Positions 1-64,000 of a stretch of DNA of 64,000 nucleotides are shown here, piece after piece. The stretch is from Gluconacetobacter aggeris (lineage in GTDB: Bacteria > Pseudomonadota > Alphaproteobacteria > Acetobacterales > Acetobacteraceae). The translations under genes were made by a program, and so were the position numbers. Within the stretch, counting starts at the first letter, position 1. Each line of letters begins with the position of its first letter. The stretch is taken from the NCBI RefSeq assembly GCF_014174395.1, contig NZ_JABEQD010000009.1:62001-126000 (forward strand), in the 5' to 3' direction. The notes under the pieces are model-generated. The model was not told the DNA's origin, ran no database searches, and was given only the letters and a program-made list of their open reading frames with translations.

Positions 1-80
1 AGGCGGCCGCCTTCCAGCGTCAGCACCATCGGCCGGTCGTCGCTGACCGCGATCAGGACCGCGATCAATTCCGGGGGCAT
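1..80 (-). CDS. N-terminal fragment of an unidentified protein (cut by the window edge)
   Basis: An ATG read leftwards from position 80 opens a frame that runs off the start of the window. Only about 26 residues are visible, beginning MPPELIAVLIAVSDDRPMVL. The start faintly recalls Nudix-like NAD-regulator proteins of alphaproteobacteria, but the fragment is too short to assign. It is divergent from the VOC gene that follows. Confidence 0.4.
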   Translation of the reverse strand, partial: MPPELIAVLIAVSDDRPMVLTLEGGR

Positions 81-274
81 GGCGCATTTCCTTCGGCTGG
101 CGTGGCGGGGGCACGGGCGGCAAAGCCCGGCTATCGGGCCATATCACCGCGCGGCCGGCAAAAAAACCGCGAATGGGGGCGCTTGATATGGTCCCGGTTC
201 CGCACCACGGTCATCAGGGCCGCCGCAACCCGCGCGATGCCCGCCGGGGCCGGATCGGCAGGAGAGGATGCGCC

Positions 275-1039
275 ATGTCGACCCATTCGGGCACGTTCGT
301 CTGGTACGAACTGATCGCCGGCGACCCAGCGGCCGCCGAGTCGTTTTATTGCACCGTCATCGGCTGGCACGCGCGCGATGCCGGGGTGCCCGGCATGGCC
401 TACCGTATCCTGAGCGCCGCGGAACGCCCGGTGGCCGGCATCCTCGGCCTGCCGGACCTGGACGCCGCCGCCCGGCCGGGCTGGATCGGCTATATCGGCG
501 TGGAGAATGTCGATGCTGCCAGCGCACGGATCGCCGCCGCCTCCGGCGCCATCCTGCACGCCCCGGACGATATCCCCGGCGTCGGCCGCTTCGCGGTCGT
601 CACCGATCCGCAGGGCGCCCCCTTCGCCCTGTTCCAGGGCAATGGCGAAGCACCGATGCCGCCGGCCCCGGAAGGCACGCCCGGCCATGTCGCATGGCAC
701 GAACTCTATGCAAGCGACGGAGAGGCGGCCTTCGCCTTCTATGCCGGCCAGTTCGGCTGGACCAAGGCCGACGCGCTGGATATGGGCCCGCGGGGGATCT
801 ACCAGATGTTCGCCACCGGCGGACCGCCAGTGGGCGGCATGATGACGGAACCCGACGCGGCAGCGCCATTCTGGCTGTTCTATATCGCCGTCGAGGCCCT
901 GGATGCCGCGCTGGAACGCGTCGCACAGGCGGGCGGCCACGCCATCCAGGGGCCCATGGAAGTTCCCGGCGGACAGTGGATCGCCCAATGCCGCGACCCC
1001 GAGGGCACGCTGTTCGCGCTGGTGGCCCCCCACCGCTGA
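275..1039 (+). CDS. VOC family protein with two tandem glyoxalase-like domains
   Basis: A 254-residue protein made of two vicinal-oxygen-chelate modules, about residues 5-125 and 130-250. Each opens with a similar strand (FVWYELIAGDPAAAESFY, then HVAWHELYASDGEAAFAFY), the internal repeat typical of this family. Each module closes on a DP(Q/E)G turn followed by FAL. Substrate and metal cannot be read from sequence; relatives include glyoxalase/bleomycin-resistance-like proteins. The start chosen is the ATG at 275, with a purine-rich GGAGAGG eight bases upstream; a longer in-frame start at 173 gives an arginine-rich, non-homologous extension. Monocistronic and convergent with the sulfate operon. 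Confidence 0.85.
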   Translation: MSTHSGTFVWYELIAGDPAAAESFYCTVIGWHARDAGVPGMAYRILSAAERPVAGILGLPDLDAAARPGWIGYIGVENVDAASARIAAASGAILHAPDDIPGVGRFAVVTDPQGAPFALFQGNGEAPMPPAPEGTPGHVAWHELYASDGEAAFAFYAGQFGWTKADALDMGPRGIYQMFATGGPPVGGMMTEPDAAAPFWLFYIAVEALDAALERVAQAGGHAIQGPMEVPGGQWIAQCRDPEGTLFALVAPHR

Positions 1040-1063
1040 ACCGCCCGCCCCGCCTCTGCCGCG

Positions 1064-2164
1064 TCAGCCGACGGTCACACGCGGCAATTCCTGCCCGCTC
1101 GCCACGGGGGGCGCGCCGGCCAGCGGCGCGCCATCGCGAAACAGGCGCGCCCGCCCGATATCGAGCCCCAGCCCCTCGGTCCCCACCTGGCCCAACCGCT
1201 CCGGCAGGACGAGGATCTCGACCTCCCGCGTGCCCAGCGCCACCGCCAGCCGCCGCAATCCCCCCTGCCCGCCGGTCAACGGTATGGCCCGGGCCGCCCC
1301 ACCCGCCGCCACCAGCCGCGCCTCATGCGGGCGCAGGTAGGCCGTCGCCGGCCCATCGCCGGCGCCAACGGCAAAGGACAGGACATTCGGGTCGTCGGGC
1401 AGGAACCGCCCGTGGGCGACCTGGCCCGGGAATTCCAGCGCCTCGCCCAGAAATTCCATCACGAACGGCGTGGCGGGTGCGGCATCCAGCGTCTCGGCCG
1501 CCGCCTCCTGCACGACGCGCCCGTTCTGCATCACCACCAGCCGGTCGGCCACTTCCAGCGCCTCGTCATGGTCGTGGGTCACCAGCACCGTCGTCAGGCC
1601 AAGCTGGTCGTGCAGCCCGCGCAGCCAGCGACGGATCTGCCGCCGCACGATCGGGTCCAGCGCGCCGAACGGCTCGTCCAGCAGCAGCAGGCCCGGCTTC
1701 GTCGCCAGCGCGCGCGCCAGCGCCACGCGCTGCCGCTGCCCGCCGGACAACTGGTCCGGATAGGCCCCGCCCAGCGTCGGCAACTGGATCAGCTCCAGCA
1801 ATTCGGCCACCCGGGCGGCAATCGCCCCCCGATCCGGCCGCTCCCCCCGGGGCAGCACATCCAGCCCGAAGGAGATATTGCGCGCCACCGTCATGTGGCG
1901 GAACAGCGCATAATTCTGGAACACGAAGCCGATCCGCCGCTCGCGCATCGGGCGCCCCGCCAGCACCCGGCCATCGACCAGCACCGTGCCCTCATAAGGC
2001 CCGTCCAGCCCGGCGATGGTCCGCAGCAGCGTGGTCTTGCCGGCGCCGGACGGCCCGACCAGGGCCACGAAGGCCCCGTCCTCGATGGTCAGCGAAACCC
2101 CGTCGAGCATCTTGCGCGACGCATTCGGCGCACGGCGCGTCAGGGACCGGATCTGGACGCTCAT
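1064..2164 (-). CDS. cysA: Sulfate/thiosulfate ABC transporter ATP-binding protein CysA
   Basis: The 366-residue ATPase drives sulfate/thiosulfate import at the cytoplasmic face of the inner membrane. It has Walker A GPSGAGKTT (37-45), a Q-loop (FVFQNYALF), the signature LSGGQRQR, Walker B LLLDEPFGALD and the H-loop VTHDHDEA. About 130 further residues form the C-terminal regulatory/TOBE-like part usual for CysA. Its ATG overlaps the cysW stop by four bases (ATGA), so translation is coupled. It is the last gene of the minus-strand order porin - sbp - cysT - cysW - cysA. Assignment to sulfate rather than molybdate rests on the paired CysT/CysW permeases and the Sbp-type binding protein. Confidence 0.95.
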   Translation of the reverse strand: MSVQIRSLTRRAPNASRKMLDGVSLTIEDGAFVALVGPSGAGKTTLLRTIAGLDGPYEGTVLVDGRVLAGRPMRERRIGFVFQNYALFRHMTVARNISFGLDVLPRGERPDRGAIAARVAELLELIQLPTLGGAYPDQLSGGQRQRVALARALATKPGLLLLDEPFGALDPIVRRQIRRWLRGLHDQLGLTTVLVTHDHDEALEVADRLVVMQNGRVVQEAAAETLDAAPATPFVMEFLGEALEFPGQVAHGRFLPDDPNVLSFAVGAGDGPATAYLRPHEARLVAAGGAARAIPLTGGQGGLRRLAVALGTREVEILVLPERLGQVGTEGLGLDIGRARLFRDGAPLAGAPPVASGQELPRVTVG

Positions 2165-2976
2165 GACGACGCCTTCCTGAAATCATGCTCGAGAAACGAC
2201 CGCAGCAGGACGGTGGCCATGGCAATCAGCGCCAGCAACGCCGCCATGGTGAAGGCGGCGACCGTCTGATAGCCGTTATAGAGCGTCTCGATATGCAGCG
2301 GCATGGTTTCCGTCAGCCCCGGAATATGGCCCGAGACGACCGACACCGCGCCGAACTCGCCAATCCCCCGCGCGGTCGTCAGCAGGATGCCCGACAGCAG
2401 CGCCCAGCGCGCATCGGGCAGCGTCACCCGCCACAATGTCCGCCAGAACCCGGCCCCGAGCAGGAACGCCGCTTCCTCCGCCTCGCGCCCCTGCTGTTCC
2501 ATGAACGGCATCAGCGTCCGCGCGACATAGGGAAAGGTCACGAAGAGCGTGGCCAGCAGGATACCCGGCGTGGCAAAGGCGATCTGGATATCGTGCCGGT
2601 CCAGCCAGTCGCCCCACCAGCCCTGCCGCCCGAACAGCAGCAGCCAGACCAGGCCGGCAATCACCGGCGAGACGCTGATCGGCAGTTCGATCAGCGCGAC
2701 CAGAATCCCCCGGCCGCGAAAACGATATTTGGTCACCAGCCACGCCGCCATGATCCCACCCGCGGTATTGACGATGGTGGCCACCAGCGTGACCAGCAGC
2801 GTCAGGCGGATCGCGGACAGCGCATCCGGGTCCAGCAGGCTGCGCCACGCGGCCCCGATTCCGGTGCGCAGGGCTTCGACCATCACCAGCAGCACCGGCA
2901 GCACCAGCACGGCCAGCACCGTCAGATAGGTGGCGGCAACCAGCACGGCATTGCCGCGACGCGACGGCCCGCCCAT
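2161..2976 (-). CDS. cysW: Sulfate ABC transporter permease CysW
   Basis: An inner-membrane permease of about 271 residues with six predicted membrane segments. It carries the binding-protein-dependent transport (EAA) loop near EEAAFLLGAGFWRTLWRVTLP, which contacts the ATPase, and CysW-like signatures such as GIGEFGAVSVVSGHIPG. The start at 2976 shares one base with the cysT stop (TGATG). A longer frame from 3045 would lie inside cysT and adds an arginine/glycine-rich stretch with no family counterpart. Its end overlaps cysA. It pairs with CysT to form the channel. Confidence 0.93.
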   Translation of the reverse strand: MGGPSRRGNAVLVAATYLTVLAVLVLPVLLVMVEALRTGIGAAWRSLLDPDALSAIRLTLLVTLVATIVNTAGGIMAAWLVTKYRFRGRGILVALIELPISVSPVIAGLVWLLLFGRQGWWGDWLDRHDIQIAFATPGILLATLFVTFPYVARTLMPFMEQQGREAEEAAFLLGAGFWRTLWRVTLPDARWALLSGILLTTARGIGEFGAVSVVSGHIPGLTETMPLHIETLYNGYQTVAAFTMAALLALIAMATVLLRSFLEHDFRKASS

Positions 2977-3821
2977 CACGCCGCCCCTCGCGCCACCAGC
3001 CCGCGCGACACGCGGCGGCGCAGCGCGGCCACGCCGGTCATGCACGCCAGCGCGCTCATCAGCAGGATCAGCGCGATCGCGGTCGCGCCATTATAATCAT
3101 ATTCCTGCAACCGCACCACGATCAGCAGCGGCGCGATCTCGCTACGGAACGGCTGATTGCCGGCGATGAAGATCACCGACCCGTACTCGCCGATGCAGCG
3201 CGCGAAGGCCAGGCTGAACCCGGCCACCAGCGGCGGCAGCAGGGGCGGCAGGATGACCCGGCGAAAATTCTGCAACGGGCTGGCCCCCAGCAGCAGCCCC
3301 GCCTCTTCCAGTTCCGGCGGCAGGCCGCGCAGCACCGGTTCGACGGCCCGCACGATAAAGGGCAGGCCGACGAACATCAGCGCAGCCACGATGCCGGCCG
3401 GCGTGTAGGCCACGCGGATGCCGGCACGGGCCAGCAGCGCGCCGACCCACCCGGTAGGGCCGTACAGGGTCGCCAGCGTGATGCCCGTCACGGCGGTCGG
3501 CAGGGCGAAGGGCAGGTCGATCAGCGCATCGATCGCCCGCCGCCCGGGCAGGCGCGCGCGCACCAGCGCCCACGCCAGCAGCAGGCCCAGCGGCACGTCG
3601 ATCGCGGCGGCCAGCGCGGCACAGCCAAAGCTGACGCGCAACGCCGCATACATGCGCGCGTCATGCAGCACCCGCAGCATGACGCCGCCGCCATCCTGCC
3701 ACGGACGCAAGACCAGGGCCGTTAGCGGCAACGCGACAATCAGGCCGATCCAGACCAGCGTGAACGCGATGGATATGGAAAGACCTGGCAGCCCATCGCG
3801 CCGCCGCAGGCAAAACACCAT
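2976..3821 (-). CDS. cysT: Sulfate ABC transporter permease CysT (CysU)
   Basis: A 281-residue inner-membrane permease, partner of CysW. The N-terminal segment (LSISIAFTLVWIGLIVALPL) is a membrane anchor. The EAA loop is visible in ELEEAGLLLGASPLQNFRRV, followed by CIGEYGSVIFIAGNQPF, a hallmark of CysT-type subunits. It starts eleven bases after the binding-protein stop and overlaps cysW by one base, giving a tightly packed operon. Length matches the family. Confidence 0.94.
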   Translation of the reverse strand: MVFCLRRRDGLPGLSISIAFTLVWIGLIVALPLTALVLRPWQDGGGVMLRVLHDARMYAALRVSFGCAALAAAIDVPLGLLLAWALVRARLPGRRAIDALIDLPFALPTAVTGITLATLYGPTGWVGALLARAGIRVAYTPAGIVAALMFVGLPFIVRAVEPVLRGLPPELEEAGLLLGASPLQNFRRVILPPLLPPLVAGFSLAFARCIGEYGSVIFIAGNQPFRSEIAPLLIVVRLQEYDYNGATAIALILLMSALACMTGVAALRRRVSRGLVARGAA

Positions 3822-3832
3822 GAAAGAGTCCG

Positions 3833-4867
3833 TTATCGGCTATAGATCTGGTCGAACACGCCGCCATCGGCGAAATGCGTCTTCTGGACCTTAGTCCATC
3901 CACCCAGGCTGGCGACATCGAATGTTGTCGTCTTGGGGAAGACAGACGCCGTTTCGGCCACGATCGCCGGATCGACCGGGCGGAAATAATGTTTCGCCCC
4001 GATCCGCTGCCCCTCGGGCGTGAACAGGAAGTCGAGGAACCCCTTCGCCACCGCTTCCGTTCCATGCGCCTTGACGTTCCTGTCCACCACCGCGACCGGC
4101 GGTTCGGCCAGGATCGTCACCGGCGGCACGACGATGTCGAACGTGTCCGGCCCCAGCTCGCGCGTCGCCAGCAGCGCCTCGTCCTCCCATGCGATCAGCA
4201 CATCGCCCAGCCCGCGCTGCACGAAACTGTTGGTGGCCCCGCGCGCGCCGGTATCCAGCACCGGCACATGGGCGAACAGCGACTTGAGATACGCGGTCGC
4301 CGAAGCTTCGGACCCGCCGGGCTGGCGCAGCGCCCAGCCCCAGGCGGCCAGATAGTTCCAGCGCGCACCGCCCGAGGTCTTGGGGTTGGGCGTAATCACC
4401 TGCACGCCGTCCCGCAGCAGGTCCGGCCAGTCATGGATGCCCTTGGGGTTCCCCTTGCGCACCAGGAAGACGATCGTGCTGGTGTAAGGCGTGGAATTGT
4501 GCGGCAGGCGCGTCTGCCAGTCCGCCGCCAGCAGCCCGTGCTGGGCCAGGATATCGATGTCATAGGCCAGGCCCAGCGTCACCACGTCGGCGGGCGCCCC
4601 CTCCAGCACCGAGCGCGCCTGTGCGCCCGACCCGCCGTGCGAGGATGTCACCACCACCTGCTCACCCCCATGGGCCTTCGCCCAGAAGACGGAAAAGGCC
4701 CGTCCGGCATCGGCATAAAGCTCGCGCGTCGGATCGTACGACACATTCAGCAGCCGCGTCGCCGCCGCCGCCGGACGCGGGCGCGCGCCCACGGCAAGCG
4801 CCGTGGCGGCGGCAGCCGTGCCGGCAAGAAAACCGCGCCGCGACGGCGCCATGAAACCGTTCTTCAT
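3833..4867 (-). CDS. sbp: Periplasmic sulfate-binding protein, Tat-exported
   Basis: A 344-residue solute-binding protein that delivers sulfate (or thiosulfate) to CysTW. The N-terminus carries a twin-arginine signal, SRRGFLAGTAAAATALAVGA, ending near RPAAA, so export is probably folded through Tat rather than Sec. The mature part has family blocks LLNVSYDPTRELYAD, TSSHGGSGAQARSV and the C-terminal EGQRIGAKHYFRPVDP. The start at 4867 (MKNGFMAPSRR) has GAGAAA six bases upstream; the open frame extends to 5170 but that part overlaps the porin gene and is not homologous. It lies 44 bases downstream of the porin and 11 upstream of cysT. Confidence 0.93.
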   Translation of the reverse strand: MKNGFMAPSRRGFLAGTAAAATALAVGARPRPAAAATRLLNVSYDPTRELYADAGRAFSVFWAKAHGGEQVVVTSSHGGSGAQARSVLEGAPADVVTLGLAYDIDILAQHGLLAADWQTRLPHNSTPYTSTIVFLVRKGNPKGIHDWPDLLRDGVQVITPNPKTSGGARWNYLAAWGWALRQPGGSEASATAYLKSLFAHVPVLDTGARGATNSFVQRGLGDVLIAWEDEALLATRELGPDTFDIVVPPVTILAEPPVAVVDRNVKAHGTEAVAKGFLDFLFTPEGQRIGAKHYFRPVDPAIVAETASVFPKTTTFDVASLGGWTKVQKTHFADGGVFDQIYSR

Positions 4868-4911
4868 ATCGTTTCTCGTCCAGGTGACAGTTGCGGATGA
4901 AAAAACCCGGT

Positions 4912-6582
4912 TCAGAACGTGGCCTGCACGCGCCCGGCGACGGCATTGCCCGTCCGGCCCAGCAGGTTCACCCCGCCGGACACACCCTTCGATCGGGTGA
5001 CGATGAAATGGTCGAAATCCAGCATGAACTTGAAATGCTGGTTGGGATACCAGTTCAATCCCCCCGCCCAGACCGTCTGCTGGTTGCCGTTGACACCCAC
5101 CCCGCCCTGGTTGGCGACATCGGACAGGTCCGCCACGCTCCAGCGGCCGCTGAGTTCCAGCGCGCCCCAATCGCCGCGCGCCGGATCGAAATCATGCTCG
5201 ACCCCCGGCGTGGTGAAGGCACCGGTCTTGACGTTGTATCCACGCCCCCGGCCGAACAGCGTATAGTTGGCCGCGACATACCACCCGTCGAAATTCAGCG
5301 ACGGCAGCGGAGACGCCCCGGCATTATGCCCGCGCTCCACGCCCACATGGTAATATTCGCCCTTCAGCAGGAATTTCCGCCAGCGGAAGGCCAGTTGCGG
5401 ACCGGCCGCCCAGATCTGGGACACATTGCTCAGCGCCCCCGATGTCAGCAACGAGGTCTCGCCCAGCGGCACCTCCATATTGTCGCTGAACGTATAGGTA
5501 CGGCCGCTCGAATTCTGGTTGACCTTGAAAGCGCTGGTCGCGCCGGCCCCGACATGGACGTCGATATCCTTGCTCACATAGGGCCGGCCGACGATGCGGG
5601 CCACCGCGCCGGTCTGGCTGTCGGTAATCGTCGTGTCCTTGTTCCGGTCGCCGAACTTCTGGCCGGTGAAATAAGCGGCCGCCTGCCAGCGGTTTTCATA
5701 ATGCTCGCCGCCGATGCTGAAGCGTGCGACGCCGCCCGCCAGGTTGCGCACCAGATCGATGATGGTCGGGCGCTCGAGGAACTCGAACGACGAGGCCCGC
5801 TCCGCGCTTTCCTCTTCCATGCGGGGCTGGAAATAGCCCACGGTCAGCGTGGTATGATGCAGGCCGGTATAGTTCATGTTGGCCTCGAACAGGCTGACCG
5901 ACCCGTCCACCGAGCTGGAGCCGAATTCCGGCGTGACGTTCGCCACCCAATCCTTGTAGCGCCAGGAGAAATAGATCCGCAGGCGCCGGGCATTCTGGGT
6001 GAATTTGTTGAAATTGCCGGCCCCCTCGCCCCGCCTGGGCCCGGCGCCGAGAAAGCCCCCAAGATCCTCCATCGCCGTCAGGCCGAGCGAGAAGCTGTAT
6101 GCGCCATCCTCCGACGAGATCGTGGGCCGCCCGGCCGGAAAACCGATCCGCATCCCGCCCACATGCACGGTCTCGTCCCGCGCGGTCGCGGCCCGGATCT
6201 CGGCCCAGGACGGAATCGGCCCTTCCGGGGTGATCAGGCGCGTCTCGGCATCCGTGCGGGGCCGATGCGTGGCGGCCGGTCCCCGCGGTTCCCCGATCGC
6301 GGGCAACGGACCACCGGCCCAGCGATGCGCATGGACGACACGCGGCGCCCCCTCCCCATCATGGCCGGCGGAGGCGGGCACGGCCCGGCCCTCATCGCGG
6401 GCGATCCGCGCCTGCAGCACCCGGATCTCGTCCCGCATCTGGCGCTGCATCTCCCGCATTTCACGCCGCAATGCCGTGATTTCGTCATCCTGCGAAGCCG
6501 CCTCCGCCAGAGCCGGCAGAAAACTGGTGGACAGGGCCGTTGCCAGGGCAAGCACGCGCCGGACTTTGAAACCTTCTTTCAT
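4912..6582 (-). CDS. Outer-membrane porin of the OprO/OprP type, first gene of the sulfate operon
   Basis: The 556-residue protein has a signal peptide (ALATALSTSFLPALAEA). Next comes a coiled-coil-like charged stretch (residues about 32-65, ITALRREMREMQRQMRDE) typical of periplasmic trimerisation segments, then a long beta-barrel region with aromatic-rich alternating strands. It ends in the outer-membrane signature AGRVQATF with a terminal phenylalanine. The barrel blocks resemble phosphate-selective porins O and P. Because it heads the sulfate operon, I infer that it passes sulfate or organosulfur anions. A decayed relative of its gene lies just upstream (6876-7163). Confidence 0.82.
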   Translation of the reverse strand: MKEGFKVRRVLALATALSTSFLPALAEAASQDDEITALRREMREMQRQMRDEIRVLQARIARDEGRAVPASAGHDGEGAPRVVHAHRWAGGPLPAIGEPRGPAATHRPRTDAETRLITPEGPIPSWAEIRAATARDETVHVGGMRIGFPAGRPTISSEDGAYSFSLGLTAMEDLGGFLGAGPRRGEGAGNFNKFTQNARRLRIYFSWRYKDWVANVTPEFGSSSVDGSVSLFEANMNYTGLHHTTLTVGYFQPRMEEESAERASSFEFLERPTIIDLVRNLAGGVARFSIGGEHYENRWQAAAYFTGQKFGDRNKDTTITDSQTGAVARIVGRPYVSKDIDVHVGAGATSAFKVNQNSSGRTYTFSDNMEVPLGETSLLTSGALSNVSQIWAAGPQLAFRWRKFLLKGEYYHVGVERGHNAGASPLPSLNFDGWYVAANYTLFGRGRGYNVKTGAFTTPGVEHDFDPARGDWGALELSGRWSVADLSDVANQGGVGVNGNQQTVWAGGLNWYPNQHFKFMLDFDHFIVTRSKGVSGGVNLLGRTGNAVAGRVQATF

Positions 6583-6875
6583 GTTCTACGAACCCTCGAC
6601 CCAGCACACGCAGGCACATTTCACGATATTTTTCGCATTTAATGCGAACCGCAATGATCGATGACACGTTGTAATTTAACGGTCAATAGAGACATAAAAG
6701 TCATTGACTGTTTTTGTTCGTTTAATTCGGACAGTTCCCGAGCGAAAACACGGATATTCCACTATTTTTATAGTTATTATCCGTCTATGAAGGCGACCTC
6801 AGGATGGCCGGCCCTCACCCCGAAGAGGTATGGGCAGGCGGCACGTCCCACCCGGTATCCCACCCAAAAAACGCC
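6583..6875. promoter_or_regulatory. Upstream region of the sulfate operon
   Basis: This 293-base AT-rich stretch separates the porin start from the porin remnant and should hold the minus-strand promoter of the sulfate operon. It is locally rich in T and A tracts (6660-6785). I see no clear consensus promoter pair or binding site that I could assign, and no protein-coding frame on either strand that looks real. Confidence 0.35.
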
Positions 6876-7163
6876 TCAAAAACTGGCCTGGACCCGCCCC
6901 ACGACCAGATTGCCGGTCCGTCCGAACAGATTGACCCCGCCAGCCCCCCCCTTCGACCGGGTGACGATGAAATGGTCGAAATCCAGCATGAACTTGAAAT
7001 GGCGGTTGGGGTACCAGTTCAGGCCCCCCTGCCAGACTGTCTGCTGGTTGCCGTCAACCCCCACGCCACCCTGGTCGGCGACATCGGACAGATCCGTGAC
7101 GCTCCATCGCCCATTGAGTTCCAGCTCGCCACCGACGCTGAAGCGCGCTGCCACGTCATCCAT
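6876..7163 (-). pseudogene. Porin remnant with a large internal deletion
   Basis: This 95-codon frame matches the C-terminal barrel of the porin at 4912-6582 nearly residue for residue (GRWSVTDLSDVADQGGVGV, HFKFMLDFDHFIVTRSK, ending GRVQASF). Its first residues, AARFSVGGE, correspond to the porin's VARFSIGGE. In the intact gene that block is followed by HYENRW and lies some 170 residues before the point where similarity resumes at LELNGRWSV. The frame therefore records a second porin gene that lost its signal peptide, N-terminal half and an internal segment. It has no plausible signal peptide and its ATG abuts the aceA terminator, so it is almost certainly non-functional. Confidence 0.8.
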
Positions 7164-7199
7164 AAAAAAAGCCCGGCCTCCATCAGGAAGACCGGGCCA
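7164..7199 (-). terminator. Rho-independent terminator of aceA
   Basis: Read on the minus strand, a GC-rich stem (GCCCGG-TCTTCC, loop TGAT, GGAGG-CCGGGC) is followed directly by seven T residues. It lies about 60 bases after the isocitrate lyase stop codon in the correct orientation. This is a textbook intrinsic terminator. Confidence 0.9.
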
Positions 7200-7257
7200 G
7201 CAGTTTCAATAACCGTTATTGCTTGTTCTTATTCCGCAACGCCAGGGGGTGCCGGCT

Positions 7258-8853
7258 TCAGCCGAACTGCCCCATGGTGTTATGCGCGCCGCCGGCCTTC
7301 AGCGCCGCTTCGCCGGCGAAATACTCCTTGTGATCGTCGCCGATGTCCGAGCCCGCCATGTTCTGGTGCTTGACGCACGCGATCCCCTGGCGGATCTCCT
7401 CGCGCTGGACGTTCTGCACGTAACCCAGCATCCCCTCCTCGCCGAAATATCTCTTGGAGAGATTGTCGGTCGACAGCGCCGCCGTGTGATAGGTGGGCAG
7501 CGTGATCAGGTGATGGAAGATGCCGGCCCGCTTCGACGCATCCCGCTGGAACGAGCGGATGCGCAGGTCGGCCTCCGTCGCCAGTTCGGTCTCGTCATAG
7601 CTCTGCGCCATCAGCTTCGCGCGGTCATACGCCGTCACGTCGCGCCCTTCTTCCTTCCAGGCATCATAGACCTGCTGGCGGAAATTGAGCGTCCAGTTGA
7701 AGGACGGCGAGTTGTTGTAGACCAGCTTGGCATTCGGCACGGCGTCGCGGATACGGTCCATCATGCCGGCAATCTGCTCGATATGCGGCTTTTCCGTCTC
7801 GATCCACAGCAGGTCGGCGCCATTCTCCAGCGCGGTGATGCAGTCCAGCACGCAGCGATCCGCACCGGTTCCGTGACGGAACTGGTAGAGGTTGCTGGGC
7901 AGCCGCTTCGGACGCAGCAGCTTGCCTTCGCGGGCAATGATCACGTCGCCATCGCGCACGGTGCCGTCGGTCACCTCTTCGCAATCCAGATAGGCATTGT
8001 ACTGGTCGCCCAGATCGCCCGGCTGGCTGCTATAGGCGATCTGCTTGGTCAGGCCCGCACCCAGGCTGTCGGTGCGGCAGACGATCACACCGTCTTCCAC
8101 CCCCAGTTCCAGGAACGCGTAGCGGACAGCGCGCACCTTCGCCAGGAAGTCCTCATGCGGCACCGTGACCTTGCCGTCCTGGTGGCCGCACTGCTTTTCG
8201 TCCGACACCTGGTTCTCGATCTGGATGGCGCAGGCACCGGCCTCGATCATCTTCTTCGACAGCAGGTAGGTCGCCTCGGCATTGCCGAAACCCGCGTCGA
8301 TATCGGCGATGATCGGCACGATATGGGTCTCGTGATTGTCGATCTTCGCCTGGATCTCGGCCTCGCGCGCCGCATCGCCGGCTTCACGCGCGGCATCGAG
8401 GTCGCGGAACAGCCCTCCCAGCTCGCGGGCATCGGCCTGGCGCAGGAAGGTGTAGATTTCCTCGATCAGCGCCGGCACCGCCGTCTTCTCATGCATCGAC
8501 TGGTCGGGCAGCGGGCCGAATTCCGAGCGCAGCGCGGCGACCATCCAGCCCGACAGATACAGGTAGCGGCCCTTCAGCGACCCGAAATGCTTCTTCACCG
8601 AAATCATCTGCTGCTGCGCGATGAAACCGTGCCAGGCCCCCAGCGACTGGGTGTACTGCGCCGGATCGGCATCATAGGCAGCCATGTCCTGGCGCATGAT
8701 GGCAGCCGTGTAGCGCGCGATGTCCAGCCCGGTCTGAAAACGGTTCTGCAGGCGCATGCGCACGACATAGTCGGGATTGATCCCGCCCCAGGTGCCCTGC
8801 TTGGCCTGGATGATCTGGTTGAGCTTGGCGGTTGCCGATTCCTGATATGACAT
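7258..8853 (-). CDS. aceA: Isocitrate lyase (glyoxylate shunt)
   Basis: Isocitrate lyase splits isocitrate into succinate and glyoxylate, allowing growth on acetate or fatty acids. The 531-residue protein belongs to the longer subfamily known from Pseudomonas, not the 434-residue E. coli form. The catalytic loop reads DEKQCGHQDGK, where E. coli has KKCGH. Other family blocks are IIADIDAGFGNAEATYLL, CRTDSLGAGLTKQIA and LVYNNSPSFNWTLNFRQQ. It appears monocistronic: its own terminator follows, and a palindrome lies about 100 bases upstream. No malate synthase gene is in the window. Confidence 0.96.
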   Translation of the reverse strand: MSYQESATAKLNQIIQAKQGTWGGINPDYVVRMRLQNRFQTGLDIARYTAAIMRQDMAAYDADPAQYTQSLGAWHGFIAQQQMISVKKHFGSLKGRYLYLSGWMVAALRSEFGPLPDQSMHEKTAVPALIEEIYTFLRQADARELGGLFRDLDAAREAGDAAREAEIQAKIDNHETHIVPIIADIDAGFGNAEATYLLSKKMIEAGACAIQIENQVSDEKQCGHQDGKVTVPHEDFLAKVRAVRYAFLELGVEDGVIVCRTDSLGAGLTKQIAYSSQPGDLGDQYNAYLDCEEVTDGTVRDGDVIIAREGKLLRPKRLPSNLYQFRHGTGADRCVLDCITALENGADLLWIETEKPHIEQIAGMMDRIRDAVPNAKLVYNNSPSFNWTLNFRQQVYDAWKEEGRDVTAYDRAKLMAQSYDETELATEADLRIRSFQRDASKRAGIFHHLITLPTYHTAALSTDNLSKRYFGEEGMLGYVQNVQREEIRQGIACVKHQNMAGSDIGDDHKEYFAGEAALKAGGAHNTMGQFG

Positions 8854-8950
8854 GTGACGGTTTCCGTATTCTTGGGAAGCGTGGCGTCACAAGGCTTAAC
8901 GCCATCACACCCCATCCCGGAAGGTGGAAACCGGTATTCGCGCTGTATTT

Positions 8951-8967
8951 CTGTAAAGAATTTACAG
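8951..8967. promoter_or_regulatory. Perfect palindrome upstream of aceA, candidate operator
   Basis: CTGTAAA-GAA-TTTACAG is a perfect 7-bp inverted repeat with a 3-bp centre, about 98 bases before the aceA start codon in AT-rich DNA. Position and symmetry suggest a dimeric regulator site controlling the glyoxylate shunt. The regulator is not identified. Confidence 0.4.
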
Positions 8968-9048
8968 ACAGTAATTTCCAATTGAAAAGTCTTTTTACGC
9001 CGTGATACGTGGCTCGGGGGCAGGCTTCCGCACAACCCGCGTCCATCA

Positions 9049-9237
9049 TCAACCGTGCGCCGGTATCGCGAATTCCGGTACCGGTACCGGAATCGGCACG
9101 TTCACACCCGTCATGCCCACCTCCCCCATGGGTGAACGCCCGGCGTCATCGCCGTCGCAGGTAAAGATCGCAACGCCATTCCAATAGGGGCTTTCATTGA
9201 TCAGCGTCAGCCGGGCCAGGACACGAATACCACTCGT
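9049..9237 (-). pseudogene. Fragment of a methylmalonate-semialdehyde dehydrogenase gene (mmsA-like)
   Basis: The minus-strand frame reads LTLINESPYWNGVAIFTCDG and then VGMTGVNVPIPVPVPEF. Both blocks correspond in order to the conserved LALINASPYGNGTAIFT and VGMVGVNVPIPVPV segments near the C-terminus of CoA-acylating methylmalonate-semialdehyde dehydrogenases. The downstream family end (FGGWK...) is missing, a stop follows shortly, and the upstream portion merges into the CRISPR array. It is a gene remnant between aceA and array 1. Confidence 0.65.
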
Positions 9238-9256
9238 AGCAGACGGTTTTCCTGTT

Positions 9257-9774
9257 CGATTCATCCCCGCGTGGGTGGGTGAACATGCTGCGCCGGGCGA
9301 CCGCGCATGCCCGGAGCCCGGTTCATCCCCGCGTATGCGGGGAACACGGCATGGGGCGGCAGGCATCGCACGCTCAGATCGGTTCATCCCCGCGTATGCG
9401 GGGAACACGCAAAGGCGGATCAGCTCTGCAACCGGATGGACGGTTCATCCCCGCGTATGCGGGGAACACGGCGGCAGGGCGCATGCGGCGACGCTCGAGG
9501 CCGGTTCATCCCCGCGTATGCGGGGAACACTTCGCGACATGCCAGTCCGATGCCAATGCCCGCGGTTCATCCCCGCGTATGCGGGGAACACGACTGCATG
9601 AGCATGTTGATCGCGGCCGGATTCGGTTCATCCCCGCGTATGCGGGGAACACTTCAGGACTCTTTGCCCCAGCCGTCGCAACGGCGGTTCATCCCCGCGT
9701 ATGCGGGGAACACGCAGGCTGGCGCTGATCGGTATCGATCTCGATCGGTTCATCCCCGCGTATGCGGGGAACAC
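9257..9774 (-). CRISPR. CRISPR array 1, type I-E, 8 intact repeats plus 1 degenerate terminal repeat
   Basis: Eight identical 29-bp repeats start at 9319, 9380, 9441, 9502, 9563, 9624, 9685 and 9746, with 32-bp spacers. A degenerate ninth repeat lies at 9257-9286. Read on the minus strand the repeat is GTGTTCCCCGCATACG then CGGGGATGAACCG, with a CCCCGC/GCGGGG stem and loop ATAC. The decayed repeat marks the trailer end, so the leader is at the high-coordinate side next to cas2 and the array is transcribed leftwards. Confidence 0.98.
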
Positions 9775-9846
9775 TCTTCCATCAAACAATTGATATAAAA
9801 CACCTATTCCCTTGTCAAAAATTCTACCGACCAAAGAGCCCTCGTT
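9775..9846 (-). promoter_or_regulatory. Leader of CRISPR array 1 with promoter and IHF-like site
   Basis: The 72 bases between the cas2 stop and the first repeat contain, on the minus strand, TTGACA (9813-9818), a 17-base spacer and TATCAA (9790-9795). The overlapping TATCAATTGTTTG fits the IHF consensus WATCAANNNNTTR and ends about ten bases before the first repeat. The sequence is clearly similar to the leader of array 2, including the same TTGACA-N17-TATCAA spacing. Confidence 0.7.
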
Positions 9847-11128
<1,282 letters not shown>

Positions 11129-11139
11129 AGCCTGCGTTG

Positions 11140-11823
11140 CTATCCCGTGCGGCGGATCAGCATCAGGCCGCAACCAAAGGTGCGTGCCCGCCCGAACCCC
11201 CGCGACAAGGTCGCGACAAATTCCGCAGGCTCCCTCACCGTCAGATCCCCCGTCAGATCAATGACGCCGAACGATGCACGAGCGCCTCCAGGGCGCGCAA
11301 TCCGCAGAACATCGTAGGCCCCGACTTCAACAGGCACAGCCGGTACAAAGCCGGCGCGCGAGCCCTGCCGCTCCAGCCAGGCTGCCGCCGCGCCGGCCAC
11401 CGCGTCGGCACGGGCCGACGCACGTTGGTCCCTTGGCAGATGATGAAGCACATCCATCACCACGTCATGCCGCTGGCTGCGCGTCTTGCCCGGCATCTTG
11501 CGATCGACCGTGGCATTCGCCCGCAACAGGAAACGCAACCGGTCCCCCTCGCGTAGCACCGGAGCAAACGGACGACTCTCGATCGTAAACAGCCCATGCG
11601 TATCCACGGGAGGCCGGGCGGACAGGACCATATAGCGACCGGGCTCCACCTGCCGCCAGAGAAAGTCGCGGTCGCGGTCAGGTCTATCGCCAAACAGGGC
11701 CCACAGCAGATGATGCGCGGCACCATGTTGCAGCGCCTGCCCTTCTGGCACCAACAGGCGGGCAAATGCCTGCACCGGCGCGTCGCGCCGCAAGGCGACG
11801 CGCGAGAGAAAGGGCGACATCAT
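11140..11823 (-). CDS. cas6e: crRNA-processing endoribonuclease Cas6e (CasE)
   Basis: Cas6e cuts the repeat hairpin to release crRNA and stays bound in Cascade. The 227-residue protein has the likely catalytic histidine in HHLLWALFGD, and the closing block GFGRARTFGCGLMLIRR, a signature of the family. It starts with two ATG codons (MMSP); the first overlaps the cas5 stop as ATGA. It must process repeats from both arrays, which differ by one loop base. Confidence 0.94.
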   Translation of the reverse strand: MMSPFLSRVALRRDAPVQAFARLLVPEGQALQHGAAHHLLWALFGDRPDRDRDFLWRQVEPGRYMVLSARPPVDTHGLFTIESRPFAPVLREGDRLRFLLRANATVDRKMPGKTRSQRHDVVMDVLHHLPRDQRASARADAVAGAAAAWLERQGSRAGFVPAVPVEVGAYDVLRIARPGGARASFGVIDLTGDLTVREPAEFVATLSRGFGRARTFGCGLMLIRRTG

Positions 11824-12608
11824 GACTCTCCCTTCGCACCCGGCACCAGCACGGCCTCTTCCCGTAAAGCAAATTGCCAGCGTGTCCGCGAAAGTGGCTG
11901 GTCTCGCCGGACTTCGCGCCGTAGCACAGGGGCGCCTCCCCCTTGTCGCGCCACATCGGCCGTATCGAGAACCAGCAGCGGCCGCGCGCCTCGCACCCGC
12001 ACACGCCCCGCAAGCTGCTCGCGGAAAGAGCCGCTACGAACCCTCAACCGCGCCTCCGGCCCCGTATCATGCCGGTCCATCAATACGTCTGCCGCCGTCC
12101 CGCCACTGATCAGAATGGGTGCGAGAGGAAGACCCAGCGGACAGGAACGACGACCCAGGGACGGGGTAAATACGGGCGCAGCCATCGCGGCCGCAATGGC
12201 TTCCAGCGTCCAGCGCGGCGCGTCCACCCGGGACCATAGCGCCCCAAGATGCCATGCTCCGGTGCGATAATCCCGACGGGAGAGGATCGTGGCCAGACCT
12301 TCCGCCGGGCCTGACAGTTCCTCGGCCCGCGTTGCCGGCCGCCATCCGCGTCGCGCCGGCGCTGTCTGGGTCGTATGGTAATCCGTCATCGGTTCTCCGG
12401 GCGCATGACACAACATGGCCAGCCCGTATTGAGCTGCCAGCGCCGACTGCGCTGCCTCATCCTCGCGCGTCAGGCCAAGGCAGGCCGCAACCAGCCCCAA
12501 CACACCCGACCGCGCCGGACGATCCCAGCCCTCACGGCGTTCACCCACTGCCAGAGCACCGAACGAGGCGACGGGCGCCACCATAGCAAAGGTCAGAAAA
12601 CGGGCCAT
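11820..12608 (-). CDS. cas5e: Cascade subunit Cas5e (CasD)
   Basis: This subunit binds the 5' handle of the crRNA in Cascade. Of about 262 residues, the start MARFLTFAMVAPVASFGA is the typical beta-strand opening of Cas5e. Further marks are PMTDYHTTQTAP and the LSRRDYRTGAWHLGALW region. The start at 12608 is eight bases after cas7; an in-frame extension to 12686 lies within cas7 and is not homologous. The stop overlaps cas6e. Confidence 0.92.
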   Translation of the reverse strand: MARFLTFAMVAPVASFGALAVGERREGWDRPARSGVLGLVAACLGLTREDEAAQSALAAQYGLAMLCHAPGEPMTDYHTTQTAPARRGWRPATRAEELSGPAEGLATILSRRDYRTGAWHLGALWSRVDAPRWTLEAIAAAMAAPVFTPSLGRRSCPLGLPLAPILISGGTAADVLMDRHDTGPEARLRVRSGSFREQLAGRVRVRGARPLLVLDTADVARQGGGAPVLRREVRRDQPLSRTRWQFALREEAVLVPGAKGES

Positions 12609-12616
12609 GGTGCCGG

Positions 12617-13678
12617 TCAGGTCCGGCAAAATGCCACGACGTCCGACAGCGTTGCGCTGCCAGGATGCCCGATCTCGAGGGCGCATTCAGCATCGCAACC
12701 GGGCCCATAGGCGGCGGCAAGATCGGCTCGGAACGCTTTCAGAGCGTCGATCGAACTCTCCATCAGAGATGTTCCGGTCACAGGCTTTGCGAATGCGCCA
12801 GCCAGAGTGCGCGGCTGGGCATCGCCCTTTTCGGCCAGGACGTAATGCGCCCGCGCCAGCGCGGCGAAGCTGTTCTGCTTGCCAGAGGGAGCCACTGTCG
12901 CCGTCGCCTGTGCCAACGCCCCCAGCGCGTCATCCATCACGCCGCTTTCCGCTTCCCCGCCGAGATTGGCCCGCAACAGATCGCAATTGACGCAGAGATA
13001 AAGGTAGAACACGCCGGAGCCGAACCCGGCCTCCCCCATGAAACCGGCGCCGGCATCATCCTGGTCACCTTTCAGGTCGTCGATCGCGGTGTAGTAATCG
13101 TCCTCGACCGTGACATGATGCGTGGTGATGGCGTGCGACACCTGCACGGCCGCCTCACGGTTATAGACGGGATCGGCGGCCAGCATCCGGCCGAACAGGG
13201 CGATATCGGCGGCGGAATCCACGCGGCACAGCAGGCTGTCCTTTTCCTTCGCAGGATCGACCTCCTCACCCGCAGCCAGCCGATCCGCCAGTTTCAGCGC
13301 CGCGGCACGTTCCGTTGGCGAGACAAAGACAAGCTGCTCGGTATGGGTCGGGTTCTTGTCCTTCTCGGCCTTGACCTTGCCATACACGCCGGCGATCGAC
13401 CGGGCGATCTCCAGCGCCGTCTTTTCCGCCATGCCTTTTTCCTCGCGCAGATAGCGGAAGATTTCGTCGCCCAGGCGCTGGGTACGCTGCCCCATATGCC
13501 CGGCCAGCGCCCTGGTAAAGATATCGGACGTGCGCCAGGCCCGCTTGAGCGCCTGTGAGGAAATCCGCAGGCGCGTCACACCGCCCACCACCGCCGTCTT
13601 GGGATTGCCCGTATCGTCGCGATTGACGTTGGACGGCGGATAAAAGGTCAGAAGATGCAGTTGCAGAAAACGGCTCAC
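12617..13678 (-). CDS. cas7e: Cascade backbone subunit Cas7e (CasC/Cse4)
   Basis: Six copies form the crRNA-binding backbone of type I-E Cascade. The 353-residue protein has the N-terminal block LQLHLLTFYPPSNVNRDDTG and the motif RLRISSQALKRAWR, both diagnostic for Cas7e. Further marks are HAITTHHVTVEDDYYTAIDD and EAGFGSGVFYLYLCVN. Its ATG overlaps the cse2 stop by four bases. Confidence 0.96.
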   Translation of the reverse strand: MSRFLQLHLLTFYPPSNVNRDDTGNPKTAVVGGVTRLRISSQALKRAWRTSDIFTRALAGHMGQRTQRLGDEIFRYLREEKGMAEKTALEIARSIAGVYGKVKAEKDKNPTHTEQLVFVSPTERAAALKLADRLAAGEEVDPAKEKDSLLCRVDSAADIALFGRMLAADPVYNREAAVQVSHAITTHHVTVEDDYYTAIDDLKGDQDDAGAGFMGEAGFGSGVFYLYLCVNCDLLRANLGGEAESGVMDDALGALAQATATVAPSGKQNSFAALARAHYVLAEKGDAQPRTLAGAFAKPVTGTSLMESSIDALKAFRADLAAAYGPGCDAECALEIGHPGSATLSDVVAFCRT

Positions 13679-14268
13679 GATTGCAATTCCTCGACAGAGT
13701 CATGGACCTGATCCGAAGGCATGTCACCCTCCGGCTCTCCGGCGTTCCAGTATTCGTACACCCATCGCACGCGAACGCGGTCCGCCGCAGCGCTATCCCG
13801 CCCATCGGGACGGGGCCACAGAAAGACGGATTCCGCCAGGTCGCGCACATTCATTTCGGCATCGGCAAGGGCGACCAGCCGACGGAAGCCCCTCAGGCAA
13901 TCGTCGAATTCCGCCATGTCGAGCAATCGGCGGAAGCGCACCGGCTTGCACAGCGCCGTTGCCCCGTCTGTAGCGTCCACCGGACCGATCTGGCGCGCCA
14001 CCCGCAGGCCGGATCGGTCCGCACGCACATGGGCCAGCACACCGGCTACCAGCGCGATGCGTGCCAGTTCATCATCCCCTCGCGCTCCACAAGAGCGCGC
14101 GAGAGACTGGGCTGCCGGCTCGAACAGCACATCGATCACGCTGCCGCAGCGCCGCAACTTCGCCAGCGCGGCCCGATCGCCAGGCTCCCCCCGCGCGGGA
14201 TCAGGTTGCAACGCCCGCCACCAGCTTCGGGCCTTACTGGCCACGATCCCGGCATGGTGCCCGCTCAT
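13675..14268 (-). CDS. cse2: Cascade small subunit Cse2 (CasB)
   Basis: The 197-residue, mainly helical small subunit stabilises the non-target strand in Cascade. It has the usual ARSWWRALQPDPARGEPGDRA opening, and the LCKPVRFRRLLDMAEFDDC block corresponding to the conserved R(F)xRLL region of Cse2. Both ends overlap neighbours by four bases (ATGA), so cse1-cse2-cas7 are translationally coupled. Confidence 0.92.
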   Translation of the reverse strand: MSGHHAGIVASKARSWWRALQPDPARGEPGDRAALAKLRRCGSVIDVLFEPAAQSLARSCGARGDDELARIALVAGVLAHVRADRSGLRVARQIGPVDATDGATALCKPVRFRRLLDMAEFDDCLRGFRRLVALADAEMNVRDLAESVFLWPRPDGRDSAAADRVRVRWVYEYWNAGEPEGDMPSDQVHDSVEELQS

Positions 14269-15914
14269 GCCCGTTTCCTGGTGGAGACCTGCTTCTTACT
14301 TTCAGGCACAGGAATGTTCATCACCTGCATGATCGCACCGCCTTCCTTTCCGAAGCCCGAAACCGCTGCCCGCAGCCGGCGTCGCGCCTGCGCCGCCCGC
14401 ATCGCCTCTGCCTCCCGCATGTCCGGCGACAAGTGCACTGTGGCATCGAACCGCGCCATCGCCTGCACCCGCAGCGTCGTCATCCATTCCACACGTGCGG
14501 TCTCCACCGCATAGGCATCCTGTTCCGTAAGCCTATTGAGAAGATCGAAAAACGCTCCGGAGGTTCCGGCCCAAAACCGCTCGCGCACACCGGACAGCAA
14601 CGTGGCATCCAGCGACACCGTCGCACCACCGAACAAGGCTTCGCGCACCGCACCACGCAGCACGCTGGCGACCAGATCAGCCGCCTCGACACAATCGCGC
14701 GCAAAACCGTCCAGTTTTTCCTGGCGAAGGGCATCGGTCGTGCCCGGCAAAGGCATTTCGCTTTCTACGAAACCACGTGCCTTCATATTGTCCATGTCAA
14801 AGCCGGCGGCCAGCAGACGTGGCGATTGGGCGCCCCCGGCATCGCGTGCCCGTTCGGCACGCCACGTCGCCACCGCGCTGGCGGGCAGCCGGTTCCCCTC
14901 CCGGCTATCCACCACCACGCCGACCCAATGGCGATAGCCGATCCCGCCAGGCTGCGGATGGACGCTAAGCCACTCGCTATCAGGCTTCTGGCGATAGCGC
15001 GGCGTCAGAGGATGAATGCACGCGCCGCCTCCATAAGGCATGCCGGTCCATCCGTCATAACTGATGCCATAGGGCCGCTGGCGCCAGCCGGTCACGGTGG
15101 CGGCATCCAATTGGCCCGTCAAACCGCATGGTCCACCATCACCAAAATCGAGCCGGATGCGCCGGGGCATTCCCCACCAGCATTGCAGCGGATGCGCGTT
15201 ATGCTCCGCCCGCACTTTCGTCCCGCCCTTGCCCGAGACCAGCGTGGGCGCCAGCCAGGGAAAGATGCGCGCCAGATCATCCACCGGCGCAGGCTTTCCG
15301 CATGGGGTATTGGCCCAGGCGATCTGCCACAGGTTCGCCCCCTCCCCCGGCAACACCAGCGAGACCAGCGGCCCGCCACCGCGCAGGCCGGTCATATTCC
15401 CTGCTCCGCCACTGGGCGCCCAGGATTGCAATGTAAACAGCGCCATCGCCGCCGCCGGGCGCCCCAAAGCCGCGACCTGCCCTCGATGCACGAACAAATC
15501 GGCATTCCTGCGCAGGGTACTTTCACCCGGCGCCTCGATCAGCAATCGCTCCACCGGCTCCGAACTGCTGACCAGATCATCAAGATCCTGAAGAAAGCGC
15601 GCCCCCGGCCCATCCAGCCAGAACGCCTCGGCCACACGGGCAAAAGCCTGATCCAAGGCCTCGACCGACGGCGGCTCATACCACAGATCCATCCACTGCG
15701 CCGTATCGGCAGCGGGGAAGGCCGTAGCCAGCAAGCCAATCAGGAACTCAATGGATGCAATACGAAAATCCGCGCGCGGCCACTCGAAGGCCACAACCGG
15801 ATCATCGGCCAGCCCATCGACGACCTGCGCCGGACGGATACAGACGACAGAACCGGAGCGCCTGCGAACCGGCAGCCACGAGTCAAAGAGGAGATTGAGC
15901 GGAGGCGATGTCAT
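14265..15914 (-). CDS. cse1: Cascade large subunit Cse1 (CasA)
   Basis: Cse1 recognises the PAM and recruits Cas3. The roughly 549-residue protein starts LNLLFDSWLPVRRRSG, as usual for CasA. Other family blocks are the SIEFLIGLLATAFP segment, NTPCGKPAPVDDLARIFPWL and GGTKVRAEHNAHPLQCWWGM. I chose ATG 15914; a GTG at 15932 preceded immediately by CAGGA is the alternative and adds six residues. About 130 AT-rich bases separate it from cas3 upstream. Confidence 0.95.
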   Translation of the reverse strand: MTSPPLNLLFDSWLPVRRRSGSVVCIRPAQVVDGLADDPVVAFEWPRADFRIASIEFLIGLLATAFPAADTAQWMDLWYEPPSVEALDQAFARVAEAFWLDGPGARFLQDLDDLVSSSEPVERLLIEAPGESTLRRNADLFVHRGQVAALGRPAAAMALFTLQSWAPSGGAGNMTGLRGGGPLVSLVLPGEGANLWQIAWANTPCGKPAPVDDLARIFPWLAPTLVSGKGGTKVRAEHNAHPLQCWWGMPRRIRLDFGDGGPCGLTGQLDAATVTGWRQRPYGISYDGWTGMPYGGGACIHPLTPRYRQKPDSEWLSVHPQPGGIGYRHWVGVVVDSREGNRLPASAVATWRAERARDAGGAQSPRLLAAGFDMDNMKARGFVESEMPLPGTTDALRQEKLDGFARDCVEAADLVASVLRGAVREALFGGATVSLDATLLSGVRERFWAGTSGAFFDLLNRLTEQDAYAVETARVEWMTTLRVQAMARFDATVHLSPDMREAEAMRAAQARRRLRAAVSGFGKEGGAIMQVMNIPVPESKKQVSTRKRA

Positions 15915-16050
15915 TACAAATAAAAACGTCACTCCTGTCGCAGAAAATGTCCATAGCCATTTTCATACAAATGAACGGAATTGATTTTATTTTCCCCGTT
16001 CAAAATGACCAGAAATCAAAATATCGTGACAAATTCTTATCAAAATGCAT
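15915..16050 (-). promoter_or_regulatory. AT-rich spacer between cas3 and cse1, probable Cascade promoter
   Basis: These 136 bases are far more AT-rich than the flanking genes and lie where type I-E systems often place a separate promoter for the cse1-cas2 transcription unit. I see no unambiguous -35/-10 pair, so the assignment rests on position and composition. Confidence 0.4.
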
Positions 16051-18747
16051 TCATGAAGTTTCTTGTCTTACATAGGAAAAACCGCAAGCACGATCATATC
16101 CGACCACAACCTCCTGCCCATCCTCCGCCCGCCCCATCCCCCGCCATCCGTCTTTCGTTTCACGAAGGACCAGCAACAGCATGGTCCGCTCCGCCTCACG
16201 CTCCCAGCGCGACCATCCTGATCGAGCAGCGGCCACAGCCGCCTCCAGTCCAACCGGTGCGGGACAAGACGCCAGGCGGTACTGCGCCACCGACACTTCG
16301 GAGAGAGCCCAGGCATGTCGTAGATCGGAGTGGACGACCGAGTCTGCTTCCGAAGCCCATGGCACCACCACGCCATCGCGCACGACCGCAAGCCGCACGG
16401 TTATCTGCGGGATCTCCTGCAAACGCGTCGGGGTGGCCAGTTCGGCCTCCCACTGCGCGGTCTCAGGAGCATAACCTCCCTCGAACGACAGGACATTCCG
16501 CGCCGCCATCGTAGCTTGCGCCTGCCCCCGCCCGGTTTCCTGAATGTTCGCAGCCAGCATGGCCTCAGGCACAGCATCTGCCGCGTCATCCCCAGCCGCC
16601 TCGATCAGCGCCCTGATCTCTCCAGGGCTATCGATGCAGCCACGCGCAAACAGGACCCGCGCGGTGCGCCACAGCAATGCCGGGTCGCGATACACAGCCG
16701 CTGTCCGAGGCAGAACACGGCACACCCATAGCGCATCGGGCTCAGCAACCGGTTCGGGCGAGACAACCAGCATTTCCTGCGTCTCGACCGGCCGCCCGGC
16801 GCGCGAATGGCGCCACAACCGCCCAGCCCGCTGAATCAGCAGGTCCATCGGTGCCAGATCTGTACATAACAGGTCGAAATCCAGGTCCAGGCTCTGCTCA
16901 ATCACCTGCGACGCCACCAGGACCGCCGCCCGCTGACCGCCCCCGCCATTCTTTCCGAAACGCGCCAGAACATCACGTTCGATTGTCAGACGATCGATCA
17001 TGGCGAAGCGCGCATGAAAGACCAGCGCGTCCACGCCTTGGCTGCGCAATGTCCGTGCGGTCTCGATAACGTCGTCCACCGAATTGCGAATCCATGCGAC
17101 CGCCGCCCCAACACCAGCCCCGCGCTTGACTTCGGCCAACGCGGCATCGGCATCCGTCAGCCGCCGGACCGCCACGGAACGGGCCAGCCCATTCCGTGGC
17201 GCGCAGGCATGCTCCCCGACGTCTCCGCTTCCCGCCACGGTTACGAGCGGATAGGCCATGGCTGAAAGCGGCACCGGCTGCGCCCCCAGGCCGCTCCGAA
17301 ATGCATCGACCAGCGCCTGACGCACCCGTCGCGTCAACGTGGCGGATAACAGAATGGCCGATCCCCCCATTGCCGCATGAAAGCGCAGCATTTCGATCAT
17401 TTCGCGCCGCATGTAGGGATCGAAGGCGTGGCATTCGTCAACAATCAGGACCTTCTCAGCCAGCCCCTGCTGCCGCACCGTCGCGAAACGCACCGGCAGC
17501 ACGGCCATCAAAGCCTGGTCGATCGTTCCAACCCCCACCTGCGCCATCAACGCCCGACGCGACTGGCTCCCCAGCCACGCAGCGCAATGGGCTTCAGCCG
17601 TACCCTCCATGGCGGAACCCGAGCGCGCTGTATCGTCATCCGGCGCCAAAGCCGCAGCAAATCGCTCATCCAGCGGCGCACGGCCATGCGCCAATGCCAG
17701 CGATGGATGAGCCGATGGCTGGAAAAGCCGTCGATAGGCCGCCACCAACCGGTCATACATGGCATTCGCCGTCGCCATCGTGGGCAGCGCAACGAACAGA
17801 CCGGCGCCGCGTCCGGCCGTCATCAGCCGATGCGCCATTGTCAGAGCGGCCTCCGTCTTGCCGCTGCCGGTCATATCCTCGATGACGATCAGTGCCGGGC
17901 CATCAGGCAGAGCAACGCCTTCCGCCAGCGCCTGCACCGGTGACGGCTGGCTGATATGGTCAAATAACCCTCCGACTCCGGCGAAGGGCGCCACGGCCAT
18001 CGGTGCCAGACCGGCACGGGCAATGGCAGAATGCGCCCGGGGCAAGGCCTGATTCCAGAAATATGCAGCCGGATCGACTATCTCATCGGGTGCGGCATAC
18101 GGAAACCACTCGGCTCTGGACCCGATCCAGTCCGCCGTCACCGTCAGCCCCGCGAGCCGCCATTCCAGTCGCCGCAGCGCCGCGACATCAAGCAGCGGAA
18201 TCGGCGGAGGCCGAAACAAATCGAACAACAGAGCGACGATTCGACGCGCCCAGACCATCACCCGGTCATCCAGCCTGTCGGCCCGTGTTTCCGCTACCGG
18301 GCGCCCGTGATGCCCGGCAACCGCGCGCAACACCGCACCCCGAGCAGAGAGAAGCCACGGCCGCCGCGAAGGCGACGGAGCGAATAACGGCGCCAATTCC
18401 GCATTCGCCATCGCATTCAGAAGCGCCAGCCCATCCGCATCGTGAGAGGCGGAGGCCAACCTCGACGACAACGGCCCGAACACCGCTGCGGGCCAATGCT
18501 CCGGCACCTTCGCCTGGAAACCTGGCGTCAGTTTGCCGATATCATGCAGAGCGACCAGAAAACCGATCTGGCGTCTGTCGAGCGCGCATTGTGACCATCC
18601 AGGCAGAAGAACCGCTACTGCCGCAACGTCGAGCATATGGGCGACAAGCGGATGCATGGCAGGACCTGAAAGACCAGACTCCCCGAACACACCCGCTCGC
18701 GCCTTGCCCCAGAATAGTGAGAGCCCGTCCTCACCTGAAATAGACAC
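16051..18747 (-). CDS. cas3: CRISPR-associated helicase/nuclease Cas3, type I-E
   Basis: Cas3 unwinds and degrades target DNA after Cascade binding. The N-terminal HD nuclease shows HPLVAHMLDVAAVA, ALHDIGKLTPGFQAK and AGHHGRPVAE. The helicase shows Walker A MTGSGKTEAAL, a DECH box in LIVDECHAFDPYM, LSATLTRR and the motif VI QRAGRLWRHSRAGRP. The C-terminal tail ends in the usual YDRACGFSYVRQE. The start is taken as the GTG at 18747, with GGGGGAGG upstream; a GTG at 18762 in the same frame is possible. About 898 residues, close to E. coli Cas3. Confidence 0.96.
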   Translation of the reverse strand: MSISGEDGLSLFWGKARAGVFGESGLSGPAMHPLVAHMLDVAAVAVLLPGWSQCALDRRQIGFLVALHDIGKLTPGFQAKVPEHWPAAVFGPLSSRLASASHDADGLALLNAMANAELAPLFAPSPSRRPWLLSARGAVLRAVAGHHGRPVAETRADRLDDRVMVWARRIVALLFDLFRPPPIPLLDVAALRRLEWRLAGLTVTADWIGSRAEWFPYAAPDEIVDPAAYFWNQALPRAHSAIARAGLAPMAVAPFAGVGGLFDHISQPSPVQALAEGVALPDGPALIVIEDMTGSGKTEAALTMAHRLMTAGRGAGLFVALPTMATANAMYDRLVAAYRRLFQPSAHPSLALAHGRAPLDERFAAALAPDDDTARSGSAMEGTAEAHCAAWLGSQSRRALMAQVGVGTIDQALMAVLPVRFATVRQQGLAEKVLIVDECHAFDPYMRREMIEMLRFHAAMGGSAILLSATLTRRVRQALVDAFRSGLGAQPVPLSAMAYPLVTVAGSGDVGEHACAPRNGLARSVAVRRLTDADAALAEVKRGAGVGAAVAWIRNSVDDVIETARTLRSQGVDALVFHARFAMIDRLTIERDVLARFGKNGGGGQRAAVLVASQVIEQSLDLDFDLLCTDLAPMDLLIQRAGRLWRHSRAGRPVETQEMLVVSPEPVAEPDALWVCRVLPRTAAVYRDPALLWRTARVLFARGCIDSPGEIRALIEAAGDDAADAVPEAMLAANIQETGRGQAQATMAARNVLSFEGGYAPETAQWEAELATPTRLQEIPQITVRLAVVRDGVVVPWASEADSVVHSDLRHAWALSEVSVAQYRLASCPAPVGLEAAVAAARSGWSRWEREAERTMLLLVLRETKDGWRGMGRAEDGQEVVVGYDRACGFSYVRQETS

Positions 18748-18915
18748 CCGACCTCCCCCCACTTCTTATGCGCCAGCGCGGTTCCCTCGTCAGACGGGAC
18801 GATCTGTTCCAAGCCTCGCCCGGAGAGATAACGGGATGGCGATGAGATACCTGTTCCCAGCCTCACACAGAATGAGGGGAAAATCTAATCGATGAGACAA
18901 TATAGAATTTGAACA
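18748..18915 (-). promoter_or_regulatory. Region between array 2 trailer and cas3
   Basis: The 168 bases hold the cas3 ribosome site at the left edge and an AT-rich segment near 18880-18920 that could carry a cas3 promoter. No convincing terminator separates array 2 from cas3, so read-through from the array into cas3 is possible. I see no coding sequence. Confidence 0.35.
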
Positions 18916-20834
18916 AAGAATATCCCCGTGTGAGGGGAACACGTGTTCCGGATATTGGCGACACCGCGATCCACCAGTTGATCCCCGCGTGTGCGGGGAA
19001 CACTGCGTGTCCAGGATGTTGATCGGTGCCAGCCACGGTTCATCCCCGCGTGTGCGGGGAACACCCGATCGCCGGGTTGATCGCGAGGATGGCACCCGGT
19101 TCATCCCCGCGTGTGCGGGGAACACCATTTTCCGCCACACGACTGCTATGTCGAGCCCGGTTCATCCCCGCATGTGCGGGGAACACAAGTGGTAGGCCGA
19201 CATCGTGTCGTAGGCCGCCGGTTCATCCCCGCGTGTGCGGGGAACACGCGTGATCGGCCGTGCGCCCCAGCCCGTCGATCGGTTCATCCCCGCGTGTGCG
19301 GGGAACACCTATACGCGCGCGTCATGCCCGATCGCGCTACCGGTTCATCCCCGCGTGTGCGGGGAACACGGACGTCAGCATCAATGCGGCGCCGTTGGTG
19401 GTCGGTTCATCCCCGCGTGTGCGGGGAACACTGGCCAATGGTACGACTCCACCACTCGCGCTGCGGTTCATCCCCGCGTGTGCGGGGAACACGGTCAAGA
19501 GAGAAAAGGACCCAGACAATGACGCGGTTCATCCCCGCGTGTGCGGGGAACACAGGAAACGCTGCTGGATATTTACCGTCGGGCCCGGTTCATCCCCGCG
19601 TGTGCGGGGAACACCCATCCTCGCGCGTGGCGCCGACATAGGAGCCCGGTTCATCCCCGCGTGTGCGGGGAACACGATGGCATTCGTGTCATCACCTATG
19701 CCGAGCGCGGTTCATCCCCGCGTGTGCGGGGAACACGGCGATTTCGGACTGGAGGGCGGCAACAGCGGCGGTTCATCCCCGCGTGTGCGGGGAACACGCC
19801 TGGATCGAGCACCGCAATCATCGCCTGGTCGGTTCATCCCCGCGTGTGCGGGGAACACATGCGGCGCGTCTGCTCCTGAAGCTGGTTCATCGGTTCATCC
19901 CCGCGTGTGCGGGGAACACCTAGTGACGCTCTCAAATAATACCGGGGCGCCCGGTTCATCCCCGCGTGTGCGGGGAACACAGAACCAGCCAAATTCCGGC
20001 ACACCTGGGCGCCGGTTCATCCCCGCGTGTGCGGGGAACACTCCTGCACTTCCGGGGGAAGGCGTCCCTGCTCCGGTTCATCCCCGCGTGTGCGGGGAAC
20101 ACCGGTCGGGTCCCGCTGGCCGACTGCGAGCGAGCGGTTCATCCCCGCGTGTGCGGGGAACACTGCTCCATCACGGCCGCGCACATCGAGAACGTCGGTT
20201 CATCCCCGCGTGTGCGGGGAACACACGATCTTGATGAACTCATCCAGCGGAACGGCCGGTTCATCCCCGCGTGTGCGGGGAACACTGATCGGCGCGCTGA
20301 ACGTGCTGGCCAACGTCCGGTTCATCCCCGCGTGTGCGGGGAACACGCCAAGACCGTCCGCATCCATGCTGATGGCTCCGGTTCATCCCCGCGTGTGCGG
20401 GGAACACGCTACGGCCGCATGGCGCGGCGTGACGTTCTACGGTTCATCCCCGCGTGTGCGGGGAACACAATGCCCGCCTTGACCAGGATGTTGATCAGCT
20501 CGGTTCATCCCCGCGTGTGCGGGGAACACATTATGTTCGAAAATGGACGATGCATTTATCCCGGTTCATCCCCGCGTGTGCGGGGAACACTGACAGCGTT
20601 TCGGGTCGAGGCGCCGCGTGCTCGGTTCATCCCCGCGTGTGCGGGGAACACGGTCGCGAATAGCGTTGGTGGCACTGGGATTGCGGTTCATCCCCGCGTG
20701 TGCGGGGAACACATATAGTCGGCCTCACTCCATACGAACCGGTCCGGTTCATCCCCGCGTGTGCGGGGAACACCTGACGAAATCCGCGATCGTTTTCTTT
20801 CTCGCCGGTTCATCCCCGCGTGTGCGGGGAACAC
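18916..20834 (-). CRISPR. CRISPR array 2, type I-E, 32 repeats (31 spacers)
   Basis: The 29-bp repeats recur every 61 bp from 18975 to 20806, with one 33-bp spacer at 19370-19402. A shortened, degenerate repeat lies at 18916-18942. The repeat differs from array 1 by a single base in the hairpin loop (minus strand ACAC instead of ATAC). The repeat at 18975 has two changes and that at 19158 one; all others from 19036 on are identical. Decay at the low-coordinate end marks the trailer, so newest spacers are near 20800. Confidence 0.98.
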
Positions 20835-20900
20835 TCTTCCCAGAGCGCATTGATATTAAAAGGCTATTCTCATGTCAAAGATTCCACCGATGATAGAGCG
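20835..20900 (-). promoter_or_regulatory. Leader of CRISPR array 2
   Basis: On the minus strand this segment has TTGACA (20873-20878), 17 bases, then TATCAA (20850-20855), placed 15 bases before the first repeat, exactly as in array 1. The immediate flank (GGGAAGA before the repeat) matches array 1's TGGAAGA. The IHF-like match is weaker here (ATCAATGCGCTC). The 240 bases to its right, up to the dioxygenase gene, hold nothing else I recognise. Confidence 0.65.
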
Positions 20901-21141
20901 TCATTTTATCACCCTCTCTTTCTGCCACCAGAGAGTAATCCAGACACCCGACTCCGATATACGTCCCAAGGCTCCAGCTAACCAATGTAATTTCTTTGAT
21001 CGTTGCAAAGCCAGCTATAGCCTCTTCGGAAACGTTCCAAGCGGGATGGGATGAATCGGGGTGGTTGGCGATAGCCCGGGCTTATCGTGGTGCCTCAACC
21101 ATGGCATGATATCCGCGCCCCTCACCCATCAGGAGCACATC

Positions 21142-21975
21142 ATGGAATCGCAAGCCCCCGCCCCACAGGCCAGCGTCGCATCCGCGCGTCAGCCGGTCCT
21201 GTTCCTGCCCCATGGCGGCGGCCCCTGCTTCTTCATGGACTGGCCCGACACCTGGGACCATATGGCCGCCTACCTGCGCGGGCTGGCCGCGACGCTGCCC
21301 CGGCGCCCCGACGCCATTCTTGCCGTCTCGGGCCATTGGGAAACGGACGTGCCGACCGTCACCGCCGCCCCCCATCCGCCGCTGATCTACGATTATTACG
21401 GCTTCCCCGCCCACACCTACCGGCTGCGCTACCCCGCCCCCGGATCACCGGAACTGGCGGCACGGGTGCGCGCATTGCTGGACGCGGCCGGGATCGCGAA
21501 TGCCGAGGACCCGGCACGGGGTTTCGACCACGGCGTCTTCATCCCCTTCATGCTCGCCTTCGAACAGGCCGATATCCCGATCGTGGAACTGTCCCTGCGC
21601 CGCGATATGAATGCAAAAGCCGAAATGCAGGTCGGCGCAGCACTGCGCCCCCTGCGCGACCAGAACGTGCTGATCGCCGCCACCGGCATGACCTACCATA
21701 ATCTCGCGCATTTCATGGCGCCCGACCCGGCGTCCGACGCCGCCGCGCGCACCTTCGACAATTGGCTGGCGCAGGCCGTGGAAGCACCGCCGGAGCAACG
21801 GCGCGAAGCCCTCCTCCACTGGGACCGCGCCCCCGGCGCCCTGCAATGCCATCCCCGCCCCGAACATCTGCTGCCGCTGATGGTCGCAGCCGGGGCAGCG
21901 GGACAGGACCCCGGGCGGCGCGACTACAGCGACACCATCATGGGCAAGGCCCTGTCCGGCTTCCGTTTCGGCTGA
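21142..21975 (+). CDS. LigB-type extradiol ring-cleavage dioxygenase (DODA/YgiD-like)
   Basis: A 277-residue class III extradiol dioxygenase, related to plant DOPA 4,5-dioxygenase and bacterial YgiD. Metal-ligand candidates are the histidines in LFLPHGGGP, AVSGHWET and FDHGVFIP, with the C-terminal ALQCHPRPEHLLPLM. It acts on catecholic substrates in the cytoplasm; the true substrate is unknown. The ATG at 21142 has AGGAG seven bases upstream; the frame is open to 21061 without homology. Stands alone after array 2. Confidence 0.88.
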   Translation: MESQAPAPQASVASARQPVLFLPHGGGPCFFMDWPDTWDHMAAYLRGLAATLPRRPDAILAVSGHWETDVPTVTAAPHPPLIYDYYGFPAHTYRLRYPAPGSPELAARVRALLDAAGIANAEDPARGFDHGVFIPFMLAFEQADIPIVELSLRRDMNAKAEMQVGAALRPLRDQNVLIAATGMTYHNLAHFMAPDPASDAAARTFDNWLAQAVEAPPEQRREALLHWDRAPGALQCHPRPEHLLPLMVAAGAAGQDPGRRDYSDTIMGKALSGFRFG

Positions 21976-21984
21976 TCCGCCCCC

Positions 21985-24123
21985 TCAGAACGTCGCCGTC
22001 AGGCTCAGATTGTACGAGCGCCCCAGTCCGGGCAGCGCCCCCAGCACGCCCGTCGCCCTGTAATCGCCCAGCGAAAGCCCCCCGAGCGGCAGATCATATT
22101 TCTGGTCCAGCACGTTATCGATGCTGGCATCGAGCGTAAGATTCCGCCACCGATAGCTCCCGCCCAATTCCAGCAATGCATAACCCGGCGTGCGCGGCTC
22201 ATGCCGCAGCCAGTCGACCGTGTCCTTGGCCTTGACCAGCGTCACCTCGACGCGACCGGTCCAGTTCTCATAAATCTCGTGCAGCGCGACCGTGCCGTTG
22301 GCCGGCATCTGATGATAAAGGCCGGAATGCGTCACCAGATCCTGCCCGCGCACCCAGTTGAGGTTGGCCTGCACCTCGCCGGTGCCGAACGCGTCGCTCC
22401 GCCATAGCCGCGCAAAGGCCGAGCCGTTGATGCCGTAGCTCCGCGCATCGTGGTTGACGAACTGCAATTGCGACAGGCCGTTCGAAAGCGCCCCGATACG
22501 CATCACGTTGATATAATGATGCGTGTATGTGTAGTAGGGCTGGATTCTCACCAGCCACGCCTGATCGCGCGGATCATGCCACGTGATCGTCATGCTGGCG
22601 GTATTGGCAATCTCCGGCGTCAGGCCCAGATTGCCGACATAGCCGTTCCCGTCGCCGAACCAGCCGATCATGCTGCTCGCCATCGCCCCCCTGCCCCAGG
22701 CATAACGTTCGTACAAATTGGGCGAGCGCGTCTTGCGCGCATACCCGCCCTCGACCATCAGACTGTCGAGCGGATGCCAGCGCACCAGCGCCGTGACATC
22801 GAAATTGGTATCGGTCCGCCCGCGCGAGGCCGCATTGAACCGCCGCGCCGCCATGATATCGGCCATGCTCATCATCCCGGTCCAGGAATAGGGCGCGACC
22901 GGGCCGGTATTCATCATCACCAGGTCACTGCGCATCCCCAGTTCGGTGGACAGGCGCGGCAGCCATTGCGCCTTCCATTCGATGTAATGGCCCAGCCGGT
23001 CCCGATACCCGTTATTGACGTTATGATAGGTATCCGGCCCCATCATCATGCTGCCCGCCAGCGGCGGCCACCAATCGTTCAACCCGTTATGGTCGAACGA
23101 ACTCCCCAGGCCCAGCTCATGGCGCCGGCCAAGCGGAATCGTCGCCTTGATCGCATAACCCGCCGTCCGCGCATCGGTATTCATCGGCATACCGGTCGAG
23201 GCCGTATGCCCACCCTTGTCCGACATCATGTCCATGACATGATCCACCCGTTGCCAGAATCCCCGCGCCTCCAGCGTGCCCCAGTCGAAATCGCCCTTGT
23301 ACTTTCCGTTCACGAAGGTCGACCGGTTGTTGGTCATATCCATGTATTGATTCGGAAAACCCTCATACGGAATATCCTGCTGCCCGACCGTCAGCGCCAG
23401 CAGATGATTGTCCTTGTGCACGCCCAGCGTGACGGCATGGTTGAAGCTCAGATAACTGGTCGACCGCACGCGCGGCCCGTCACCGCCGGCATGGTAATCG
23501 CCGGCATGGCTGTAGGAGCCGGTATAGCGCAGGCTCAGCAGGTCGTTCGCCACCGTCACCGAGCCCGACGCGCCGGACCCGCCTCCATTGCTGCGATAAT
23601 CTCCCCGCAGCCGGCCGGTGACGAGAAGCGCCCCGGCCTTGGCAAATTGCGGATCGCGCCGCTCGACCGAGACCGTCCCTCCGGTACTGTCACCCCCCTG
23701 GCTGACCGAGGTGATCCCGGCGGTGGCGACTACCGACGCCACGCTGTCCGGATCGATATAGGACATCGCCGGATTCATGTGATTGGGACAGGCCGAGGCA
23801 ATCCGCATCCCGTCCACAAAGGTCGCCACCCGGTCATCCGCCATCCCGTTCAGCACCGGCAGCGCCGACACGCCGCCGGCCGCATAACTGCTGAACCCCA
23901 ACGCATGAGACAGCAGGGCACTCGTATCCGCACTATGCCCCGCCGGCCGCCGCACGCCATTGACGGTAATGAACTCGCCCGCCGTTCCGGCAGACGAGGA
24001 TCGAGAGGATATCGGCGCGGACACGGCCTGGTCGGCCCGGGCAGGAACAACGGTCAACCCGCCGGCGACGGCCCAGCCGCACGCCACGGCACCGATCCAC
24101 AGGGACCGGACATGATCTGTCAT
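21985..24123 (-). CDS. TonB-dependent outer-membrane receptor, OprC/NosA-like (probably copper)
   Basis: A TonB-dependent receptor of about 712 residues. The signal peptide is WIGAVACGWAVAGGLTVVPARA, followed by a plug (FITVNGVRRPAGHSADT, VATFVDGMRIASACPNHMNP) and a 22-strand barrel ending YNLSLTATF. The ACPNHMNPAMSYIDP motif, and the many methionine- and histidine-rich stretches (MSDKGGH, MMMGPDT, MMSMADIM), are features of the copper receptors OprC/NosA. A DUF2946 protein lies just upstream on the same strand, a common companion of these receptors. Start at 24123 (MTDHVRSLW) with AGG nine bases before it. Copper is an inference. Confidence 0.85.
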   Translation of the reverse strand: MTDHVRSLWIGAVACGWAVAGGLTVVPARADQAVSAPISSRSSSAGTAGEFITVNGVRRPAGHSADTSALLSHALGFSSYAAGGVSALPVLNGMADDRVATFVDGMRIASACPNHMNPAMSYIDPDSVASVVATAGITSVSQGGDSTGGTVSVERRDPQFAKAGALLVTGRLRGDYRSNGGGSGASGSVTVANDLLSLRYTGSYSHAGDYHAGGDGPRVRSTSYLSFNHAVTLGVHKDNHLLALTVGQQDIPYEGFPNQYMDMTNNRSTFVNGKYKGDFDWGTLEARGFWQRVDHVMDMMSDKGGHTASTGMPMNTDARTAGYAIKATIPLGRRHELGLGSSFDHNGLNDWWPPLAGSMMMGPDTYHNVNNGYRDRLGHYIEWKAQWLPRLSTELGMRSDLVMMNTGPVAPYSWTGMMSMADIMAARRFNAASRGRTDTNFDVTALVRWHPLDSLMVEGGYARKTRSPNLYERYAWGRGAMASSMIGWFGDGNGYVGNLGLTPEIANTASMTITWHDPRDQAWLVRIQPYYTYTHHYINVMRIGALSNGLSQLQFVNHDARSYGINGSAFARLWRSDAFGTGEVQANLNWVRGQDLVTHSGLYHQMPANGTVALHEIYENWTGRVEVTLVKAKDTVDWLRHEPRTPGYALLELGGSYRWRNLTLDASIDNVLDQKYDLPLGGLSLGDYRATGVLGALPGLGRSYNLSLTATF

Positions 24124-24279
24124 GACAGAAACCTGATCTGAGAGAGAGCAACAGCCCACGGGCCACGCGCACCGGTTTCCCCGTACGCAGGCCATGGGCG
24201 CGTCGTGCGCGGAGACGGTTCAGGATCGTACAGGCCCATCCCTTGCAGGCATGCGGCGGCACGATCGCTGAAAAATCTC

Positions 24280-24729
24280 TCAGATCGTCAGGGGCGGCCC
24301 AATGGCCGGGGGCCGCAAAAGGGCCCGCCGCATCGGCGGCGCACGCGGCCGCGCCGGGCTGTAGCGCACCCGCACCAGCCGGTGCAGGAGACAGAGCGCC
24401 GCCAGCACCACCGGCAGCACAACCAGCGACAGGTGCAGAAGCGGGCAAAGCGGGCAGGCATCATTGTCCGGCGCATGGTCATGCGACCGCTCGCCCGGCC
24501 CCGGCATGCCGGCCATCGCCATACCGGGCATGTGGTCACACATGCCGGACGCGGATGCCGGCGTCAGATGAATGCCCGTCAGACGCTCCAGCGTGGCCCG
24601 GGGCATCTCACCGGGCAGCGCGCGCGCCTGAATGCCCAGCAAGCCGAGATAGCCGCACAGCACGAGCAAGGCGACCGTCCAGCGGCCCCATCCCGGCCGC
24701 GCCTTCCTGATCGCGTCCCGCCCGTTCAC
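24280..24729 (-). CDS. DUF2946-type membrane protein upstream of the TonB receptor
   Basis: A small protein of about 149 residues: N-terminal membrane segment (WTVALLVLCGYLGLLGI), a periplasmic stretch with MCDHMPGMAMAGMPG and HDHAPDNDACPLCPLL, then a second hydrophobic segment (LSLVVLPVVLAALCLL). The His/Met clusters and CPLC pair fit metal binding and DUF2946. The start is a GTG at 24729 with GAGGTG eight bases upstream; the frame is open from a GTG at 24798 that lacks a ribosome site. Probably co-transcribed with the receptor, 156 bases downstream. Confidence 0.7.
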   Translation of the reverse strand: MNGRDAIRKARPGWGRWTVALLVLCGYLGLLGIQARALPGEMPRATLERLTGIHLTPASASGMCDHMPGMAMAGMPGPGERSHDHAPDNDACPLCPLLHLSLVVLPVVLAALCLLHRLVRVRYSPARPRAPPMRRALLRPPAIGPPLTI

Positions 24730-24837
24730 GGTCCGGCCACCTCGTTCGCTGCAAATCCGCCCATCCACTAGCGCCGGACAGCCGGAAGACGCAAGCACGA
24801 CCGGGGCGAACGCCGTCCGCCCCGGCCGCCGCGATGA

Positions 24838-25530
24838 TTATTTCTTCGCCGGCTGCGCCGAGGGCGCCGGGGCGGTCGGCGCCAGGGTCTCGATGAAATC
24901 CTGCGAGACGAAGACAATTCCGTCCAGCGCCTGGTCCAGCGCCTCGGCCGCCTGCTTCGGCTGGCGGCCCTCGACGAACACCGTCGCCCGGTTGATCGCG
25001 CCTTCCATCTGGTCCAGCGGCGCCAGCGCGACGATGAAATCGACATCCTCGCCCACGACCTGCATCGTCTGGGCCGCGGCCTTGCTGTCGCCTGCCTTCA
25101 ACTGGGCGTTGGCCGACGCGACCGCCGCCTTCTTCTCAGGCGCCAGAACGTCGCTGGCGATGAACTCGCCGCCCACCGGCACCCAGTCCGTCGGCGTCGT
25201 CACCGGCCGATGCGTCGGCGGCAGCGGATGCTGCGGCGCGGGCTGAAGCGCGCTTTCCGCCGCGTTGTAGCGTTTCTCGGCCTTGCGGGCGGCCTCCAGC
25301 CGCTTCTGCGCGTCATAAAGGGGCGGCACCGCCTGATCCACCTTCCCCTGCGCGACAAGCTGCCGGGCGGTTACGATGTCCGACAGCGCCCGCTCTCCAT
25401 CATTGGAGAGATGATGCAGCGCACGGCCGGCCTTGAACTTCTCCCACGCCGCATGCAGCGGCGCCGCATGCGCCAGCGAGGGCACGGCACCCAGCGCGGC
25501 AACCACCGCCAGCGAGGCCACAATCCGCAT
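24838..25530 (-). CDS. YfdX family periplasmic protein
   Basis: The 230-residue protein has a clean signal peptide (IVASLAVVAALGAVPSLAHA). A helical region follows with YfdX-family blocks: RALHHLSNDGERALSDIVTA, ARQLVAQGKVDQAVPPLYDA and TDWVPVGGEFIASDVL. It ends in an alanine/proline-rich tail. E. coli YfdX is an EvgA-regulated periplasmic protein of unclear, possibly chaperone-like role in acid resistance; that function is not shown here. The start at 25530 has GAAGG nine bases upstream; an ATG at 25539 sits on that ribosome site. Confidence 0.85.
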   Translation of the reverse strand: MRIVASLAVVAALGAVPSLAHAAPLHAAWEKFKAGRALHHLSNDGERALSDIVTARQLVAQGKVDQAVPPLYDAQKRLEAARKAEKRYNAAESALQPAPQHPLPPTHRPVTTPTDWVPVGGEFIASDVLAPEKKAAVASANAQLKAGDSKAAAQTMQVVGEDVDFIVALAPLDQMEGAINRATVFVEGRQPKQAAEALDQALDGIVFVSQDFIETLAPTAPAPSAQPAKK

Positions 25531-25711
25531 ATCTGACATCCTTCTCGTCCGTTAGAGTCATTTTTAACATAATGTTGCTGGCGATCGGAGGACAAGGCAG
25601 GGCAGGAATGCGCCTGGCGATCATGGAATTTAATTGAATACCGAACCATTCCCGGTGCGGCGCCGACGACAGGACTCGCGCGCCCCTCCGCCGCCCGCCG
25701 TCGTCAACTGC

Positions 25712-25769
25712 GCCCCAGCACAAGACCCCTGAACGAATCAGGGTTTTTTGGTTCTTTTTTTCAAAAAGG
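25712..25769. repeat. Dispersed AT-rich hairpin repeat, partial copy (family 1, copy A)
   Basis: The segment carries CCCCAGCA, then a perfect stem CCCTGA-ACGAA-TCAGGG followed by a T run and GGTTCTTTTTTTC. The same arrangement recurs at about 34848-34975 and 43538-43672. Here only the right half is present. It lies between the ung stop and the yfdX-like gene. Read rightwards it has the form of an intrinsic terminator. Confidence 0.7.
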
Positions 25770-25773
25770 ACCG

Positions 25774-26469
25774 TCAAACATCCCTCGGCGGCTCCGCCGG
25801 CAACCGCCAGTCGATCGGCGTCAGCCCATGGCTGACCAGAAACGCATTGGCCTTGGAAAAATGGTGGCAGCCAAAGAACCCGTTATGCGCCGATAGCGGC
25901 GACGGATGCGCCGCCTTCAGCACCAGATGCCGCGACTGGTCGACAAAGGCCGCCTTGCGCTGGGCATAGGCCCCCCACAGCATGAAGACCGCCGGCGTGC
26001 GCTGCTCGTTGACGCGGGCGATCACCGCATCGGTAAACTGCTCCCATCCCCGCTTCTGGTGCGAGGCCGCATTGCCCCGCTCCACCGTCAGCACGCTGTT
26101 CAGCAGCAGGACACCCTGCTTCGCCCAGGATTCCAGATAGCCGTGATGAGCCGGCGGAATACCCAGGTCGCTCTGGAGTTCCTTGTAGATATTGACCAGC
26201 GACGGCGGAATGCGCACGCCGGGCCGCACGCTGAAGCACAGCCCATGGGCCTGGCCATCGCCATGATACGGGTCCTGGCCCAGGATCACGACCTTGACGT
26301 CATCCAGCGGGGTCAGGTCCAGCGCCCGGAAATATTCCGCCCCCCTGGGGAAGATCACCTTGCCGCGCGCCTTCTCCGCCAGCAGGAAATCCTTCAGCGC
26401 CTGCATGTAGGGCGCATCGAATTCGGGGGCCAGCGCCGCCTTCCAGCTATCATCGAGCTTGATCGTCAT
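25774..26469 (-). CDS. ung: Uracil-DNA glycosylase
   Basis: Ung removes uracil from DNA as the first step of base-excision repair. Family-1 motifs are intact: the water-activating [34 protein letters not shown] and the minor-groove loop [15 protein letters not shown]. About 231 residues, standard length. The start MTIKLDDSW at 26469 fits the family; the open frame extends to 26526 without similarity. Confidence 0.97.
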
Positions 26470-26564
26470 GGCGGCATCAAGCGACGCCCCGCGGCAAAAA
26501 TCAAGCAGGCTGCCCGCCCCCGCCACGAAGGGCAGGGGCGGAACAGGGGCGGACGCCGATCCGG

Positions 26565-27272
26565 TCAGGGCGCAACGTCCACCAGCACGATCTCGGCATC
26601 CTCCAGCGCGCGCACCGTCAGCACGTCGGTCTCCGAAATCGCCGCCCCATCACGGGTGCCGACCGTCCGGCCCTCGATCTCCACGCTGCCCTTGGCCGGG
26701 ACCAGATAACCCAGCCGTTCCACGCCCAGCCGGTATTCCGCGCTTTCCCCCTTCTTCAGGGTCGCGCCCAGAACCCGCGCATCGGCATGGATCGGCAGGG
26801 CATCGCCCGCCGTATCGGCATCGTAGCCCGAGGCCAGCGCCACGAACCGCCCGCCACGCTCCCCCCTGGGAAAGGCCCGCGTGCCCCACGAGGGCGCATG
26901 CCCCGCCCGGTCCGGCATGATCCAGATCTGGAAGATGCGCGTCCTGCCGGGCTCGCGATTATACTCGCTGTGCATGATGCCGGTGCCGGCCGACATCACC
27001 TGCACGTCGCCCGCCTCGGTGCGCCCCGTATTGCCCAGATTATCCTGATGCGTAATGGCCCCTTCGCGCACATAGGTGATGATTTCCATGTCGCGATGCG
27101 GATGGGTGCCGAAACCGGTCCCCGGCGCAATGGCGTCATCGTTCCACACACGCAGCGCACCCCAGTGCATCCGGCGCGGATCGTAATAATCCGCGAAGGA
27201 AAAATGATGTTTCGCATCGAGCCACCCATGGTCGGCATGGCCCAGTTCCGCGAACGAACGAACCTCGATCAT
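26565..27272 (-). CDS. Pirin family protein (YhhW-type)
   Basis: A 235-residue cupin of the pirin/YhhW group. The N-terminal cupin metal site is visible as [16 protein letters not shown] and [10 protein letters not shown]-like ligands ([12 protein letters not shown]), with [13 protein letters not shown] following. YhhW has quercetinase activity; the substrate here is unknown. The start at 27272 has GGAGGG six bases upstream. It is divergent from a LysR regulator 194 bases away, an arrangement that suggests control by that regulator. Confidence 0.9.
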
Positions 27273-27339
27273 CGTGATCCCTCCAGTCTGATGTTTCTGG
27301 ACGGACCCTACGCCCCCGCCGCAACACTCCGATACGGCA

Positions 27340-27361
27340 GGAAGCGAAACCCTTCGTTTCC
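27340..27361. promoter_or_regulatory. Inverted repeat between pirin and LysR genes, candidate operator
   Basis: GGAAGCGAA-ACCC-TTCGTTTCC is a 9-bp inverted repeat with one mismatch, in the 194-bp divergent region. LysR-type regulators usually bind such imperfect dyads in the shared promoter area, so this may be their site. A hairpin in either leader RNA is the alternative. Confidence 0.35.
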
Positions 27362-27466
27362 GGATTTTCCGCCCCCGGAGCCTGCCGGAGCCCCCGTCTG
27401 GACGGGCACCGGCAGAAAATATATGGAAAGAGACCCGTCTGACCGTTTCCAAAAAGGCCATCCTTC

Positions 27467-28399
27467 ATGCGACTGCCCGATTTCGAAGCCTGGGCCATCT
27501 TCGCGAAAGTGGCCGAATGGGGGTCGTTCGCACGCGCGGCGGAGGACATCCAGCTATCCAAGCCCACGGTCTCGAAGGCCGTAACCCGGCTGGAACAGGC
27601 GCTGGGCGCCAGCCTGTTCAACCGCAATTCGCGCCAGTTATCCCTGACCGACATGGGCCGCCACGCCCTGGGCCATGCCAGCCGCATCATCGCCGAAGCC
27701 GAAGCCGCCGAGGCCCAGGCCCGGGACGGCACGCTGAAACCCTCGGGCCAGATCCGCATCGCGGCGCCGATGACATTCGGCGTCAAGCATCTCTCGCCGG
27801 TCCTGCCCGCCTTCCTGCAACGCTATCCCGACATCGACCTCACGCTCGATTTCAGCGACGCGATCGTCGACCTGGTGGCCGAGGGCTACGACATCGCGCT
27901 GCGGATCTCCTCGCTGGCGGATTCCTCGCTGCGGGCCCGCCGGCTCTGCGCGGTCAGGCTGCTGCTGGTCGCCACCCCCGCCTGGCTCGATGCGACGGGC
28001 CGGCCGACCCACCCGCGCGATCTCGAGGCCCACAAGAGCTTCGTCTACACCAACACCTCCGCCCCGGGGACGATCCGCCTGCGCCATGCGCCATCCGGCA
28101 AGGATTACGTGCTGTCCCAGGCCTCCCGCCTGCGCGCGAACAATGCGGAAGGCTTCCTGCCGGCACTCGAAGCCGGGCTGGGCTTCGGCCTGTTCCCCGA
28201 ATTCATGATCTGGGACAATCTTCAGGCCGGATCGCTGGAAATCATCCTTCCGGAGTGGCAGGCACCGCCGATCGCGCTCTACCTGGTCACCCCCCCCAGC
28301 CCGCTTCGCCCGGCACGCGTCAACGCGCTGCTGGACTATTTCGTCGAAGCGTTCGCGCTGCCACCCTGGGCCCGACCGGACGATCCGCCCCCCGCATAG
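27467..28399 (+). CDS. LysR family transcriptional regulator, divergent from pirin
   Basis: The 310-residue regulator has an N-terminal winged helix (FAKVAEWGSFARAAEDIQLS, KPTVSKAVTRLEQALGASLF). A substrate-binding domain follows, opening SGQIRIAAPMTFGVKHLSP, of the CrgA/AaeR-like subgroup. The effector cannot be read from sequence. The usual autoregulated, divergent layout points to the pirin gene as a target. Confidence 0.93.
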   Translation: MRLPDFEAWAIFAKVAEWGSFARAAEDIQLSKPTVSKAVTRLEQALGASLFNRNSRQLSLTDMGRHALGHASRIIAEAEAAEAQARDGTLKPSGQIRIAAPMTFGVKHLSPVLPAFLQRYPDIDLTLDFSDAIVDLVAEGYDIALRISSLADSSLRARRLCAVRLLLVATPAWLDATGRPTHPRDLEAHKSFVYTNTSAPGTIRLRHAPSGKDYVLSQASRLRANNAEGFLPALEAGLGFGLFPEFMIWDNLQAGSLEIILPEWQAPPIALYLVTPPSPLRPARVNALLDYFVEAFALPPWARPDDPPPA

Positions 28400-28427
28400 C
28401 CCCCACGCCAGGCCTTGAGGCAGCCCC

Positions 28428-30728
28428 TCAGCGCCTTCCGCCGAGCCGGGCCACCAGCGGCGCATCCGCGTCCGCCGGCGCCGGGCGTCCGTAGAGATAA
28501 CCCTGCACCTCCCGGCACCCTTCCGCACGGACCAGCGCAAGCTGGTCCTCGGTCTCGACCCCTTCGGCGACGATCCGCACCCCCAGCCGCTGGCCCAGAT
28601 CGGCAATGGCCCGGACCACGGCGGCGCATTCCGGCCGCTCCAGCGCATCCCTGACGAAGGAGCCGTCGATCTTGATCTTGTCGAACGAGAAGGTCCGCAG
28701 ATGGGCCAGCGACGAATAGCCGGTGCCGAAATCGTCCAACGACACGCGCACCCCCATCTCGCGCAGGGCCAGCAGGTCCTGGATACCGCGATGCTCGTCG
28801 CCCAATAGCGCCGTTTCGGTCACCTCGATCTCCAGCCGCTCCGCCGGCAGGCCCGCGCTGGACAGCGCCGCCGAGACGATATCGATCAATGTGCCCTTGC
28901 CCAACTGGGCGGCCGACACGTTGACGGCCACATGCGCCTCGTCCGCCCATTGCGCGGCACTCCGGCAGGCCCGCTCCAGGATGAATGCACCCAGCCGGTC
29001 GATCAGCCCGCATTGCTCGGCCACCGGCACGAACCTGGCGGGAGAAATCCAGCCCTGCTGCGGATGATGCCAGCGGGCCAGCGCCTCGCGCGACGTGACG
29101 CGCCCCGACTGCAGATCGACGATCGGCTGGTAGAAGACGAACAATCCATCCTCGCGCGCCAGGGCCGACCTCAGCTCCTCTTCCAGGCGCACCCGCTCCT
29201 GCACGCGCTTTTCCAGATCGGGCGAGAACAGCCGCGACGTTCCCCTTCCCGCCTCCTTGGCCGCATACAGCGCCATGTCGGCCCGCGACAGCAGGATATC
29301 GGGCTCCCCGCCATGTTCCGGCGCCAGGGCAATGCCGACCGACGCCCCGATCTGGATCGTCCGGTCGTAATCGAGATCAAAGGGCGCCCCCAGCGCGGCG
29401 ACGATCAGGTCGGCCTGCACCTTGGCCTGCTGGCGGGAATCATGGGGCAGCAGCACGGCAAACTCGTCCCCGCCCAGCCGGGTCAGCGTAACGGCGGGGC
29501 CGTTGCAGACCATTTTCAGCCGTGCCGCGACCTGCTGCAGCAGGGCATCACCGACCTGGTGCCCCCGCGTATCGTTGACCAGCTTGAAACCATCCAGATC
29601 GACATACAGCAGCCCGACGCGATTGCCCGGCCAGGCCAGACGTTCTTCGAGTTCCCGGCGAAACGTGACCCGGTTGGGCAGATCGGTCAGCGCATCGTAA
29701 TGCGCCAGATGCCGGATGCGGTTTTCCGCCTCGACCTCCTTCGTCACCAGCGCCCAGGTCAGCATGGGCGCCATATAATGGCCGTCCCGGGCGGTGATGG
29801 CGGAAATCTTCAGGTCCAGCACCTCGTTGCCCAGGCGGATGCGCGCATTGTGCGGCAGGTTGTTCGGATCGGCCAGAATGCCCCGCTGATGGGCCGGCGA
29901 ACGATGGAACACGTCGATGGAGGTGCCGATCAGGTCATCGGCACGGATCGGCAGAAGATGCTCGATACTGCGGATCAATGCCTTGGACATCTGGTTCGCG
30001 TAGTTGATGATATAGGTGTGCGGCTCCACCGTCATGACCGCCACGGGCATGTTGTCGATCATCCGCAGCAGCAGTTCCTGCTCCTTCGCCCGCCGCAATT
30101 CCTCGGCACGCGCATTCACGGTTTTCGAAAAATCGCGATAGGTGCTGCTCAACACGCCAATCCCGCCGATCGAATCGACAAGCAGGCCCAGGGTGGCGGC
30201 CAGATGGGTCGACGCGCCATCGAACAGGCACAGGACCAGAAGCGTCACATTGGCGATGATCGCCAGCCTGATCGCCGCGACCCGCAGATGCGCCAGACAA
30301 GATATGACCGACAGCGTCGTGGTGGCGACGTAGAAGAACAGGAAAGAACGCGTCGCCTCGTCACCATAGGAATAAAGCGCCAACGCCCACACCGCCTGAA
30401 CGATGACCAGCCCGACGGAAAGCCGGCCCGTCCTGGTCAACACCGCCTGGACATGCTCCAGCGTCGGCTCGCTCCGGCGTGCCTGAATCCAGGACCGTAT
30501 CCTGAAGGCACAGAACACGCTGGCCACGGCCGGAAAGAAGATCGAAAGCCAATCGGGCGCCTGCCGGCCAAAGACGGCGGCAAGCAGCCACGCATTGACG
30601 ATCAGCACGACATACATCGTCGGCATGTGCTGGGCACACCGGTGATACCGCGCCACGGCCAGCTCGGCAGTCTCGATCTCGGCGGTGGAAAACCAGCCTT
30701 CACGGCCGAAGGGCCAGTTGATGCTCAT
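28428..30728 (-). CDS. Membrane GGDEF-EAL protein (c-di-GMP turnover)
   Basis: A 766-residue protein with a run of predicted membrane helices over residues 35-190, a PAS-like sensor (about 215-335), GGDEF (340-500) and EAL (515-760). The cyclase signature LTRLGGDEFAVLL is intact, and no RxxD inhibitory site is evident before it. The phosphodiesterase has EAL in TSREALARWHHP, NVSAAQ, ETALLGDE, DDFGTGYSS, KIDGSF and EGVETEDQL, so both activities are possible. Its ATG overlaps the stop of the next upstream gene by four bases. C-di-GMP controls cellulose synthesis in relatives; that link is inferred. Confidence 0.93.
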   Translation of the reverse strand: MSINWPFGREGWFSTAEIETAELAVARYHRCAQHMPTMYVVLIVNAWLLAAVFGRQAPDWLSIFFPAVASVFCAFRIRSWIQARRSEPTLEHVQAVLTRTGRLSVGLVIVQAVWALALYSYGDEATRSFLFFYVATTTLSVISCLAHLRVAAIRLAIIANVTLLVLCLFDGASTHLAATLGLLVDSIGGIGVLSSTYRDFSKTVNARAEELRRAKEQELLLRMIDNMPVAVMTVEPHTYIINYANQMSKALIRSIEHLLPIRADDLIGTSIDVFHRSPAHQRGILADPNNLPHNARIRLGNEVLDLKISAITARDGHYMAPMLTWALVTKEVEAENRIRHLAHYDALTDLPNRVTFRRELEERLAWPGNRVGLLYVDLDGFKLVNDTRGHQVGDALLQQVAARLKMVCNGPAVTLTRLGGDEFAVLLPHDSRQQAKVQADLIVAALGAPFDLDYDRTIQIGASVGIALAPEHGGEPDILLSRADMALYAAKEAGRGTSRLFSPDLEKRVQERVRLEEELRSALAREDGLFVFYQPIVDLQSGRVTSREALARWHHPQQGWISPARFVPVAEQCGLIDRLGAFILERACRSAAQWADEAHVAVNVSAAQLGKGTLIDIVSAALSSAGLPAERLEIEVTETALLGDEHRGIQDLLALREMGVRVSLDDFGTGYSSLAHLRTFSFDKIKIDGSFVRDALERPECAAVVRAIADLGQRLGVRIVAEGVETEDQLALVRAEGCREVQGYLYGRPAPADADAPLVARLGGRR

Positions 30729-32767
30729 GCCGCCTCCTCCACCCGCGCGACCTGCCCCTTGCGGATAATGTCCTCCATCGTGACCGGATGTCCCAGCAGG
30801 AACCCCTGCGCTTCCTCGCAGCCTTCGGCGTTCAGCATCGAAAGCTGGTCATAGGTCTCGATGCCCTCGGCCACCACCGGAATGCCGAAGCTCTTTCCCA
30901 GCGCCAGGACGGCCCGGATAATGGCCATGGTCTGGCCCGTCGCCGCCGAGGAACAGAAGAAGGACCGGTCGATCTTGATCCGGTCGAAGGTGAACGACCG
31001 CAGCGTGTCCAGCGACGAATAGCCGGTGCCGAAATCGTCCAGGGCGATGCTCACCCCCAGCTCCCGGATCTGGCGCAGCATCTCCAGCGAGCGCTCCCGA
31101 TCGGCGAAAATGGTCGATTCCGTCAGTTCCAGTTCCAGCCGTTCCGGGGCCAGCCCGGTCTCGGCCAGAACCGCCCGGACCACCGAAGGCAGGTCGGCGT
31201 TGATGAACTGCACGGCGGAGAGATTGACCGCGATCGTATAGGGCGGTTCCCACGTCGCGGCTTCACGGCACGCCGTGCGCAGCACCCATTCCCCGATCGC
31301 CAGGATCAGCCCGTTCTCCTCGGCCAGCGGAATGAATTCGCCAGGCGGAATCTGGCCCCGCGTCGGATGCGTCCAGCGCAGCAGGGCCTCGTAGCCCCGG
31401 ATACGCCCGGTCGATACGATGGTCTGGACCTGATAATGCAGCGTCAACTGGTTACGGCTGATCGCGTCGCGCAGGTCGGCCGCCAGCGCGCGCCGCTCGC
31501 GAACCCGCTCGTCCATGCCGGCTTCATAGAAGCAGATCCGCTGCAACGGGTTCGATTTCGCGCGATACATCGCCAGGTCCGCGCCGTTGATCAGGCTTTC
31601 CCTGTCGGCGGCATCGTCGGGAAAGAGCGCAACCCCCAGGCTGCCGCCGGAGGCGATTTCCAGGTCATCGGTCCTGATCGGGAGGGAAAGGGCCTTTTCG
31701 ATCCGGTCGACAAAGCCCTCCACCTCGCCCGACGCACCGATGCGACAGATCGCGGTGAATTCGTCACCACCGGTCCGGGCGATGAATTCGCCCCGTTCCT
31801 CATGCGACAGGGCCTTCATGCGGCTGCCCAGCACGCGCAGCACCTCGTCGCCGACCGAATGTCCCCGCAGGTCGTTGATATCCTTGAACCGATCGAGATC
31901 GATACCGATCAGCGCCAGCCTGCTCCCGCGCTGGGTCGCCAGCGCGATTTCCAGGTCCAGCCGGTCATTGAAATTCGCCCGGTTCGGCAGCCCGGTCAGT
32001 GCATCGTTCAACGCCATGCGCCGCAGGCGTTCGATGGTCTCCGCCCGCGTGCTGTCATCGATCAGATAACTGACCATGCCCATCACCAGAATGACCAGGC
32101 TCATGCCGATCACGGCCATGGTCATGGTCTTCAGGGCTTCGGAATGGGCGGGCACCATGCCCTCGCCCGTCGAGACGACATGAAATGCCGTCATGCCCAG
32201 AAAATGCACCGACAGGATGGCGGCGGCGAACAGGCCCGCCATGGCATTGGTGCCCTGCCCGGTCCGCTTCAACGCCATATGCAGCGCCGCCATGGACAGG
32301 ACCGGCCCCAGGATGCCCGACCCGATCACATAGGGCGGGTCCCACCGCACCTGCCCGTGGACGTGAAAGGCCATCATGCCGACATAATGCATGGCCGCGA
32401 TGGAGGAGCCGAGCAGGACACCCCCCGCGACCGAAGGCCATGGAACGACGCGGCTGCCGGCGGCGATGAAGCCCAGCACGCTGCCGACGATGCAGATGAA
32501 CAGCGAGAGCAGGGTCAGCAACGGGTCGAACGTCACCCTCACACCGGCCCGAAAGCCCGCCATCGCAATGAAATGCGTGCACCAGATGGCCACTCCGGCG
32601 GCCAGGGCGGTCAGCACATGCCACCCCACCCGCTGCAACCCGCCCGTCTGCAACGCACGGCGGAACAGGCGCGCCGTTACCCAAGCTCCCACACCACAGA
32701 GAAAGGCGGCGACCAGGACTATCCGAAGATCATGCTCGCGAATAACACACAAAAATAGAGAATTCAC
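30725..32767 (-). CDS. MHYT-GGDEF-EAL membrane protein (c-di-GMP turnover)
   Basis: The 680-residue protein begins with an integral MHYT sensor of about seven helices, with three MHYT-like motifs (WCTHFIAM, AAMHYVGMMAFHV, VHFLGMTAFHV) thought to bind copper or a gas. GGDEF follows (ARTGGDEFTAIC), then EAL (GYEALLRWTHP, NLSAVQF, ELTEST, DDFGTGYSSL, KIDRSFF, EGIETYDQL). Both catalytic signatures look intact. It is translationally coupled to a second GGDEF-EAL protein, suggesting a sensory pair. Confidence 0.94.
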   Translation of the reverse strand: MNSLFLCVIREHDLRIVLVAAFLCGVGAWVTARLFRRALQTGGLQRVGWHVLTALAAGVAIWCTHFIAMAGFRAGVRVTFDPLLTLLSLFICIVGSVLGFIAAGSRVVPWPSVAGGVLLGSSIAAMHYVGMMAFHVHGQVRWDPPYVIGSGILGPVLSMAALHMALKRTGQGTNAMAGLFAAAILSVHFLGMTAFHVVSTGEGMVPAHSEALKTMTMAVIGMSLVILVMGMVSYLIDDSTRAETIERLRRMALNDALTGLPNRANFNDRLDLEIALATQRGSRLALIGIDLDRFKDINDLRGHSVGDEVLRVLGSRMKALSHEERGEFIARTGGDEFTAICRIGASGEVEGFVDRIEKALSLPIRTDDLEIASGGSLGVALFPDDAADRESLINGADLAMYRAKSNPLQRICFYEAGMDERVRERRALAADLRDAISRNQLTLHYQVQTIVSTGRIRGYEALLRWTHPTRGQIPPGEFIPLAEENGLILAIGEWVLRTACREAATWEPPYTIAVNLSAVQFINADLPSVVRAVLAETGLAPERLELELTESTIFADRERSLEMLRQIRELGVSIALDDFGTGYSSLDTLRSFTFDRIKIDRSFFCSSAATGQTMAIIRAVLALGKSFGIPVVAEGIETYDQLSMLNAEGCEEAQGFLLGHPVTMEDIIRKGQVARVEEAA

Positions 32768-32934
32768 CCAGCATGTCTTTCTTCAAAGGCAGAGAAGCAA
32801 GAATCCAGCCATCAATACCACTGGAGAAATATCCTTCAAGGCCTCCTCCGCCACCGTTGATACTCTCTTCCGGCGCGATCGGGCCATCACCAGCCCCGAC
32901 CGGGCATGCCCCGCGCAAGGCTCGCGGCGGGACC

Positions 32935-34746
32935 CTACAGCCCCTCCTCCATCGCCGTCGCACCAGGCGGATGCCCGTCCTGCCGCACGATGGCCCTCAG
33001 CGCGGTCGCCAGATCCTCCCTTTCGGGCGCCTGCATGTCAGCCCGGCGCAGCAACACCGGCACAAATGGGGCCGCCCGCGCCGGATCGCGCGTCCATGCG
33101 CGCAGAAACGCCGCCAGCCGCCGCGCAACAGGCACCGGCAGCGTGCCATCCGCCATGGCCTCGCGAATTTCAAGGACGCACATCCCCCGCACCGTGACGG
33201 CCATATGGGACGCGAAATAGGCAAAAAGCCGCTCTCGCGGCACGTCGCATCCCGTGCGGACGGCACGGACCATGCTGTCCGCATTCGTCATCAGCCAGGC
33301 GCGCGCCGACGGCACGCTCCGGCCCGTCGCCAGCCCGGACAATCGCCGCTCCGCCCAGGCCATCGTGCGCCGCAGATGCTCGTCGGGCCGGAAAGGCAGG
33401 ACCAGCCGGAACATCGCCCCCGCGAAGAAGACCGCGGCCAGAAACGCCATCGTCCCGTTCAGGAAGGCGCTTTCATCATACCGGCCGGCATTGGACGGCC
33501 CGATCAGCACCGGAAGGAACATGTTGAAGGAAAAGGCATGGTTGACCAGGCGCGGCGTGCGCGCCGCCAGGCCGCCGGCCACCATGGGCACCAGCAGGCA
33601 GAAGGCCAGCATCTCCGGCGCGGTCACCATCGGCACGATCAGCAGCACATAGGCGCCCGCGACAAGCGCACACCCCATCGCTCCACGCGCAAAGCCGGCC
33701 GAGGCCAGCACCGGCACCTCGCGCGTCGCCAGCAGCCCATAGACCAGCACGACATACGCGATAAACCCGATCCCCGACGGCCAGGCGGTGACATACCAGG
33801 CAGCCGACGCCGCCAGCACGCCCGCCGCCACGCGCGCGCCATTCCGCAGCCCCTGCGTCGCCTGCCGCACCGAACGGGCGCGAAACCGAAAACGATCCCC
33901 CTTACGGGGCTCCGCAATGGCATCGATATGCAGCACCCCGGCATCCAGCGTCCGCCGCACGGCCTCCCACGGCGCACCGGCCCGCCGCCGCGCCACGGCG
34001 GCCAGCAGGTCGGCCAGCGCCGCGCGGGCATGGTCGGCCACCCGCCCGGCCGCAGGCCCCATCTCCAGCACGTCGAATTCGATCCGGCCCGACGCCGCCA
34101 TGATATCCGCCAGCAAGGCACTTTCCGTCGCAGGGCCGGGCACAGCCCGCTGCCAGCTCTCCAGCCCCTGCCGGGCCGTCGCGGACACGCCGCGCAGGCG
34201 CGCCAGCAACGCCCCCCGCGCCCGCTCGCGCAGACCGGGCGAGAACAGCATGGCCAATACGGCCTCGCAGAGAATACCGAGCGCGATATACGTCCCCCGC
34301 GCCATCGCGATAAAGAACGCATCGTCGGGCGACGCGATACCGTCCGTGGCGACGATGGCGGCCGTAAAGCTCGCGACCAGAAAACCGTAGCTGCGATAAC
34401 CGTCGAACACCGTCGCCAGCCCGCAGCACAGCCCGGCCCACACAGCGAGGCAGATAAAGAACAGCCCCGCCTCCTGCGGAAAGGCGGCAATCAGCGCCAC
34501 CCCCACGCAGCATCCCACGACCGTACCCGCCAGCCGCCAGCGCGCCTTGGAAAACGACTCCCCGCGCGAGGCCGTCGCCACGGTCCAGACAGTCAGCGGC
34601 GCCCATTGCGGGCTGCCCAGTTCCATCCACATCGCAATCAGCAGCGACAGGATGGCCGCGCACGACGTCCGGAGCGCAAATCCCAGATCGGCCCGCGAGG
34701 GCGCGAACAACCAGCTCCATCGCCCCCCGATCACGCCCGCCCCCAC
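32935..34746 (-). CDS. FUSC family inner-membrane protein (aromatic acid efflux type)
   Basis: A 603-residue protein with two blocks of predicted membrane helices (about residues 20-160 and 340-500) separated by soluble segments, the arrangement of FUSC/AaeB/YccS proteins. The first block includes LRTSCAAILSLLIAMWMEL and WAPLTVWTVATASRGESFSK, a typical FUSC opening. Members export aromatic acids such as fusaric or p-hydroxybenzoic acid. The start is a GTG at 34746; a second GTG four codons later is possible. No MFP partner gene is adjacent. Confidence 0.85.
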   Translation of the reverse strand: MGAGVIGGRWSWLFAPSRADLGFALRTSCAAILSLLIAMWMELGSPQWAPLTVWTVATASRGESFSKARWRLAGTVVGCCVGVALIAAFPQEAGLFFICLAVWAGLCCGLATVFDGYRSYGFLVASFTAAIVATDGIASPDDAFFIAMARGTYIALGILCEAVLAMLFSPGLRERARGALLARLRGVSATARQGLESWQRAVPGPATESALLADIMAASGRIEFDVLEMGPAAGRVADHARAALADLLAAVARRRAGAPWEAVRRTLDAGVLHIDAIAEPRKGDRFRFRARSVRQATQGLRNGARVAAGVLAASAAWYVTAWPSGIGFIAYVVLVYGLLATREVPVLASAGFARGAMGCALVAGAYVLLIVPMVTAPEMLAFCLLVPMVAGGLAARTPRLVNHAFSFNMFLPVLIGPSNAGRYDESAFLNGTMAFLAAVFFAGAMFRLVLPFRPDEHLRRTMAWAERRLSGLATGRSVPSARAWLMTNADSMVRAVRTGCDVPRERLFAYFASHMAVTVRGMCVLEIREAMADGTLPVPVARRLAAFLRAWTRDPARAAPFVPVLLRRADMQAPEREDLATALRAIVRQDGHPPGATAMEEGL

Positions 34747-34847
34747 CTTCCACTCGGCGGCGGACAGTGGCCGGAGCCACGGGCGGCGTCCAAGTCATTC
34801 TCGTGATCAGGTGATAAAGGTAGCTTATGATCAGCGGGCGAAAGCTC

Positions 34848-34975
34848 TCTTCTTTTGTCTTCCGAAAAAGAAGCAAAAAGACTTTTATCCGTTCAGGGCC
34901 GTCCCATACCCCAGCAAAAAACTCCAGAACGAATCAGAGTTTTTTGGTTCTTTTTTTCAGAAAAGAACATCCTTC
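34848..34975. repeat. Dispersed AT-rich hairpin repeat (family 1, copy B)
   Basis: The element shows a left hairpin around TCTTCCGAAAAAGAAGCAAA, then the conserved segment AAAGACTTTTATCCGTTCAG, CCCCAGCAAAAAACTCC and AGAGTTTTTTGGTTC. It ends with a T-run/A-run hairpin (TTCTTTTTTTCAGAAAAGAA). It is closely similar to the copy at 43538-43672 and in the same orientation. It fills the gap between the LysR stop at 34976 and the FUSC start. Confidence 0.8.
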
Positions 34976-35878
34976 TTACATGGTCAGCACATCCGTCAGC
35001 ACCAGCCCGGACGCAACCTGCCAGCACCGCGCCATCAGCGCGCTCGTCATCGTCTGCCGCACCCGCACCAGCCCCACCGAAGGCGTCGGCGACGGATCGA
35101 GCCGCCGGACCTGGAACGGCACCCCACCGGTGCGCGACGGCAAGGCCGCCACCGGCAGGATCGACGCCAGACGTCCCGCCCGCAGTTCCACGTGCAACAG
35201 TTCCAGCGCATTCGTCTCGAACCGCACATCGGGGGTGCGGCCCGCCTCCGCGAAACACCGATCGACGATCTGGCGGCTGCGCATCGAACGGTCCAGCAGG
35301 CACAGCGGCAATCCGGCCGCCTCGCTCCACGCGCAACGCACACGCCCCGGCAGGGTAATACCCGGACCACCGACCAGAACATGCTGCTCGACATAGAGTT
35401 CGTGGGCCTCGAACGACCCGCCGGCCGGCAACTGGTCGAGATAGACGATACCCAGCCCGAAACGCTGTTCAGCCAGCCCGCGCAGGATGTCGCCATGCGC
35501 CGCGACGGTCAGTTCCAGATGCAGCGCCGGGATGGCGGCACGCAGGCTCTCCATCAGCAGCGGCGCCAGTTGCTGGGCCGGCGGCATGACACCGATGGCC
35601 AGGCTGCCGCCCGCGACCTCATGGGCAAAGCCGGCCTCCTGCCGCAAGCCGTCGAGCGCCGCGAGGCTCTGCCGCGCCCAGGCCAGCACACGCTCGCCCT
35701 CCGGCGTCAGGCCCAGCACCCGCTGCCGGCGGCGGATGATGGTCACCCCCAGCTCATGCTCCAACTGCCGGATCGCCGCCGAAAGCGCGGGCTGGGACAC
35801 ACCGCAATGCTCCGCCGCGCGCGAGAAATGGCGAAACCGATCGAGCGCCACGAGATAGGTCAACTGCCGGAGGAACAA
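34976..35878 (-). CDS. LysR family transcriptional regulator (CynR/OxyR-like)
   Basis: The 300-residue protein has an N-terminal helix-turn-helix FLRQLTYLVALDRFRHFSRA followed by EHCGVSQPALSAAIRQLEHE, and a type 2 periplasmic-binding-like effector domain (residues 90-295). It could control the FUSC gene downstream on the same strand, but a repeat element lies between them, so the link is weak. Confidence 0.92.
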   Translation of the reverse strand: MFLRQLTYLVALDRFRHFSRAAEHCGVSQPALSAAIRQLEHELGVTIIRRRQRVLGLTPEGERVLAWARQSLAALDGLRQEAGFAHEVAGGSLAIGVMPPAQQLAPLLMESLRAAIPALHLELTVAAHGDILRGLAEQRFGLGIVYLDQLPAGGSFEAHELYVEQHVLVGGPGITLPGRVRCAWSEAAGLPLCLLDRSMRSRQIVDRCFAEAGRTPDVRFETNALELLHVELRAGRLASILPVAALPSRTGGVPFQVRRLDPSPTPSVGLVRVRQTMTSALMARCWQVASGLVLTDVLTM

Positions 35879-35977
35879 GACGGCCTTCCTTCACACTACG
35901 GAACGTCCTGTTCTCCTCGCGGAATGCGCCCGTCCCCGCAACCCCGGCCGCACCAGGCATCTACCCGAAACATGTTC

Positions 35978-36724
35978 TCAGTCCGTAAAGCCTGCATTAA
36001 GGCCGCGCGTCAGGGCGATGACCCGCGCGCCGTCGCCCCGCCGGCCGGCGGGCAGACGAAGCTGGATTTCCATCAGGTCATTCGTGGCGCTCAGATGCGC
36101 CACTCCTTCGATCGGATCGCCATCGCGCCTGAGCCAGCTTTGGGTACCCATGCCCTCTGCGCCCGCTGGCGTCGTATACGCGATATCAGCCGGCCCGCGC
36201 GCGGTGATGATGTCGGCCGGATAGGGCCCGCCGGGGAAGTTGCTGGCGGGCTCGATTCCCTCGGCGACGACCTGTCTGACGAAGGCAGCGTGCTCGGGAA
36301 ACATCCTGGCGATCACCCGCGCGACCGCGAAACGCCCACTGGTATCGCCACTGGTCGCGGAAATCTGGATAGCCGGTCCGGTGATATGCGCGTCTTTCGA
36401 AAGACCGGCGGAGGACGACAGGCCGGGCGCCACCAGAAGATACGATCCAGCAGACCCGTACCGTTCAGTACACGTCCAACCGACCGGCGCGACCGCCGCC
36501 AGATCCTGTGCCTCATAAACTGCGTATCCCGCAGGCAGGCTGGCGGGGAGAACGAATTTCGGGTCCGGCCGCGCTGGCGCCGCAATCGGGCCCACCTGAC
36601 CGTCCGCCGGGCAACCGACGAACCGGACCGGCATCGCCATGGCCCGGCATCCGCCCGATACGGCACAGGAGATCACCAGCGAAAACAGCCAGACAGCACG
36701 AAAACATGTTGGAAAGGTAGACAT
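35978..36724 (-). CDS. Lipoprotein of unknown function
   Basis: The 248-residue protein has a lipoprotein signal (AVWLFSLVISCAVSGGC, lipobox SGGC), so it is probably membrane-anchored. The mature part contains YAVYEAQDLAAVAPVGWTC and a predicted mixed alpha/beta fold; I recognise no domain. Start MSTFPTCF at 36724; the open frame continues to 36817 without a signal peptide. Monocistronic, minus strand. Confidence 0.7.
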   Translation of the reverse strand: MSTFPTCFRAVWLFSLVISCAVSGGCRAMAMPVRFVGCPADGQVGPIAAPARPDPKFVLPASLPAGYAVYEAQDLAAVAPVGWTCTERYGSAGSYLLVAPGLSSSAGLSKDAHITGPAIQISATSGDTSGRFAVARVIARMFPEHAAFVRQVVAEGIEPASNFPGGPYPADIITARGPADIAYTTPAGAEGMGTQSWLRRDGDPIEGVAHLSATNDLMEIQLRLPAGRRGDGARVIALTRGLNAGFTD

Positions 36725-36828
36725 TCCTGCCTCGCATCGGAAGCGTGTTCCGTGACAATACGTCAACACCCCCTGTCTTGAAATATCGCCGAATAAAAAT
36801 AACTTGGGGGCTGACATAGGTAAGCGAT

Positions 36829-37102
36829 TTACCTGGAACGCTCCGCTGGCAGCTTAACCCATTGGGTGAGGATTTTCACGAGCTTCGCAGGCGAACGGTG
36901 ATGGAAGCGCCATTCACATTCCGCGAGGAAGAGATGAAAGTCTTCCGGGGCATTCCATTGTATCGCCGCAAGTGGCGCTTGGCCGGGCTCCAGAAATCCT
37001 CGATGCCGTTGATATGATTCCTGCCTTCAGCAAATCGCGCGCCGCGATGTATGCGACGATGATGGAACTCCGAAACGTCGAGTTTATCATATGCCTGCCA
37101 TG
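36829..37102 (-). mobile_element. IS1595-type transposase remnant (C-terminal part, frameshifted)
   Basis: Reading the minus strand gives SWQAYDKLDVSEFHHRR, then GRNHINGIEDFWSPAKRHLR-RYNGMPRK. After a frame change it gives DFHLFLAECEWRFHHRSP and WVKLPAER before a stop at 36829. NHINGIE-FW--AKRHLR-(F/Y)NG and HLFL-ECEWRF are hallmark blocks of ISXO2-like (IS1595 family) transposases. The N-terminal two thirds are missing and the frame is broken, so the element is dead. No terminal inverted repeats were recognised. Confidence 0.75.
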
Positions 37103-37342
37103 ACTTGCTGCGGCATGGGCGGAAGAGCCGGCTCCCCCTCAGGCGCCAGACAGGTCCAGATCAGCCCATAGGGCTCGACCGCCGGATATCCCGGCCAGGC
37201 TCCGGTACCACCCGATCGCTGAAGTCACCAGTTGGTGAAGACAGCCTCTCACGAACCGGTGAAGCGCGGCACGCCATGAACCGTAACCCAATGGTTCAGA
37301 AAATATTTCTCGATTCCGGCAGAACTCATTCAAATAAAACAT
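37103..37342 (-). pseudogene. Rieske-type oxygenase gene fragment
   Basis: A minus-strand frame near 37110-37180 reads PAVEPYGLIWTCLAPEGEPALPPMP (in two parts: PAVEPYGLIWTCLAPEG, EPALPPMP). This matches the (Y/F)PAVE-YGLIW(T/V)CL segment that follows the Rieske cluster in vanillate-demethylase-like oxygenases. An upstream frame starting MFYLNEFCRN at 37342 could be its N-terminus. Stops and frame changes separate the parts, and it ends at the transposase remnant. The family call rests on one short block and is tentative. Confidence 0.5.
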
Positions 37343-37417
37343 AATTTATATTCAGGCCGGCATCTCTTGTCCTTCCGGCATGACGATGCTGAGAATGGCG
37401 CCACCGACGATGTTTTC

Positions 37418-39049
37418 ATGCATCATGAAATAATAACAAAGAATTCGGTTAACGATACCATGCCCCTCGCGGTGACTGCCCCCTCTCGCGCACGCCCCTG
37501 CCCGGACAGAATGCCGTCTGCAGAAAATCCGTTCTCCGACGCCTTCCGCAACAAGGCATCCGATATCCGCAACATCATCAACGACCGCACATCCCTCACC
37601 GTCTCACTGCTCGCGGCGCTGCTCTGCATGGCCGCAACCGCCTGCCTCGGTGCGCCCGTCAACCCGGCCGTGGCAACCATGCAGGGAAAACAGAAGCGCC
37701 CGCTCGCCGAAGACAGGCTGAACCCGCTCTTCGAGGGGGAAAGCCTCTCCGCCCTGCTGGCGCCCGAAGACGACGCCCTGCGCGCCGGCGACCCGAGCGC
37801 CGATTATTTCGCGATCGACCGCTCCCCGGGCAACCTGCTGCCACAGGCCAAACCATGGCGCCGATGGCTGAGCCAGCGCGGCTTCACCTTCGACATGATC
37901 TACAAGGCCGAAGGCATGGCCAATATCGCGGGCGGCCTGTCCCAGGGCATGGATTATGTCCATGACCTGCGCGTGACCATGCTGTTCGACCTGGGCAAGC
38001 TGCCGGGGCTGGACGGATGGTATGTCCACGGGCTGGTCATGAACCGCGAAGGCCGCCAGGTCGGCTGGGACCATGTCGGCGAACGCAATGTCCTGCTGAC
38101 CGAACTGTGGAGCATCCACGGCCCCGCCGCCGCGCGCCTGGCCGATCTCTATGCCGAGAAATCGTTTCTCGGCGACCGGCTCAACATCAATATCGGCCGC
38201 ATCGCGCTGACCCACACCTACGGCACCTCGGCGCTGCTGTGCACGTTCATGATGCAATGTTCCGCGCCGATGGCCATCCGCGAACCGCCGGGCTGGAGCG
38301 TCTATCCCAAGACTTCATGGGGCGGCACGCTGCGCTTCCGGCCGCTGCGCGACCTGACTTTGCGCACCGGCATCTACAAGATCGCCCCCAAGCCCGAGGA
38401 CAATACCGGCTGGGCCTGGGCCAGCGAGACCACCACCGGCATTCAGACACCGGTGGAACTGACATGGGAACCCTTCTTCGGCCCGCACAAGCTCGTCGGG
38501 CACTACAAGTTCGGCTACGGGCACGACACCTCGCCCTATGCGGACATGATCGGCACCGTGCCGGCCATCGACCGGGAAACGATCCGCGCCCATGCCGACA
38601 GGCCGCGCGACACGTTCTATATCGAGGCCGACCAGATGATCTATCGCACCCAGGGCACCAGCCAGATGTCCGGCGGTTACCTGATGGCCGGCTATATCCA
38701 CAATACGCCGAGCATCTCCACCTTCGCCGACGAATTCTATTTCGGCACCGCGCTGCTCGGGATCGTGCCCGGGCGCCCCTTCGACCGGCTGGGCCTGATG
38801 TATTCCTATTACCAGATGAGCCCGCGCCTGGCCTACGGGCAGCGGCTGCGGCAGGATGCCGGCCTGCCGCTCGGCCCGTACGTCACGGGCCCGCAAACCC
38901 ATTCGGCGGTGCTGGAGGCCTATTATGGCATGCCCGTGCTGCCGGGCCTGATCCTCTACCCCGAATTCGAATATATGATGCGCCCGGGCGAAACATCGGT
39001 CATTCCCAATGCCACGTTGGTCGGCATCAAGATGATCGCCAACCTGTAA
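37418..39049 (+). CDS. Carbohydrate-selective porin, OprB family
   Basis: An outer-membrane porin of about 543 residues. The mature region has OprB-type blocks GLSQGMDYVHDLRVTMLFDL, LYAEKSFLGDRLNINIGRI and PPGWSVYPKTSWGG, and it ends LVGIKMIANL like other OprB porins. A hydrophobic signal segment (SLLAALLCMAATACLGA) lies about 60 residues in, so the true start is probably downstream (ATG 37460 or 37511); no clear ribosome site favours one, and the frame is open from a TTG at 37367. In acetic acid bacteria such porins supply sugars to periplasmic dehydrogenases; that role is inferred. Confidence 0.85.
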   Translation: MHHEIITKNSVNDTMPLAVTAPSRARPCPDRMPSAENPFSDAFRNKASDIRNIINDRTSLTVSLLAALLCMAATACLGAPVNPAVATMQGKQKRPLAEDRLNPLFEGESLSALLAPEDDALRAGDPSADYFAIDRSPGNLLPQAKPWRRWLSQRGFTFDMIYKAEGMANIAGGLSQGMDYVHDLRVTMLFDLGKLPGLDGWYVHGLVMNREGRQVGWDHVGERNVLLTELWSIHGPAAARLADLYAEKSFLGDRLNINIGRIALTHTYGTSALLCTFMMQCSAPMAIREPPGWSVYPKTSWGGTLRFRPLRDLTLRTGIYKIAPKPEDNTGWAWASETTTGIQTPVELTWEPFFGPHKLVGHYKFGYGHDTSPYADMIGTVPAIDRETIRAHADRPRDTFYIEADQMIYRTQGTSQMSGGYLMAGYIHNTPSISTFADEFYFGTALLGIVPGRPFDRLGLMYSYYQMSPRLAYGQRLRQDAGLPLGPYVTGPQTHSAVLEAYYGMPVLPGLILYPEFEYMMRPGETSVIPNATLVGIKMIANL

Positions 39050-39201
39050 CTCCACCACAGCGGCAGCAATCGCCGGAATATGATCGCACGACCTCGGTAA
39101 AATAAAAATTAGGCGCATCTTCGCCTAACCGATGCTCTCTACGGAAGAGCAGGCAAAAACGCGCCGGACCGGAAAAGCGCTTGCAAGGGATGGAAACAGG
39201 C

Positions 39202-40464
39202 ATGAACGACATGGCAGCCGCACCGGCGACGATCACAGGACAGGCGCAGACCTACGACGTGGCGACCTCCCGCCATGTGGTCGCGGCCTCGCTGCTGGCA
39301 TGGCTGCTCGATGCCTGCGATTTCTTCATCGTGCTGTTCACGCTCGACGATGTCGCCCGCAGTTTCCACGTCTCGCTGCAAAGCATCCTGCTCGCCCCGA
39401 CGCTCACCTTGCTCACCCGCCCGATCGGCGCCTTCCTGTGCGGACACGCCGCCGACCGGTACGGGCGCAAACCGGTCATGATCGCCACCATCATCGTCTA
39501 TTCCGCGATCGAGATCCTGTCCGCCTTCGCCCCCAACCTCGCCATCTTCCTGCTGCTGCGCACGTTGTTCGGCGTGGCGCTGGGCGGCGAATGGGGCGTG
39601 GGCACGTCGCTGATCATGGAGAGCATCCCGCCCTCATGGCGCGGCACCGCCTCGGGCATCCTGCAGGCCGGCTACCCGGCCGGATACCTGCTGGCGTCGC
39701 TGGTCTTCCTGCTGCTGCCCTTCGTCGGCTGGCGCGGGCTTTTCATCCTCGGCGGCAGCGCCCTGCTGGCGGCCGTCTATATCTGGCTGCGCGTGCCCGA
39801 AAGCCCCGAATGGCTGCGCCGCCGGCACGACCAGGCCGCCCGCGCCACCAGGCCCCCCGGCCTGTGGTTCATCGTCCGCAACAACGCGGCACTGTGCGTC
39901 TTCGCAATCACCCTGATGGCCGCCTTCAATTTCATGAGCCACGGCTCGCAGGACCTGTATCCCAAGATCTTCCTGGGGCTGGAACGCCACCTGCCCCATC
40001 CCTCCATCACGCTGATCGTGGTGCTCTACAACATCGCCGCCATCGTCGGCGGCCTGTTCTTCGGCGTGCTGTCGCAGAAGATCAGCCGCCAATACAGCAT
40101 CGCCCTGGCCGCCCTCCTCACACTGCCCTTCCTGCCACTGTGGGCGCTCTCCCACTCCCCCTTCTGGCTCGCCGTCGGCGCCGTCTGCATCCAGTTCTGC
40201 GTCCAGGGCGCCTGGGGCGTCGTCCCCGCCTATCTCAGCGAACTCTCCCCCGCCTCGGTCCGCGCCACCTTCCCCGGCCTCGCCTACCAGTGCGGCAACC
40301 TCATCGCCGCCAGCAACGCCCTGCTCCAAACCGCCCTCGCCACCTGGTTCGGCACCGGCCTCGCCCCCGCCATGATGCTCACGGTAGGCACCGCCGCAAC
40401 GGTCGTCCTGACCCTGATCCTCCTCAACGCCCGCCTGTACGGGCGTTACCGACCCATTCAATAA
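39202..40464 (+). CDS. MFS transporter (sialate/lactate:H+ symporter-like)
   Basis: A protein of about 420 residues with twelve predicted membrane segments. It has the MFS loop 2-3 motif GHAADRYGRKP, FGVALGGEWGVGTSLIMESI and PPSWRGTASGILQAGYPAGY, a set typical of the SHS/NanT-JEN1 branch. The substrate is likely a small organic acid but cannot be fixed. I chose ATG 39202 (MNDMAAAPAT) with GGA upstream; ATG 39190 is an alternative. It follows the OprB porin by about 150 bases and may share its transcript. Confidence 0.88.
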   Translation: MNDMAAAPATITGQAQTYDVATSRHVVAASLLAWLLDACDFFIVLFTLDDVARSFHVSLQSILLAPTLTLLTRPIGAFLCGHAADRYGRKPVMIATIIVYSAIEILSAFAPNLAIFLLLRTLFGVALGGEWGVGTSLIMESIPPSWRGTASGILQAGYPAGYLLASLVFLLLPFVGWRGLFILGGSALLAAVYIWLRVPESPEWLRRRHDQAARATRPPGLWFIVRNNAALCVFAITLMAAFNFMSHGSQDLYPKIFLGLERHLPHPSITLIVVLYNIAAIVGGLFFGVLSQKISRQYSIALAALLTLPFLPLWALSHSPFWLAVGAVCIQFCVQGAWGVVPAYLSELSPASVRATFPGLAYQCGNLIAASNALLQTALATWFGTGLAPAMMLTVGTAATVVLTLILLNARLYGRYRPIQ

Positions 40465-40534
40465 AGAGCAGCCATATCGTTCGAAGACATGTCGGCTTAC
40501 GCCCGCATGTGAGACATTGTTACGTATCATAAAG

Positions 40535-40549
40535 CCGTCCAAAAGCTGA
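40535..40549 (+). repeat. Left copy of a 15-bp direct repeat bounding the AT-rich island
   Basis: CCGTCCAAAAGCTGA here is identical to 42575-42589. Both are followed by (C/T)AT and preceded within a few bases by ATCAT. The two copies lie close to the points where base composition returns to that of the host genome. Confidence 0.75.
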
Positions 40550-40891
40550 CATGAACTAACAAGGTGCCGGACTTGGCTCGGTGTACTGCCGCCAATAAGA
40601 ATATGCACGAGCGGTTGTCTCTTATATTATAAATTACACAATTAATATAGAATTTAACTGTTTGTTGTGCACAGTCAGAGAGGGACAGTAAAATAAAATA
40701 TTACGAGAAAATTCAAAAATTTTTGAATAATTATTTTACATTTACTAATTACTTTTGTTAATTCATTATATTTATACTAAATATTTTTATTTACCGTTTA
40801 GTGCGCCAACTAAATAAATTCACATATTTTATAGTGAAATAAATTGCATGGATGTTATTTGAAACTAATTCATTTTGCGCCAGATTACTTT

Positions 40892-40927
40892 ATATCAAAA
40901 TGGTGCCCTAGGCTATCATTTTGATAT
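40892..40927. promoter_or_regulatory. Perfect 11-bp inverted repeat before the first island gene
   Basis: ATATCAAAATG, 14 bases, then CATTTTGATAT. It ends some 5 bases before the AAAGGAAA ribosome site of the gene at 40944. A dyad in this place is the usual form of an autoregulatory operator; an RNA hairpin masking the start region is the alternative. Confidence 0.5.
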
Positions 40928-40943
40928 GTGAAAGGAAAATTAA

Positions 40944-41615
40944 GTGCACATCAGAATTAGGTGTATTAGTGACCTGCCGGTCGAAGAGTGCAATAATATT
41001 GCAGATTCTTTTTCTCCCCTCGGATCGACTGATGTTTTCTGCGCACAGCCTGGTCCACAGCAAATAGTGAATGAACTACTTCCTGCTGTATTCACAGTCG
41101 CTTTAACCGAGATTGCAGGAGGATTTCTAAAACAAATCGGCGCAGATCTGGAGAAAGATCTAAAAAACGCGCTCATCAAATTATTTCGACGTGGGCGCGA
41201 ATTACCAACTGATTGGTATCGAAGCGGCTCCGAACGCCGGGAACCAAGCTTATCTATACCTAGTCAGCATGAAAAAAAGCCGGAAGCATACGCTAGCTCT
41301 CCTCCGCTAAGGGTGGAAGCTTCGTTAGGACAACTAGGAGAGGCAAAATTTATATTTCCTGCGGAGCTTTATGCTGAGGCGATGGAAACGGCAATATCGA
41401 CGATGCAAGGTAAATTGATTTTTCTCCAACAATTCGTCAATGATTTTTGTCTTCAGGAGCAGATTAAGCAGAGCGCGCCAGAACGTTATTTTGGCAAGAT
41501 GCCGCTTGAAATGGTTCGACAGCGCTTGATGTACGAACGAGTTAACGCAAATAACTTGCTTCTAAAACCCTATATATACACTATTGAATCAAAAACGTGG
41601 GTTGGAATAGGTTAA
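40944..41615 (+). CDS. Island protein 1, unknown function
   Basis: A 223-residue protein starting with GTG and preceded by AAAGGA at good spacing. Codon use is AT-rich and unlike the neighbours. The N-terminus (HIRIRCISDLPVEEC, DSFSPLGSTDVF) looks like a mixed alpha/beta segment. Then comes a hydrophobic/amphipathic helix (LPAVFTVALTEIAGGFLKQI) running into a charged helix (ADLEKDLKNALIKLFRRGRE). The C-terminal half (EAMETAISTMQGKLIFLQQF) is predicted helical. I recognise no family and no catalytic motif. It lies between the direct repeats with island protein 2. Confidence 0.7.
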   Translation: MHIRIRCISDLPVEECNNIADSFSPLGSTDVFCAQPGPQQIVNELLPAVFTVALTEIAGGFLKQIGADLEKDLKNALIKLFRRGRELPTDWYRSGSERREPSLSIPSQHEKKPEAYASSPPLRVEASLGQLGEAKFIFPAELYAEAMETAISTMQGKLIFLQQFVNDFCLQEQIKQSAPERYFGKMPLEMVRQRLMYERVNANNLLLKPYIYTIESKTWVGIG

Positions 41616-41679
41616 TTTAAAGGTATCTTTCTAATAATTTCATCCAAGAAGCGACATAATTGTTCCAATTAGTCTAAAT

Positions 41680-41708
41680 TGCCTGTCTCTGCCTGTGGAT
41701 GACAGGCA
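41680..41708. other. Inverted repeat between the two island genes
   Basis: TGCCTGTC and GACAGGCA form a perfect 8-bp stem with a 13-base loop, 65 bases after the first gene stops. There is no T run after it on the plus strand, so it is a weak terminator candidate at best; it could also be a protein-binding dyad. Confidence 0.4.
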
Positions 41709-41865
41709 AGCAATAACCGCCTCTTTTCAGTCATTTCGATGATGTTTGCAACCCTTCGAAAGCGGCTTTTGTGGAGAGATATTTGCGATTACAAAATAAA
41801 TTCTGCTAGACTACGTTGTGTCAATGTTGTTGATATCCGTCTATATTGAAATATGGAATTAGATA

Positions 41866-42471
41866 ATGATCCGCCTCACAGTGCTAAATCCTCTTTTAAC
41901 GAGTATGCGCAATCAGGGAATTACGAGGTGTGTATTTCGATATAGACGAGGAGAAGTTCAGTTTTCTGTAGTGTTCACTACAGAAACAAACAACGCTTTA
42001 TATCCATTAGCTTTACTTTTTGGGTTTTCTGGTCCACCTACGTTTGCATTCATTTTTTTTGGAGATAATAATCTGAATTTCTCCACATTCTTGGAGAGTG
42101 GTGAGTATAAAAAACTTTGCAGCATACTTAACCTGAAATATGATCCCAATAATAAATTCTCACCTGCAGAATTTTTGAGAAATTTTGCAGGAAGTGGTCA
42201 AATACCTCAGCAAGTATCTCCGACTATGATTCCAACACCAGATCAGGTGCCTGCGCCTGCACGTTACGTTTCAGACGCTGATCGTCCTTATTTTAGTAGG
42301 TGGATGTACTTGCCTGAAGGCAATCAGGTAAGCGATGCCAACTATAATCGAACTCTTTTCTCTTTTGGTTTGCAATGTGCCACCTTTTGCAGGAATCAAA
42401 GAATTTCTTCATGTTGGACAGCCGTACAGCCCAACGAGCCAAATTACGATCCACCTCCTAACATGCCGTAA
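41866..42471 (+). CDS. Island protein 2, unknown function (possibly DUF6037-like)
   Basis: A 201-residue, AT-rich gene. The opening, LTVLNPLLTSMRNQGITRCV-FRYRRGEVQFSVVF, followed by LALLFGFSGPPTFAFIFFGD, recalls the DUF6037 pattern of a short helix, 'SM--QGI-R--F-Y', and a beta-rich core; this is from memory and tentative. The C-terminal part is rich in proline (QQVSPTMIPTPDQVPAPARY, ending PNYDPPPNMP). No signal peptide or catalytic motif. It has its own possible promoter upstream (TTGCGA ... TAGACT near 41785-41815). Confidence 0.65.
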   Translation: MIRLTVLNPLLTSMRNQGITRCVFRYRRGEVQFSVVFTTETNNALYPLALLFGFSGPPTFAFIFFGDNNLNFSTFLESGEYKKLCSILNLKYDPNNKFSPAEFLRNFAGSGQIPQQVSPTMIPTPDQVPAPARYVSDADRPYFSRWMYLPEGNQVSDANYNRTLFSFGLQCATFCRNQRISSCWTAVQPNEPNYDPPPNMP

Positions 42472-42690
42472 TTACTAGAGAGAAACACCTTTAACCTTCA
42501 ACGAGGTTTCGTATCTGCACAAAAAACATCCACAGTGGGCGTCAATACAATGAATATCTGCTTCTTAGATCATCCCGTCCAAAAGCTGATATTCCGCTCT
42601 CCCCGCCAAGCGGCCATGTTTGCAAAGGGTCTAGCCACGTAATGCAGGCAACGGGCATGGGTCACCCCACGCCCGTTTCCCATCCCGAGT
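42472..42690. other. Right flank of the AT-rich island
   Basis: These 219 bases contain the right direct repeat and return to host-like composition after about 42590. I see no gene here. The stop of the YmdB-type gene (minus strand) lies at 42691. Confidence 0.5.
42575..42589 (+). repeat. Right copy of the 15-bp direct repeat bounding the AT-rich island
   Basis: Identical to 40535-40549 in the same orientation, giving a unit of about 2.05 kb from repeat to repeat. GC-rich host sequence follows directly. Confidence 0.75.
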
Positions 42691-43506
42691 TCAGAAATCC
42701 GGCATCGTAGGCGCCAACAATCCGCCCATGCGCAGCGGCGCCATCCGACGAGCCAACCCTGTAGCATCATCGGTTTCCACCATCATGCCCGCCACCGTCG
42801 CCACCCCTTCCGCCGGCTGCAACCGCTCACCGGGCATCCGGCGCAGGAAGCGCGCAATGGCCGCATCCTTGCCCATGCCGATCACACTGTCATAATCCCC
42901 ACACATGCCCGCATCCGTCTGGTACGCCGTGCCACCGGGCAAAATGCGATGGTCGGCCGTAGGCGTATGGGTATGCGTGCCCACCACCAGCGAAGCCCGC
43001 CCATCCAGCACATGCCCCATCGCCCATTTCTCGCTCGACGCCTCGGCGTGGATATCCACCACCACCGCATGCACCGTCACCCCCAGCCGATGCCGGGCCA
43101 TGATATCGGTCACGGCGCGGAACGGATCATCCAGCGCCTCCATGAACTGTCGCCCCATGACGTTGATCACCAGCGCCTTGCGCCCGTCCACCAGTTCCAC
43201 CACCACACTGCCCTGTCCGGGCGTGCCGGGCGGATAATTGGCCGGGCGGATAATGCGCGGCTCGGCATCGATCTGGCCGACCAGATCCTTGCGATCCCAC
43301 GCATGGTTCCCCAGCGTCACGACATCGACGCCAGCCGCAAACAGGTCACGGGCGATGGGCAGCGAGAGGCCGAACCCATGGCTCGCATTCTCGCCATTCA
43401 CCACCACCAGGTCCAGGCGCAGATCCCGCCGCAGAGTGGGCACCGCCTCCATCACCGCCTCGCGCCCCGTGCGGCCGACAATGTCGCCCAGAAACAAGAT
43501 CCGCAC
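42691..43506 (-). CDS. YmdB-type metallophosphoesterase
   Basis: A metallophosphoesterase of the TIGR00282/YmdB family, about 271 residues. Metal ligands are in ILFLGDIVGRTGR, VVNGENASHGFG, TLGNHAWDRKD and VGTHTHTPTADHRILPGGTA. Bacillus YmdB acts on 2',3'-cyclic nucleotides and affects biofilm decisions; here the substrate is not known. The family start (M/VRILFLGD) suggests the GTG at 43506 with GGAA upstream; the ATG at 43539 adds eleven residues bordering a repeat element. Downstream on the same strand as the folate and ZapA genes. Confidence 0.9.
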   Translation of the reverse strand: MRILFLGDIVGRTGREAVMEAVPTLRRDLRLDLVVVNGENASHGFGLSLPIARDLFAAGVDVVTLGNHAWDRKDLVGQIDAEPRIIRPANYPPGTPGQGSVVVELVDGRKALVINVMGRQFMEALDDPFRAVTDIMARHRLGVTVHAVVVDIHAEASSEKWAMGHVLDGRASLVVGTHTHTPTADHRILPGGTAYQTDAGMCGDYDSVIGMGKDAAIARFLRRMPGERLQPAEGVATVAGMMVETDDATGLARRMAPLRMGGLLAPTMPDF

Positions 43507-43537
43507 CCGTTTTTCCTTCTTCCACTTTGGGGCCGCC

Positions 43538-43671
43538 ATCCTTCTTTTTCTGAAGAAAAAGAAGCAAAAAGACTTTTATCCGTTCAGGGACATCGTATGT
43601 CCCCAGCAAAAAGCTCCCGAACAGATCAAAAGTTTTTTGGTTCTTTTTTCCAAAAAAGAACAGAAAACCCC
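43538..43671. repeat. Dispersed AT-rich hairpin repeat (family 1, copy C)
   Basis: This is the best-preserved copy. It has a left hairpin CTTCTTTTTC-TGAAG-AAAAAGAAG, the shared core AAAAAGACTTTTATCCGTTC and CCCCAGCAAAAAGCTCC, and a right hairpin GTTCTTTTTTCC-AAAAAAGAAC. It lies between the YmdB-type gene start and the stop of the cyclo-ligase gene, just 3' of the latter like the other copies sit 3' of minus-strand genes. Confidence 0.8.
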
Positions 43672-44277
43672 TCACACCCGAATCACTTCCCGCTCCGTCA
43701 CGATCAACGGCAGCGGCACATCATACGGCCCCACCGGCACCGCCGGCACTTCCTGCGCCGACAGGCCAAAGCCCACCGCCGGCACGCCGGGCAGCCCGGC
43801 CAGCGTGCGGTCGTAATAGCCGCCCCCGTATCCCAGCCGGAACCCCCGCCTGTCAAAACCCAGCAGCGGCACGAACACCAGATCGGGCCGCGCCGCAGGC
43901 CCATCGGGGTGCAGCGTGCCGAAGCGGCCACGATGCATGACCGCCTCCGGGCACCAGCGATGAAAGCGCAAGGGCTGCCCACGCGGCGGCGTTTCCGGCA
44001 GCAGCACGCCATACCCGTCCTCATGCAGCCCGGCGCACAGGCCGCGCAGATCCACCTCGCCCGGCAACGGCCAAACGGCCGCGACACAGGCCCCCGGCGG
44101 CAACACGGCGCGGACATGCTCCCCCATGCGGCGGCACAGCGCCGCAGCGGCACCCGGCGCGGGCGCGGCCGCACGCAAGGCGCGCAGATGCCGGCGCAGC
44201 TCGGCCTTGGCCTCCACCAGCGCAGGCGGATCGGATTGGGGAAGATCGGATGGGGTAGGAATGTGCGGAGCCGCCAT
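43672..44277 (-). CDS. 5-formyltetrahydrofolate cyclo-ligase
   Basis: The enzyme (E. coli YgfA/Fau) converts 5-formyl-THF to 5,10-methenyl-THF with ATP. About 201 residues, with the family blocks KAELRRHLRALRAA, VWPLPGEVDLR, DLVFVPLLGFDRRGFRLGYG and GGGYYDRTL. The ATG at 44277 is chosen because the longer frame to 44313 would overlap the 6S RNA. The order zapA - 6S RNA - cyclo-ligase is conserved in proteobacteria. Confidence 0.94.
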   Translation of the reverse strand: MAAPHIPTPSDLPQSDPPALVEAKAELRRHLRALRAAAPAPGAAAALCRRMGEHVRAVLPPGACVAAVWPLPGEVDLRGLCAGLHEDGYGVLLPETPPRGQPLRFHRWCPEAVMHRGRFGTLHPDGPAARPDLVFVPLLGFDRRGFRLGYGGGYYDRTLAGLPGVPAVGFGLSAQEVPAVPVGPYDVPLPLIVTEREVIRV

Positions 44278-44283
44278 GACCGT

Positions 44284-44424
44284 TGGTCTTTCAGCCCTCC
44301 CGGACCTGCTCACGCAGGTGGGCGCCAGATAACATGACCAGGATCACGCCAGAGCCAGCTCCCTAAGGAAGTGCTTATCGGCCCAGGGGTTGAGTTGCCT
44401 GACAAGTCCGGCAGCCCCGCTCCC
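44284..44424 (-). ncRNA. ssrS: 6S RNA, regulator of sigma70 RNA polymerase
   Basis: 6S RNA mimics an open promoter and binds RNA polymerase. Read on the minus strand the segment contains CAACCCCTGGGCCGATAAGC, resembling the CCCCTGAGCCGAT segment of E. coli 6S, and ATCTGGCGCCCACCTGC, resembling GTGGCGCTCC. CCGGACTTG (44403-44411) pairs perfectly (with one G-U) with CAGGTCCGG (44300-44308) to close the rod, and a GTGA-loop hairpin (ACCTGC/GCAGGT) forms near the 3' end. It sits between zapA and the cyclo-ligase gene, the classical place. The exact ends are estimated. Confidence 0.8.
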
Positions 44425-44429
44425 CATAT

Positions 44430-44771
44430 TTAGGGATGTTCGAGCGCCGCCGCAATGCTCTCGGCGCGCTCGACCAGCAAGGCCAACTGTTCGCGCCGGC
44501 GCTCGTTCTCCACACGCGCCTGCCGCCCCTCGGCCAGTTGGCGCGCGGTATCCGCCGGCATCTTCTCGACCGAGAGGTCATGGATCTCGTCAGCCATCAG
44601 CAAAGCCGCCAGGGCCAGGATGCGCGCCTCGCCACTCTGCCCGCCAATGGCGCGGATATGCTCGATCCGGCGCTCGACCTCCAGCGCCATGGCCTGGAGA
44701 TGGCGTTCCTGGCCGTCCTTGCAGCCGACGACATAGGCATAGCCGTTGATGCGGACCGTGACCTGCGCCAT
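44430..44771 (-). CDS. zapA: Cell division protein ZapA
   Basis: ZapA crosslinks FtsZ filaments at the septum. The 113-residue protein has the N-terminal beta-hairpin AQVTVRINGYAYVVGCKDGQ and a long C-terminal coiled coil (residues about 30-110, ALEVERRIEHIRAIGGQSGE, ARQLAEGRQARVENERRREQ). It begins three bases after the upstream coiled-coil gene and is followed directly by 6S RNA. Confidence 0.92.
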   Translation of the reverse strand: MAQVTVRINGYAYVVGCKDGQERHLQAMALEVERRIEHIRAIGGQSGEARILALAALLMADEIHDLSVEKMPADTARQLAEGRQARVENERRREQLALLVERAESIAAALEHP

Positions 44772-44774
44772 GGC

Positions 44775-44963
44775 TCAGCCCTCCTCCATCCCGTCAATAT
44801 CCTCGTCCGGCCCCAGCACGTCGCGCACCCGCGCGATCAGGGCATCGATATTGGCCGCCAGCGTCTGCAGGTCAGGGCCCGGGGCCACCGCCTCGTCCCG
44901 ACGATCCAGGGCAAAGGCAATACGGTTCAATGCCTGTTCCAGGCGGTCTGCGGGATCGCTCAT
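44775..44963 (-). CDS. Small coiled-coil protein upstream of zapA
   Basis: About 62 residues beginning MSDPADRLEQALNRIAFALD, predicted largely helical with an acidic tail (GPDEDIDGMEEG). Short proteins of this type (DUF4164-like) commonly precede zapA in alphaproteobacteria. An upstream ATG at 45014 would give a longer, unstructured N-terminus; I prefer 44963, preceded by GGGGG. Its stop is three bases from zapA, so they are probably co-translated. Confidence 0.7.
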   Translation of the reverse strand: MSDPADRLEQALNRIAFALDRRDEAVAPGPDLQTLAANIDALIARVRDVLGPDEDIDGMEEG

Positions 44964-45164
44964 CCCCCAGGCAACCGGGCTGTCCGGTCCATCAGCGTGC
45001 CCCACGGTCGTCATTCCCGTCACTCGGCGTCTCGGTCGCCGTCCAAATCCATGCGCCGGCAGCAATCCGCCACGCATACCCCGCGCGGCCCGCTCGCCAG
45101 CCTACATGTCCGGACAGACACTCACTCTTGAACTGATCGCCCGCGCGGGGTTCAACGTCAAGCA

Positions 45165-45602
45165 ATGATCCACCCTCCGATCCCCCCGCGCGTCTTCGTC
45201 GTCGCCTCGGCGGTCGAGGTCCGCGCAATCCTCTCCATCCTGCCCGCGCCCGAAGCACCGGGCACAGCTTGCATCGCCCTGCTGTCACCGGCCGACGCCG
45301 GCTGTTTCATGGGCCCCGCCTGGTGGCGCGCGCTCCTGGCCGAAACCGGGGCCACACTGCCCGCCTTCCTCGATTGCGGCACGGCCGCAGGCCGCGCCGC
45401 CGAGGCCCTGGGGCTGGGCCTGCGCCATATCGTGCTGCATGGCACCGGCCGCCAGGCAGAGACAATCCAGCATCTGGCCCACACGCTGGGCGCAACCTGC
45501 CTGCCCGGCCGCCCGCCCCATTGCGTGGTGGGCCCCACCCCCTCGCCCGAACGGCTGCGGGCCTATATCGCCGGCACGAACGGCCCACCGATCCGCCCCT
45601 GA
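45165..45602 (+). CDS. Hypothetical protein upstream of thiE
   Basis: The 145-residue protein ([60 protein letters not shown]) alternates predicted strands and helices in a Rossmann-like pattern. It has no recognisable catalytic motif. It ends 44 bases before thiE and is probably in the same transcript. I cannot assign a function. Confidence 0.7.
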
Positions 45603-45646
45603 CCCCCCTGTCGTTGCGGCGCGGGGCGCCGTATGATCGGCCCACG

Positions 45647-46273
45647 ATGTATGATTGTCAGCTTTATCTCGTCACCCCCCCGGTCCTGGACCCGGCCGCG
45701 TTCGCGCCGGATCTGGCGCGCGCCCTCGATGCCGGCCCCGTCGCCGCCGTGCAGTTGCGCCTGAAGGACGTATCCGACGATGCGATCCTCCGCGCGATCG
45801 ACACCCTGCGCCCGGTGGCGCAGGAGCGCGACGTCGCCTTCATCCTGAACGACCGCCCCGACCTCGCCCGCCGCAGCGGCTGCGACGGCGCGCATGTCGG
45901 TGGCGAGGACACGGATGCCGCCGCCTCCCGCGCCCTGCTGGGCGACGAACTGCAACTGGGCGTCTCATGCTATGACAGCCGGGACCTGGCGATGCGCGCG
46001 GGCGAGGCCGGGGCCGATTACGTCGCCTTCGGCGCGTTCTTCCCCTCGCCCTCCAAGGAGACCGAGATCCGCGCCTCCGTGGAACTGCTGACCTGGTGGA
46101 GCGCGATGATGGAACTGCCGGTGGTGACCATCGGCGGCATCACGCCCGAAAACTGCGCCCCCCTGGTGCGGGCGGGCGCGGATTTCCTGGCCGTGATCAG
46201 CGCCGTCTGGTCGCACCCCGAAGGCCCAGCCGCCGGCGTGCGCGCCATGAACGCCGCGATCGACGCAGCCTGA
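45647..46273 (+). CDS. thiE: Thiamine phosphate synthase
   Basis: ThiE joins HMP-pyrophosphate and thiazole phosphate to thiamine phosphate. The 208-residue TIM barrel has [69 protein letters not shown] and the phosphate-binding [12 protein letters not shown]. The ATG at 45647 opens the family start [12 protein letters not shown]; the frame is open further upstream without homology. Confidence 0.93.
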
Positions 46274-46289
46274 GCAGAAGCCGGCCCGA

Positions 46290-46994
46290 TCACCCGGTCC
46301 GGGCCGGCGCCCCATCGTCCGAGGCCGGCGGCACCCCCAGCAGCGAGCGGGTCAGATACAGCACCCCGTTGGATTGCGGCATCCCGTCGATCCAGATCGG
46401 CGCCACACCCCCGGCCCCGTCCGACAGCACCAGCCGCCCCGTCCCCGGGTCGCGCCCCACCAGCACCGTCCCGCCGGCAACCGTCGGCAGGCTGACCCGG
46501 TTGCCGGGCGCCGCGGCGACCATCTGGCGCAGGCGCGCCGCCGGATAGGCTCCGCGCACGATGCTATAGGCCAGCGCCCGATGCAGCACCGCCGGCGCCG
46601 GCACGCTGCCCGACGGGCCGGACGCACGGGCCAGTTGCTCCATCGGCAGATTAGGGACGGCAAACACGGTGAACGGCCCCGCCTGCCGCAACGGCGCCAT
46701 CATCCCGGCCAGATCGAGCGCCCGCGTATAATCGGCCAGCTCGATGCTGCCGCGCAGGGTCTCGTTCAGCGGCCGGTCGCGATAGATCGGCGTGTCGGGC
46801 GCGCCATAGGCCACCCGACTGTCCGGCCGCCCCTGATCCAGCGCCGGCGTATAGCTATGTTCGACCGAAACGGTGGGAATGGCGGCCGCCCGGCTGTCGC
46901 CACGGACCAGAAACGGGTCCTGCCAGGCCGCCGGCGCACAGGCCGCGACAGGGCACGCCAGCAGGCCGGCCATCAGAACGCGCGCCGCACTCAT
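46290..46994 (-). CDS. Fasciclin-domain lipoprotein
   Basis: The 234-residue protein has a lipoprotein signal (MAGLLACPVAAC). A single FAS1-like domain follows in the C-terminal two thirds: AGMMAPLRQAGPFTVFAVPN with the H-box-like ALAYSIVRGAYPAARLRQMV. FAS1 domains mediate adhesion or surface interactions. It is convergent with thiE and 66 bases from the next lipoprotein. Confidence 0.8.
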   Translation of the reverse strand: MSAARVLMAGLLACPVAACAPAAWQDPFLVRGDSRAAAIPTVSVEHSYTPALDQGRPDSRVAYGAPDTPIYRDRPLNETLRGSIELADYTRALDLAGMMAPLRQAGPFTVFAVPNLPMEQLARASGPSGSVPAPAVLHRALAYSIVRGAYPAARLRQMVAAAPGNRVSLPTVAGGTVLVGRDPGTGRLVLSDGAGGVAPIWIDGMPQSNGVLYLTRSLLGVPPASDDGAPARTG

Positions 46995-47059
46995 TCCACC
47001 CCCTTTGCGGGGCGGACCCGGCGCCGCCCCGTCATCATGCCCGCCTCAGCGGGCGGCAA

Positions 47060-47488
47060 TCAGCATCCGTCGCCCCGCATCGTCCAGCCCGAAACCCGGC
47101 CGGCAATGACCTCGAAGGTCGTCTGGCAGGTGCTGGTATAGACGGTGCCGCCCATGCCACCCCAGCCACCGCCCCAGCCGGGGCCCCAACCGGGGCCACC
47201 CCAGCCGCCTCCCCAGCCACCCCAGCCGCCGCCCCAGCCGGGGCCGCCACCCCAACCCCAGCCCCAGCCGCCGGCACCGGGCGAATAGTTGGTCTCGCTG
47301 TCGATATAGGCCAGGAACGTATGGCCCTGGGCCTCATAGGAGCGCGTGGGCACGCCGAACGTGCGGATCACGTCCACCTCGCCCCGGCCGACCATCGAAT
47401 TGAGCAGCTTCCGCTGCTCGGGAGAGGGTACCTCGCACGCCGTCAGGGCGAGCAGGGCAGCCAGCGGTAGGAGCGAGAGGTATTTCAT
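47060..47488 (-). CDS. Small lipoprotein with a glycine-tryptophan-rich repeat
   Basis: The 142-residue protein has a lipobox (LALTAC) and a short conserved segment (GRGEVDVIRTFGVPTRSYEA, HTFLAYIDSE). About 45 residues made almost only of G, W and P follow (GGWGWGWGGGPGWGGG and similar). It ends in a domain with two cysteines (YTSTCQTTFEVIAGRVSGW, GDGC). The first part resembles SmpA/OmlA-like small lipoproteins. Function unknown; a cell-surface role is inferred. Confidence 0.8.
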   Translation of the reverse strand: MKYLSLLPLAALLALTACEVPSPEQRKLLNSMVGRGEVDVIRTFGVPTRSYEAQGHTFLAYIDSETNYSPGAGGWGWGWGGGPGWGGGWGGWGGGWGGPGWGPGWGGGWGGMGGTVYTSTCQTTFEVIAGRVSGWTMRGDGC

Positions 47489-47598
47489 GATCCGGTTACC
47501 GATCTACAGGATAGAATTTATCATGACGTTAACGTAGCATAACCGCCATGGCGTACGAATTGGGGACGAAATTACAAATATTTCAATCCGTCCATAGT

Positions 47599-48645
47599 TC
47601 AGCCCATCCATAAAATGTCATTTATGCGGGCCGTCCCCGCCGCCAACATGACCAGCCGATCAAATCCCAGTGCAATGCCCGCGCAGGGCGGCAGATGCGC
47701 CAGCGCCGCCAGCAGGGCCTCGTCCATCGGCCAGTCCAGCCCGGGCGCTGTGCCATACAGCGCCGCCCGCCGGGCCCGGTCCTCCACGAAGCGCCGGCGC
47801 TGCTCCACCGGGTCGGTCAACTCCTCGAACGCGTTCGCCAGTTCCATGCCGGCGGCATAAAGCTCGAAGCGCAGGGCGGTGCGCGGGTCGGTGGGGTCGC
47901 GCCGCGCCAATGCCGCCTGGCTGGCCGGCCAATGCGTCAGGAATGTCGGCCGGTCCCGGCCGATCGCGGGCTCCACCCGCTCCATCAGCAGGCGAAAGAA
48001 CAGATCCTCCCACGTCTCGCCGTCCCGCAGGGCACAGCCCGCCGCCACGGCCAGCGCGCCGGCATCGCCCTCGGTCGGCAGCAGGTCCACCCCCGCATGC
48101 CGGGCAAAGGCCTCCTGCATCGTCAGGCGCTCGAACGGCCCGTCCAGCCGCAGGGGAATGGCGTCCGCCAGCCCGGCCGGGCGCGCGACGACCGGCGGCA
48201 GCACCGCGCGCATCAGGGCCTCGGTCTCGTCCATCAGCGCCGACAGCGACGCGCCGGGCCGGTACCATTCCAGCATGGTGAATTCCGAGGCATGCAGATG
48301 GCTACCCTCCTCGTTCCGCCACACGCGCGCCAGTTGGAAGACCGGCAGCCCGGTCGCGGCGACGATCCGCTTCATGGCGAATTCGGGGCTGGTATGCAGG
48401 AACAGCGCCTCGCCCGTGCCGTCATGATGCCGCCGTTCGGTGCGGAACACCTTCAGATGCACCTCCTCGCCCGGGGTCGGCACCGCATAGGGCGTGTCGA
48501 CCTCCAGATAGCCCCGCGCATCGAAGAAGGCGCGCACCCCGCGCGCCACCAGCGCCCGCCGCCGCAGCAGCGGCAACCGGCCGGCAATGCGGTCGGGGTC
48601 CCGATCCGGCACGGAAAAAGGGGCTGAACCGCCGCGATCGGCCAT
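47599..48645 (-). CDS. epmA: EF-P beta-lysylation protein EpmA (lysyl-tRNA synthetase-like)
   Basis: EpmA attaches (R)-beta-lysine to a conserved lysine of EF-P. The roughly 348-residue protein is a class II synthetase core without the anticodon-binding domain: LLRRRALVARGVRAFFDARG, FLHTSPEFAMKRIVA, FQLARVWRNEEGSHLHASEF (motif 2) and GIALGFDRLVMLAAG (motif 3). Start MADRGGSAPF at 48645. It is divergent from epmB, 47 bases away, and EF-P follows epmB. Confidence 0.94.
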   Translation of the reverse strand: MADRGGSAPFSVPDRDPDRIAGRLPLLRRRALVARGVRAFFDARGYLEVDTPYAVPTPGEEVHLKVFRTERRHHDGTGEALFLHTSPEFAMKRIVAATGLPVFQLARVWRNEEGSHLHASEFTMLEWYRPGASLSALMDETEALMRAVLPPVVARPAGLADAIPLRLDGPFERLTMQEAFARHAGVDLLPTEGDAGALAVAAGCALRDGETWEDLFFRLLMERVEPAIGRDRPTFLTHWPASQAALARRDPTDPRTALRFELYAAGMELANAFEELTDPVEQRRRFVEDRARRAALYGTAPGLDWPMDEALLAALAHLPPCAGIALGFDRLVMLAAGTARINDILWMG

Positions 48646-48692
48646 GCACGACTCCTGTTGCGGGACGAAGACCGGTCGAGTAGAGCCAGCCG

Positions 48693-49802
48693 ATGACACG
48701 ATCGGTCAACCATCTCCAGGACGATTTCGCCCCGCAAGCGGGCCGGACCCTGCGCGACATCCCGGCCCTGGTGGCAGCGGGACTGGTGCCCCCGGACGCA
48801 GCCCTGGCGCTGGAGGATGTCGCCCGGCAATACGCCACCGCCATCCCCCCCGCCTTCGCCGCCCTGATCGAACGGCCCGACGACCCGATCGGCCTGCAAG
48901 TGATCCCCGACGCCGCCGAACTGGCCGTGGCGGCGCATGAACGCGCGGACCCGATCGCCGACGACGCCCTGTCGCCCGTGCCCGGCATCGTCCACCGCTA
49001 TGCCGACCGCGCGCTGCTCAAGCCCCTGCTGGTCTGCCCGCTCTATTGCCGCTTCTGCTTCCGGCGCGAACATGTGGGCCCCGATGGCGGCGTGCTGGAC
49101 GACGCGGCCCTGGCCCGCGCGCTGGACTGGCTGCGCGACCACCCCGCGATCCGCGAGGTGATCCTGACCGGCGGCGACCCGCTGATGCTCTCCCCCCGCC
49201 GGCTGGGCGCCATCGTCCGTGCGCTGGAGGCGATGCCCCATGTCACGACCATCCGCATCCACAGCCGCGTGCCGGTGGCCGATCCCGCCCGCATCACCGA
49301 CGCACTGGCCGATGCGATGCAGACCGACCGCGCCATGTGGGTGGTCATGCATGCCAACCATGCCCGCGAATTGACCCCGGCCGCCCGCGCGGCGCTGCGC
49401 CGCATCCAGGCGCGGGCCATCCCGGTGCTGGGCCAGTCGGTGCTGCTGCGCGGCGTCAATGACAGCGTCGCGGCGCTGGAGGGGCTGTTCCGTGCGATGG
49501 TCGAGGCAAGGGTGAAGCCCTACTACCTGCACCAGCTCGACCCCGCCCCCGGCACCGCGCGCTTCCACGTGCCGATCGCCGAGGGCCGCCGCCTGCTGGC
49601 GGGCCTGCGCGGCCGGGTGACGGGCCTGGCCTGGCCCACCTACACGCTCGACATTCCCGGCGGGCACGGCAAGGTCCCGCTGGGGCCGGACTATCTGGAA
49701 ACCGGCGACGGGGGCGCCGTGGTGCGCGATCCGGCCGGCGGGCGCCACAAACTCGACGCGGAATCCGCCCCCAACCTTGCCCTCGGCGCCCGAGAGCGTT
49801 AG
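48693..49802 (+). CDS. epmB: EF-P beta-lysylation protein EpmB (lysine 2,3-aminomutase family, radical SAM)
   Basis: EpmB converts L-lysine to (R)-beta-lysine for EpmA. The 369-residue protein has the radical SAM cluster motif CPLYCRFCFRR, EVILTGGDPLMLSPRRL and the PLP-lysine region PGGHGKVPLGPDY. It is close in length to E. coli EpmB with a modest C-terminal extension. It starts 47 bases from epmA and ends 41 bases before efp. Confidence 0.94.
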   Translation: MTRSVNHLQDDFAPQAGRTLRDIPALVAAGLVPPDAALALEDVARQYATAIPPAFAALIERPDDPIGLQVIPDAAELAVAAHERADPIADDALSPVPGIVHRYADRALLKPLLVCPLYCRFCFRREHVGPDGGVLDDAALARALDWLRDHPAIREVILTGGDPLMLSPRRLGAIVRALEAMPHVTTIRIHSRVPVADPARITDALADAMQTDRAMWVVMHANHARELTPAARAALRRIQARAIPVLGQSVLLRGVNDSVAALEGLFRAMVEARVKPYYLHQLDPAPGTARFHVPIAEGRRLLAGLRGRVTGLAWPTYTLDIPGGHGKVPLGPDYLETGDGGAVVRDPAGGRHKLDAESAPNLALGARER

Positions 49803-49842
49803 AAGCCCGCCTTCCATACCCCATAGCCAGACAGGGCCCACC

Positions 49843-50409
49843 ATGAAACAGCAGGCGAACCTGATCCGTGCCGGACAGGTCATCGAGCACGAAGGCCGTC
49901 GCTGGACCGTCCTGAAGCAACAGATCATCACCCCCGGCAAGGGCGGCGCCTTCATCCAGGTGGAGATGCGCGACCTCAAGACCGGCAACAAGACCAACGA
50001 GCGCTGGCGCACCGCCGACACCGTCGAACGCCTGATGACCGAGGAAAAGGAATATACCTATTCCTACATGGACGGCGACAATGTCGTGCTGATGGACCCG
50101 GAGACGTTCGAGCAGACGCTGATCCCGCTGGACCTGCTGGGCGACCAGGCGCCGTTCCTGCAGGACAACATGACGCTGGTGATCAACCTGGTCGAGGGCG
50201 ACCCGGTGGGCGTGCAGCTTCCCGCCCAGGTGACGCTGGAAATCGTCGAGGCCGATCCGGTCGTGAAGGGCCAGACCGCCAGCTCGTCCTACAAGCCGGC
50301 CAAGCTGTCCAACGGCGTCAAGACCATGGTGCCGCCCTTCATCGAAGCCGGCGAACGCGTCGTCATCCGCACCGAAGACGCCAGCTACGTGGAACGCGCG
50401 AAGGGCTGA
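49843..50409 (+). CDS. efp: Elongation factor P
   Basis: EF-P relieves ribosome stalling at polyproline. The 188-residue protein has the three-domain layout. The modified lysine is in the loop TPGKGGAFIQVEMRDLKTGN, and the C-terminal OB domain has GQTASSSYKPAKLSNG. The ATG at 49843 begins MKQQANLIRAGQ. Its gene neighbours epmA/epmB indicate beta-lysylation at that lysine. Confidence 0.97.
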   Translation: MKQQANLIRAGQVIEHEGRRWTVLKQQIITPGKGGAFIQVEMRDLKTGNKTNERWRTADTVERLMTEEKEYTYSYMDGDNVVLMDPETFEQTLIPLDLLGDQAPFLQDNMTLVINLVEGDPVGVQLPAQVTLEIVEADPVVKGQTASSSYKPAKLSNGVKTMVPPFIEAGERVVIRTEDASYVERAKG

Positions 50410-50510
50410 GGCCCCCGCGCTGCGTTTTTATCGTTCCACAGAACATCTTTGCGTGATGAGGTGAGTCGACCTCATCACGACCCGCTCTAGCCCAGACAGG
50501 ACCGACCGCC

Positions 50511-51347
50511 GTGGCCATGCGACTCTCTCCCCATATGACGGTGATGCAGAACGCGGCACAGAAGGCCGCGCGGCGCCTGCTGCGCGACTTCAACGAAGTC
50601 GAGCAGCTCCAGGTCAGCATCAAGGGCCCCGGCGATTTCGTCTCGCAGGCCGACCTGCGCGCCGAAGCCGCGATCCGCGAGGAACTGGAGCGCGCCCGCC
50701 CCGGCTACGCCTTCCTGATGGAGGAAAGCGGCGCCTCGGGCAGCGACAACTGGACCTGGCGCTGGATCGTCGATCCGCTGGATGGCACCACCAACTTCCT
50801 GCACGGCATCCCCCACTGGGCGATCTCGATCGCCCTGCAGCGCCGCCTGCCGGACGGCACGATCGAACTGGCGGCGGGGCTGGTCTACAACCCGGCGGCC
50901 AACGAGATGTTCTGGGCCGAAAAGGGCGTGGGCGCGTTCCTCAACGAACGCCGCCTCCGCGTCTCGGCCCGCCGCGACATGCACGAGGCCCTGTTCGCCA
51001 CCGGCATTCCCTTCGCCAAGGTCCCGGCGCAGCGCCGCCTGTCCTTCGCCCGCACGCTGGGCGCGCTGATGCCGCAGGTGGCGGGCGTCCGCCGCTTCGG
51101 CTCGGCGGCGCTGGATCTCGCCTGGGTGGCCGCCGGCCGGTACGAAGGCTTCTGGGAACTGGGGCTGAAACCGTGGGACTGCGCCGCCGGCCTGCTGCTG
51201 GTGCGCGAAGCCGGCGGCTACGCCACCGACCCGGATGGCGCCGACCTGCACGACATGGGCGATTCGGTCAATGTGGTGGCCGGAAACGCCCAACTGCACG
51301 GAAAACTGCGCGAACTGGTGGCAGAGAGCCTGACCGCGCGGCCCTGA
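50511..51347 (+). CDS. suhB: Inositol monophosphatase family protein (SuhB)
   Basis: The 278-residue phosphatase has metal-site motifs WRWIVDPLDGTTNFLHGIPH and the C-terminal GLKPWDCAAGLLLVREAGG. N-terminal residues (KGPGDFVSQADLRAEAAIRE) include the first metal ligands. SuhB also acts as a transcription factor for rRNA antitermination in E. coli. A GTG at 50511 with AGGA ten bases upstream is preferred; an ATG lies six bases later. Confidence 0.93.
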   Translation: MAMRLSPHMTVMQNAAQKAARRLLRDFNEVEQLQVSIKGPGDFVSQADLRAEAAIREELERARPGYAFLMEESGASGSDNWTWRWIVDPLDGTTNFLHGIPHWAISIALQRRLPDGTIELAAGLVYNPAANEMFWAEKGVGAFLNERRLRVSARRDMHEALFATGIPFAKVPAQRRLSFARTLGALMPQVAGVRRFGSAALDLAWVAAGRYEGFWELGLKPWDCAAGLLLVREAGGYATDPDGADLHDMGDSVNVVAGNAQLHGKLRELVAESLTARP

Positions 51348-51422
51348 GCCGCGACAGCCTCTTCACCTCCTCGCACGCCGCCCCTTCGACCCGCGGGCGA
51401 TCTGGTCTAGGCTGCCCCGATC

Positions 51423-52226
51423 ATGCCCGATATCCGCCCCGCTCACTCCCCGCGCTCCGGCCTCCGCCGCCCGCCAGCATCCCGCGCCCTGCTCGCGGCC
51501 CTCTCGGTGCTGGGCGGACTGGCATTCACGCCGGTCCACGCGCAGGTCACGACCGACGACAGCGCGCTGTCCGCCCTTCCCGGGGCCGGGACGCCGAAGC
51601 CGCGCCCGACCCACACCGCACCGACGCATCCCCCCGCCGTCACCCCTCCCGCCAGGCCGGCACCGGCTCCAGCCCACCCCGCGCCATCCCCCACCATACC
51701 CGCCGCCCCACCGCCCCCGCCGGTCATCCGTCCCCCCGTGATCGACGTCCCGCTCCATCCTCCCGCCCCCCCGCCGGAGATCCAGGCGAAGGCGGATGCC
51801 CAGGGCGCGGCCACCGACCTGCCCGCCGGCCTGCGGCTGACCTTCGCGGCTGGCAGCGCGGACATGAATGCGGCCATGATCGACCGGGTGAAAGGCTTCG
51901 CCGCCACCCTGCTGCAGGCGCCCTATGCAAGGGCCGAGATCGACGCGACGGCCTCCGGCGCGGCCGACGACGTCTCCACGCCCCGCCGCCTCTCGCTGGC
52001 GCGCGGCCTTGCGGTCCGGTCGATCCTGATCCATACCGGCATCGCCTCGACCCGGATCTATGTCCGCGCGATCGGCGTGCCCCCTCCCGGGGCAAAAAGC
52101 CCAGACAATGTGCCAGACAGCGTGAATGAAACGTTTCCGGATCATGTTGACGTGACCCGGTCGGATATGGTCGCCTCGGCACCCCCGCCTTCCCCCGCCC
52201 CTTCGGAGCAGCGTCCCGCGCCGTGA
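51423..52226 (+). CDS. Proline-rich periplasmic OmpA-like protein
   Basis: The 267-residue protein has an N-terminal signal-like segment (LLAALSVLGGLAFTPVHAQ) and a long proline/alanine linker (residues about 50-120). An OmpA-C-like domain follows (LRLTFAAGSADMNAAMIDRV, RLSLARGLAVRSILIHTGIA). Peptidoglycan binding is plausible but the usual NxxL-R acid and arginine residues are not fully clear. Its stop overlaps the GTG start of the MotA-like gene, so the three following genes look like one operon. Confidence 0.7.
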   Translation: MPDIRPAHSPRSGLRRPPASRALLAALSVLGGLAFTPVHAQVTTDDSALSALPGAGTPKPRPTHTAPTHPPAVTPPARPAPAPAHPAPSPTIPAAPPPPPVIRPPVIDVPLHPPAPPPEIQAKADAQGAATDLPAGLRLTFAAGSADMNAAMIDRVKGFAATLLQAPYARAEIDATASGAADDVSTPRRLSLARGLAVRSILIHTGIASTRIYVRAIGVPPPGAKSPDNVPDSVNETFPDHVDVTRSDMVASAPPPSPAPSEQRPAP

Positions 52227-53308
52227 CCCAGCCGACCACATATCTTCTGCGTATCGTCCTGTTCCTCACCGTCGTCGTGCTGGCGGCCGGCGCCCTGGGG
52301 CGCATGCTGTACACCGCCTTCTTCAACAACCCGATCCTCGATGGGCTCATCCTGGGCATCCTGGCGCTCGGCATCGTCTGGAACATCCGGATGGTCCTGC
52401 GCCTGATCCCCGAGGTCCGCTGGGTGGAAACGCTGCGCCAGCCGCGCGACGGTCTGGCCCAGCCCACCCCGCCGACCCTGCTGGCGCCGATGGCCTCGAT
52501 GCTGGCCACCCGCAACCGCGCCGACCGGCTGGTCCTGTCCACCCCCGCGATGCAGTCGATGCTCGACAGCCTGTCCTCGCGCCTCGACGAGGGGCGGGAA
52601 CTGTCGCGCTACATGACCAACCTGCTGATCTTCCTGGGCCTGCTGGGCACGTTCTACGGCCTGCTGCTGACGATCTGGTCGATCGCCGACGTCATCACCA
52701 GCCTGTCGGTCGGCTCGGGCGACCTGAACGCGATGTTCGACCAGTTGAAGACCGGCCTGGCCAAGCCGCTGCACGGCATGGGCACCGCCTTCTCGGGGTC
52801 GATGTTCGGCCTGGCCAGCGCGCTGGTGCTGGGCTTCCTGGACCTGACGGCGGGACAGGCCCAGAACCGCTTCTTCAACGAGCTGGAGGAATGGCTGGCC
52901 GGCCTGACCCGCATCGGCTCCGCCATCAGCGCCGGCGACGGCACCGACGCCGGCATCCCCGTCTACGTCCAGGCCCTGCTGGAACAGACGGCCGAGAATC
53001 TGGAAAAGCTGCAGGCCCTGATCGCCCGCGGCGAGGAAGGGCGGCACCAGCAGCAGGCCCTGCTGGTCAGCCTGAACGACCGGATCGGCGTCATGACCGA
53101 GACCATGCGCGCCAGCCACGTCCTGATGCAGCGCATGGTCGAGGATTCGGGCCAGCAGCAATTGCGCGGCATCGAGGCCCAGCTGACCCGCATCCTGTCG
53201 GACCTGGAACAGGGCCGCACGCAGATCGCCAGCGACATTCGCGGCGACCTGCGCCTGCTGACGCGCACCATCGCCGCGTCCGCACCCGCCGGCGCGCGCG
53301 CGCCCTGA
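52223..53308 (+). CDS. MotA/TolQ/ExbB-like proton-channel protein
   Basis: The 361-residue inner-membrane protein has two N-terminal helices (residues about 8-30 and 38-55) and two further helices (YMTNLLIFLGLLGTFYGLLL, and FSGSMFGLASALVLGFLDL). The last pair carries the conserved threonine/serine and proline-glycine pattern of MotA/ExbB channels. A long coiled coil (GEEGRHQQQALLVSLNDRIG onward) fills the C-terminus. It starts with GTG overlapping the preceding stop and sits 27 bases before a MotB-like partner. No flagellar genes are near. Confidence 0.85.
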   Translation: MTQPTTYLLRIVLFLTVVVLAAGALGRMLYTAFFNNPILDGLILGILALGIVWNIRMVLRLIPEVRWVETLRQPRDGLAQPTPPTLLAPMASMLATRNRADRLVLSTPAMQSMLDSLSSRLDEGRELSRYMTNLLIFLGLLGTFYGLLLTIWSIADVITSLSVGSGDLNAMFDQLKTGLAKPLHGMGTAFSGSMFGLASALVLGFLDLTAGQAQNRFFNELEEWLAGLTRIGSAISAGDGTDAGIPVYVQALLEQTAENLEKLQALIARGEEGRHQQQALLVSLNDRIGVMTETMRASHVLMQRMVEDSGQQQLRGIEAQLTRILSDLEQGRTQIASDIRGDLRLLTRTIAASAPAGARAP

Positions 53309-53335
53309 TCGCCCCCGGGATCGCGAGGTAACAGC

Positions 53336-54307
53336 ATGGCACGCCGCCGCCGCCAGACCCATGCCGGGCTGGACGCCTGGCCGGGATATGTGGACGCATT
53401 GTCCACCCTGCTGATGGTCGTCATCTTCGTCCTGCTGGTCTTCGTGCTGGGGCAGGCCTTCCTGTCCGTGGTGCTGGCCAAGCGCCAGCAGGCGATGGAG
53501 CAGTTGACGCAGCAGGTCAGCAAGCTCAACGACATGCTGGCGCTGGAGCATGACCGCACCCGCACGCTCCAGCTCTCCGTCGCTTCGCTACGCTCGGCGC
53601 ATGACAAGGACGTGGCGATGGCCTCGTCCCTGACCGCCCAGGTGTCCCAGCTCACGGCCGAGCGCGACAACCTGGCCCAGGCCAGCCAGCAGCAGGTCGC
53701 GGCCCTGGGCGCACAGCTCGAGGAACTCCGCCACCAGCTCGGCGCTGCGATGACGATGCTGGATATCTCCCAGCAGCAGGTCCACGACCGCGACCACAAG
53801 ATCGACGATCTGGGGCTGAAGCTGAACGTGGCCCTGGCCGACAAGGTCGAACAGCTCCAGCGCTACCGGTCGGAATTCTTCGGCCGCCTGCGCGACATCC
53901 TGAAAGACCAGGAGGGCGTGCAGGTCGTCGGCGACCGCTTCGTGTTCCAGAGCGAGGTCCTCTTCCCCCCCGGCAGCGCCGAGCTGTCGCCCAAGGGCGT
54001 GGCCGAGATCCGGACCCTGGCCCGCACCTTCCGCCAGGTCTCGGGCCAGATCCCGTCCGCGATCCCCTGGATCATGCGGGTGGACGGCCATGCCGACCGC
54101 CAGCCGATCCACAGCGCCTTTGCCAGCAACTGGGAATTGTCGTCGGCCCGCGCGATCACCGTGGTCAAGCTGCTGATCGCGGAAGGCATCAGCCCCCAGC
54201 ATCTGGCAGCCACCGGCTTCGCCGATTTCCAGCCGTTGGACAATCACGATACCCAGGCGGCCTACGCCCGCAACCGGCGCATCGAGTTCCGCCTGACCGA
54301 CCGCTAG
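53336..54307 (+). CDS. MotB/OmpA-like peptidoglycan-binding protein
   Basis: The 323-residue protein has one N-terminal membrane helix (YVDALSTLLMVVIFVLLVFVL) with the MotB-type aspartate at its start. A coiled coil follows (residues about 45-170), then a C-terminal OmpA domain (FVFQSEVLFPPGSAELSPKG, RVDGHADRQPI, NWELSSARAITVVKLLI, RNRRIEFRLTD). Together with the MotA-like protein it should form a proton-driven motor anchored to the cell wall. The role is unknown. It is followed without a gap by the flippase gene. Confidence 0.88.
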   Translation: MARRRRQTHAGLDAWPGYVDALSTLLMVVIFVLLVFVLGQAFLSVVLAKRQQAMEQLTQQVSKLNDMLALEHDRTRTLQLSVASLRSAHDKDVAMASSLTAQVSQLTAERDNLAQASQQQVAALGAQLEELRHQLGAAMTMLDISQQQVHDRDHKIDDLGLKLNVALADKVEQLQRYRSEFFGRLRDILKDQEGVQVVGDRFVFQSEVLFPPGSAELSPKGVAEIRTLARTFRQVSGQIPSAIPWIMRVDGHADRQPIHSAFASNWELSSARAITVVKLLIAEGISPQHLAATGFADFQPLDNHDTQAAYARNRRIEFRLTDR

Positions 54308-55602
54308 TGTCTTCCCAACCGCCCGGGCAGGTCGCCCGGATCTTCCGCAATACCGGTTACCTGCTGGGCGGCAAGGGGATGGCGGGCGTGCTCGGCTTCC
54401 TCACCACCGCGCTGGTCGTACGCGCGCTGGGGCTGGAGGGATACGGCACGCTGCTGCTGATGCATGTCTGCGCCTCGTCCTTCTCGGTCGGCACGCGCTT
54501 CCAGTCCTGGCAGCCCCTCCTGCATTTCGGCAACACGCTGTTCGCACGCGGCGAGCAATCACGCTTCCAGACCCTGCTGCGCCACTGCATGATGCTGGAC
54601 GGGCTCGGGGCCCTGGCCGGCACGGCGGTGGCCCTGGCCGGGGTGGCCGCCTTCGGCCGGATTCTCGGCTGGCCGGCCAGCGCCCAGGGACCGGCGCTGG
54701 TCTACATGACCTCCGTCCTGTTCATGAACAGTTGCTGGGCGCTGGGCGTGCTGCGCCTCACCAATCGCTTCCGCCAATCCGCCCTGGCCGATCTGGCAAT
54801 CAACACCACCCGCCTGACGGGTACCCTGCTGGGCATGGGCCTGCACTGGCATCTGGGGGGCTTCCTGACGGTCTGGTATCTCGGCACCGTCATGTCCTTC
54901 CTGGCCAATTGCAGCCTGGCATGGGTGGCCATCCGGCATGCACCCAGCATGCGGGGCTTCCGGCTGGCGGGCACGCTCTGGCAGACGGGCTTCGAGGGTA
55001 TCTGGCGCCTCACCCTGTCGACCAGCGGCAACCAGGCGCTCGCGGCCCTGACTTCCCGCGTCACCGTGCTGCTGGTGGGGGCGGCGACCAATCCGGCCGC
55101 CGCCGCCATCTACAGTGTCACCTGGCATGTCTGCGACGCCCTGGCCCAGCCGGCGCAATTGCTGACGCCGGCATTGTATCCCGAACTGATCCGCCTGCGC
55201 GACCAGGGCGACCGCGCGGGCATGCGGCGCATCATGGTCCGAATCTTCCAGGTGCTCGGCCTGTTTTCCGCCGTGGCGCTGCTGGTGGCCGCCACGGTCG
55301 GTCCCTGGGTGTTCCAGACCCTGCTGGCGGTCCGAACGGACGATCTGGCGCTGCTGATGCTGCTGACTTCGGCGGCGATCCTGGATCTGTGGGACGTGCC
55401 GCTGGAACCGTTCCTGGTTTCGCTGGGCTATGCCCACCGCCTGTTCACCGGACGCATCGCCGCCACCACGCTCTGCCTGCCGGTGCTGTATGGGCTGGCA
55501 CGCCTGTGGAGCGTGAACGGGGCCGGCCTCGCGACCCTGCTGGCCGAAGCCCTGATTCTCTCCACGCGCGTCGTCCCGTTCCTGCGCCTGCGGCGCTTGT
55601 AA
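54307..55602 (+). CDS. Wzx-type polysaccharide flippase (MOP superfamily)
   Basis: The 431-residue protein has about twelve predicted membrane segments. Its opening, IFRNTGYLLGGKGMAGVLGF-LTTALVVRALGLEGYG, is the usual start of Wzx/O-antigen flippases. It presumably moves lipid-linked sugar units across the inner membrane. It begins with GTG that touches the stop of the MotB-like gene. The glycosyltransferases at 56.8-59.2 kb may supply its substrate. Confidence 0.88.
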   Translation: MSSQPPGQVARIFRNTGYLLGGKGMAGVLGFLTTALVVRALGLEGYGTLLLMHVCASSFSVGTRFQSWQPLLHFGNTLFARGEQSRFQTLLRHCMMLDGLGALAGTAVALAGVAAFGRILGWPASAQGPALVYMTSVLFMNSCWALGVLRLTNRFRQSALADLAINTTRLTGTLLGMGLHWHLGGFLTVWYLGTVMSFLANCSLAWVAIRHAPSMRGFRLAGTLWQTGFEGIWRLTLSTSGNQALAALTSRVTVLLVGAATNPAAAAIYSVTWHVCDALAQPAQLLTPALYPELIRLRDQGDRAGMRRIMVRIFQVLGLFSAVALLVAATVGPWVFQTLLAVRTDDLALLMLLTSAAILDLWDVPLEPFLVSLGYAHRLFTGRIAATTLCLPVLYGLARLWSVNGAGLATLLAEALILSTRVVPFLRLRRL

Positions 55603-55642
55603 CGCGACAGGGGCCTCAGTTCCTGCAACCGCTCTCCAGAGG

Positions 55643-55747
55643 CTGACCGGAAATGTGGGCTGGCGAGCGAGAGCGGCCCTAAGGGCCGACAGCACCGAAG
55701 CATAGGAAACGCGCGTCGGATCGCCGCCAGCGCGCGTTTCCGGTCAG
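55643..55747. repeat. Palindromic GC-rich repeat between convergent genes (family 2, copy A)
   Basis: The element is bounded by perfect 11-bp inverted repeats (CTGACCGGAAA and TTTCCGGTCAG). Inside are AGCGAGAGCGGCCC and AACGCGCGT...CAGCGCGCGTTT, modules that recur, inverted, in the element at 60257-60419. It lies between the 3' ends of the flippase and radical SAM genes and can form hairpins for termination in both directions. Confidence 0.75.
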
Positions 55748-55751
55748 TCTC

Positions 55752-56759
55752 TCAGGCTTCGGCGGGAACGGGCACCGGATCGGTCGGATGCTGGGCACCA
55801 CGATAGCGGTCGAACATGCTCATCTGATGCACGCAGCTCAGCGTGCAGGTCGGACTGCACGATTTCTCGGTATGATATTCGCGCTTCAGATCCGCGGGAC
55901 CGTATTCCAGCAGCGGTATGGCCGGATAGCCGCGCTGCTGCGAACACCAGTGTACCTTGCCGTCCTCGGTCACATAGAGGTAGCGCGCCCCGGCGCGGCA
56001 TTTCCAGTCATTCGGCTGGCCATGCATCAGGTTCTTCTGGAACAGCCGATAATTCAGCGTATGGACCAGCGAGGGCGAGATCTCGGTCACCCGGCGATAG
56101 GCCCGCATCTGCTCGTCGCTCAGCGCCTTCAGCCCGCCATGGTGGTCGTGCAGCACCCCCACCGAATGCTGCAATCCATAGCGTGCCGCCGTCTCGGCGA
56201 TCGTCACCACATCCTGGGTCCGTTCACCGGTCACGCCAAGGACCGAATTCACATTGACCTTGAACTGCGCGTGCTTCGACAGCAGCGCCAGCCTCCCTTC
56301 GACCGAGGACAGGCTCTTCATCGAAATATCGTCGGGCGTGATGTTGTCGATGCTGACCTGCATCCCCTGCAACCCGGCCGCATTCAGCCGGTCGATCCAG
56401 GCGCGCGACAGGCGGAAGCCGTTGGTGATGGTCGTCACGATCATGCCATGGTCGCGGGCCACACGCACGATCCGGTCCAGGTCCGGATGCAGCAGCGGCT
56501 CGCCACCGGTAAAGGTGATCGAGGCCGTGCCGAGCTTCGCCAGATGGTCCACCCGCGCCTTGAGTTCCGCGAACGGAACCGGGGCGGAGAAATCGTCGAA
56601 TTCATTGCAATAGCCGCAGGCCAGGTTGCAGCGGCGCGTCACCACCACCTGCGCCAGCAGCGGCGTATAGCGCGTGGCGATGGCCTTGGCCGCAAACCGC
56701 ACCCCCGCACCCAGATTACTGATGCGGCGGGCCAGGGGAATATCGTTCATCGTTGCCAT
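55752..56759 (-). CDS. Radical SAM protein with a C-terminal SPASM-like cluster
   Basis: The 335-residue enzyme has the radical SAM motif CNLACGYCNEF and SITFTGGEPLLHPDL, typical of the MoaA/NirJ/PqqE group. C-terminal cysteines (WKCRAGARYLYV, VHWCSQQRGYP, SCSPTCTLSCVH) could hold one or two extra iron-sulfur clusters. The substrate is unknown. The start at 56759 (MATMNDIPLARR) fits; the open frame upstream overlaps the glycosyltransferase gene. It is 40 bases downstream of that gene and probably co-transcribed. Confidence 0.88.
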   Translation of the reverse strand: MATMNDIPLARRISNLGAGVRFAAKAIATRYTPLLAQVVVTRRCNLACGYCNEFDDFSAPVPFAELKARVDHLAKLGTASITFTGGEPLLHPDLDRIVRVARDHGMIVTTITNGFRLSRAWIDRLNAAGLQGMQVSIDNITPDDISMKSLSSVEGRLALLSKHAQFKVNVNSVLGVTGERTQDVVTIAETAARYGLQHSVGVLHDHHGGLKALSDEQMRAYRRVTEISPSLVHTLNYRLFQKNLMHGQPNDWKCRAGARYLYVTEDGKVHWCSQQRGYPAIPLLEYGPADLKREYHTEKSCSPTCTLSCVHQMSMFDRYRGAQHPTDPVPVPAEA

Positions 56760-56799
56760 ATCGTCCGAGGAACCGGCAAAAGCCGGAAAAGGGGGCGCA

Positions 56800-58011
56800 T
56801 CATAGGGGCGACCCGGCATGCGCGATAGCCCGGCCCGAGGAGGAATCCGTCCCGCCATGGGCCTGGACCAGATCGTCATACCAGCATTCCAGCATCTCCG
56901 TCTGCCGCCGCAGGTCGAATCGCTCGACGACGAAGGCACGCCCGGCATGGCCCATCGCCGCGCGCCGCGCCGGGTCGGCCGCCAGAATGTCCATGGCGGC
57001 GGCCAGCGCCTCGACATCGCGGGGTGGGACGATCAGCCCGCTGCGCCCCTCCGCCACCCCCTCGGGGATGCCGCCGACCCGCGTGGCGACCACCGACACG
57101 CCGCAGGCCGCCGCCTCCAGCATCACCATCCCCAGCCCTTCCGCCCGCCCGTTGGCGGTCAGGACACTGGGCAGCACCAGCATCATCGCCCGGCGCATCC
57201 ATTCCATGACCACCGCATGCGGCCGCAAGCCCAGGAACAGCACGCGCTCCCCCACGCCCAGCGTCCCGGCCAGCGCCTCCAGCCGCGCGCGCTGGGGTCC
57301 GTCCCCGATAATGGTCAGGCGCAGCCCCGGCCGGCCGGCCGCCATACGCGCGAAGGCCCGCAGCAGATATTCCGTGCCCTTCAACTCGATCAGACGCGCG
57401 ACATGCAGGATAACCGGCGTTTCCTCCCCCGGCTCGCGTGGCTGGTATGCGCTGCAGTCCACTCCGATATAATGCACGCGCGTCCGTGCGGCCGGAAAGC
57501 CGCGCGCCAGCGCCTGATCGCGCAGAAAACTGGAATTGCACAGAAACAACTGCCCCTGCCGCGCCAGCGCGCGCCGATGCAGCGGATAGTTTACCCAGGC
57601 GGGCGAACGCAGAAAATACCGGTCGGGCAGGGTGACGTCGAAACCATGGAACGTCGTGACCAGCGGCACATCCAGCCGGCGCGCCACTTCCATGGCATAG
57701 ACCCCATCGACCCCGAAATGGGCATGGACCAGCGCCGGCCGGTGCCCCGCCAGCAGCCGCAGATAGGGCGCAGGATCGCGCGTCAGCATCTGCGCCAGCA
57801 TGCGGGGCCACGCGGCATGCCGCCACAGGTCCCGCAGCAGCAGCGTACGCGCCCCATCCGGCCCGTGCCCAAAGCGCATGCGCCCCAGATAGAGCGGCGC
57901 ATAACGGCGCAGGGCCTGCGCCTGCTGGGCAATGAAAACCTCGGAAACCCGGAACTGATTCTGACGGAAGATGACGATTTCACGCAATAGCAGGGACTCT
58001 CTCGATCGCAT
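56800..58011 (-). CDS. Glycosyltransferase family 4 protein
   Basis: The roughly 403-residue GT-B enzyme has LVHAHFGVDGVYAMEVARRL and TTFHGFDVT in the N-lobe. The C-lobe has VILHVARLIELKGTEYLLRA, LTIIGDGPQRARLEAL and the sugar-nucleotide motif EGLGMVMLEAAACGVSVVAT. The start MRSRESLLLR at 58011 has GGAG six bases upstream. Likely part of an exopolysaccharide or lipid-sugar pathway with the flippase and GT32-like enzyme. Confidence 0.92.
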   Translation of the reverse strand: MRSRESLLLREIVIFRQNQFRVSEVFIAQQAQALRRYAPLYLGRMRFGHGPDGARTLLLRDLWRHAAWPRMLAQMLTRDPAPYLRLLAGHRPALVHAHFGVDGVYAMEVARRLDVPLVTTFHGFDVTLPDRYFLRSPAWVNYPLHRRALARQGQLFLCNSSFLRDQALARGFPAARTRVHYIGVDCSAYQPREPGEETPVILHVARLIELKGTEYLLRAFARMAAGRPGLRLTIIGDGPQRARLEALAGTLGVGERVLFLGLRPHAVVMEWMRRAMMLVLPSVLTANGRAEGLGMVMLEAAACGVSVVATRVGGIPEGVAEGRSGLIVPPRDVEALAAAMDILAADPARRAAMGHAGRAFVVERFDLRRQTEMLECWYDDLVQAHGGTDSSSGRAIAHAGSPL

Positions 58012-58233
58012 GGGATCTCCGGGAGATGACGGGCAAACACGCGCCGGGTCACCGCCGGCGCGCATGCCCAGCCAGGCTCGGAGGCGGGCGGCACTCTACC
58101 GTCGGGCAACGACAAAACAAAAGGGCGCGGACTTGACGGCGATGCCGATAGTTCCGAAACCGGGCGCCGCAATCACTGCTCCCCCGGCCGAAACAGGCCG
58201 CCCTTCTTCCCGCGCCACGGAAAGCCGGCTGCC

Positions 58234-59214
58234 ATGACCATTCCCGCCCGCATCCATTTCTGCTGGATCGGCCCGCGCCTGCCCTGGGCCTATGTCTTCG
58301 CCGTCCTCTCGGCCGCCGCGACGGGCGAAATGGATTCGGTCATCCTCCACCACACCGATCCGCTCGAGGATGGCCCGCAGAAACAGGCGCTGGAACGCGC
58401 GCCCGGTGTCATGCTGTCCCACGTCGACCCGCAACGCGACCTGCGGGTGGTGGAACAGGTCGCCGACCTGCCGGCGGGCAGCCTGGTCGCACTGTACGAA
58501 GGCGTACGCACGCCGGTCCAGCGCGCGGATATCCTGCGTACCGCGATCCTCTACCGCGATGGCGGTGTGTATCTGGACATGGACACGATCACCACCGCGT
58601 CGCTGCGTCCGCTGCTGCAATCCGGTCCCTTCGTCGGCACCGAGCGCATCGTCTGGCCGCCCCACGTCCGGGCCTCGCGTTCGCCCCTGCTGCGGGCAAA
58701 GCATATCGGGCTTTCTCTGGTACGCCAGGCGTTCCGCACACTGCCCGGCGGCTGGAGGGGGTTCCGCCGCATCGAACGCTTCTACCCGCTCGGACTGAAC
58801 AACGCGGTTCTGGGGGCACCCCCCGGCGCACCCTGGCTGCGCACCTGCCTGCGCGCCATGCTGGCCCTGTCGCCCGAGGAGCGGCTGCGTCCCTACGCGC
58901 TGGGCCCCCACCTGCTGCAACGGGTGGCGGAGCAAAGCGGCACGGACGCGCTGACCATCCACGACCCATCCGTGTTCTATCCGGTCCCGCCCGAAATCTC
59001 GGAACATCTCTTCCGCACCACCCGGCGGGCACGGGCGCAGGATATCCTTCTGCCCCAAACATGCGTGGTCCATTGGTACGCATCGGTCCGCACCCGCTCG
59101 CGGGTGGCACAGATCACGCCGGCCTATGTCCGGGCGCATCGCGACAGCCAGTATTACAGTGCCCTGGTCTGCGCCACGATCCCCAGCCTGCACGACGATA
59201 TCGATCCGGGCTGA
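58234..59214 (+). CDS. GT32-like glycosyltransferase (DXD type)
   Basis: The 326-residue protein has an N-terminal RIHFCWIGPRLPWAY and the nucleotide-sugar/metal motif RTAILYRDGGVYLDMDT, the signature of GT32/Och1-like transferases. NNAVLGAPPGAPWL and CVVHWYAS follow as in the family. It is divergent from the GT4 gene. The start has GGAA upstream. Confidence 0.85.
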   Translation: MTIPARIHFCWIGPRLPWAYVFAVLSAAATGEMDSVILHHTDPLEDGPQKQALERAPGVMLSHVDPQRDLRVVEQVADLPAGSLVALYEGVRTPVQRADILRTAILYRDGGVYLDMDTITTASLRPLLQSGPFVGTERIVWPPHVRASRSPLLRAKHIGLSLVRQAFRTLPGGWRGFRRIERFYPLGLNNAVLGAPPGAPWLRTCLRAMLALSPEERLRPYALGPHLLQRVAEQSGTDALTIHDPSVFYPVPPEISEHLFRTTRRARAQDILLPQTCVVHWYASVRTRSRVAQITPAYVRAHRDSQYYSALVCATIPSLHDDIDPG

Positions 59215-59359
59215 GCATTCCGCCGGGTAACCCCTTCACCATTGACGGCAAACCCGGCAATCTCCAGAAACGGGCAATCGCCTGGGGGACGGTTTTGCAA
59301 CCGCCGGTCCCGGGCGAGGGCCCGGACACGCATCTGCACCAAGCGGGGGAAACATAATC

Positions 59360-60256
59360 ATGTCGATCGAGAGCATGAAATCACAACTCTCTGCCAAGCC
59401 TGGTTTTATCGCAGCACTGGACCAGAGCGGGGGCTCCACGCCCGGCGCCCTGAGCCATTACGGCATCCCCGAGAGCGCCTATCATGGCGACGACGAGATG
59501 TTCCGCCTGATGCACGAGATGCGTGTGCGCATCATCACGGCACCCTCCTTCATCGGTGACAAGGTCATCGCCGCCATCCTGTTCGAGCGCACGATGGACG
59601 GGCTGGTCGGTGAAAAGCCGGTTCCCTCCTATCTGTGGGAAGATCGCGGCGTCGTCCCGTTCCTGAAGGTCGACAAGGGTCTGGAAGACGAAGTGGACGG
59701 CGTGCGGCTGATGAAGCCGATCCCCGGTCTGGACCCGCTGCTGGCCCGTGCCGTCAAGCTGGGCATCTACGGCACCAAGGAGCGCTCGGTCATCAACCTG
59801 GCGAACCCGGAGGGCATCGCCGCCATCGCCGCACAGCAGTTCGACGTCGCCCGGCAGATCGCCGCCCACGGCCTGGTACCGATCCTGGAGCCGGAAGTCC
59901 TGATCAAGAGCCCGCAGAAGGCCGCCGCCGAGGCGATCCTGCGTGACGAGCTGGCGCGCGGCCTGGACGCGCTGCCCGGCGACTATCAGGTGATGCTGAA
60001 GCTGACGATCCCCGAAACCCCGGACCTGTATCTCGACCTGGTCCGCCATCCGCGCGTACAGCGCGTCGTGGCCCTCTCCGGCGGCTACACGCTGGACGAT
60101 GCCTGCGCGCGCCTGGCCGCCAACCACGGCATGATCGCCAGTTTCTCCCGCGCGCTGGTCGGCGAACTGAAAGCCTCCATGACCGACGCCGAATTCGACG
60201 CCACCCTGGCGGCCGCGATCGACAAGATCTATCGCGCCTCCACCATCAAATCCTGA
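59360..60256 (+). CDS. Fructose-bisphosphate aldolase class I
   Basis: The 298-residue aldolase is of the bacterial Schiff-base type known from Staphylococcus Fda. Blocks are FIAALDQSGGSTPGALSHYG, LWEDRGVVPFLKVDKGLE, LVPILEPEVLIKSPQKA and the likely Schiff-base lysine in QVMLKLTIPETPDLY. It cleaves fructose-1,6-bisphosphate. Acetic acid bacteria often lack a complete glycolysis, so a gluconeogenic or pentose-linked role is possible. Monocistronic; the 145-base upstream region holds its promoter. Confidence 0.93.
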   Translation: MSIESMKSQLSAKPGFIAALDQSGGSTPGALSHYGIPESAYHGDDEMFRLMHEMRVRIITAPSFIGDKVIAAILFERTMDGLVGEKPVPSYLWEDRGVVPFLKVDKGLEDEVDGVRLMKPIPGLDPLLARAVKLGIYGTKERSVINLANPEGIAAIAAQQFDVARQIAAHGLVPILEPEVLIKSPQKAAAEAILRDELARGLDALPGDYQVMLKLTIPETPDLYLDLVRHPRVQRVVALSGGYTLDDACARLAANHGMIASFSRALVGELKASMTDAEFDATLAAAIDKIYRASTIKS

Positions 60257-60419
60257 AAACCTGCCTGGAAATGCGCGCTGGCGGCAAGCCGGCGCGCGTT
60301 TCCTGCGCGTCGGTGCTCACGGCCATCAAGGCCGCTCCGCTCCGATGCTCGAAAACACACACCGGGCGCGGCCCTGACGGGCCGCTCTCGCTCACCAGCC
60401 CACATTTCCAGGCAGGTTT
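60257..60419. repeat. Palindromic GC-rich repeat between convergent genes (family 2, copy B)
   Basis: Perfect 17-bp inverted repeats (AAACCTGCCTGGAAATG and CATTTCCAGGCAGGTTT) bound the element. The left arm is followed by GCGCGCTGGCGGCAAGCC and the right arm is preceded by CGGCCCTGACGGGCCG and CTCTCGCTCACCAGCCCA. The latter is the inverse of the left part of copy A. A further partial module (GCGCTGGCGGCAAGCCGGCG) lies at about 60440-60470. It separates the 3' ends of the aldolase and spermidine-synthase-like genes. Confidence 0.78.
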
Positions 60420-60492
60420 CTGAGGGCCTGACCGAAAATACGCGCTGGCGGCAAGCCGGCGCGCGTTTCTGGCATGACCGGCTTCCGCCCGG

Positions 60493-61281
60493 TCACACCG
60501 TCACGTCGACCGGGCGAAAGCGCATCCGCTCCAGCGCCTCGCGCGTCTCCGCGATCATCGTCCGGGGCGGCAGCAGCAGGCCCGGGCCGCTCAGGCCGGC
60601 CACCGCGCCCGCCAGCAGCACGACATTGCCCTCCCGCCCCTCCGCCTCTTCGAACAGGCGCGCATCGCCCCGCGGCGCCACGGCGCGTCCGGCAGTGACG
60701 GCAGCACGCACGGCCAGGTCCGGCCGGCCGGGCGACTCGAACAGATTCATGGCCAGAAACCCGTCCTCCGCCAGGCGATAGGCGGCATCGGTCAGAAACC
60801 CCGCCCCCAGCAGATGGCCGGGCACGACATCCCCCTGGAACGCATCGACGATAATCGCGCCGAACCGCCGGGTCGCAGGCAGCCCGCGCAGATACGCAGC
60901 ACCATCCGTCGGATGGCAGGCAATCCACGGAGGCAGGCCGAAATGCTGACGGGCAATGGAAAAGGCCAGCGGATTCACGTCCACCAACTCGACCGAACGC
61001 TCCGCCCTGTCCAGCATCGTGGCCAGCGACCCACCGCCGCAGCCGATCACCAGCACCGGCTCGTCCGGCCGGGTCCCGGCCGGGGTCTGCATCAGGAAGC
61101 CGAACAGCGCATGGACATAAGGCGCGTAGCTGATGCCGTCGGCGTCGCTCTCGCTTTGGCAGCAGCGCCCCTGCCAGTAGATACGGCTCTCGGTCCGGAT
61201 ATCCTCGCTGATCCAGATATCGCCCTGATCGCTGGCATAATGGGCCAGCACCTCATGGTCGTCGGGGATGAACGCCGGCAT
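60493..61281 (-). CDS. Spermidine-synthase-like methyltransferase-fold protein
   Basis: The 262-residue protein has a Rossmann core with EPVLVIGCGGGSLATMLDRA, VELVDVNPLAFSIARQHFGL and FGAIIVDAFQGDVVPGHLL, matching the SpeE family. Polyamine activity is not certain because many such proteins are not aminopropyltransferases. The start MPAFIPDDHEVL at 61281 lies one base beyond the stop of the upstream membrane gene (TGACATG), so they are coupled. Confidence 0.85.
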   Translation of the reverse strand: MPAFIPDDHEVLAHYASDQGDIWISEDIRTESRIYWQGRCCQSESDADGISYAPYVHALFGFLMQTPAGTRPDEPVLVIGCGGGSLATMLDRAERSVELVDVNPLAFSIARQHFGLPPWIACHPTDGAAYLRGLPATRRFGAIIVDAFQGDVVPGHLLGAGFLTDAAYRLAEDGFLAMNLFESPGRPDLAVRAAVTAGRAVAPRGDARLFEEAEGREGNVVLLAGAVAGLSGPGLLLPPRTMIAETREALERMRFRPVDVTV

Positions 61282-61282
61282 G

Positions 61283-62029
61283 TCAGTGAACCGGCCCCGG
61301 CGGCGAACCCGACAACCGGTCGCGCAGATCGGCCACCGCCCCCGGCAAGGCCAGCCAGACCAGGATCGGCGCCAACCCCAGCAGCGCGCCCGCCCGCCAC
61401 CAGCCATAGGCCAGGGCCCCGGCCACACCGCCGCCGGCAAAGGACAGGACGATCCCGCCATGCAGCGCCAGCCGCTGGCGGACCTGCGCCATCCACGCCA
61501 GGTCACCCTGCCTGCACACGGCGTCCAGCCAGTCCGCCAACTCGATCCCGAAATCGGTCAGCATGCCGGTCATATGCGTCGTCCGCACCCGCGCACCGGA
61601 AATGCGGGTGACCGTCGCATTCTGCAACCCCATCAGAAAACTCAGCCCATAGGCCAGCACCGCGCCGCGCAAACCGGCCTGCAACACCATGTCCAGCGTC
61701 CCCAGCATGGCCAGCAGCACCGCCTCCAGCAGGATACTGTAGGCATAGATGGCCCGGTGCCGGCGATGCCGCCCGGCATTGACCAGCAAGGCCGACAGGA
61801 CCGCCCCCGCCACGAAGGCGGCAACCAGCCCCAGGCAGGAAAGCGCCGATGGCAAGTCGGCCGCACGCACATCCATCGACAGGCTGGAAAGATTGCCCGT
61901 CATATTGGCCGAATAATAGCCGACCGCGAGAAAGCCGGCCGCATTGACCGCACCCGCAACCGCCGCCAGCGAACAGCCCAATCGGCGGTCCATGACAAAG
62001 GTCCGGGCTTCCCCCTCGCGCAGCAGCAT
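61283..62029 (-). CDS. DUF1275 (YoaK family) membrane protein
   Basis: The 248-residue protein has about six predicted membrane segments. It carries the DUF1275 marks AVAGAVNAAGFLAVGYYSAN, MTGNLSS and LMGLQNATVTRISGARVRTT-HMTGMLTD. The function of the family is unknown. It begins one base after the mntR stop codon and overlaps nothing else. Possibly in one operon with mntR. Confidence 0.88.
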   Translation of the reverse strand: MLLREGEARTFVMDRRLGCSLAAVAGAVNAAGFLAVGYYSANMTGNLSSLSMDVRAADLPSALSCLGLVAAFVAGAVLSALLVNAGRHRRHRAIYAYSILLEAVLLAMLGTLDMVLQAGLRGAVLAYGLSFLMGLQNATVTRISGARVRTTHMTGMLTDFGIELADWLDAVCRQGDLAWMAQVRQRLALHGGIVLSFAGGGVAGALAYGWWRAGALLGLAPILVWLALPGAVADLRDRLSGSPPGPVH

Positions 62030-62030
62030 C

Positions 62031-62525
62031 CTACCCGCCCCGTTTCACGCCATCCGCCGCCATGAAGGATTGGAGCCCGGCATTCAGCGCGCGCTCGAAG
62101 GCGGCAAGCGTCTCTTCGCTGGCATAATGCTCGATCCCCTCGGCATCGATGCGAACATTTTCCGTGCTGATCCCCAACGCGGTCAGAAAGGATTCGACGA
62201 TCCCATGGCGCCGGCGCACGTTGGTGGCCAGCGCCTCCCCGGCCGGGGTCAGGAACACGCCGCGATACGGCTTCTGCGTGACAAGCCCCTCATTGGCCAG
62301 CCGGGCCAGCATCTTCGCCACCGTGGGCTGGGAAACGCCGAGCCGCGCGGCGATATCGACCTGCCGGGCTTCCATGCCTTCATCGAGCAGATCGGCGATC
62401 AACTCGACATAATCCTCGACCAGCACATTGCGCCGGGCCGCACGATTGGCCCGAAATCCCTCGGATTGCACCTTCGCATCCACGATACGCGGCACGTTGG
62501 CGGCGGCCCCCGCTTGTCTTTTCAA
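62031..62525 (-). CDS. mntR: Manganese-responsive regulator MntR, likely a separate gene with a TTG start
   Basis: The last 164 codons of the long frame match E. coli-type MntR throughout. They include [20 protein letters not shown], the helix-turn-helix [39 protein letters not shown] and the metal-site region [10 protein letters not shown] with [13 protein letters not shown]. MntR represses manganese uptake when Mn(II) is bound. The similarity begins at KRQAG, directly after a TTG at 62525 with GAGAG six bases upstream; this is probably the true start. It sits one base before the DUF1275 gene. Confidence 0.8.
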
Positions 62526-63971
62526 AGGACTACTCTCGGCGAGACAATATTCTGCAAAGCATAAAACATTCCCTCCCTTCAGTCCATGAAGGCGACAGGG
62601 AGGAATGCCTAGCTCTGCCCCCCCCTCTTCCATGACGCTGGATACAGGGGCCTCGAACGTCCACGTCACGCCGTCCGGCTCATAACGATAGACGACCGAC
62701 GCCCCGCGCACGGCCCGCGGATTCCGTTCGATCACCGCCGTCCCGAACCCCCGGACGGCGGGCGCCTGCACAGGGGGGCCACCTTTCTCCTGCCAGGCCA
62801 GGCGAAAGCGCTCATCATCACCCTGTTCCTGGATCGCCCAGTCTATCGTCACCGTCCCGCTTTCATTGGAAAGCGCACCATATTTGATGGCGTTGGTCGT
62901 CAGTTCATGGATCGCGAGCCCGATCCGTTCCGCCGTTTCGGGCAGCAGGCACAGCCCGCCCACACCGTGCAACAGCAGGCGCTTCTGGTTCACATCTCCG
63001 ATCACCGCGGTCTGCGAGGTTAGAAGCATCTCGATCGTAATGCCCGACCACTGTCCGTTGATCAGCAGGTCCTGGTTGCGCACGATCGCGGCGATACGCT
63101 GGCCCAGGACCGAGACAAAGGGCGCATGCGGGTCCGGCACGGTCCGCCGGATCAGCGCCTGCACTACGGCAAGCATGTTCTTGGACCGATGGGTCAGTTC
63201 ATGCATGAGCGACGCAATCCGCCGTTCGCTGGTGCGCTCCCCGGTCACGTCGCGGGACACGCAGAGAATGGCCTCCACATCCCCCTCCGCGTTTTTCACC
63301 GGCGTCAGCATATTGTCCCAGTGGCGCGGGTCCTGGCCCGGCAACTGGCTGACCCCGAGGAAACGCGCATTCTCCCCCTGCCGCGCCTTCAGCAGCGCCT
63401 GGCGTCCCGCCGGATGCGACTCTTTGGGCAGCAGGTGAAGCCATTCCATGCCGAAGCCGGACGCCTCGCCGACGTTCAGCGCCAGGCAACCGGCCCGGTT
63501 CATCTGCAGCAGCGTCCCATCCGGCCGAAGGAGCTTGATGCAATCGACGCTGACATTCAGCATTTCCGCCTGGAATCTGATATCCCGCAGAAGCGTCAGC
63601 TCGCGCCGTTTACGGGCATCGATGTCCGTCAAACTATGGAGCCAGCGGCACGCCCCATCCGCCCCACCGGGCAGCGGCCGCGCTCTCAGCAGAAACCAGC
63701 GCGCACCGTCGACCGGATGCACAAGCCGCAGATCGCTCTCGCACCCGCTGCCGGACAGCATGGCCTCCCGCAACGCCTGATCGACCCGGTGCCGATCCGC
63801 AGGAAGAACCCATTCCCTCCATCGCGCCGAAGCAAAGACCGCCGTCCCGTATGCACGCCAGGCCTGGTTGAAATAATCATGAAGACCGTCGCTGCCGCAG
63901 ACGCAGACCATATCCGGCACCAGATCCAGAGACCCGTATCGATCTTCGGAAAATCCGTCTTCCTGCGGCAT
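62031..63971 (-). CDS. PAS-HWE histidine kinase read in frame into MntR (646 codons)
   Basis: A single frame joins two unrelated modules. Residues about 15-255 hold two PAS-like sensor segments, and 265-440 a HWE/HisKA_2 kinase: phospho-acceptor [19 protein letters not shown]-box [29 protein letters not shown] and GFGTAVIER. The kinase would normally end near [10 protein letters not shown] run of eight G (C on the plus strand, 62618-62625) follows; with seven the frame would stop within four codons at TAG. With eight it continues through about 30 unconserved codons into a complete MntR (from about 62525). Two adjacent genes are the likelier biological reading. Confidence 0.7.
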
Positions 63972-64000
63972 GCCTGCTTCTGACTGTCCAAACCTGTTCA

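Follow-up and report, generated by a model that had tools for sequence, protein, structure and literature searches.

The AT-rich island at about 40504-42607 of the window, the 64,000-nucleotide stretch of Gluconacetobacter aggeris DNA analysed in this study, appears to be a discrete mobile unit with recurring ends, and the chromosomal spot that it occupies carries differing cargo in related genomes. It is probably one of a genus-wide set of small cassettes that share conserved ends and are moved in trans. The island (40503-42590) has a GC content of 0.391; its 1-kb flanks reach 0.674 and 0.629, and the value for the whole window is 0.652. An earlier note, made from the letters alone, had described the island as the only AT-rich block of the window and as an inserted accessory cassette without an integrase or transposase. 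All of this was borne out: every 1-kb stretch away from the island has a GC content of at least 0.56, neither of the two island genes has a relative in the 13 congeners, other cargo stands at the spot in relatives, and neither gene matches a recombinase family.

The chromosomal neighbours of the island are an MFS transporter gene on the left (39181..40464, + strand; Pfam MFS_1, E 1.2e-38) and a gene for a YmdB-like phosphoesterase on the right (42691..43539, - strand; Pfam YmdB, E 8.4e-99). The YmdB gene was found in all 14 genomes of the genus. An ortholog of the MFS gene lies beside it in G001, G007, and G009, and is so judged from contig ends in G005 and G010; in the remaining eight congeners this MFS gene is not beside YmdB, and these genomes are uninformative on the hot spot. 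The gap between the two genes is filled with differing DNA in five genomes and is nearly closed in one (G009). In the sister species G001, the gap measures 4.2 kb with a GC content of 0.465 and contains a DRT8 anti-phage system; the genes in the gap encode Drt8 (E 3.8e-159), the PD-(D/E)XK partner (4.1e-67), and a Schlafen AlbA_2 protein, the DRT8 pair and the Schlafen-like gene together occupying positions 4750-8250 of locus L017 at the orthologous hot spot. In G007, the gap is 1.4 kb long and contains a gene for an AAA-like ATPase, whose matches are sub-threshold, and a 146-aa ORF that matches no Pfam family. A ParA-like gene followed by the contig end was found in G005; of the two contigs concerned in G010, one has an MFS gene and the other a gene for an acyltransferase. 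In addition, a dispersed repeat of about 122 bp occurs in the window at 34849-34969 and 43541-43662 (85% identical) and also in G001, G007, and G009.

The borders of the island were compared with those of the relatives. On the left, the core ATGTCGGCTTACGCC (40489..40503, + strand) comprises about the last chromosomal bases common to the relatives, and homology with G001, G005, G007, and G010 stops at 40503-40517. A like core is present at the MFS side in G000, G001, G005, G007, and G010 and before the LysE cassette in L103; when the junctions of the window, G001, G005, G007, and G010 were read side by side, the core at the MFS side was about GTCSGCTTNCGCC. The left end of the cassette (40504..40561, + strand) contains an outer box at 40510 and the inner box AAGCTGAC at 40543-40550. 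The inner box occurs without mismatch 38-39 nt from the left junction in the window, G010, G007, and the LysE cassette and with one mismatch in L183, and was not found in the left ends of G001, G005, and L175. The right end is a 35-bp palindrome, ATCTGCTT-N19-AAGCTGAT (42556..42590, + strand), which is followed by the right core ATTCCGCTCTCCCCGCC (42591..42607, + strand); by eye, most of the sites inspected have a comparable core after the palindrome. On the YmdB side, the window and G001 have a 34-35-bp palindrome and then a core, as do, in degenerate form, G007 and G010; the YmdB-side contig of G005 begins without a palindrome. Homology on this side resumes at 42576 for G010, at about 42670 for G001 and G005, and at 42690 for G007. 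The palindrome spacer is 18-19 nt long in 12 of 13 palindromes and 17 nt in the other one.

Many arrays of such sites carry, by eye, a second hairpin, TGCCTGTCCGCTC-loop-GAGCAGACAGGC, plus GTCGCC between the core and the next left end; L105, the shorter loop of which was misplaced by the aligner, was excluded from the hairpin count, as were the L178 and L171 junctions, which are diverged or have no second hairpin. Folding of the single-stranded DNA was better than that of shuffled sequences for two of three junctions (z -2.4 and -3.6; third junction, -1.3). Covariation counts were null for both palindromes and thus give no support for pairing or for selection on it.

The direct repeat by which the island had been recognised, the 15-mer CCGTCCAAAAGCTGA, is present on the same strand at 40535..40549 and 42575..42589 (+), as the earlier note had claimed, and stretches to 18 bp with one mismatch. 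Three matches with up to two mismatches occur in the window against 0.07 expected. A reversed control pattern has 2 matches in the 4.32-Mb genome, likewise the number found for the 15-mer with up to one mismatch (both island copies), so that the 15-mer is unusual by its closeness to both breakpoints and not by its copy number. Homology with relatives ends close to the 15-mers, not at them (left, 40478-40517; right, 42576-42691). The first copy overlaps and contains the inner box of the left end; the second consists of spacer bases and the right arm of the palindrome and contains most of this arm, AAGCTGAT. Each copy is a recurring AAGCNGA end box with adjacent bases, not an attachment core, and the extra identity CCGTCCAA between the copies may be due to chance or to gene conversion between the ends. 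It is thus very improbable that the island was inserted site-specifically by an integrase that has since been lost, the 15-mer serving as its attachment core or representing a duplicated target. An exact repeat near both breakpoints without a third copy in the genome speaks for such an origin; against it, the left 15-mer begins 31 bp inside the left junction, half of the 15-mer is a box recurring at other cassette ends, and the 15-mer is absent, with up to three mismatches, from the hot-spot junctions of the relatives scanned, the three matches found among them all lying in G008 away from these junctions. The 15-mer was rejected as an attachment core on account of its overlap with the recurring box and its absence from the relatives' junctions. 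An empty site with a single 15-mer, which had been named as proof of insertion, was not seen in G009, where the 15-mer is absent; since the two gene matches of G009 are just 18 bp apart, this says little in either direction. No clean empty site was seen in the congeners compared at the hot spot.

The palindromic ends recur throughout the genus. In the genome that contains the window, a pattern search revealed a pair of perfect 34-bp palindromes on another contig, with 4.4 kb between them. The first sites were chosen by their palindrome arms and later regions by score and clustering, and a covariance model, R1, was built from 13 sites and run on the 14 genus genomes, with 150 candidates per genome scored and with rough E-values. 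R1 matches were obtained in all 14 genomes. By our own tally, 25 bits or more are reached by 86 listed matches at 85 places, and near relatives such as G003 and G004 have places in common. Thirteen of the places belong to the model and two others hold copies of the LysE site, so that 70 remain. The palindrome of the window, at 53.4 bits, is the best R1 match of the genus but is itself part of the model. The MFS-side contig of G005 carries a site outside the model (25.7 bits) 1.6 kb from the MFS gene and oriented as in the window. Beyond the genus, 13 of 26 loci from other genera of the family, preselected by a palindrome pattern, gave a full-length match of at least 25 bits, and the best match in 26 loci of other genera chosen for DUF6037 (284 kb) reached 12.3 bits. 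Plain patterns discriminated weakly: GTCNGCTTN{17,20}AAGCNGAC gave 71 matches in 47 of 249 family genomes against 36 matches in 18 genomes for the reversed control, 18 of the control matches lying in one genome, and, within the genus, GTCNGCTTN{5,35}AAGCNGAC matched 20 places spread over 11 genomes, compared with 14 for the control.

The composition beside the sites was then considered. A GC content below 0.58 was found on the cassette (upstream) side of 16 of 25 sites outside the model and on the other side of 7 of 24, which is no clean control because in arrays the next cassette stands there; the background frequency is 8.1% of 3,438 overlapping windows. Among the model sites, such a value was found on the cassette side in 10 of 13 and on the other side in 2 of 12. 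Rfam searches yielded nothing, and no paper describing these cassette ends was found in the open-licence literature searched. Cassettes without a transposase and integron cassettes are both familiar; the present set of ends, with the varied accessory genes linked to it, is apparently a novel form of such cassettes.

Movement of a unit together with its end is seen for a LysE-family gene, which occurs with an end site at unrelated loci in G000, G010, and G011. The cassette is 1,014-1,015 bp long and 98.4-99.5% identical inside in all three pairs, and the 300 bp on either side show 55-57% identity in all three pairs, as does unrelated DNA. GCC or CGCC immediately precedes its start, and its end comes directly behind the palindrome plus TGTCCGTTCCC. 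Since the collection holds one genome per species, the copies represent three species. No target-site duplication was visible by eye at the three LysE junctions. Searches against plasmids gave no match for the window island and, for the LysE cassette, partial matches in 9 records, none of which covered more than 80% of the cassette.

Six junctions between orthologous flanks were compared at other places. The break coincides with the core in three of them (left in G010/G011, right in G002/G006, and right in G005, L100), and three have no clear core break (left in G002/G006, left in L100/L178, and right in L175/L182, where homology resumes 70-100 bp past the sites). It could be argued that such places are passive hot spots, at which REP-like intergenic palindromes stand and foreign DNA enters by illegitimate or flank-homologous recombination, as in minimal mobile elements. 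The conserved flanks with varying content, the half of the compared junctions without a clear core break, and the frequency of palindromic repeats in alphaproteobacteria (according to PMC3733652) are consistent with this explanation. It is unlikely all the same, because the ends form a specific family and the LysE unit keeps its end when it moves from one set of flanks to an unrelated one.

Regions surrounding sites that scored high or were clustered, twenty in all, were scanned and drawn, eight opposite-strand matches at kept places and six other matches being excluded from the drawing. In each of the 11 loci with at least two kept sites, the sites point the same way; one kept site (L170), 11 kb further along the L169 contig, points the other way. 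Of the six other matches excluded, three have the direction of their neighbours (L181 4425, 16.2 bits; L175 11030, 15.5 bits; and L177 4678, 13.8 bits) and three the opposite direction (L170 13571, 14.7 bits; L183 10071, 14.2 bits; and L182 533, 13.4 bits). Transposition would not usually produce same-direction arrays joined at one core. Such arrays therefore weigh against the view that the cassettes are non-autonomous transposons, i.e. mobile insertion cassettes that have inverted ends with two boxes about 34 nt apart and a transposase acting in trans. What favours transposons is that the inner and outer boxes are inverted at both ends and 33-35 nt apart in the window and the LysE cassette (by eye) and that the LysE cassette occurs at three loci. 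We nevertheless consider this view rather unlikely, given that no target duplication was apparent by eye at the three LysE copies and that each DDE transposase family matches just 1 of the 25 proteins on the cassette side.

Few genes lie between adjacent sites, and some arrays have segments of one or two genes. The segments encode a GmrSD-like 583-aa protein with a 170-aa protein (L167), a TIR-like protein (L175), a ParA-like protein (L171), and a CoA-transferase family protein (L174, with a homologous segment in L178), among others. The ThsB protein of Thoeris was identified in L176 (5.3e-138), and the one long ORF between the two 34-bp palindromes in the genome of the window is MkoC of Mokosh (PADLOC, E 6.5e-252). 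Elsewhere in the genus, exact palindromes adjoin LeoBC/LeoA (L100), a type IIG restriction enzyme (L101), and GajA plus GajB of Gabija (L106). Metabolic genes stand beside sites too, and genes for LysE, CoA-transferase, and aldehyde dehydrogenase are present as well. Of nine site-neighbouring proteins scanned, six had a PADLOC match (one of them weak, 5e-6) and three had none; of 10 further proteins, five had a match. PADLOC families, counted as families and not as proteins, match genes on both sides of the sites, because in arrays the other side is the next cassette, and the matches on the cassette side are consequently no strong argument. A special link of the sites to defence is at most suggested. 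By eye, the genes past the Mokosh cassette (L081 13928-17665) resemble a cluster with a QueC-type protein. In L106 of G011, positions 10241-12160, beside the Gabija genes and a site, are 81% identical to 21979-23898 of the window, where no Gabija-like island was noticed.

The two genes of the window island are intact, as had been described. ORF1 (40944..41615, + strand) starts with GTG and encodes an orphan protein of 223 aa; ORF2 (41866..42471, + strand) encodes 201 aa. The statement that neither belongs to a recognised family holds for ORF1 and fails for ORF2, which is a DUF6037 protein (PF19503, E 6.6e-20): it scores 72.4 bits against a Pfam gathering cut-off of 28.8, and its residues 4-194 align to positions 3-193 of the 200-position profile. 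For ORF1, no family was found in Pfam, PADLOC, NCBIfam, or PHROGs and no match in the PDB, and relatives are absent from plasmids and, in searches for close relatives, from viral contigs and genome contigs. Among 397 genomes of the family searched, ORF1 was found in one (its own genome) and ORF2 in two. Relatives of ORF2 in Gluconobacter and in another genome of the family are 55-58% identical. An imperfect palindrome with 18-nt arms, 83% complementary, lies just 5' of ORF1 (I3, 40892..40927) and is possibly an operator. A further inverted repeat, CGTCTATATTGAAATA / TATTTCGATATAGACG (I4, 41838..41948; 94% complementary, 79 nt apart), spans the start of ORF2.

The earlier note had suggested that the two genes could form a compact accessory system, such as anti-phage defence or a toxin-antidote pair. 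This suggestion is not supported: none of the 26 other DUF6037 loci, several of which are near-copies of each other and some of which have less than 2 kb upstream, carries an ORF1 relative, and co-occurrence of ORF1 and ORF2 was ruled out on this count. ORF1 and ORF2 are probably not one system, and because these loci have no ORF1 relative, ORF2 most likely works independently of ORF1. A two-gene defence or toxin-antidote system is accordingly improbable. The ORFs are adjacent, on the same strand, and alone in the cassette, and DRT8 stands at the same spot in G001; besides the missing ORF1, a 250-bp gap separates the two ORFs and neither has a PADLOC match. PADLOC gave 0 families at E up to 1 for either ORF, that is, no known anti-phage system. 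The suggested defence role is plausible through company alone, namely DRT8 at the same spot in G001 and the defence genes beside some sites. Judged by this company, ORF2 could be a gene for defence or for competition between elements, a possible assignment that falls clearly short of a probable one.

The distribution of DUF6037 is patchy and mobile. It adjoins the relaxase gene of a Gluconobacter conjugative plasmid, occurs in plasmid records of Bacillota, Pseudomonas, and Proteus (the Proteus record being chromosome-sized) and also in viral contigs, and lies beside what is apparently, by eye, the terminal part of an HsdR gene. It also forms, by eye, a single-gene cassette between attC-like sequences in Halomonas, Amphritea, and Denitrificimonas. 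Pairs of the form ATAACAA...GCGTTATG adjoin DUF6037 by eye in L065, L066, and L067 and are presumed by us to be attC; a strict attC scan was negative beside DUF6037 in L065 and in its vicinity in L067. In all three loci, DUF6037 is apparently a single-gene integron cassette, and the L065 and L067 proteins are very alike by eye. ORF2 thus belongs to a family that is found elsewhere without ORF1, in integron-like cassettes, plasmids, and viral contigs. The name DUF6037 was absent from the literature searched.

Integron cassettes are small, unrelated in content, and often composed of one gene; they form same-direction arrays, carry imperfect palindromes, and encode no internal enzyme. The cassettes described here resemble them in being small and varied, in their same-direction arrays, in the palindromes at the joints, and in the lack of an enzyme inside. 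They differ in that the genes often point against the site and the longer junctions carry two palindromes. The attC consensus is RYYYAAC and GTTRRRY; no such pair 50-160 nt apart was found on either strand in 40401-42800, and a canonical attC was ruled out for the window island. Mobile insertion cassettes, in turn, consist of passenger genes between inverted ends, without a transposase; the present cassettes are similar in having passenger genes and no transposase and, in the window and the LysE cassette, inverted boxes at both ends. In contrast to them, no parent element with these ends was seen in the loci examined, no target duplication was seen by eye at the LysE junctions, and tandem arrays are formed at one core. 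REP palindromes, which include the CGTC-tagged REPs, are short intergenic palindromes of alphaproteobacteria; the CGTC-tagged ones have loops of 4-5 nt and, as stated in PMC3733652, are missing from Acetobacteraceae. The palindromes of this study are likewise short, intergenic, and alphaproteobacterial, whereas their spacers are 17-19 nt long and they are tied to island ends; the stem with a 4-5-nt loop that PMC3733652 describes was not found, and this identity was rejected.

With regard to the enzyme, no relative of one integron-type integrase (from L065) was found in 48 genus loci (784 kb), which would be another difference from integrons, and the recurring ORFs among 187 ORFs with a GC content below 0.62 from 39 loci include no recombinase, LysE, ParA-like, and helicase-like proteins and others being those that recur. 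Relatives of large serine recombinases are present in 3 of the 48 loci, L167 (71-1756), L179 (2924-4726), and L081 (2265-3752), at most about 5 kb from cassette sites, and these genes are candidates for the missing enzyme. We lean to a site-specific recombinase because the cassettes stack in one direction at one core; the inverted boxes at both ends would suit a transposase too. The preferred model can be outlined as follows. Cassettes without a recognised recombinase would end on one side in a 33-35-bp palindrome and then a core (about NTTCCGCTTNCSCCC), and would begin directly behind a comparable core, in many cases with an outer and an inner box in inverted orientation. We infer that an enzyme acting in trans would recognise the boxes and join cassettes at the core. 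Cassettes would be collected much as integron cassettes are, and cells could swap accessory genes in this manner, some of them anti-phage. ORF2 would then be a stand-alone accessory gene, possibly for defence or for competition between mobile elements, and ORF1 would travel in the cassette as a passenger unrelated to it. Several observations count against this model: apart from the serine recombinases of three loci, no dedicated recombinase was found near the sites in the loci searched; no clean empty site was seen; the YmdB-side contig of G005 starts without a palindrome; three of the six junctions lack a clear core break; covariation gives no support for pairing; PADLOC matches stand on both sides of the sites; and the inner box is absent from the left ends of G001, G005, and L175. 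More tentatively, and more doubtful than otherwise, Acetobacteraceae may possess an integron-like system in which a site-specific recombinase encoded elsewhere excises, exchanges, and stacks palindrome-plus-core cassettes, often with a second hairpin between adjacent ones, as a shared store of accessory genes, including anti-phage genes; the window island would be one of these cassettes. If the model is right, the ends provide a sequence handle for defence and other accessory genes, single-gene cassettes included, for which the sequence of the gene itself is not needed, and the question arises as to which enzyme moves cassettes that carry no recognised enzyme of their own. Apart from the island, the window contains CRISPR-like arrays at 9251-9775 and 18924-20840 with a 61-bp period and the repeat CGGTTCATCCCCGCGTGTGCGGGGAACAC, which we take to be like those of type I-E.
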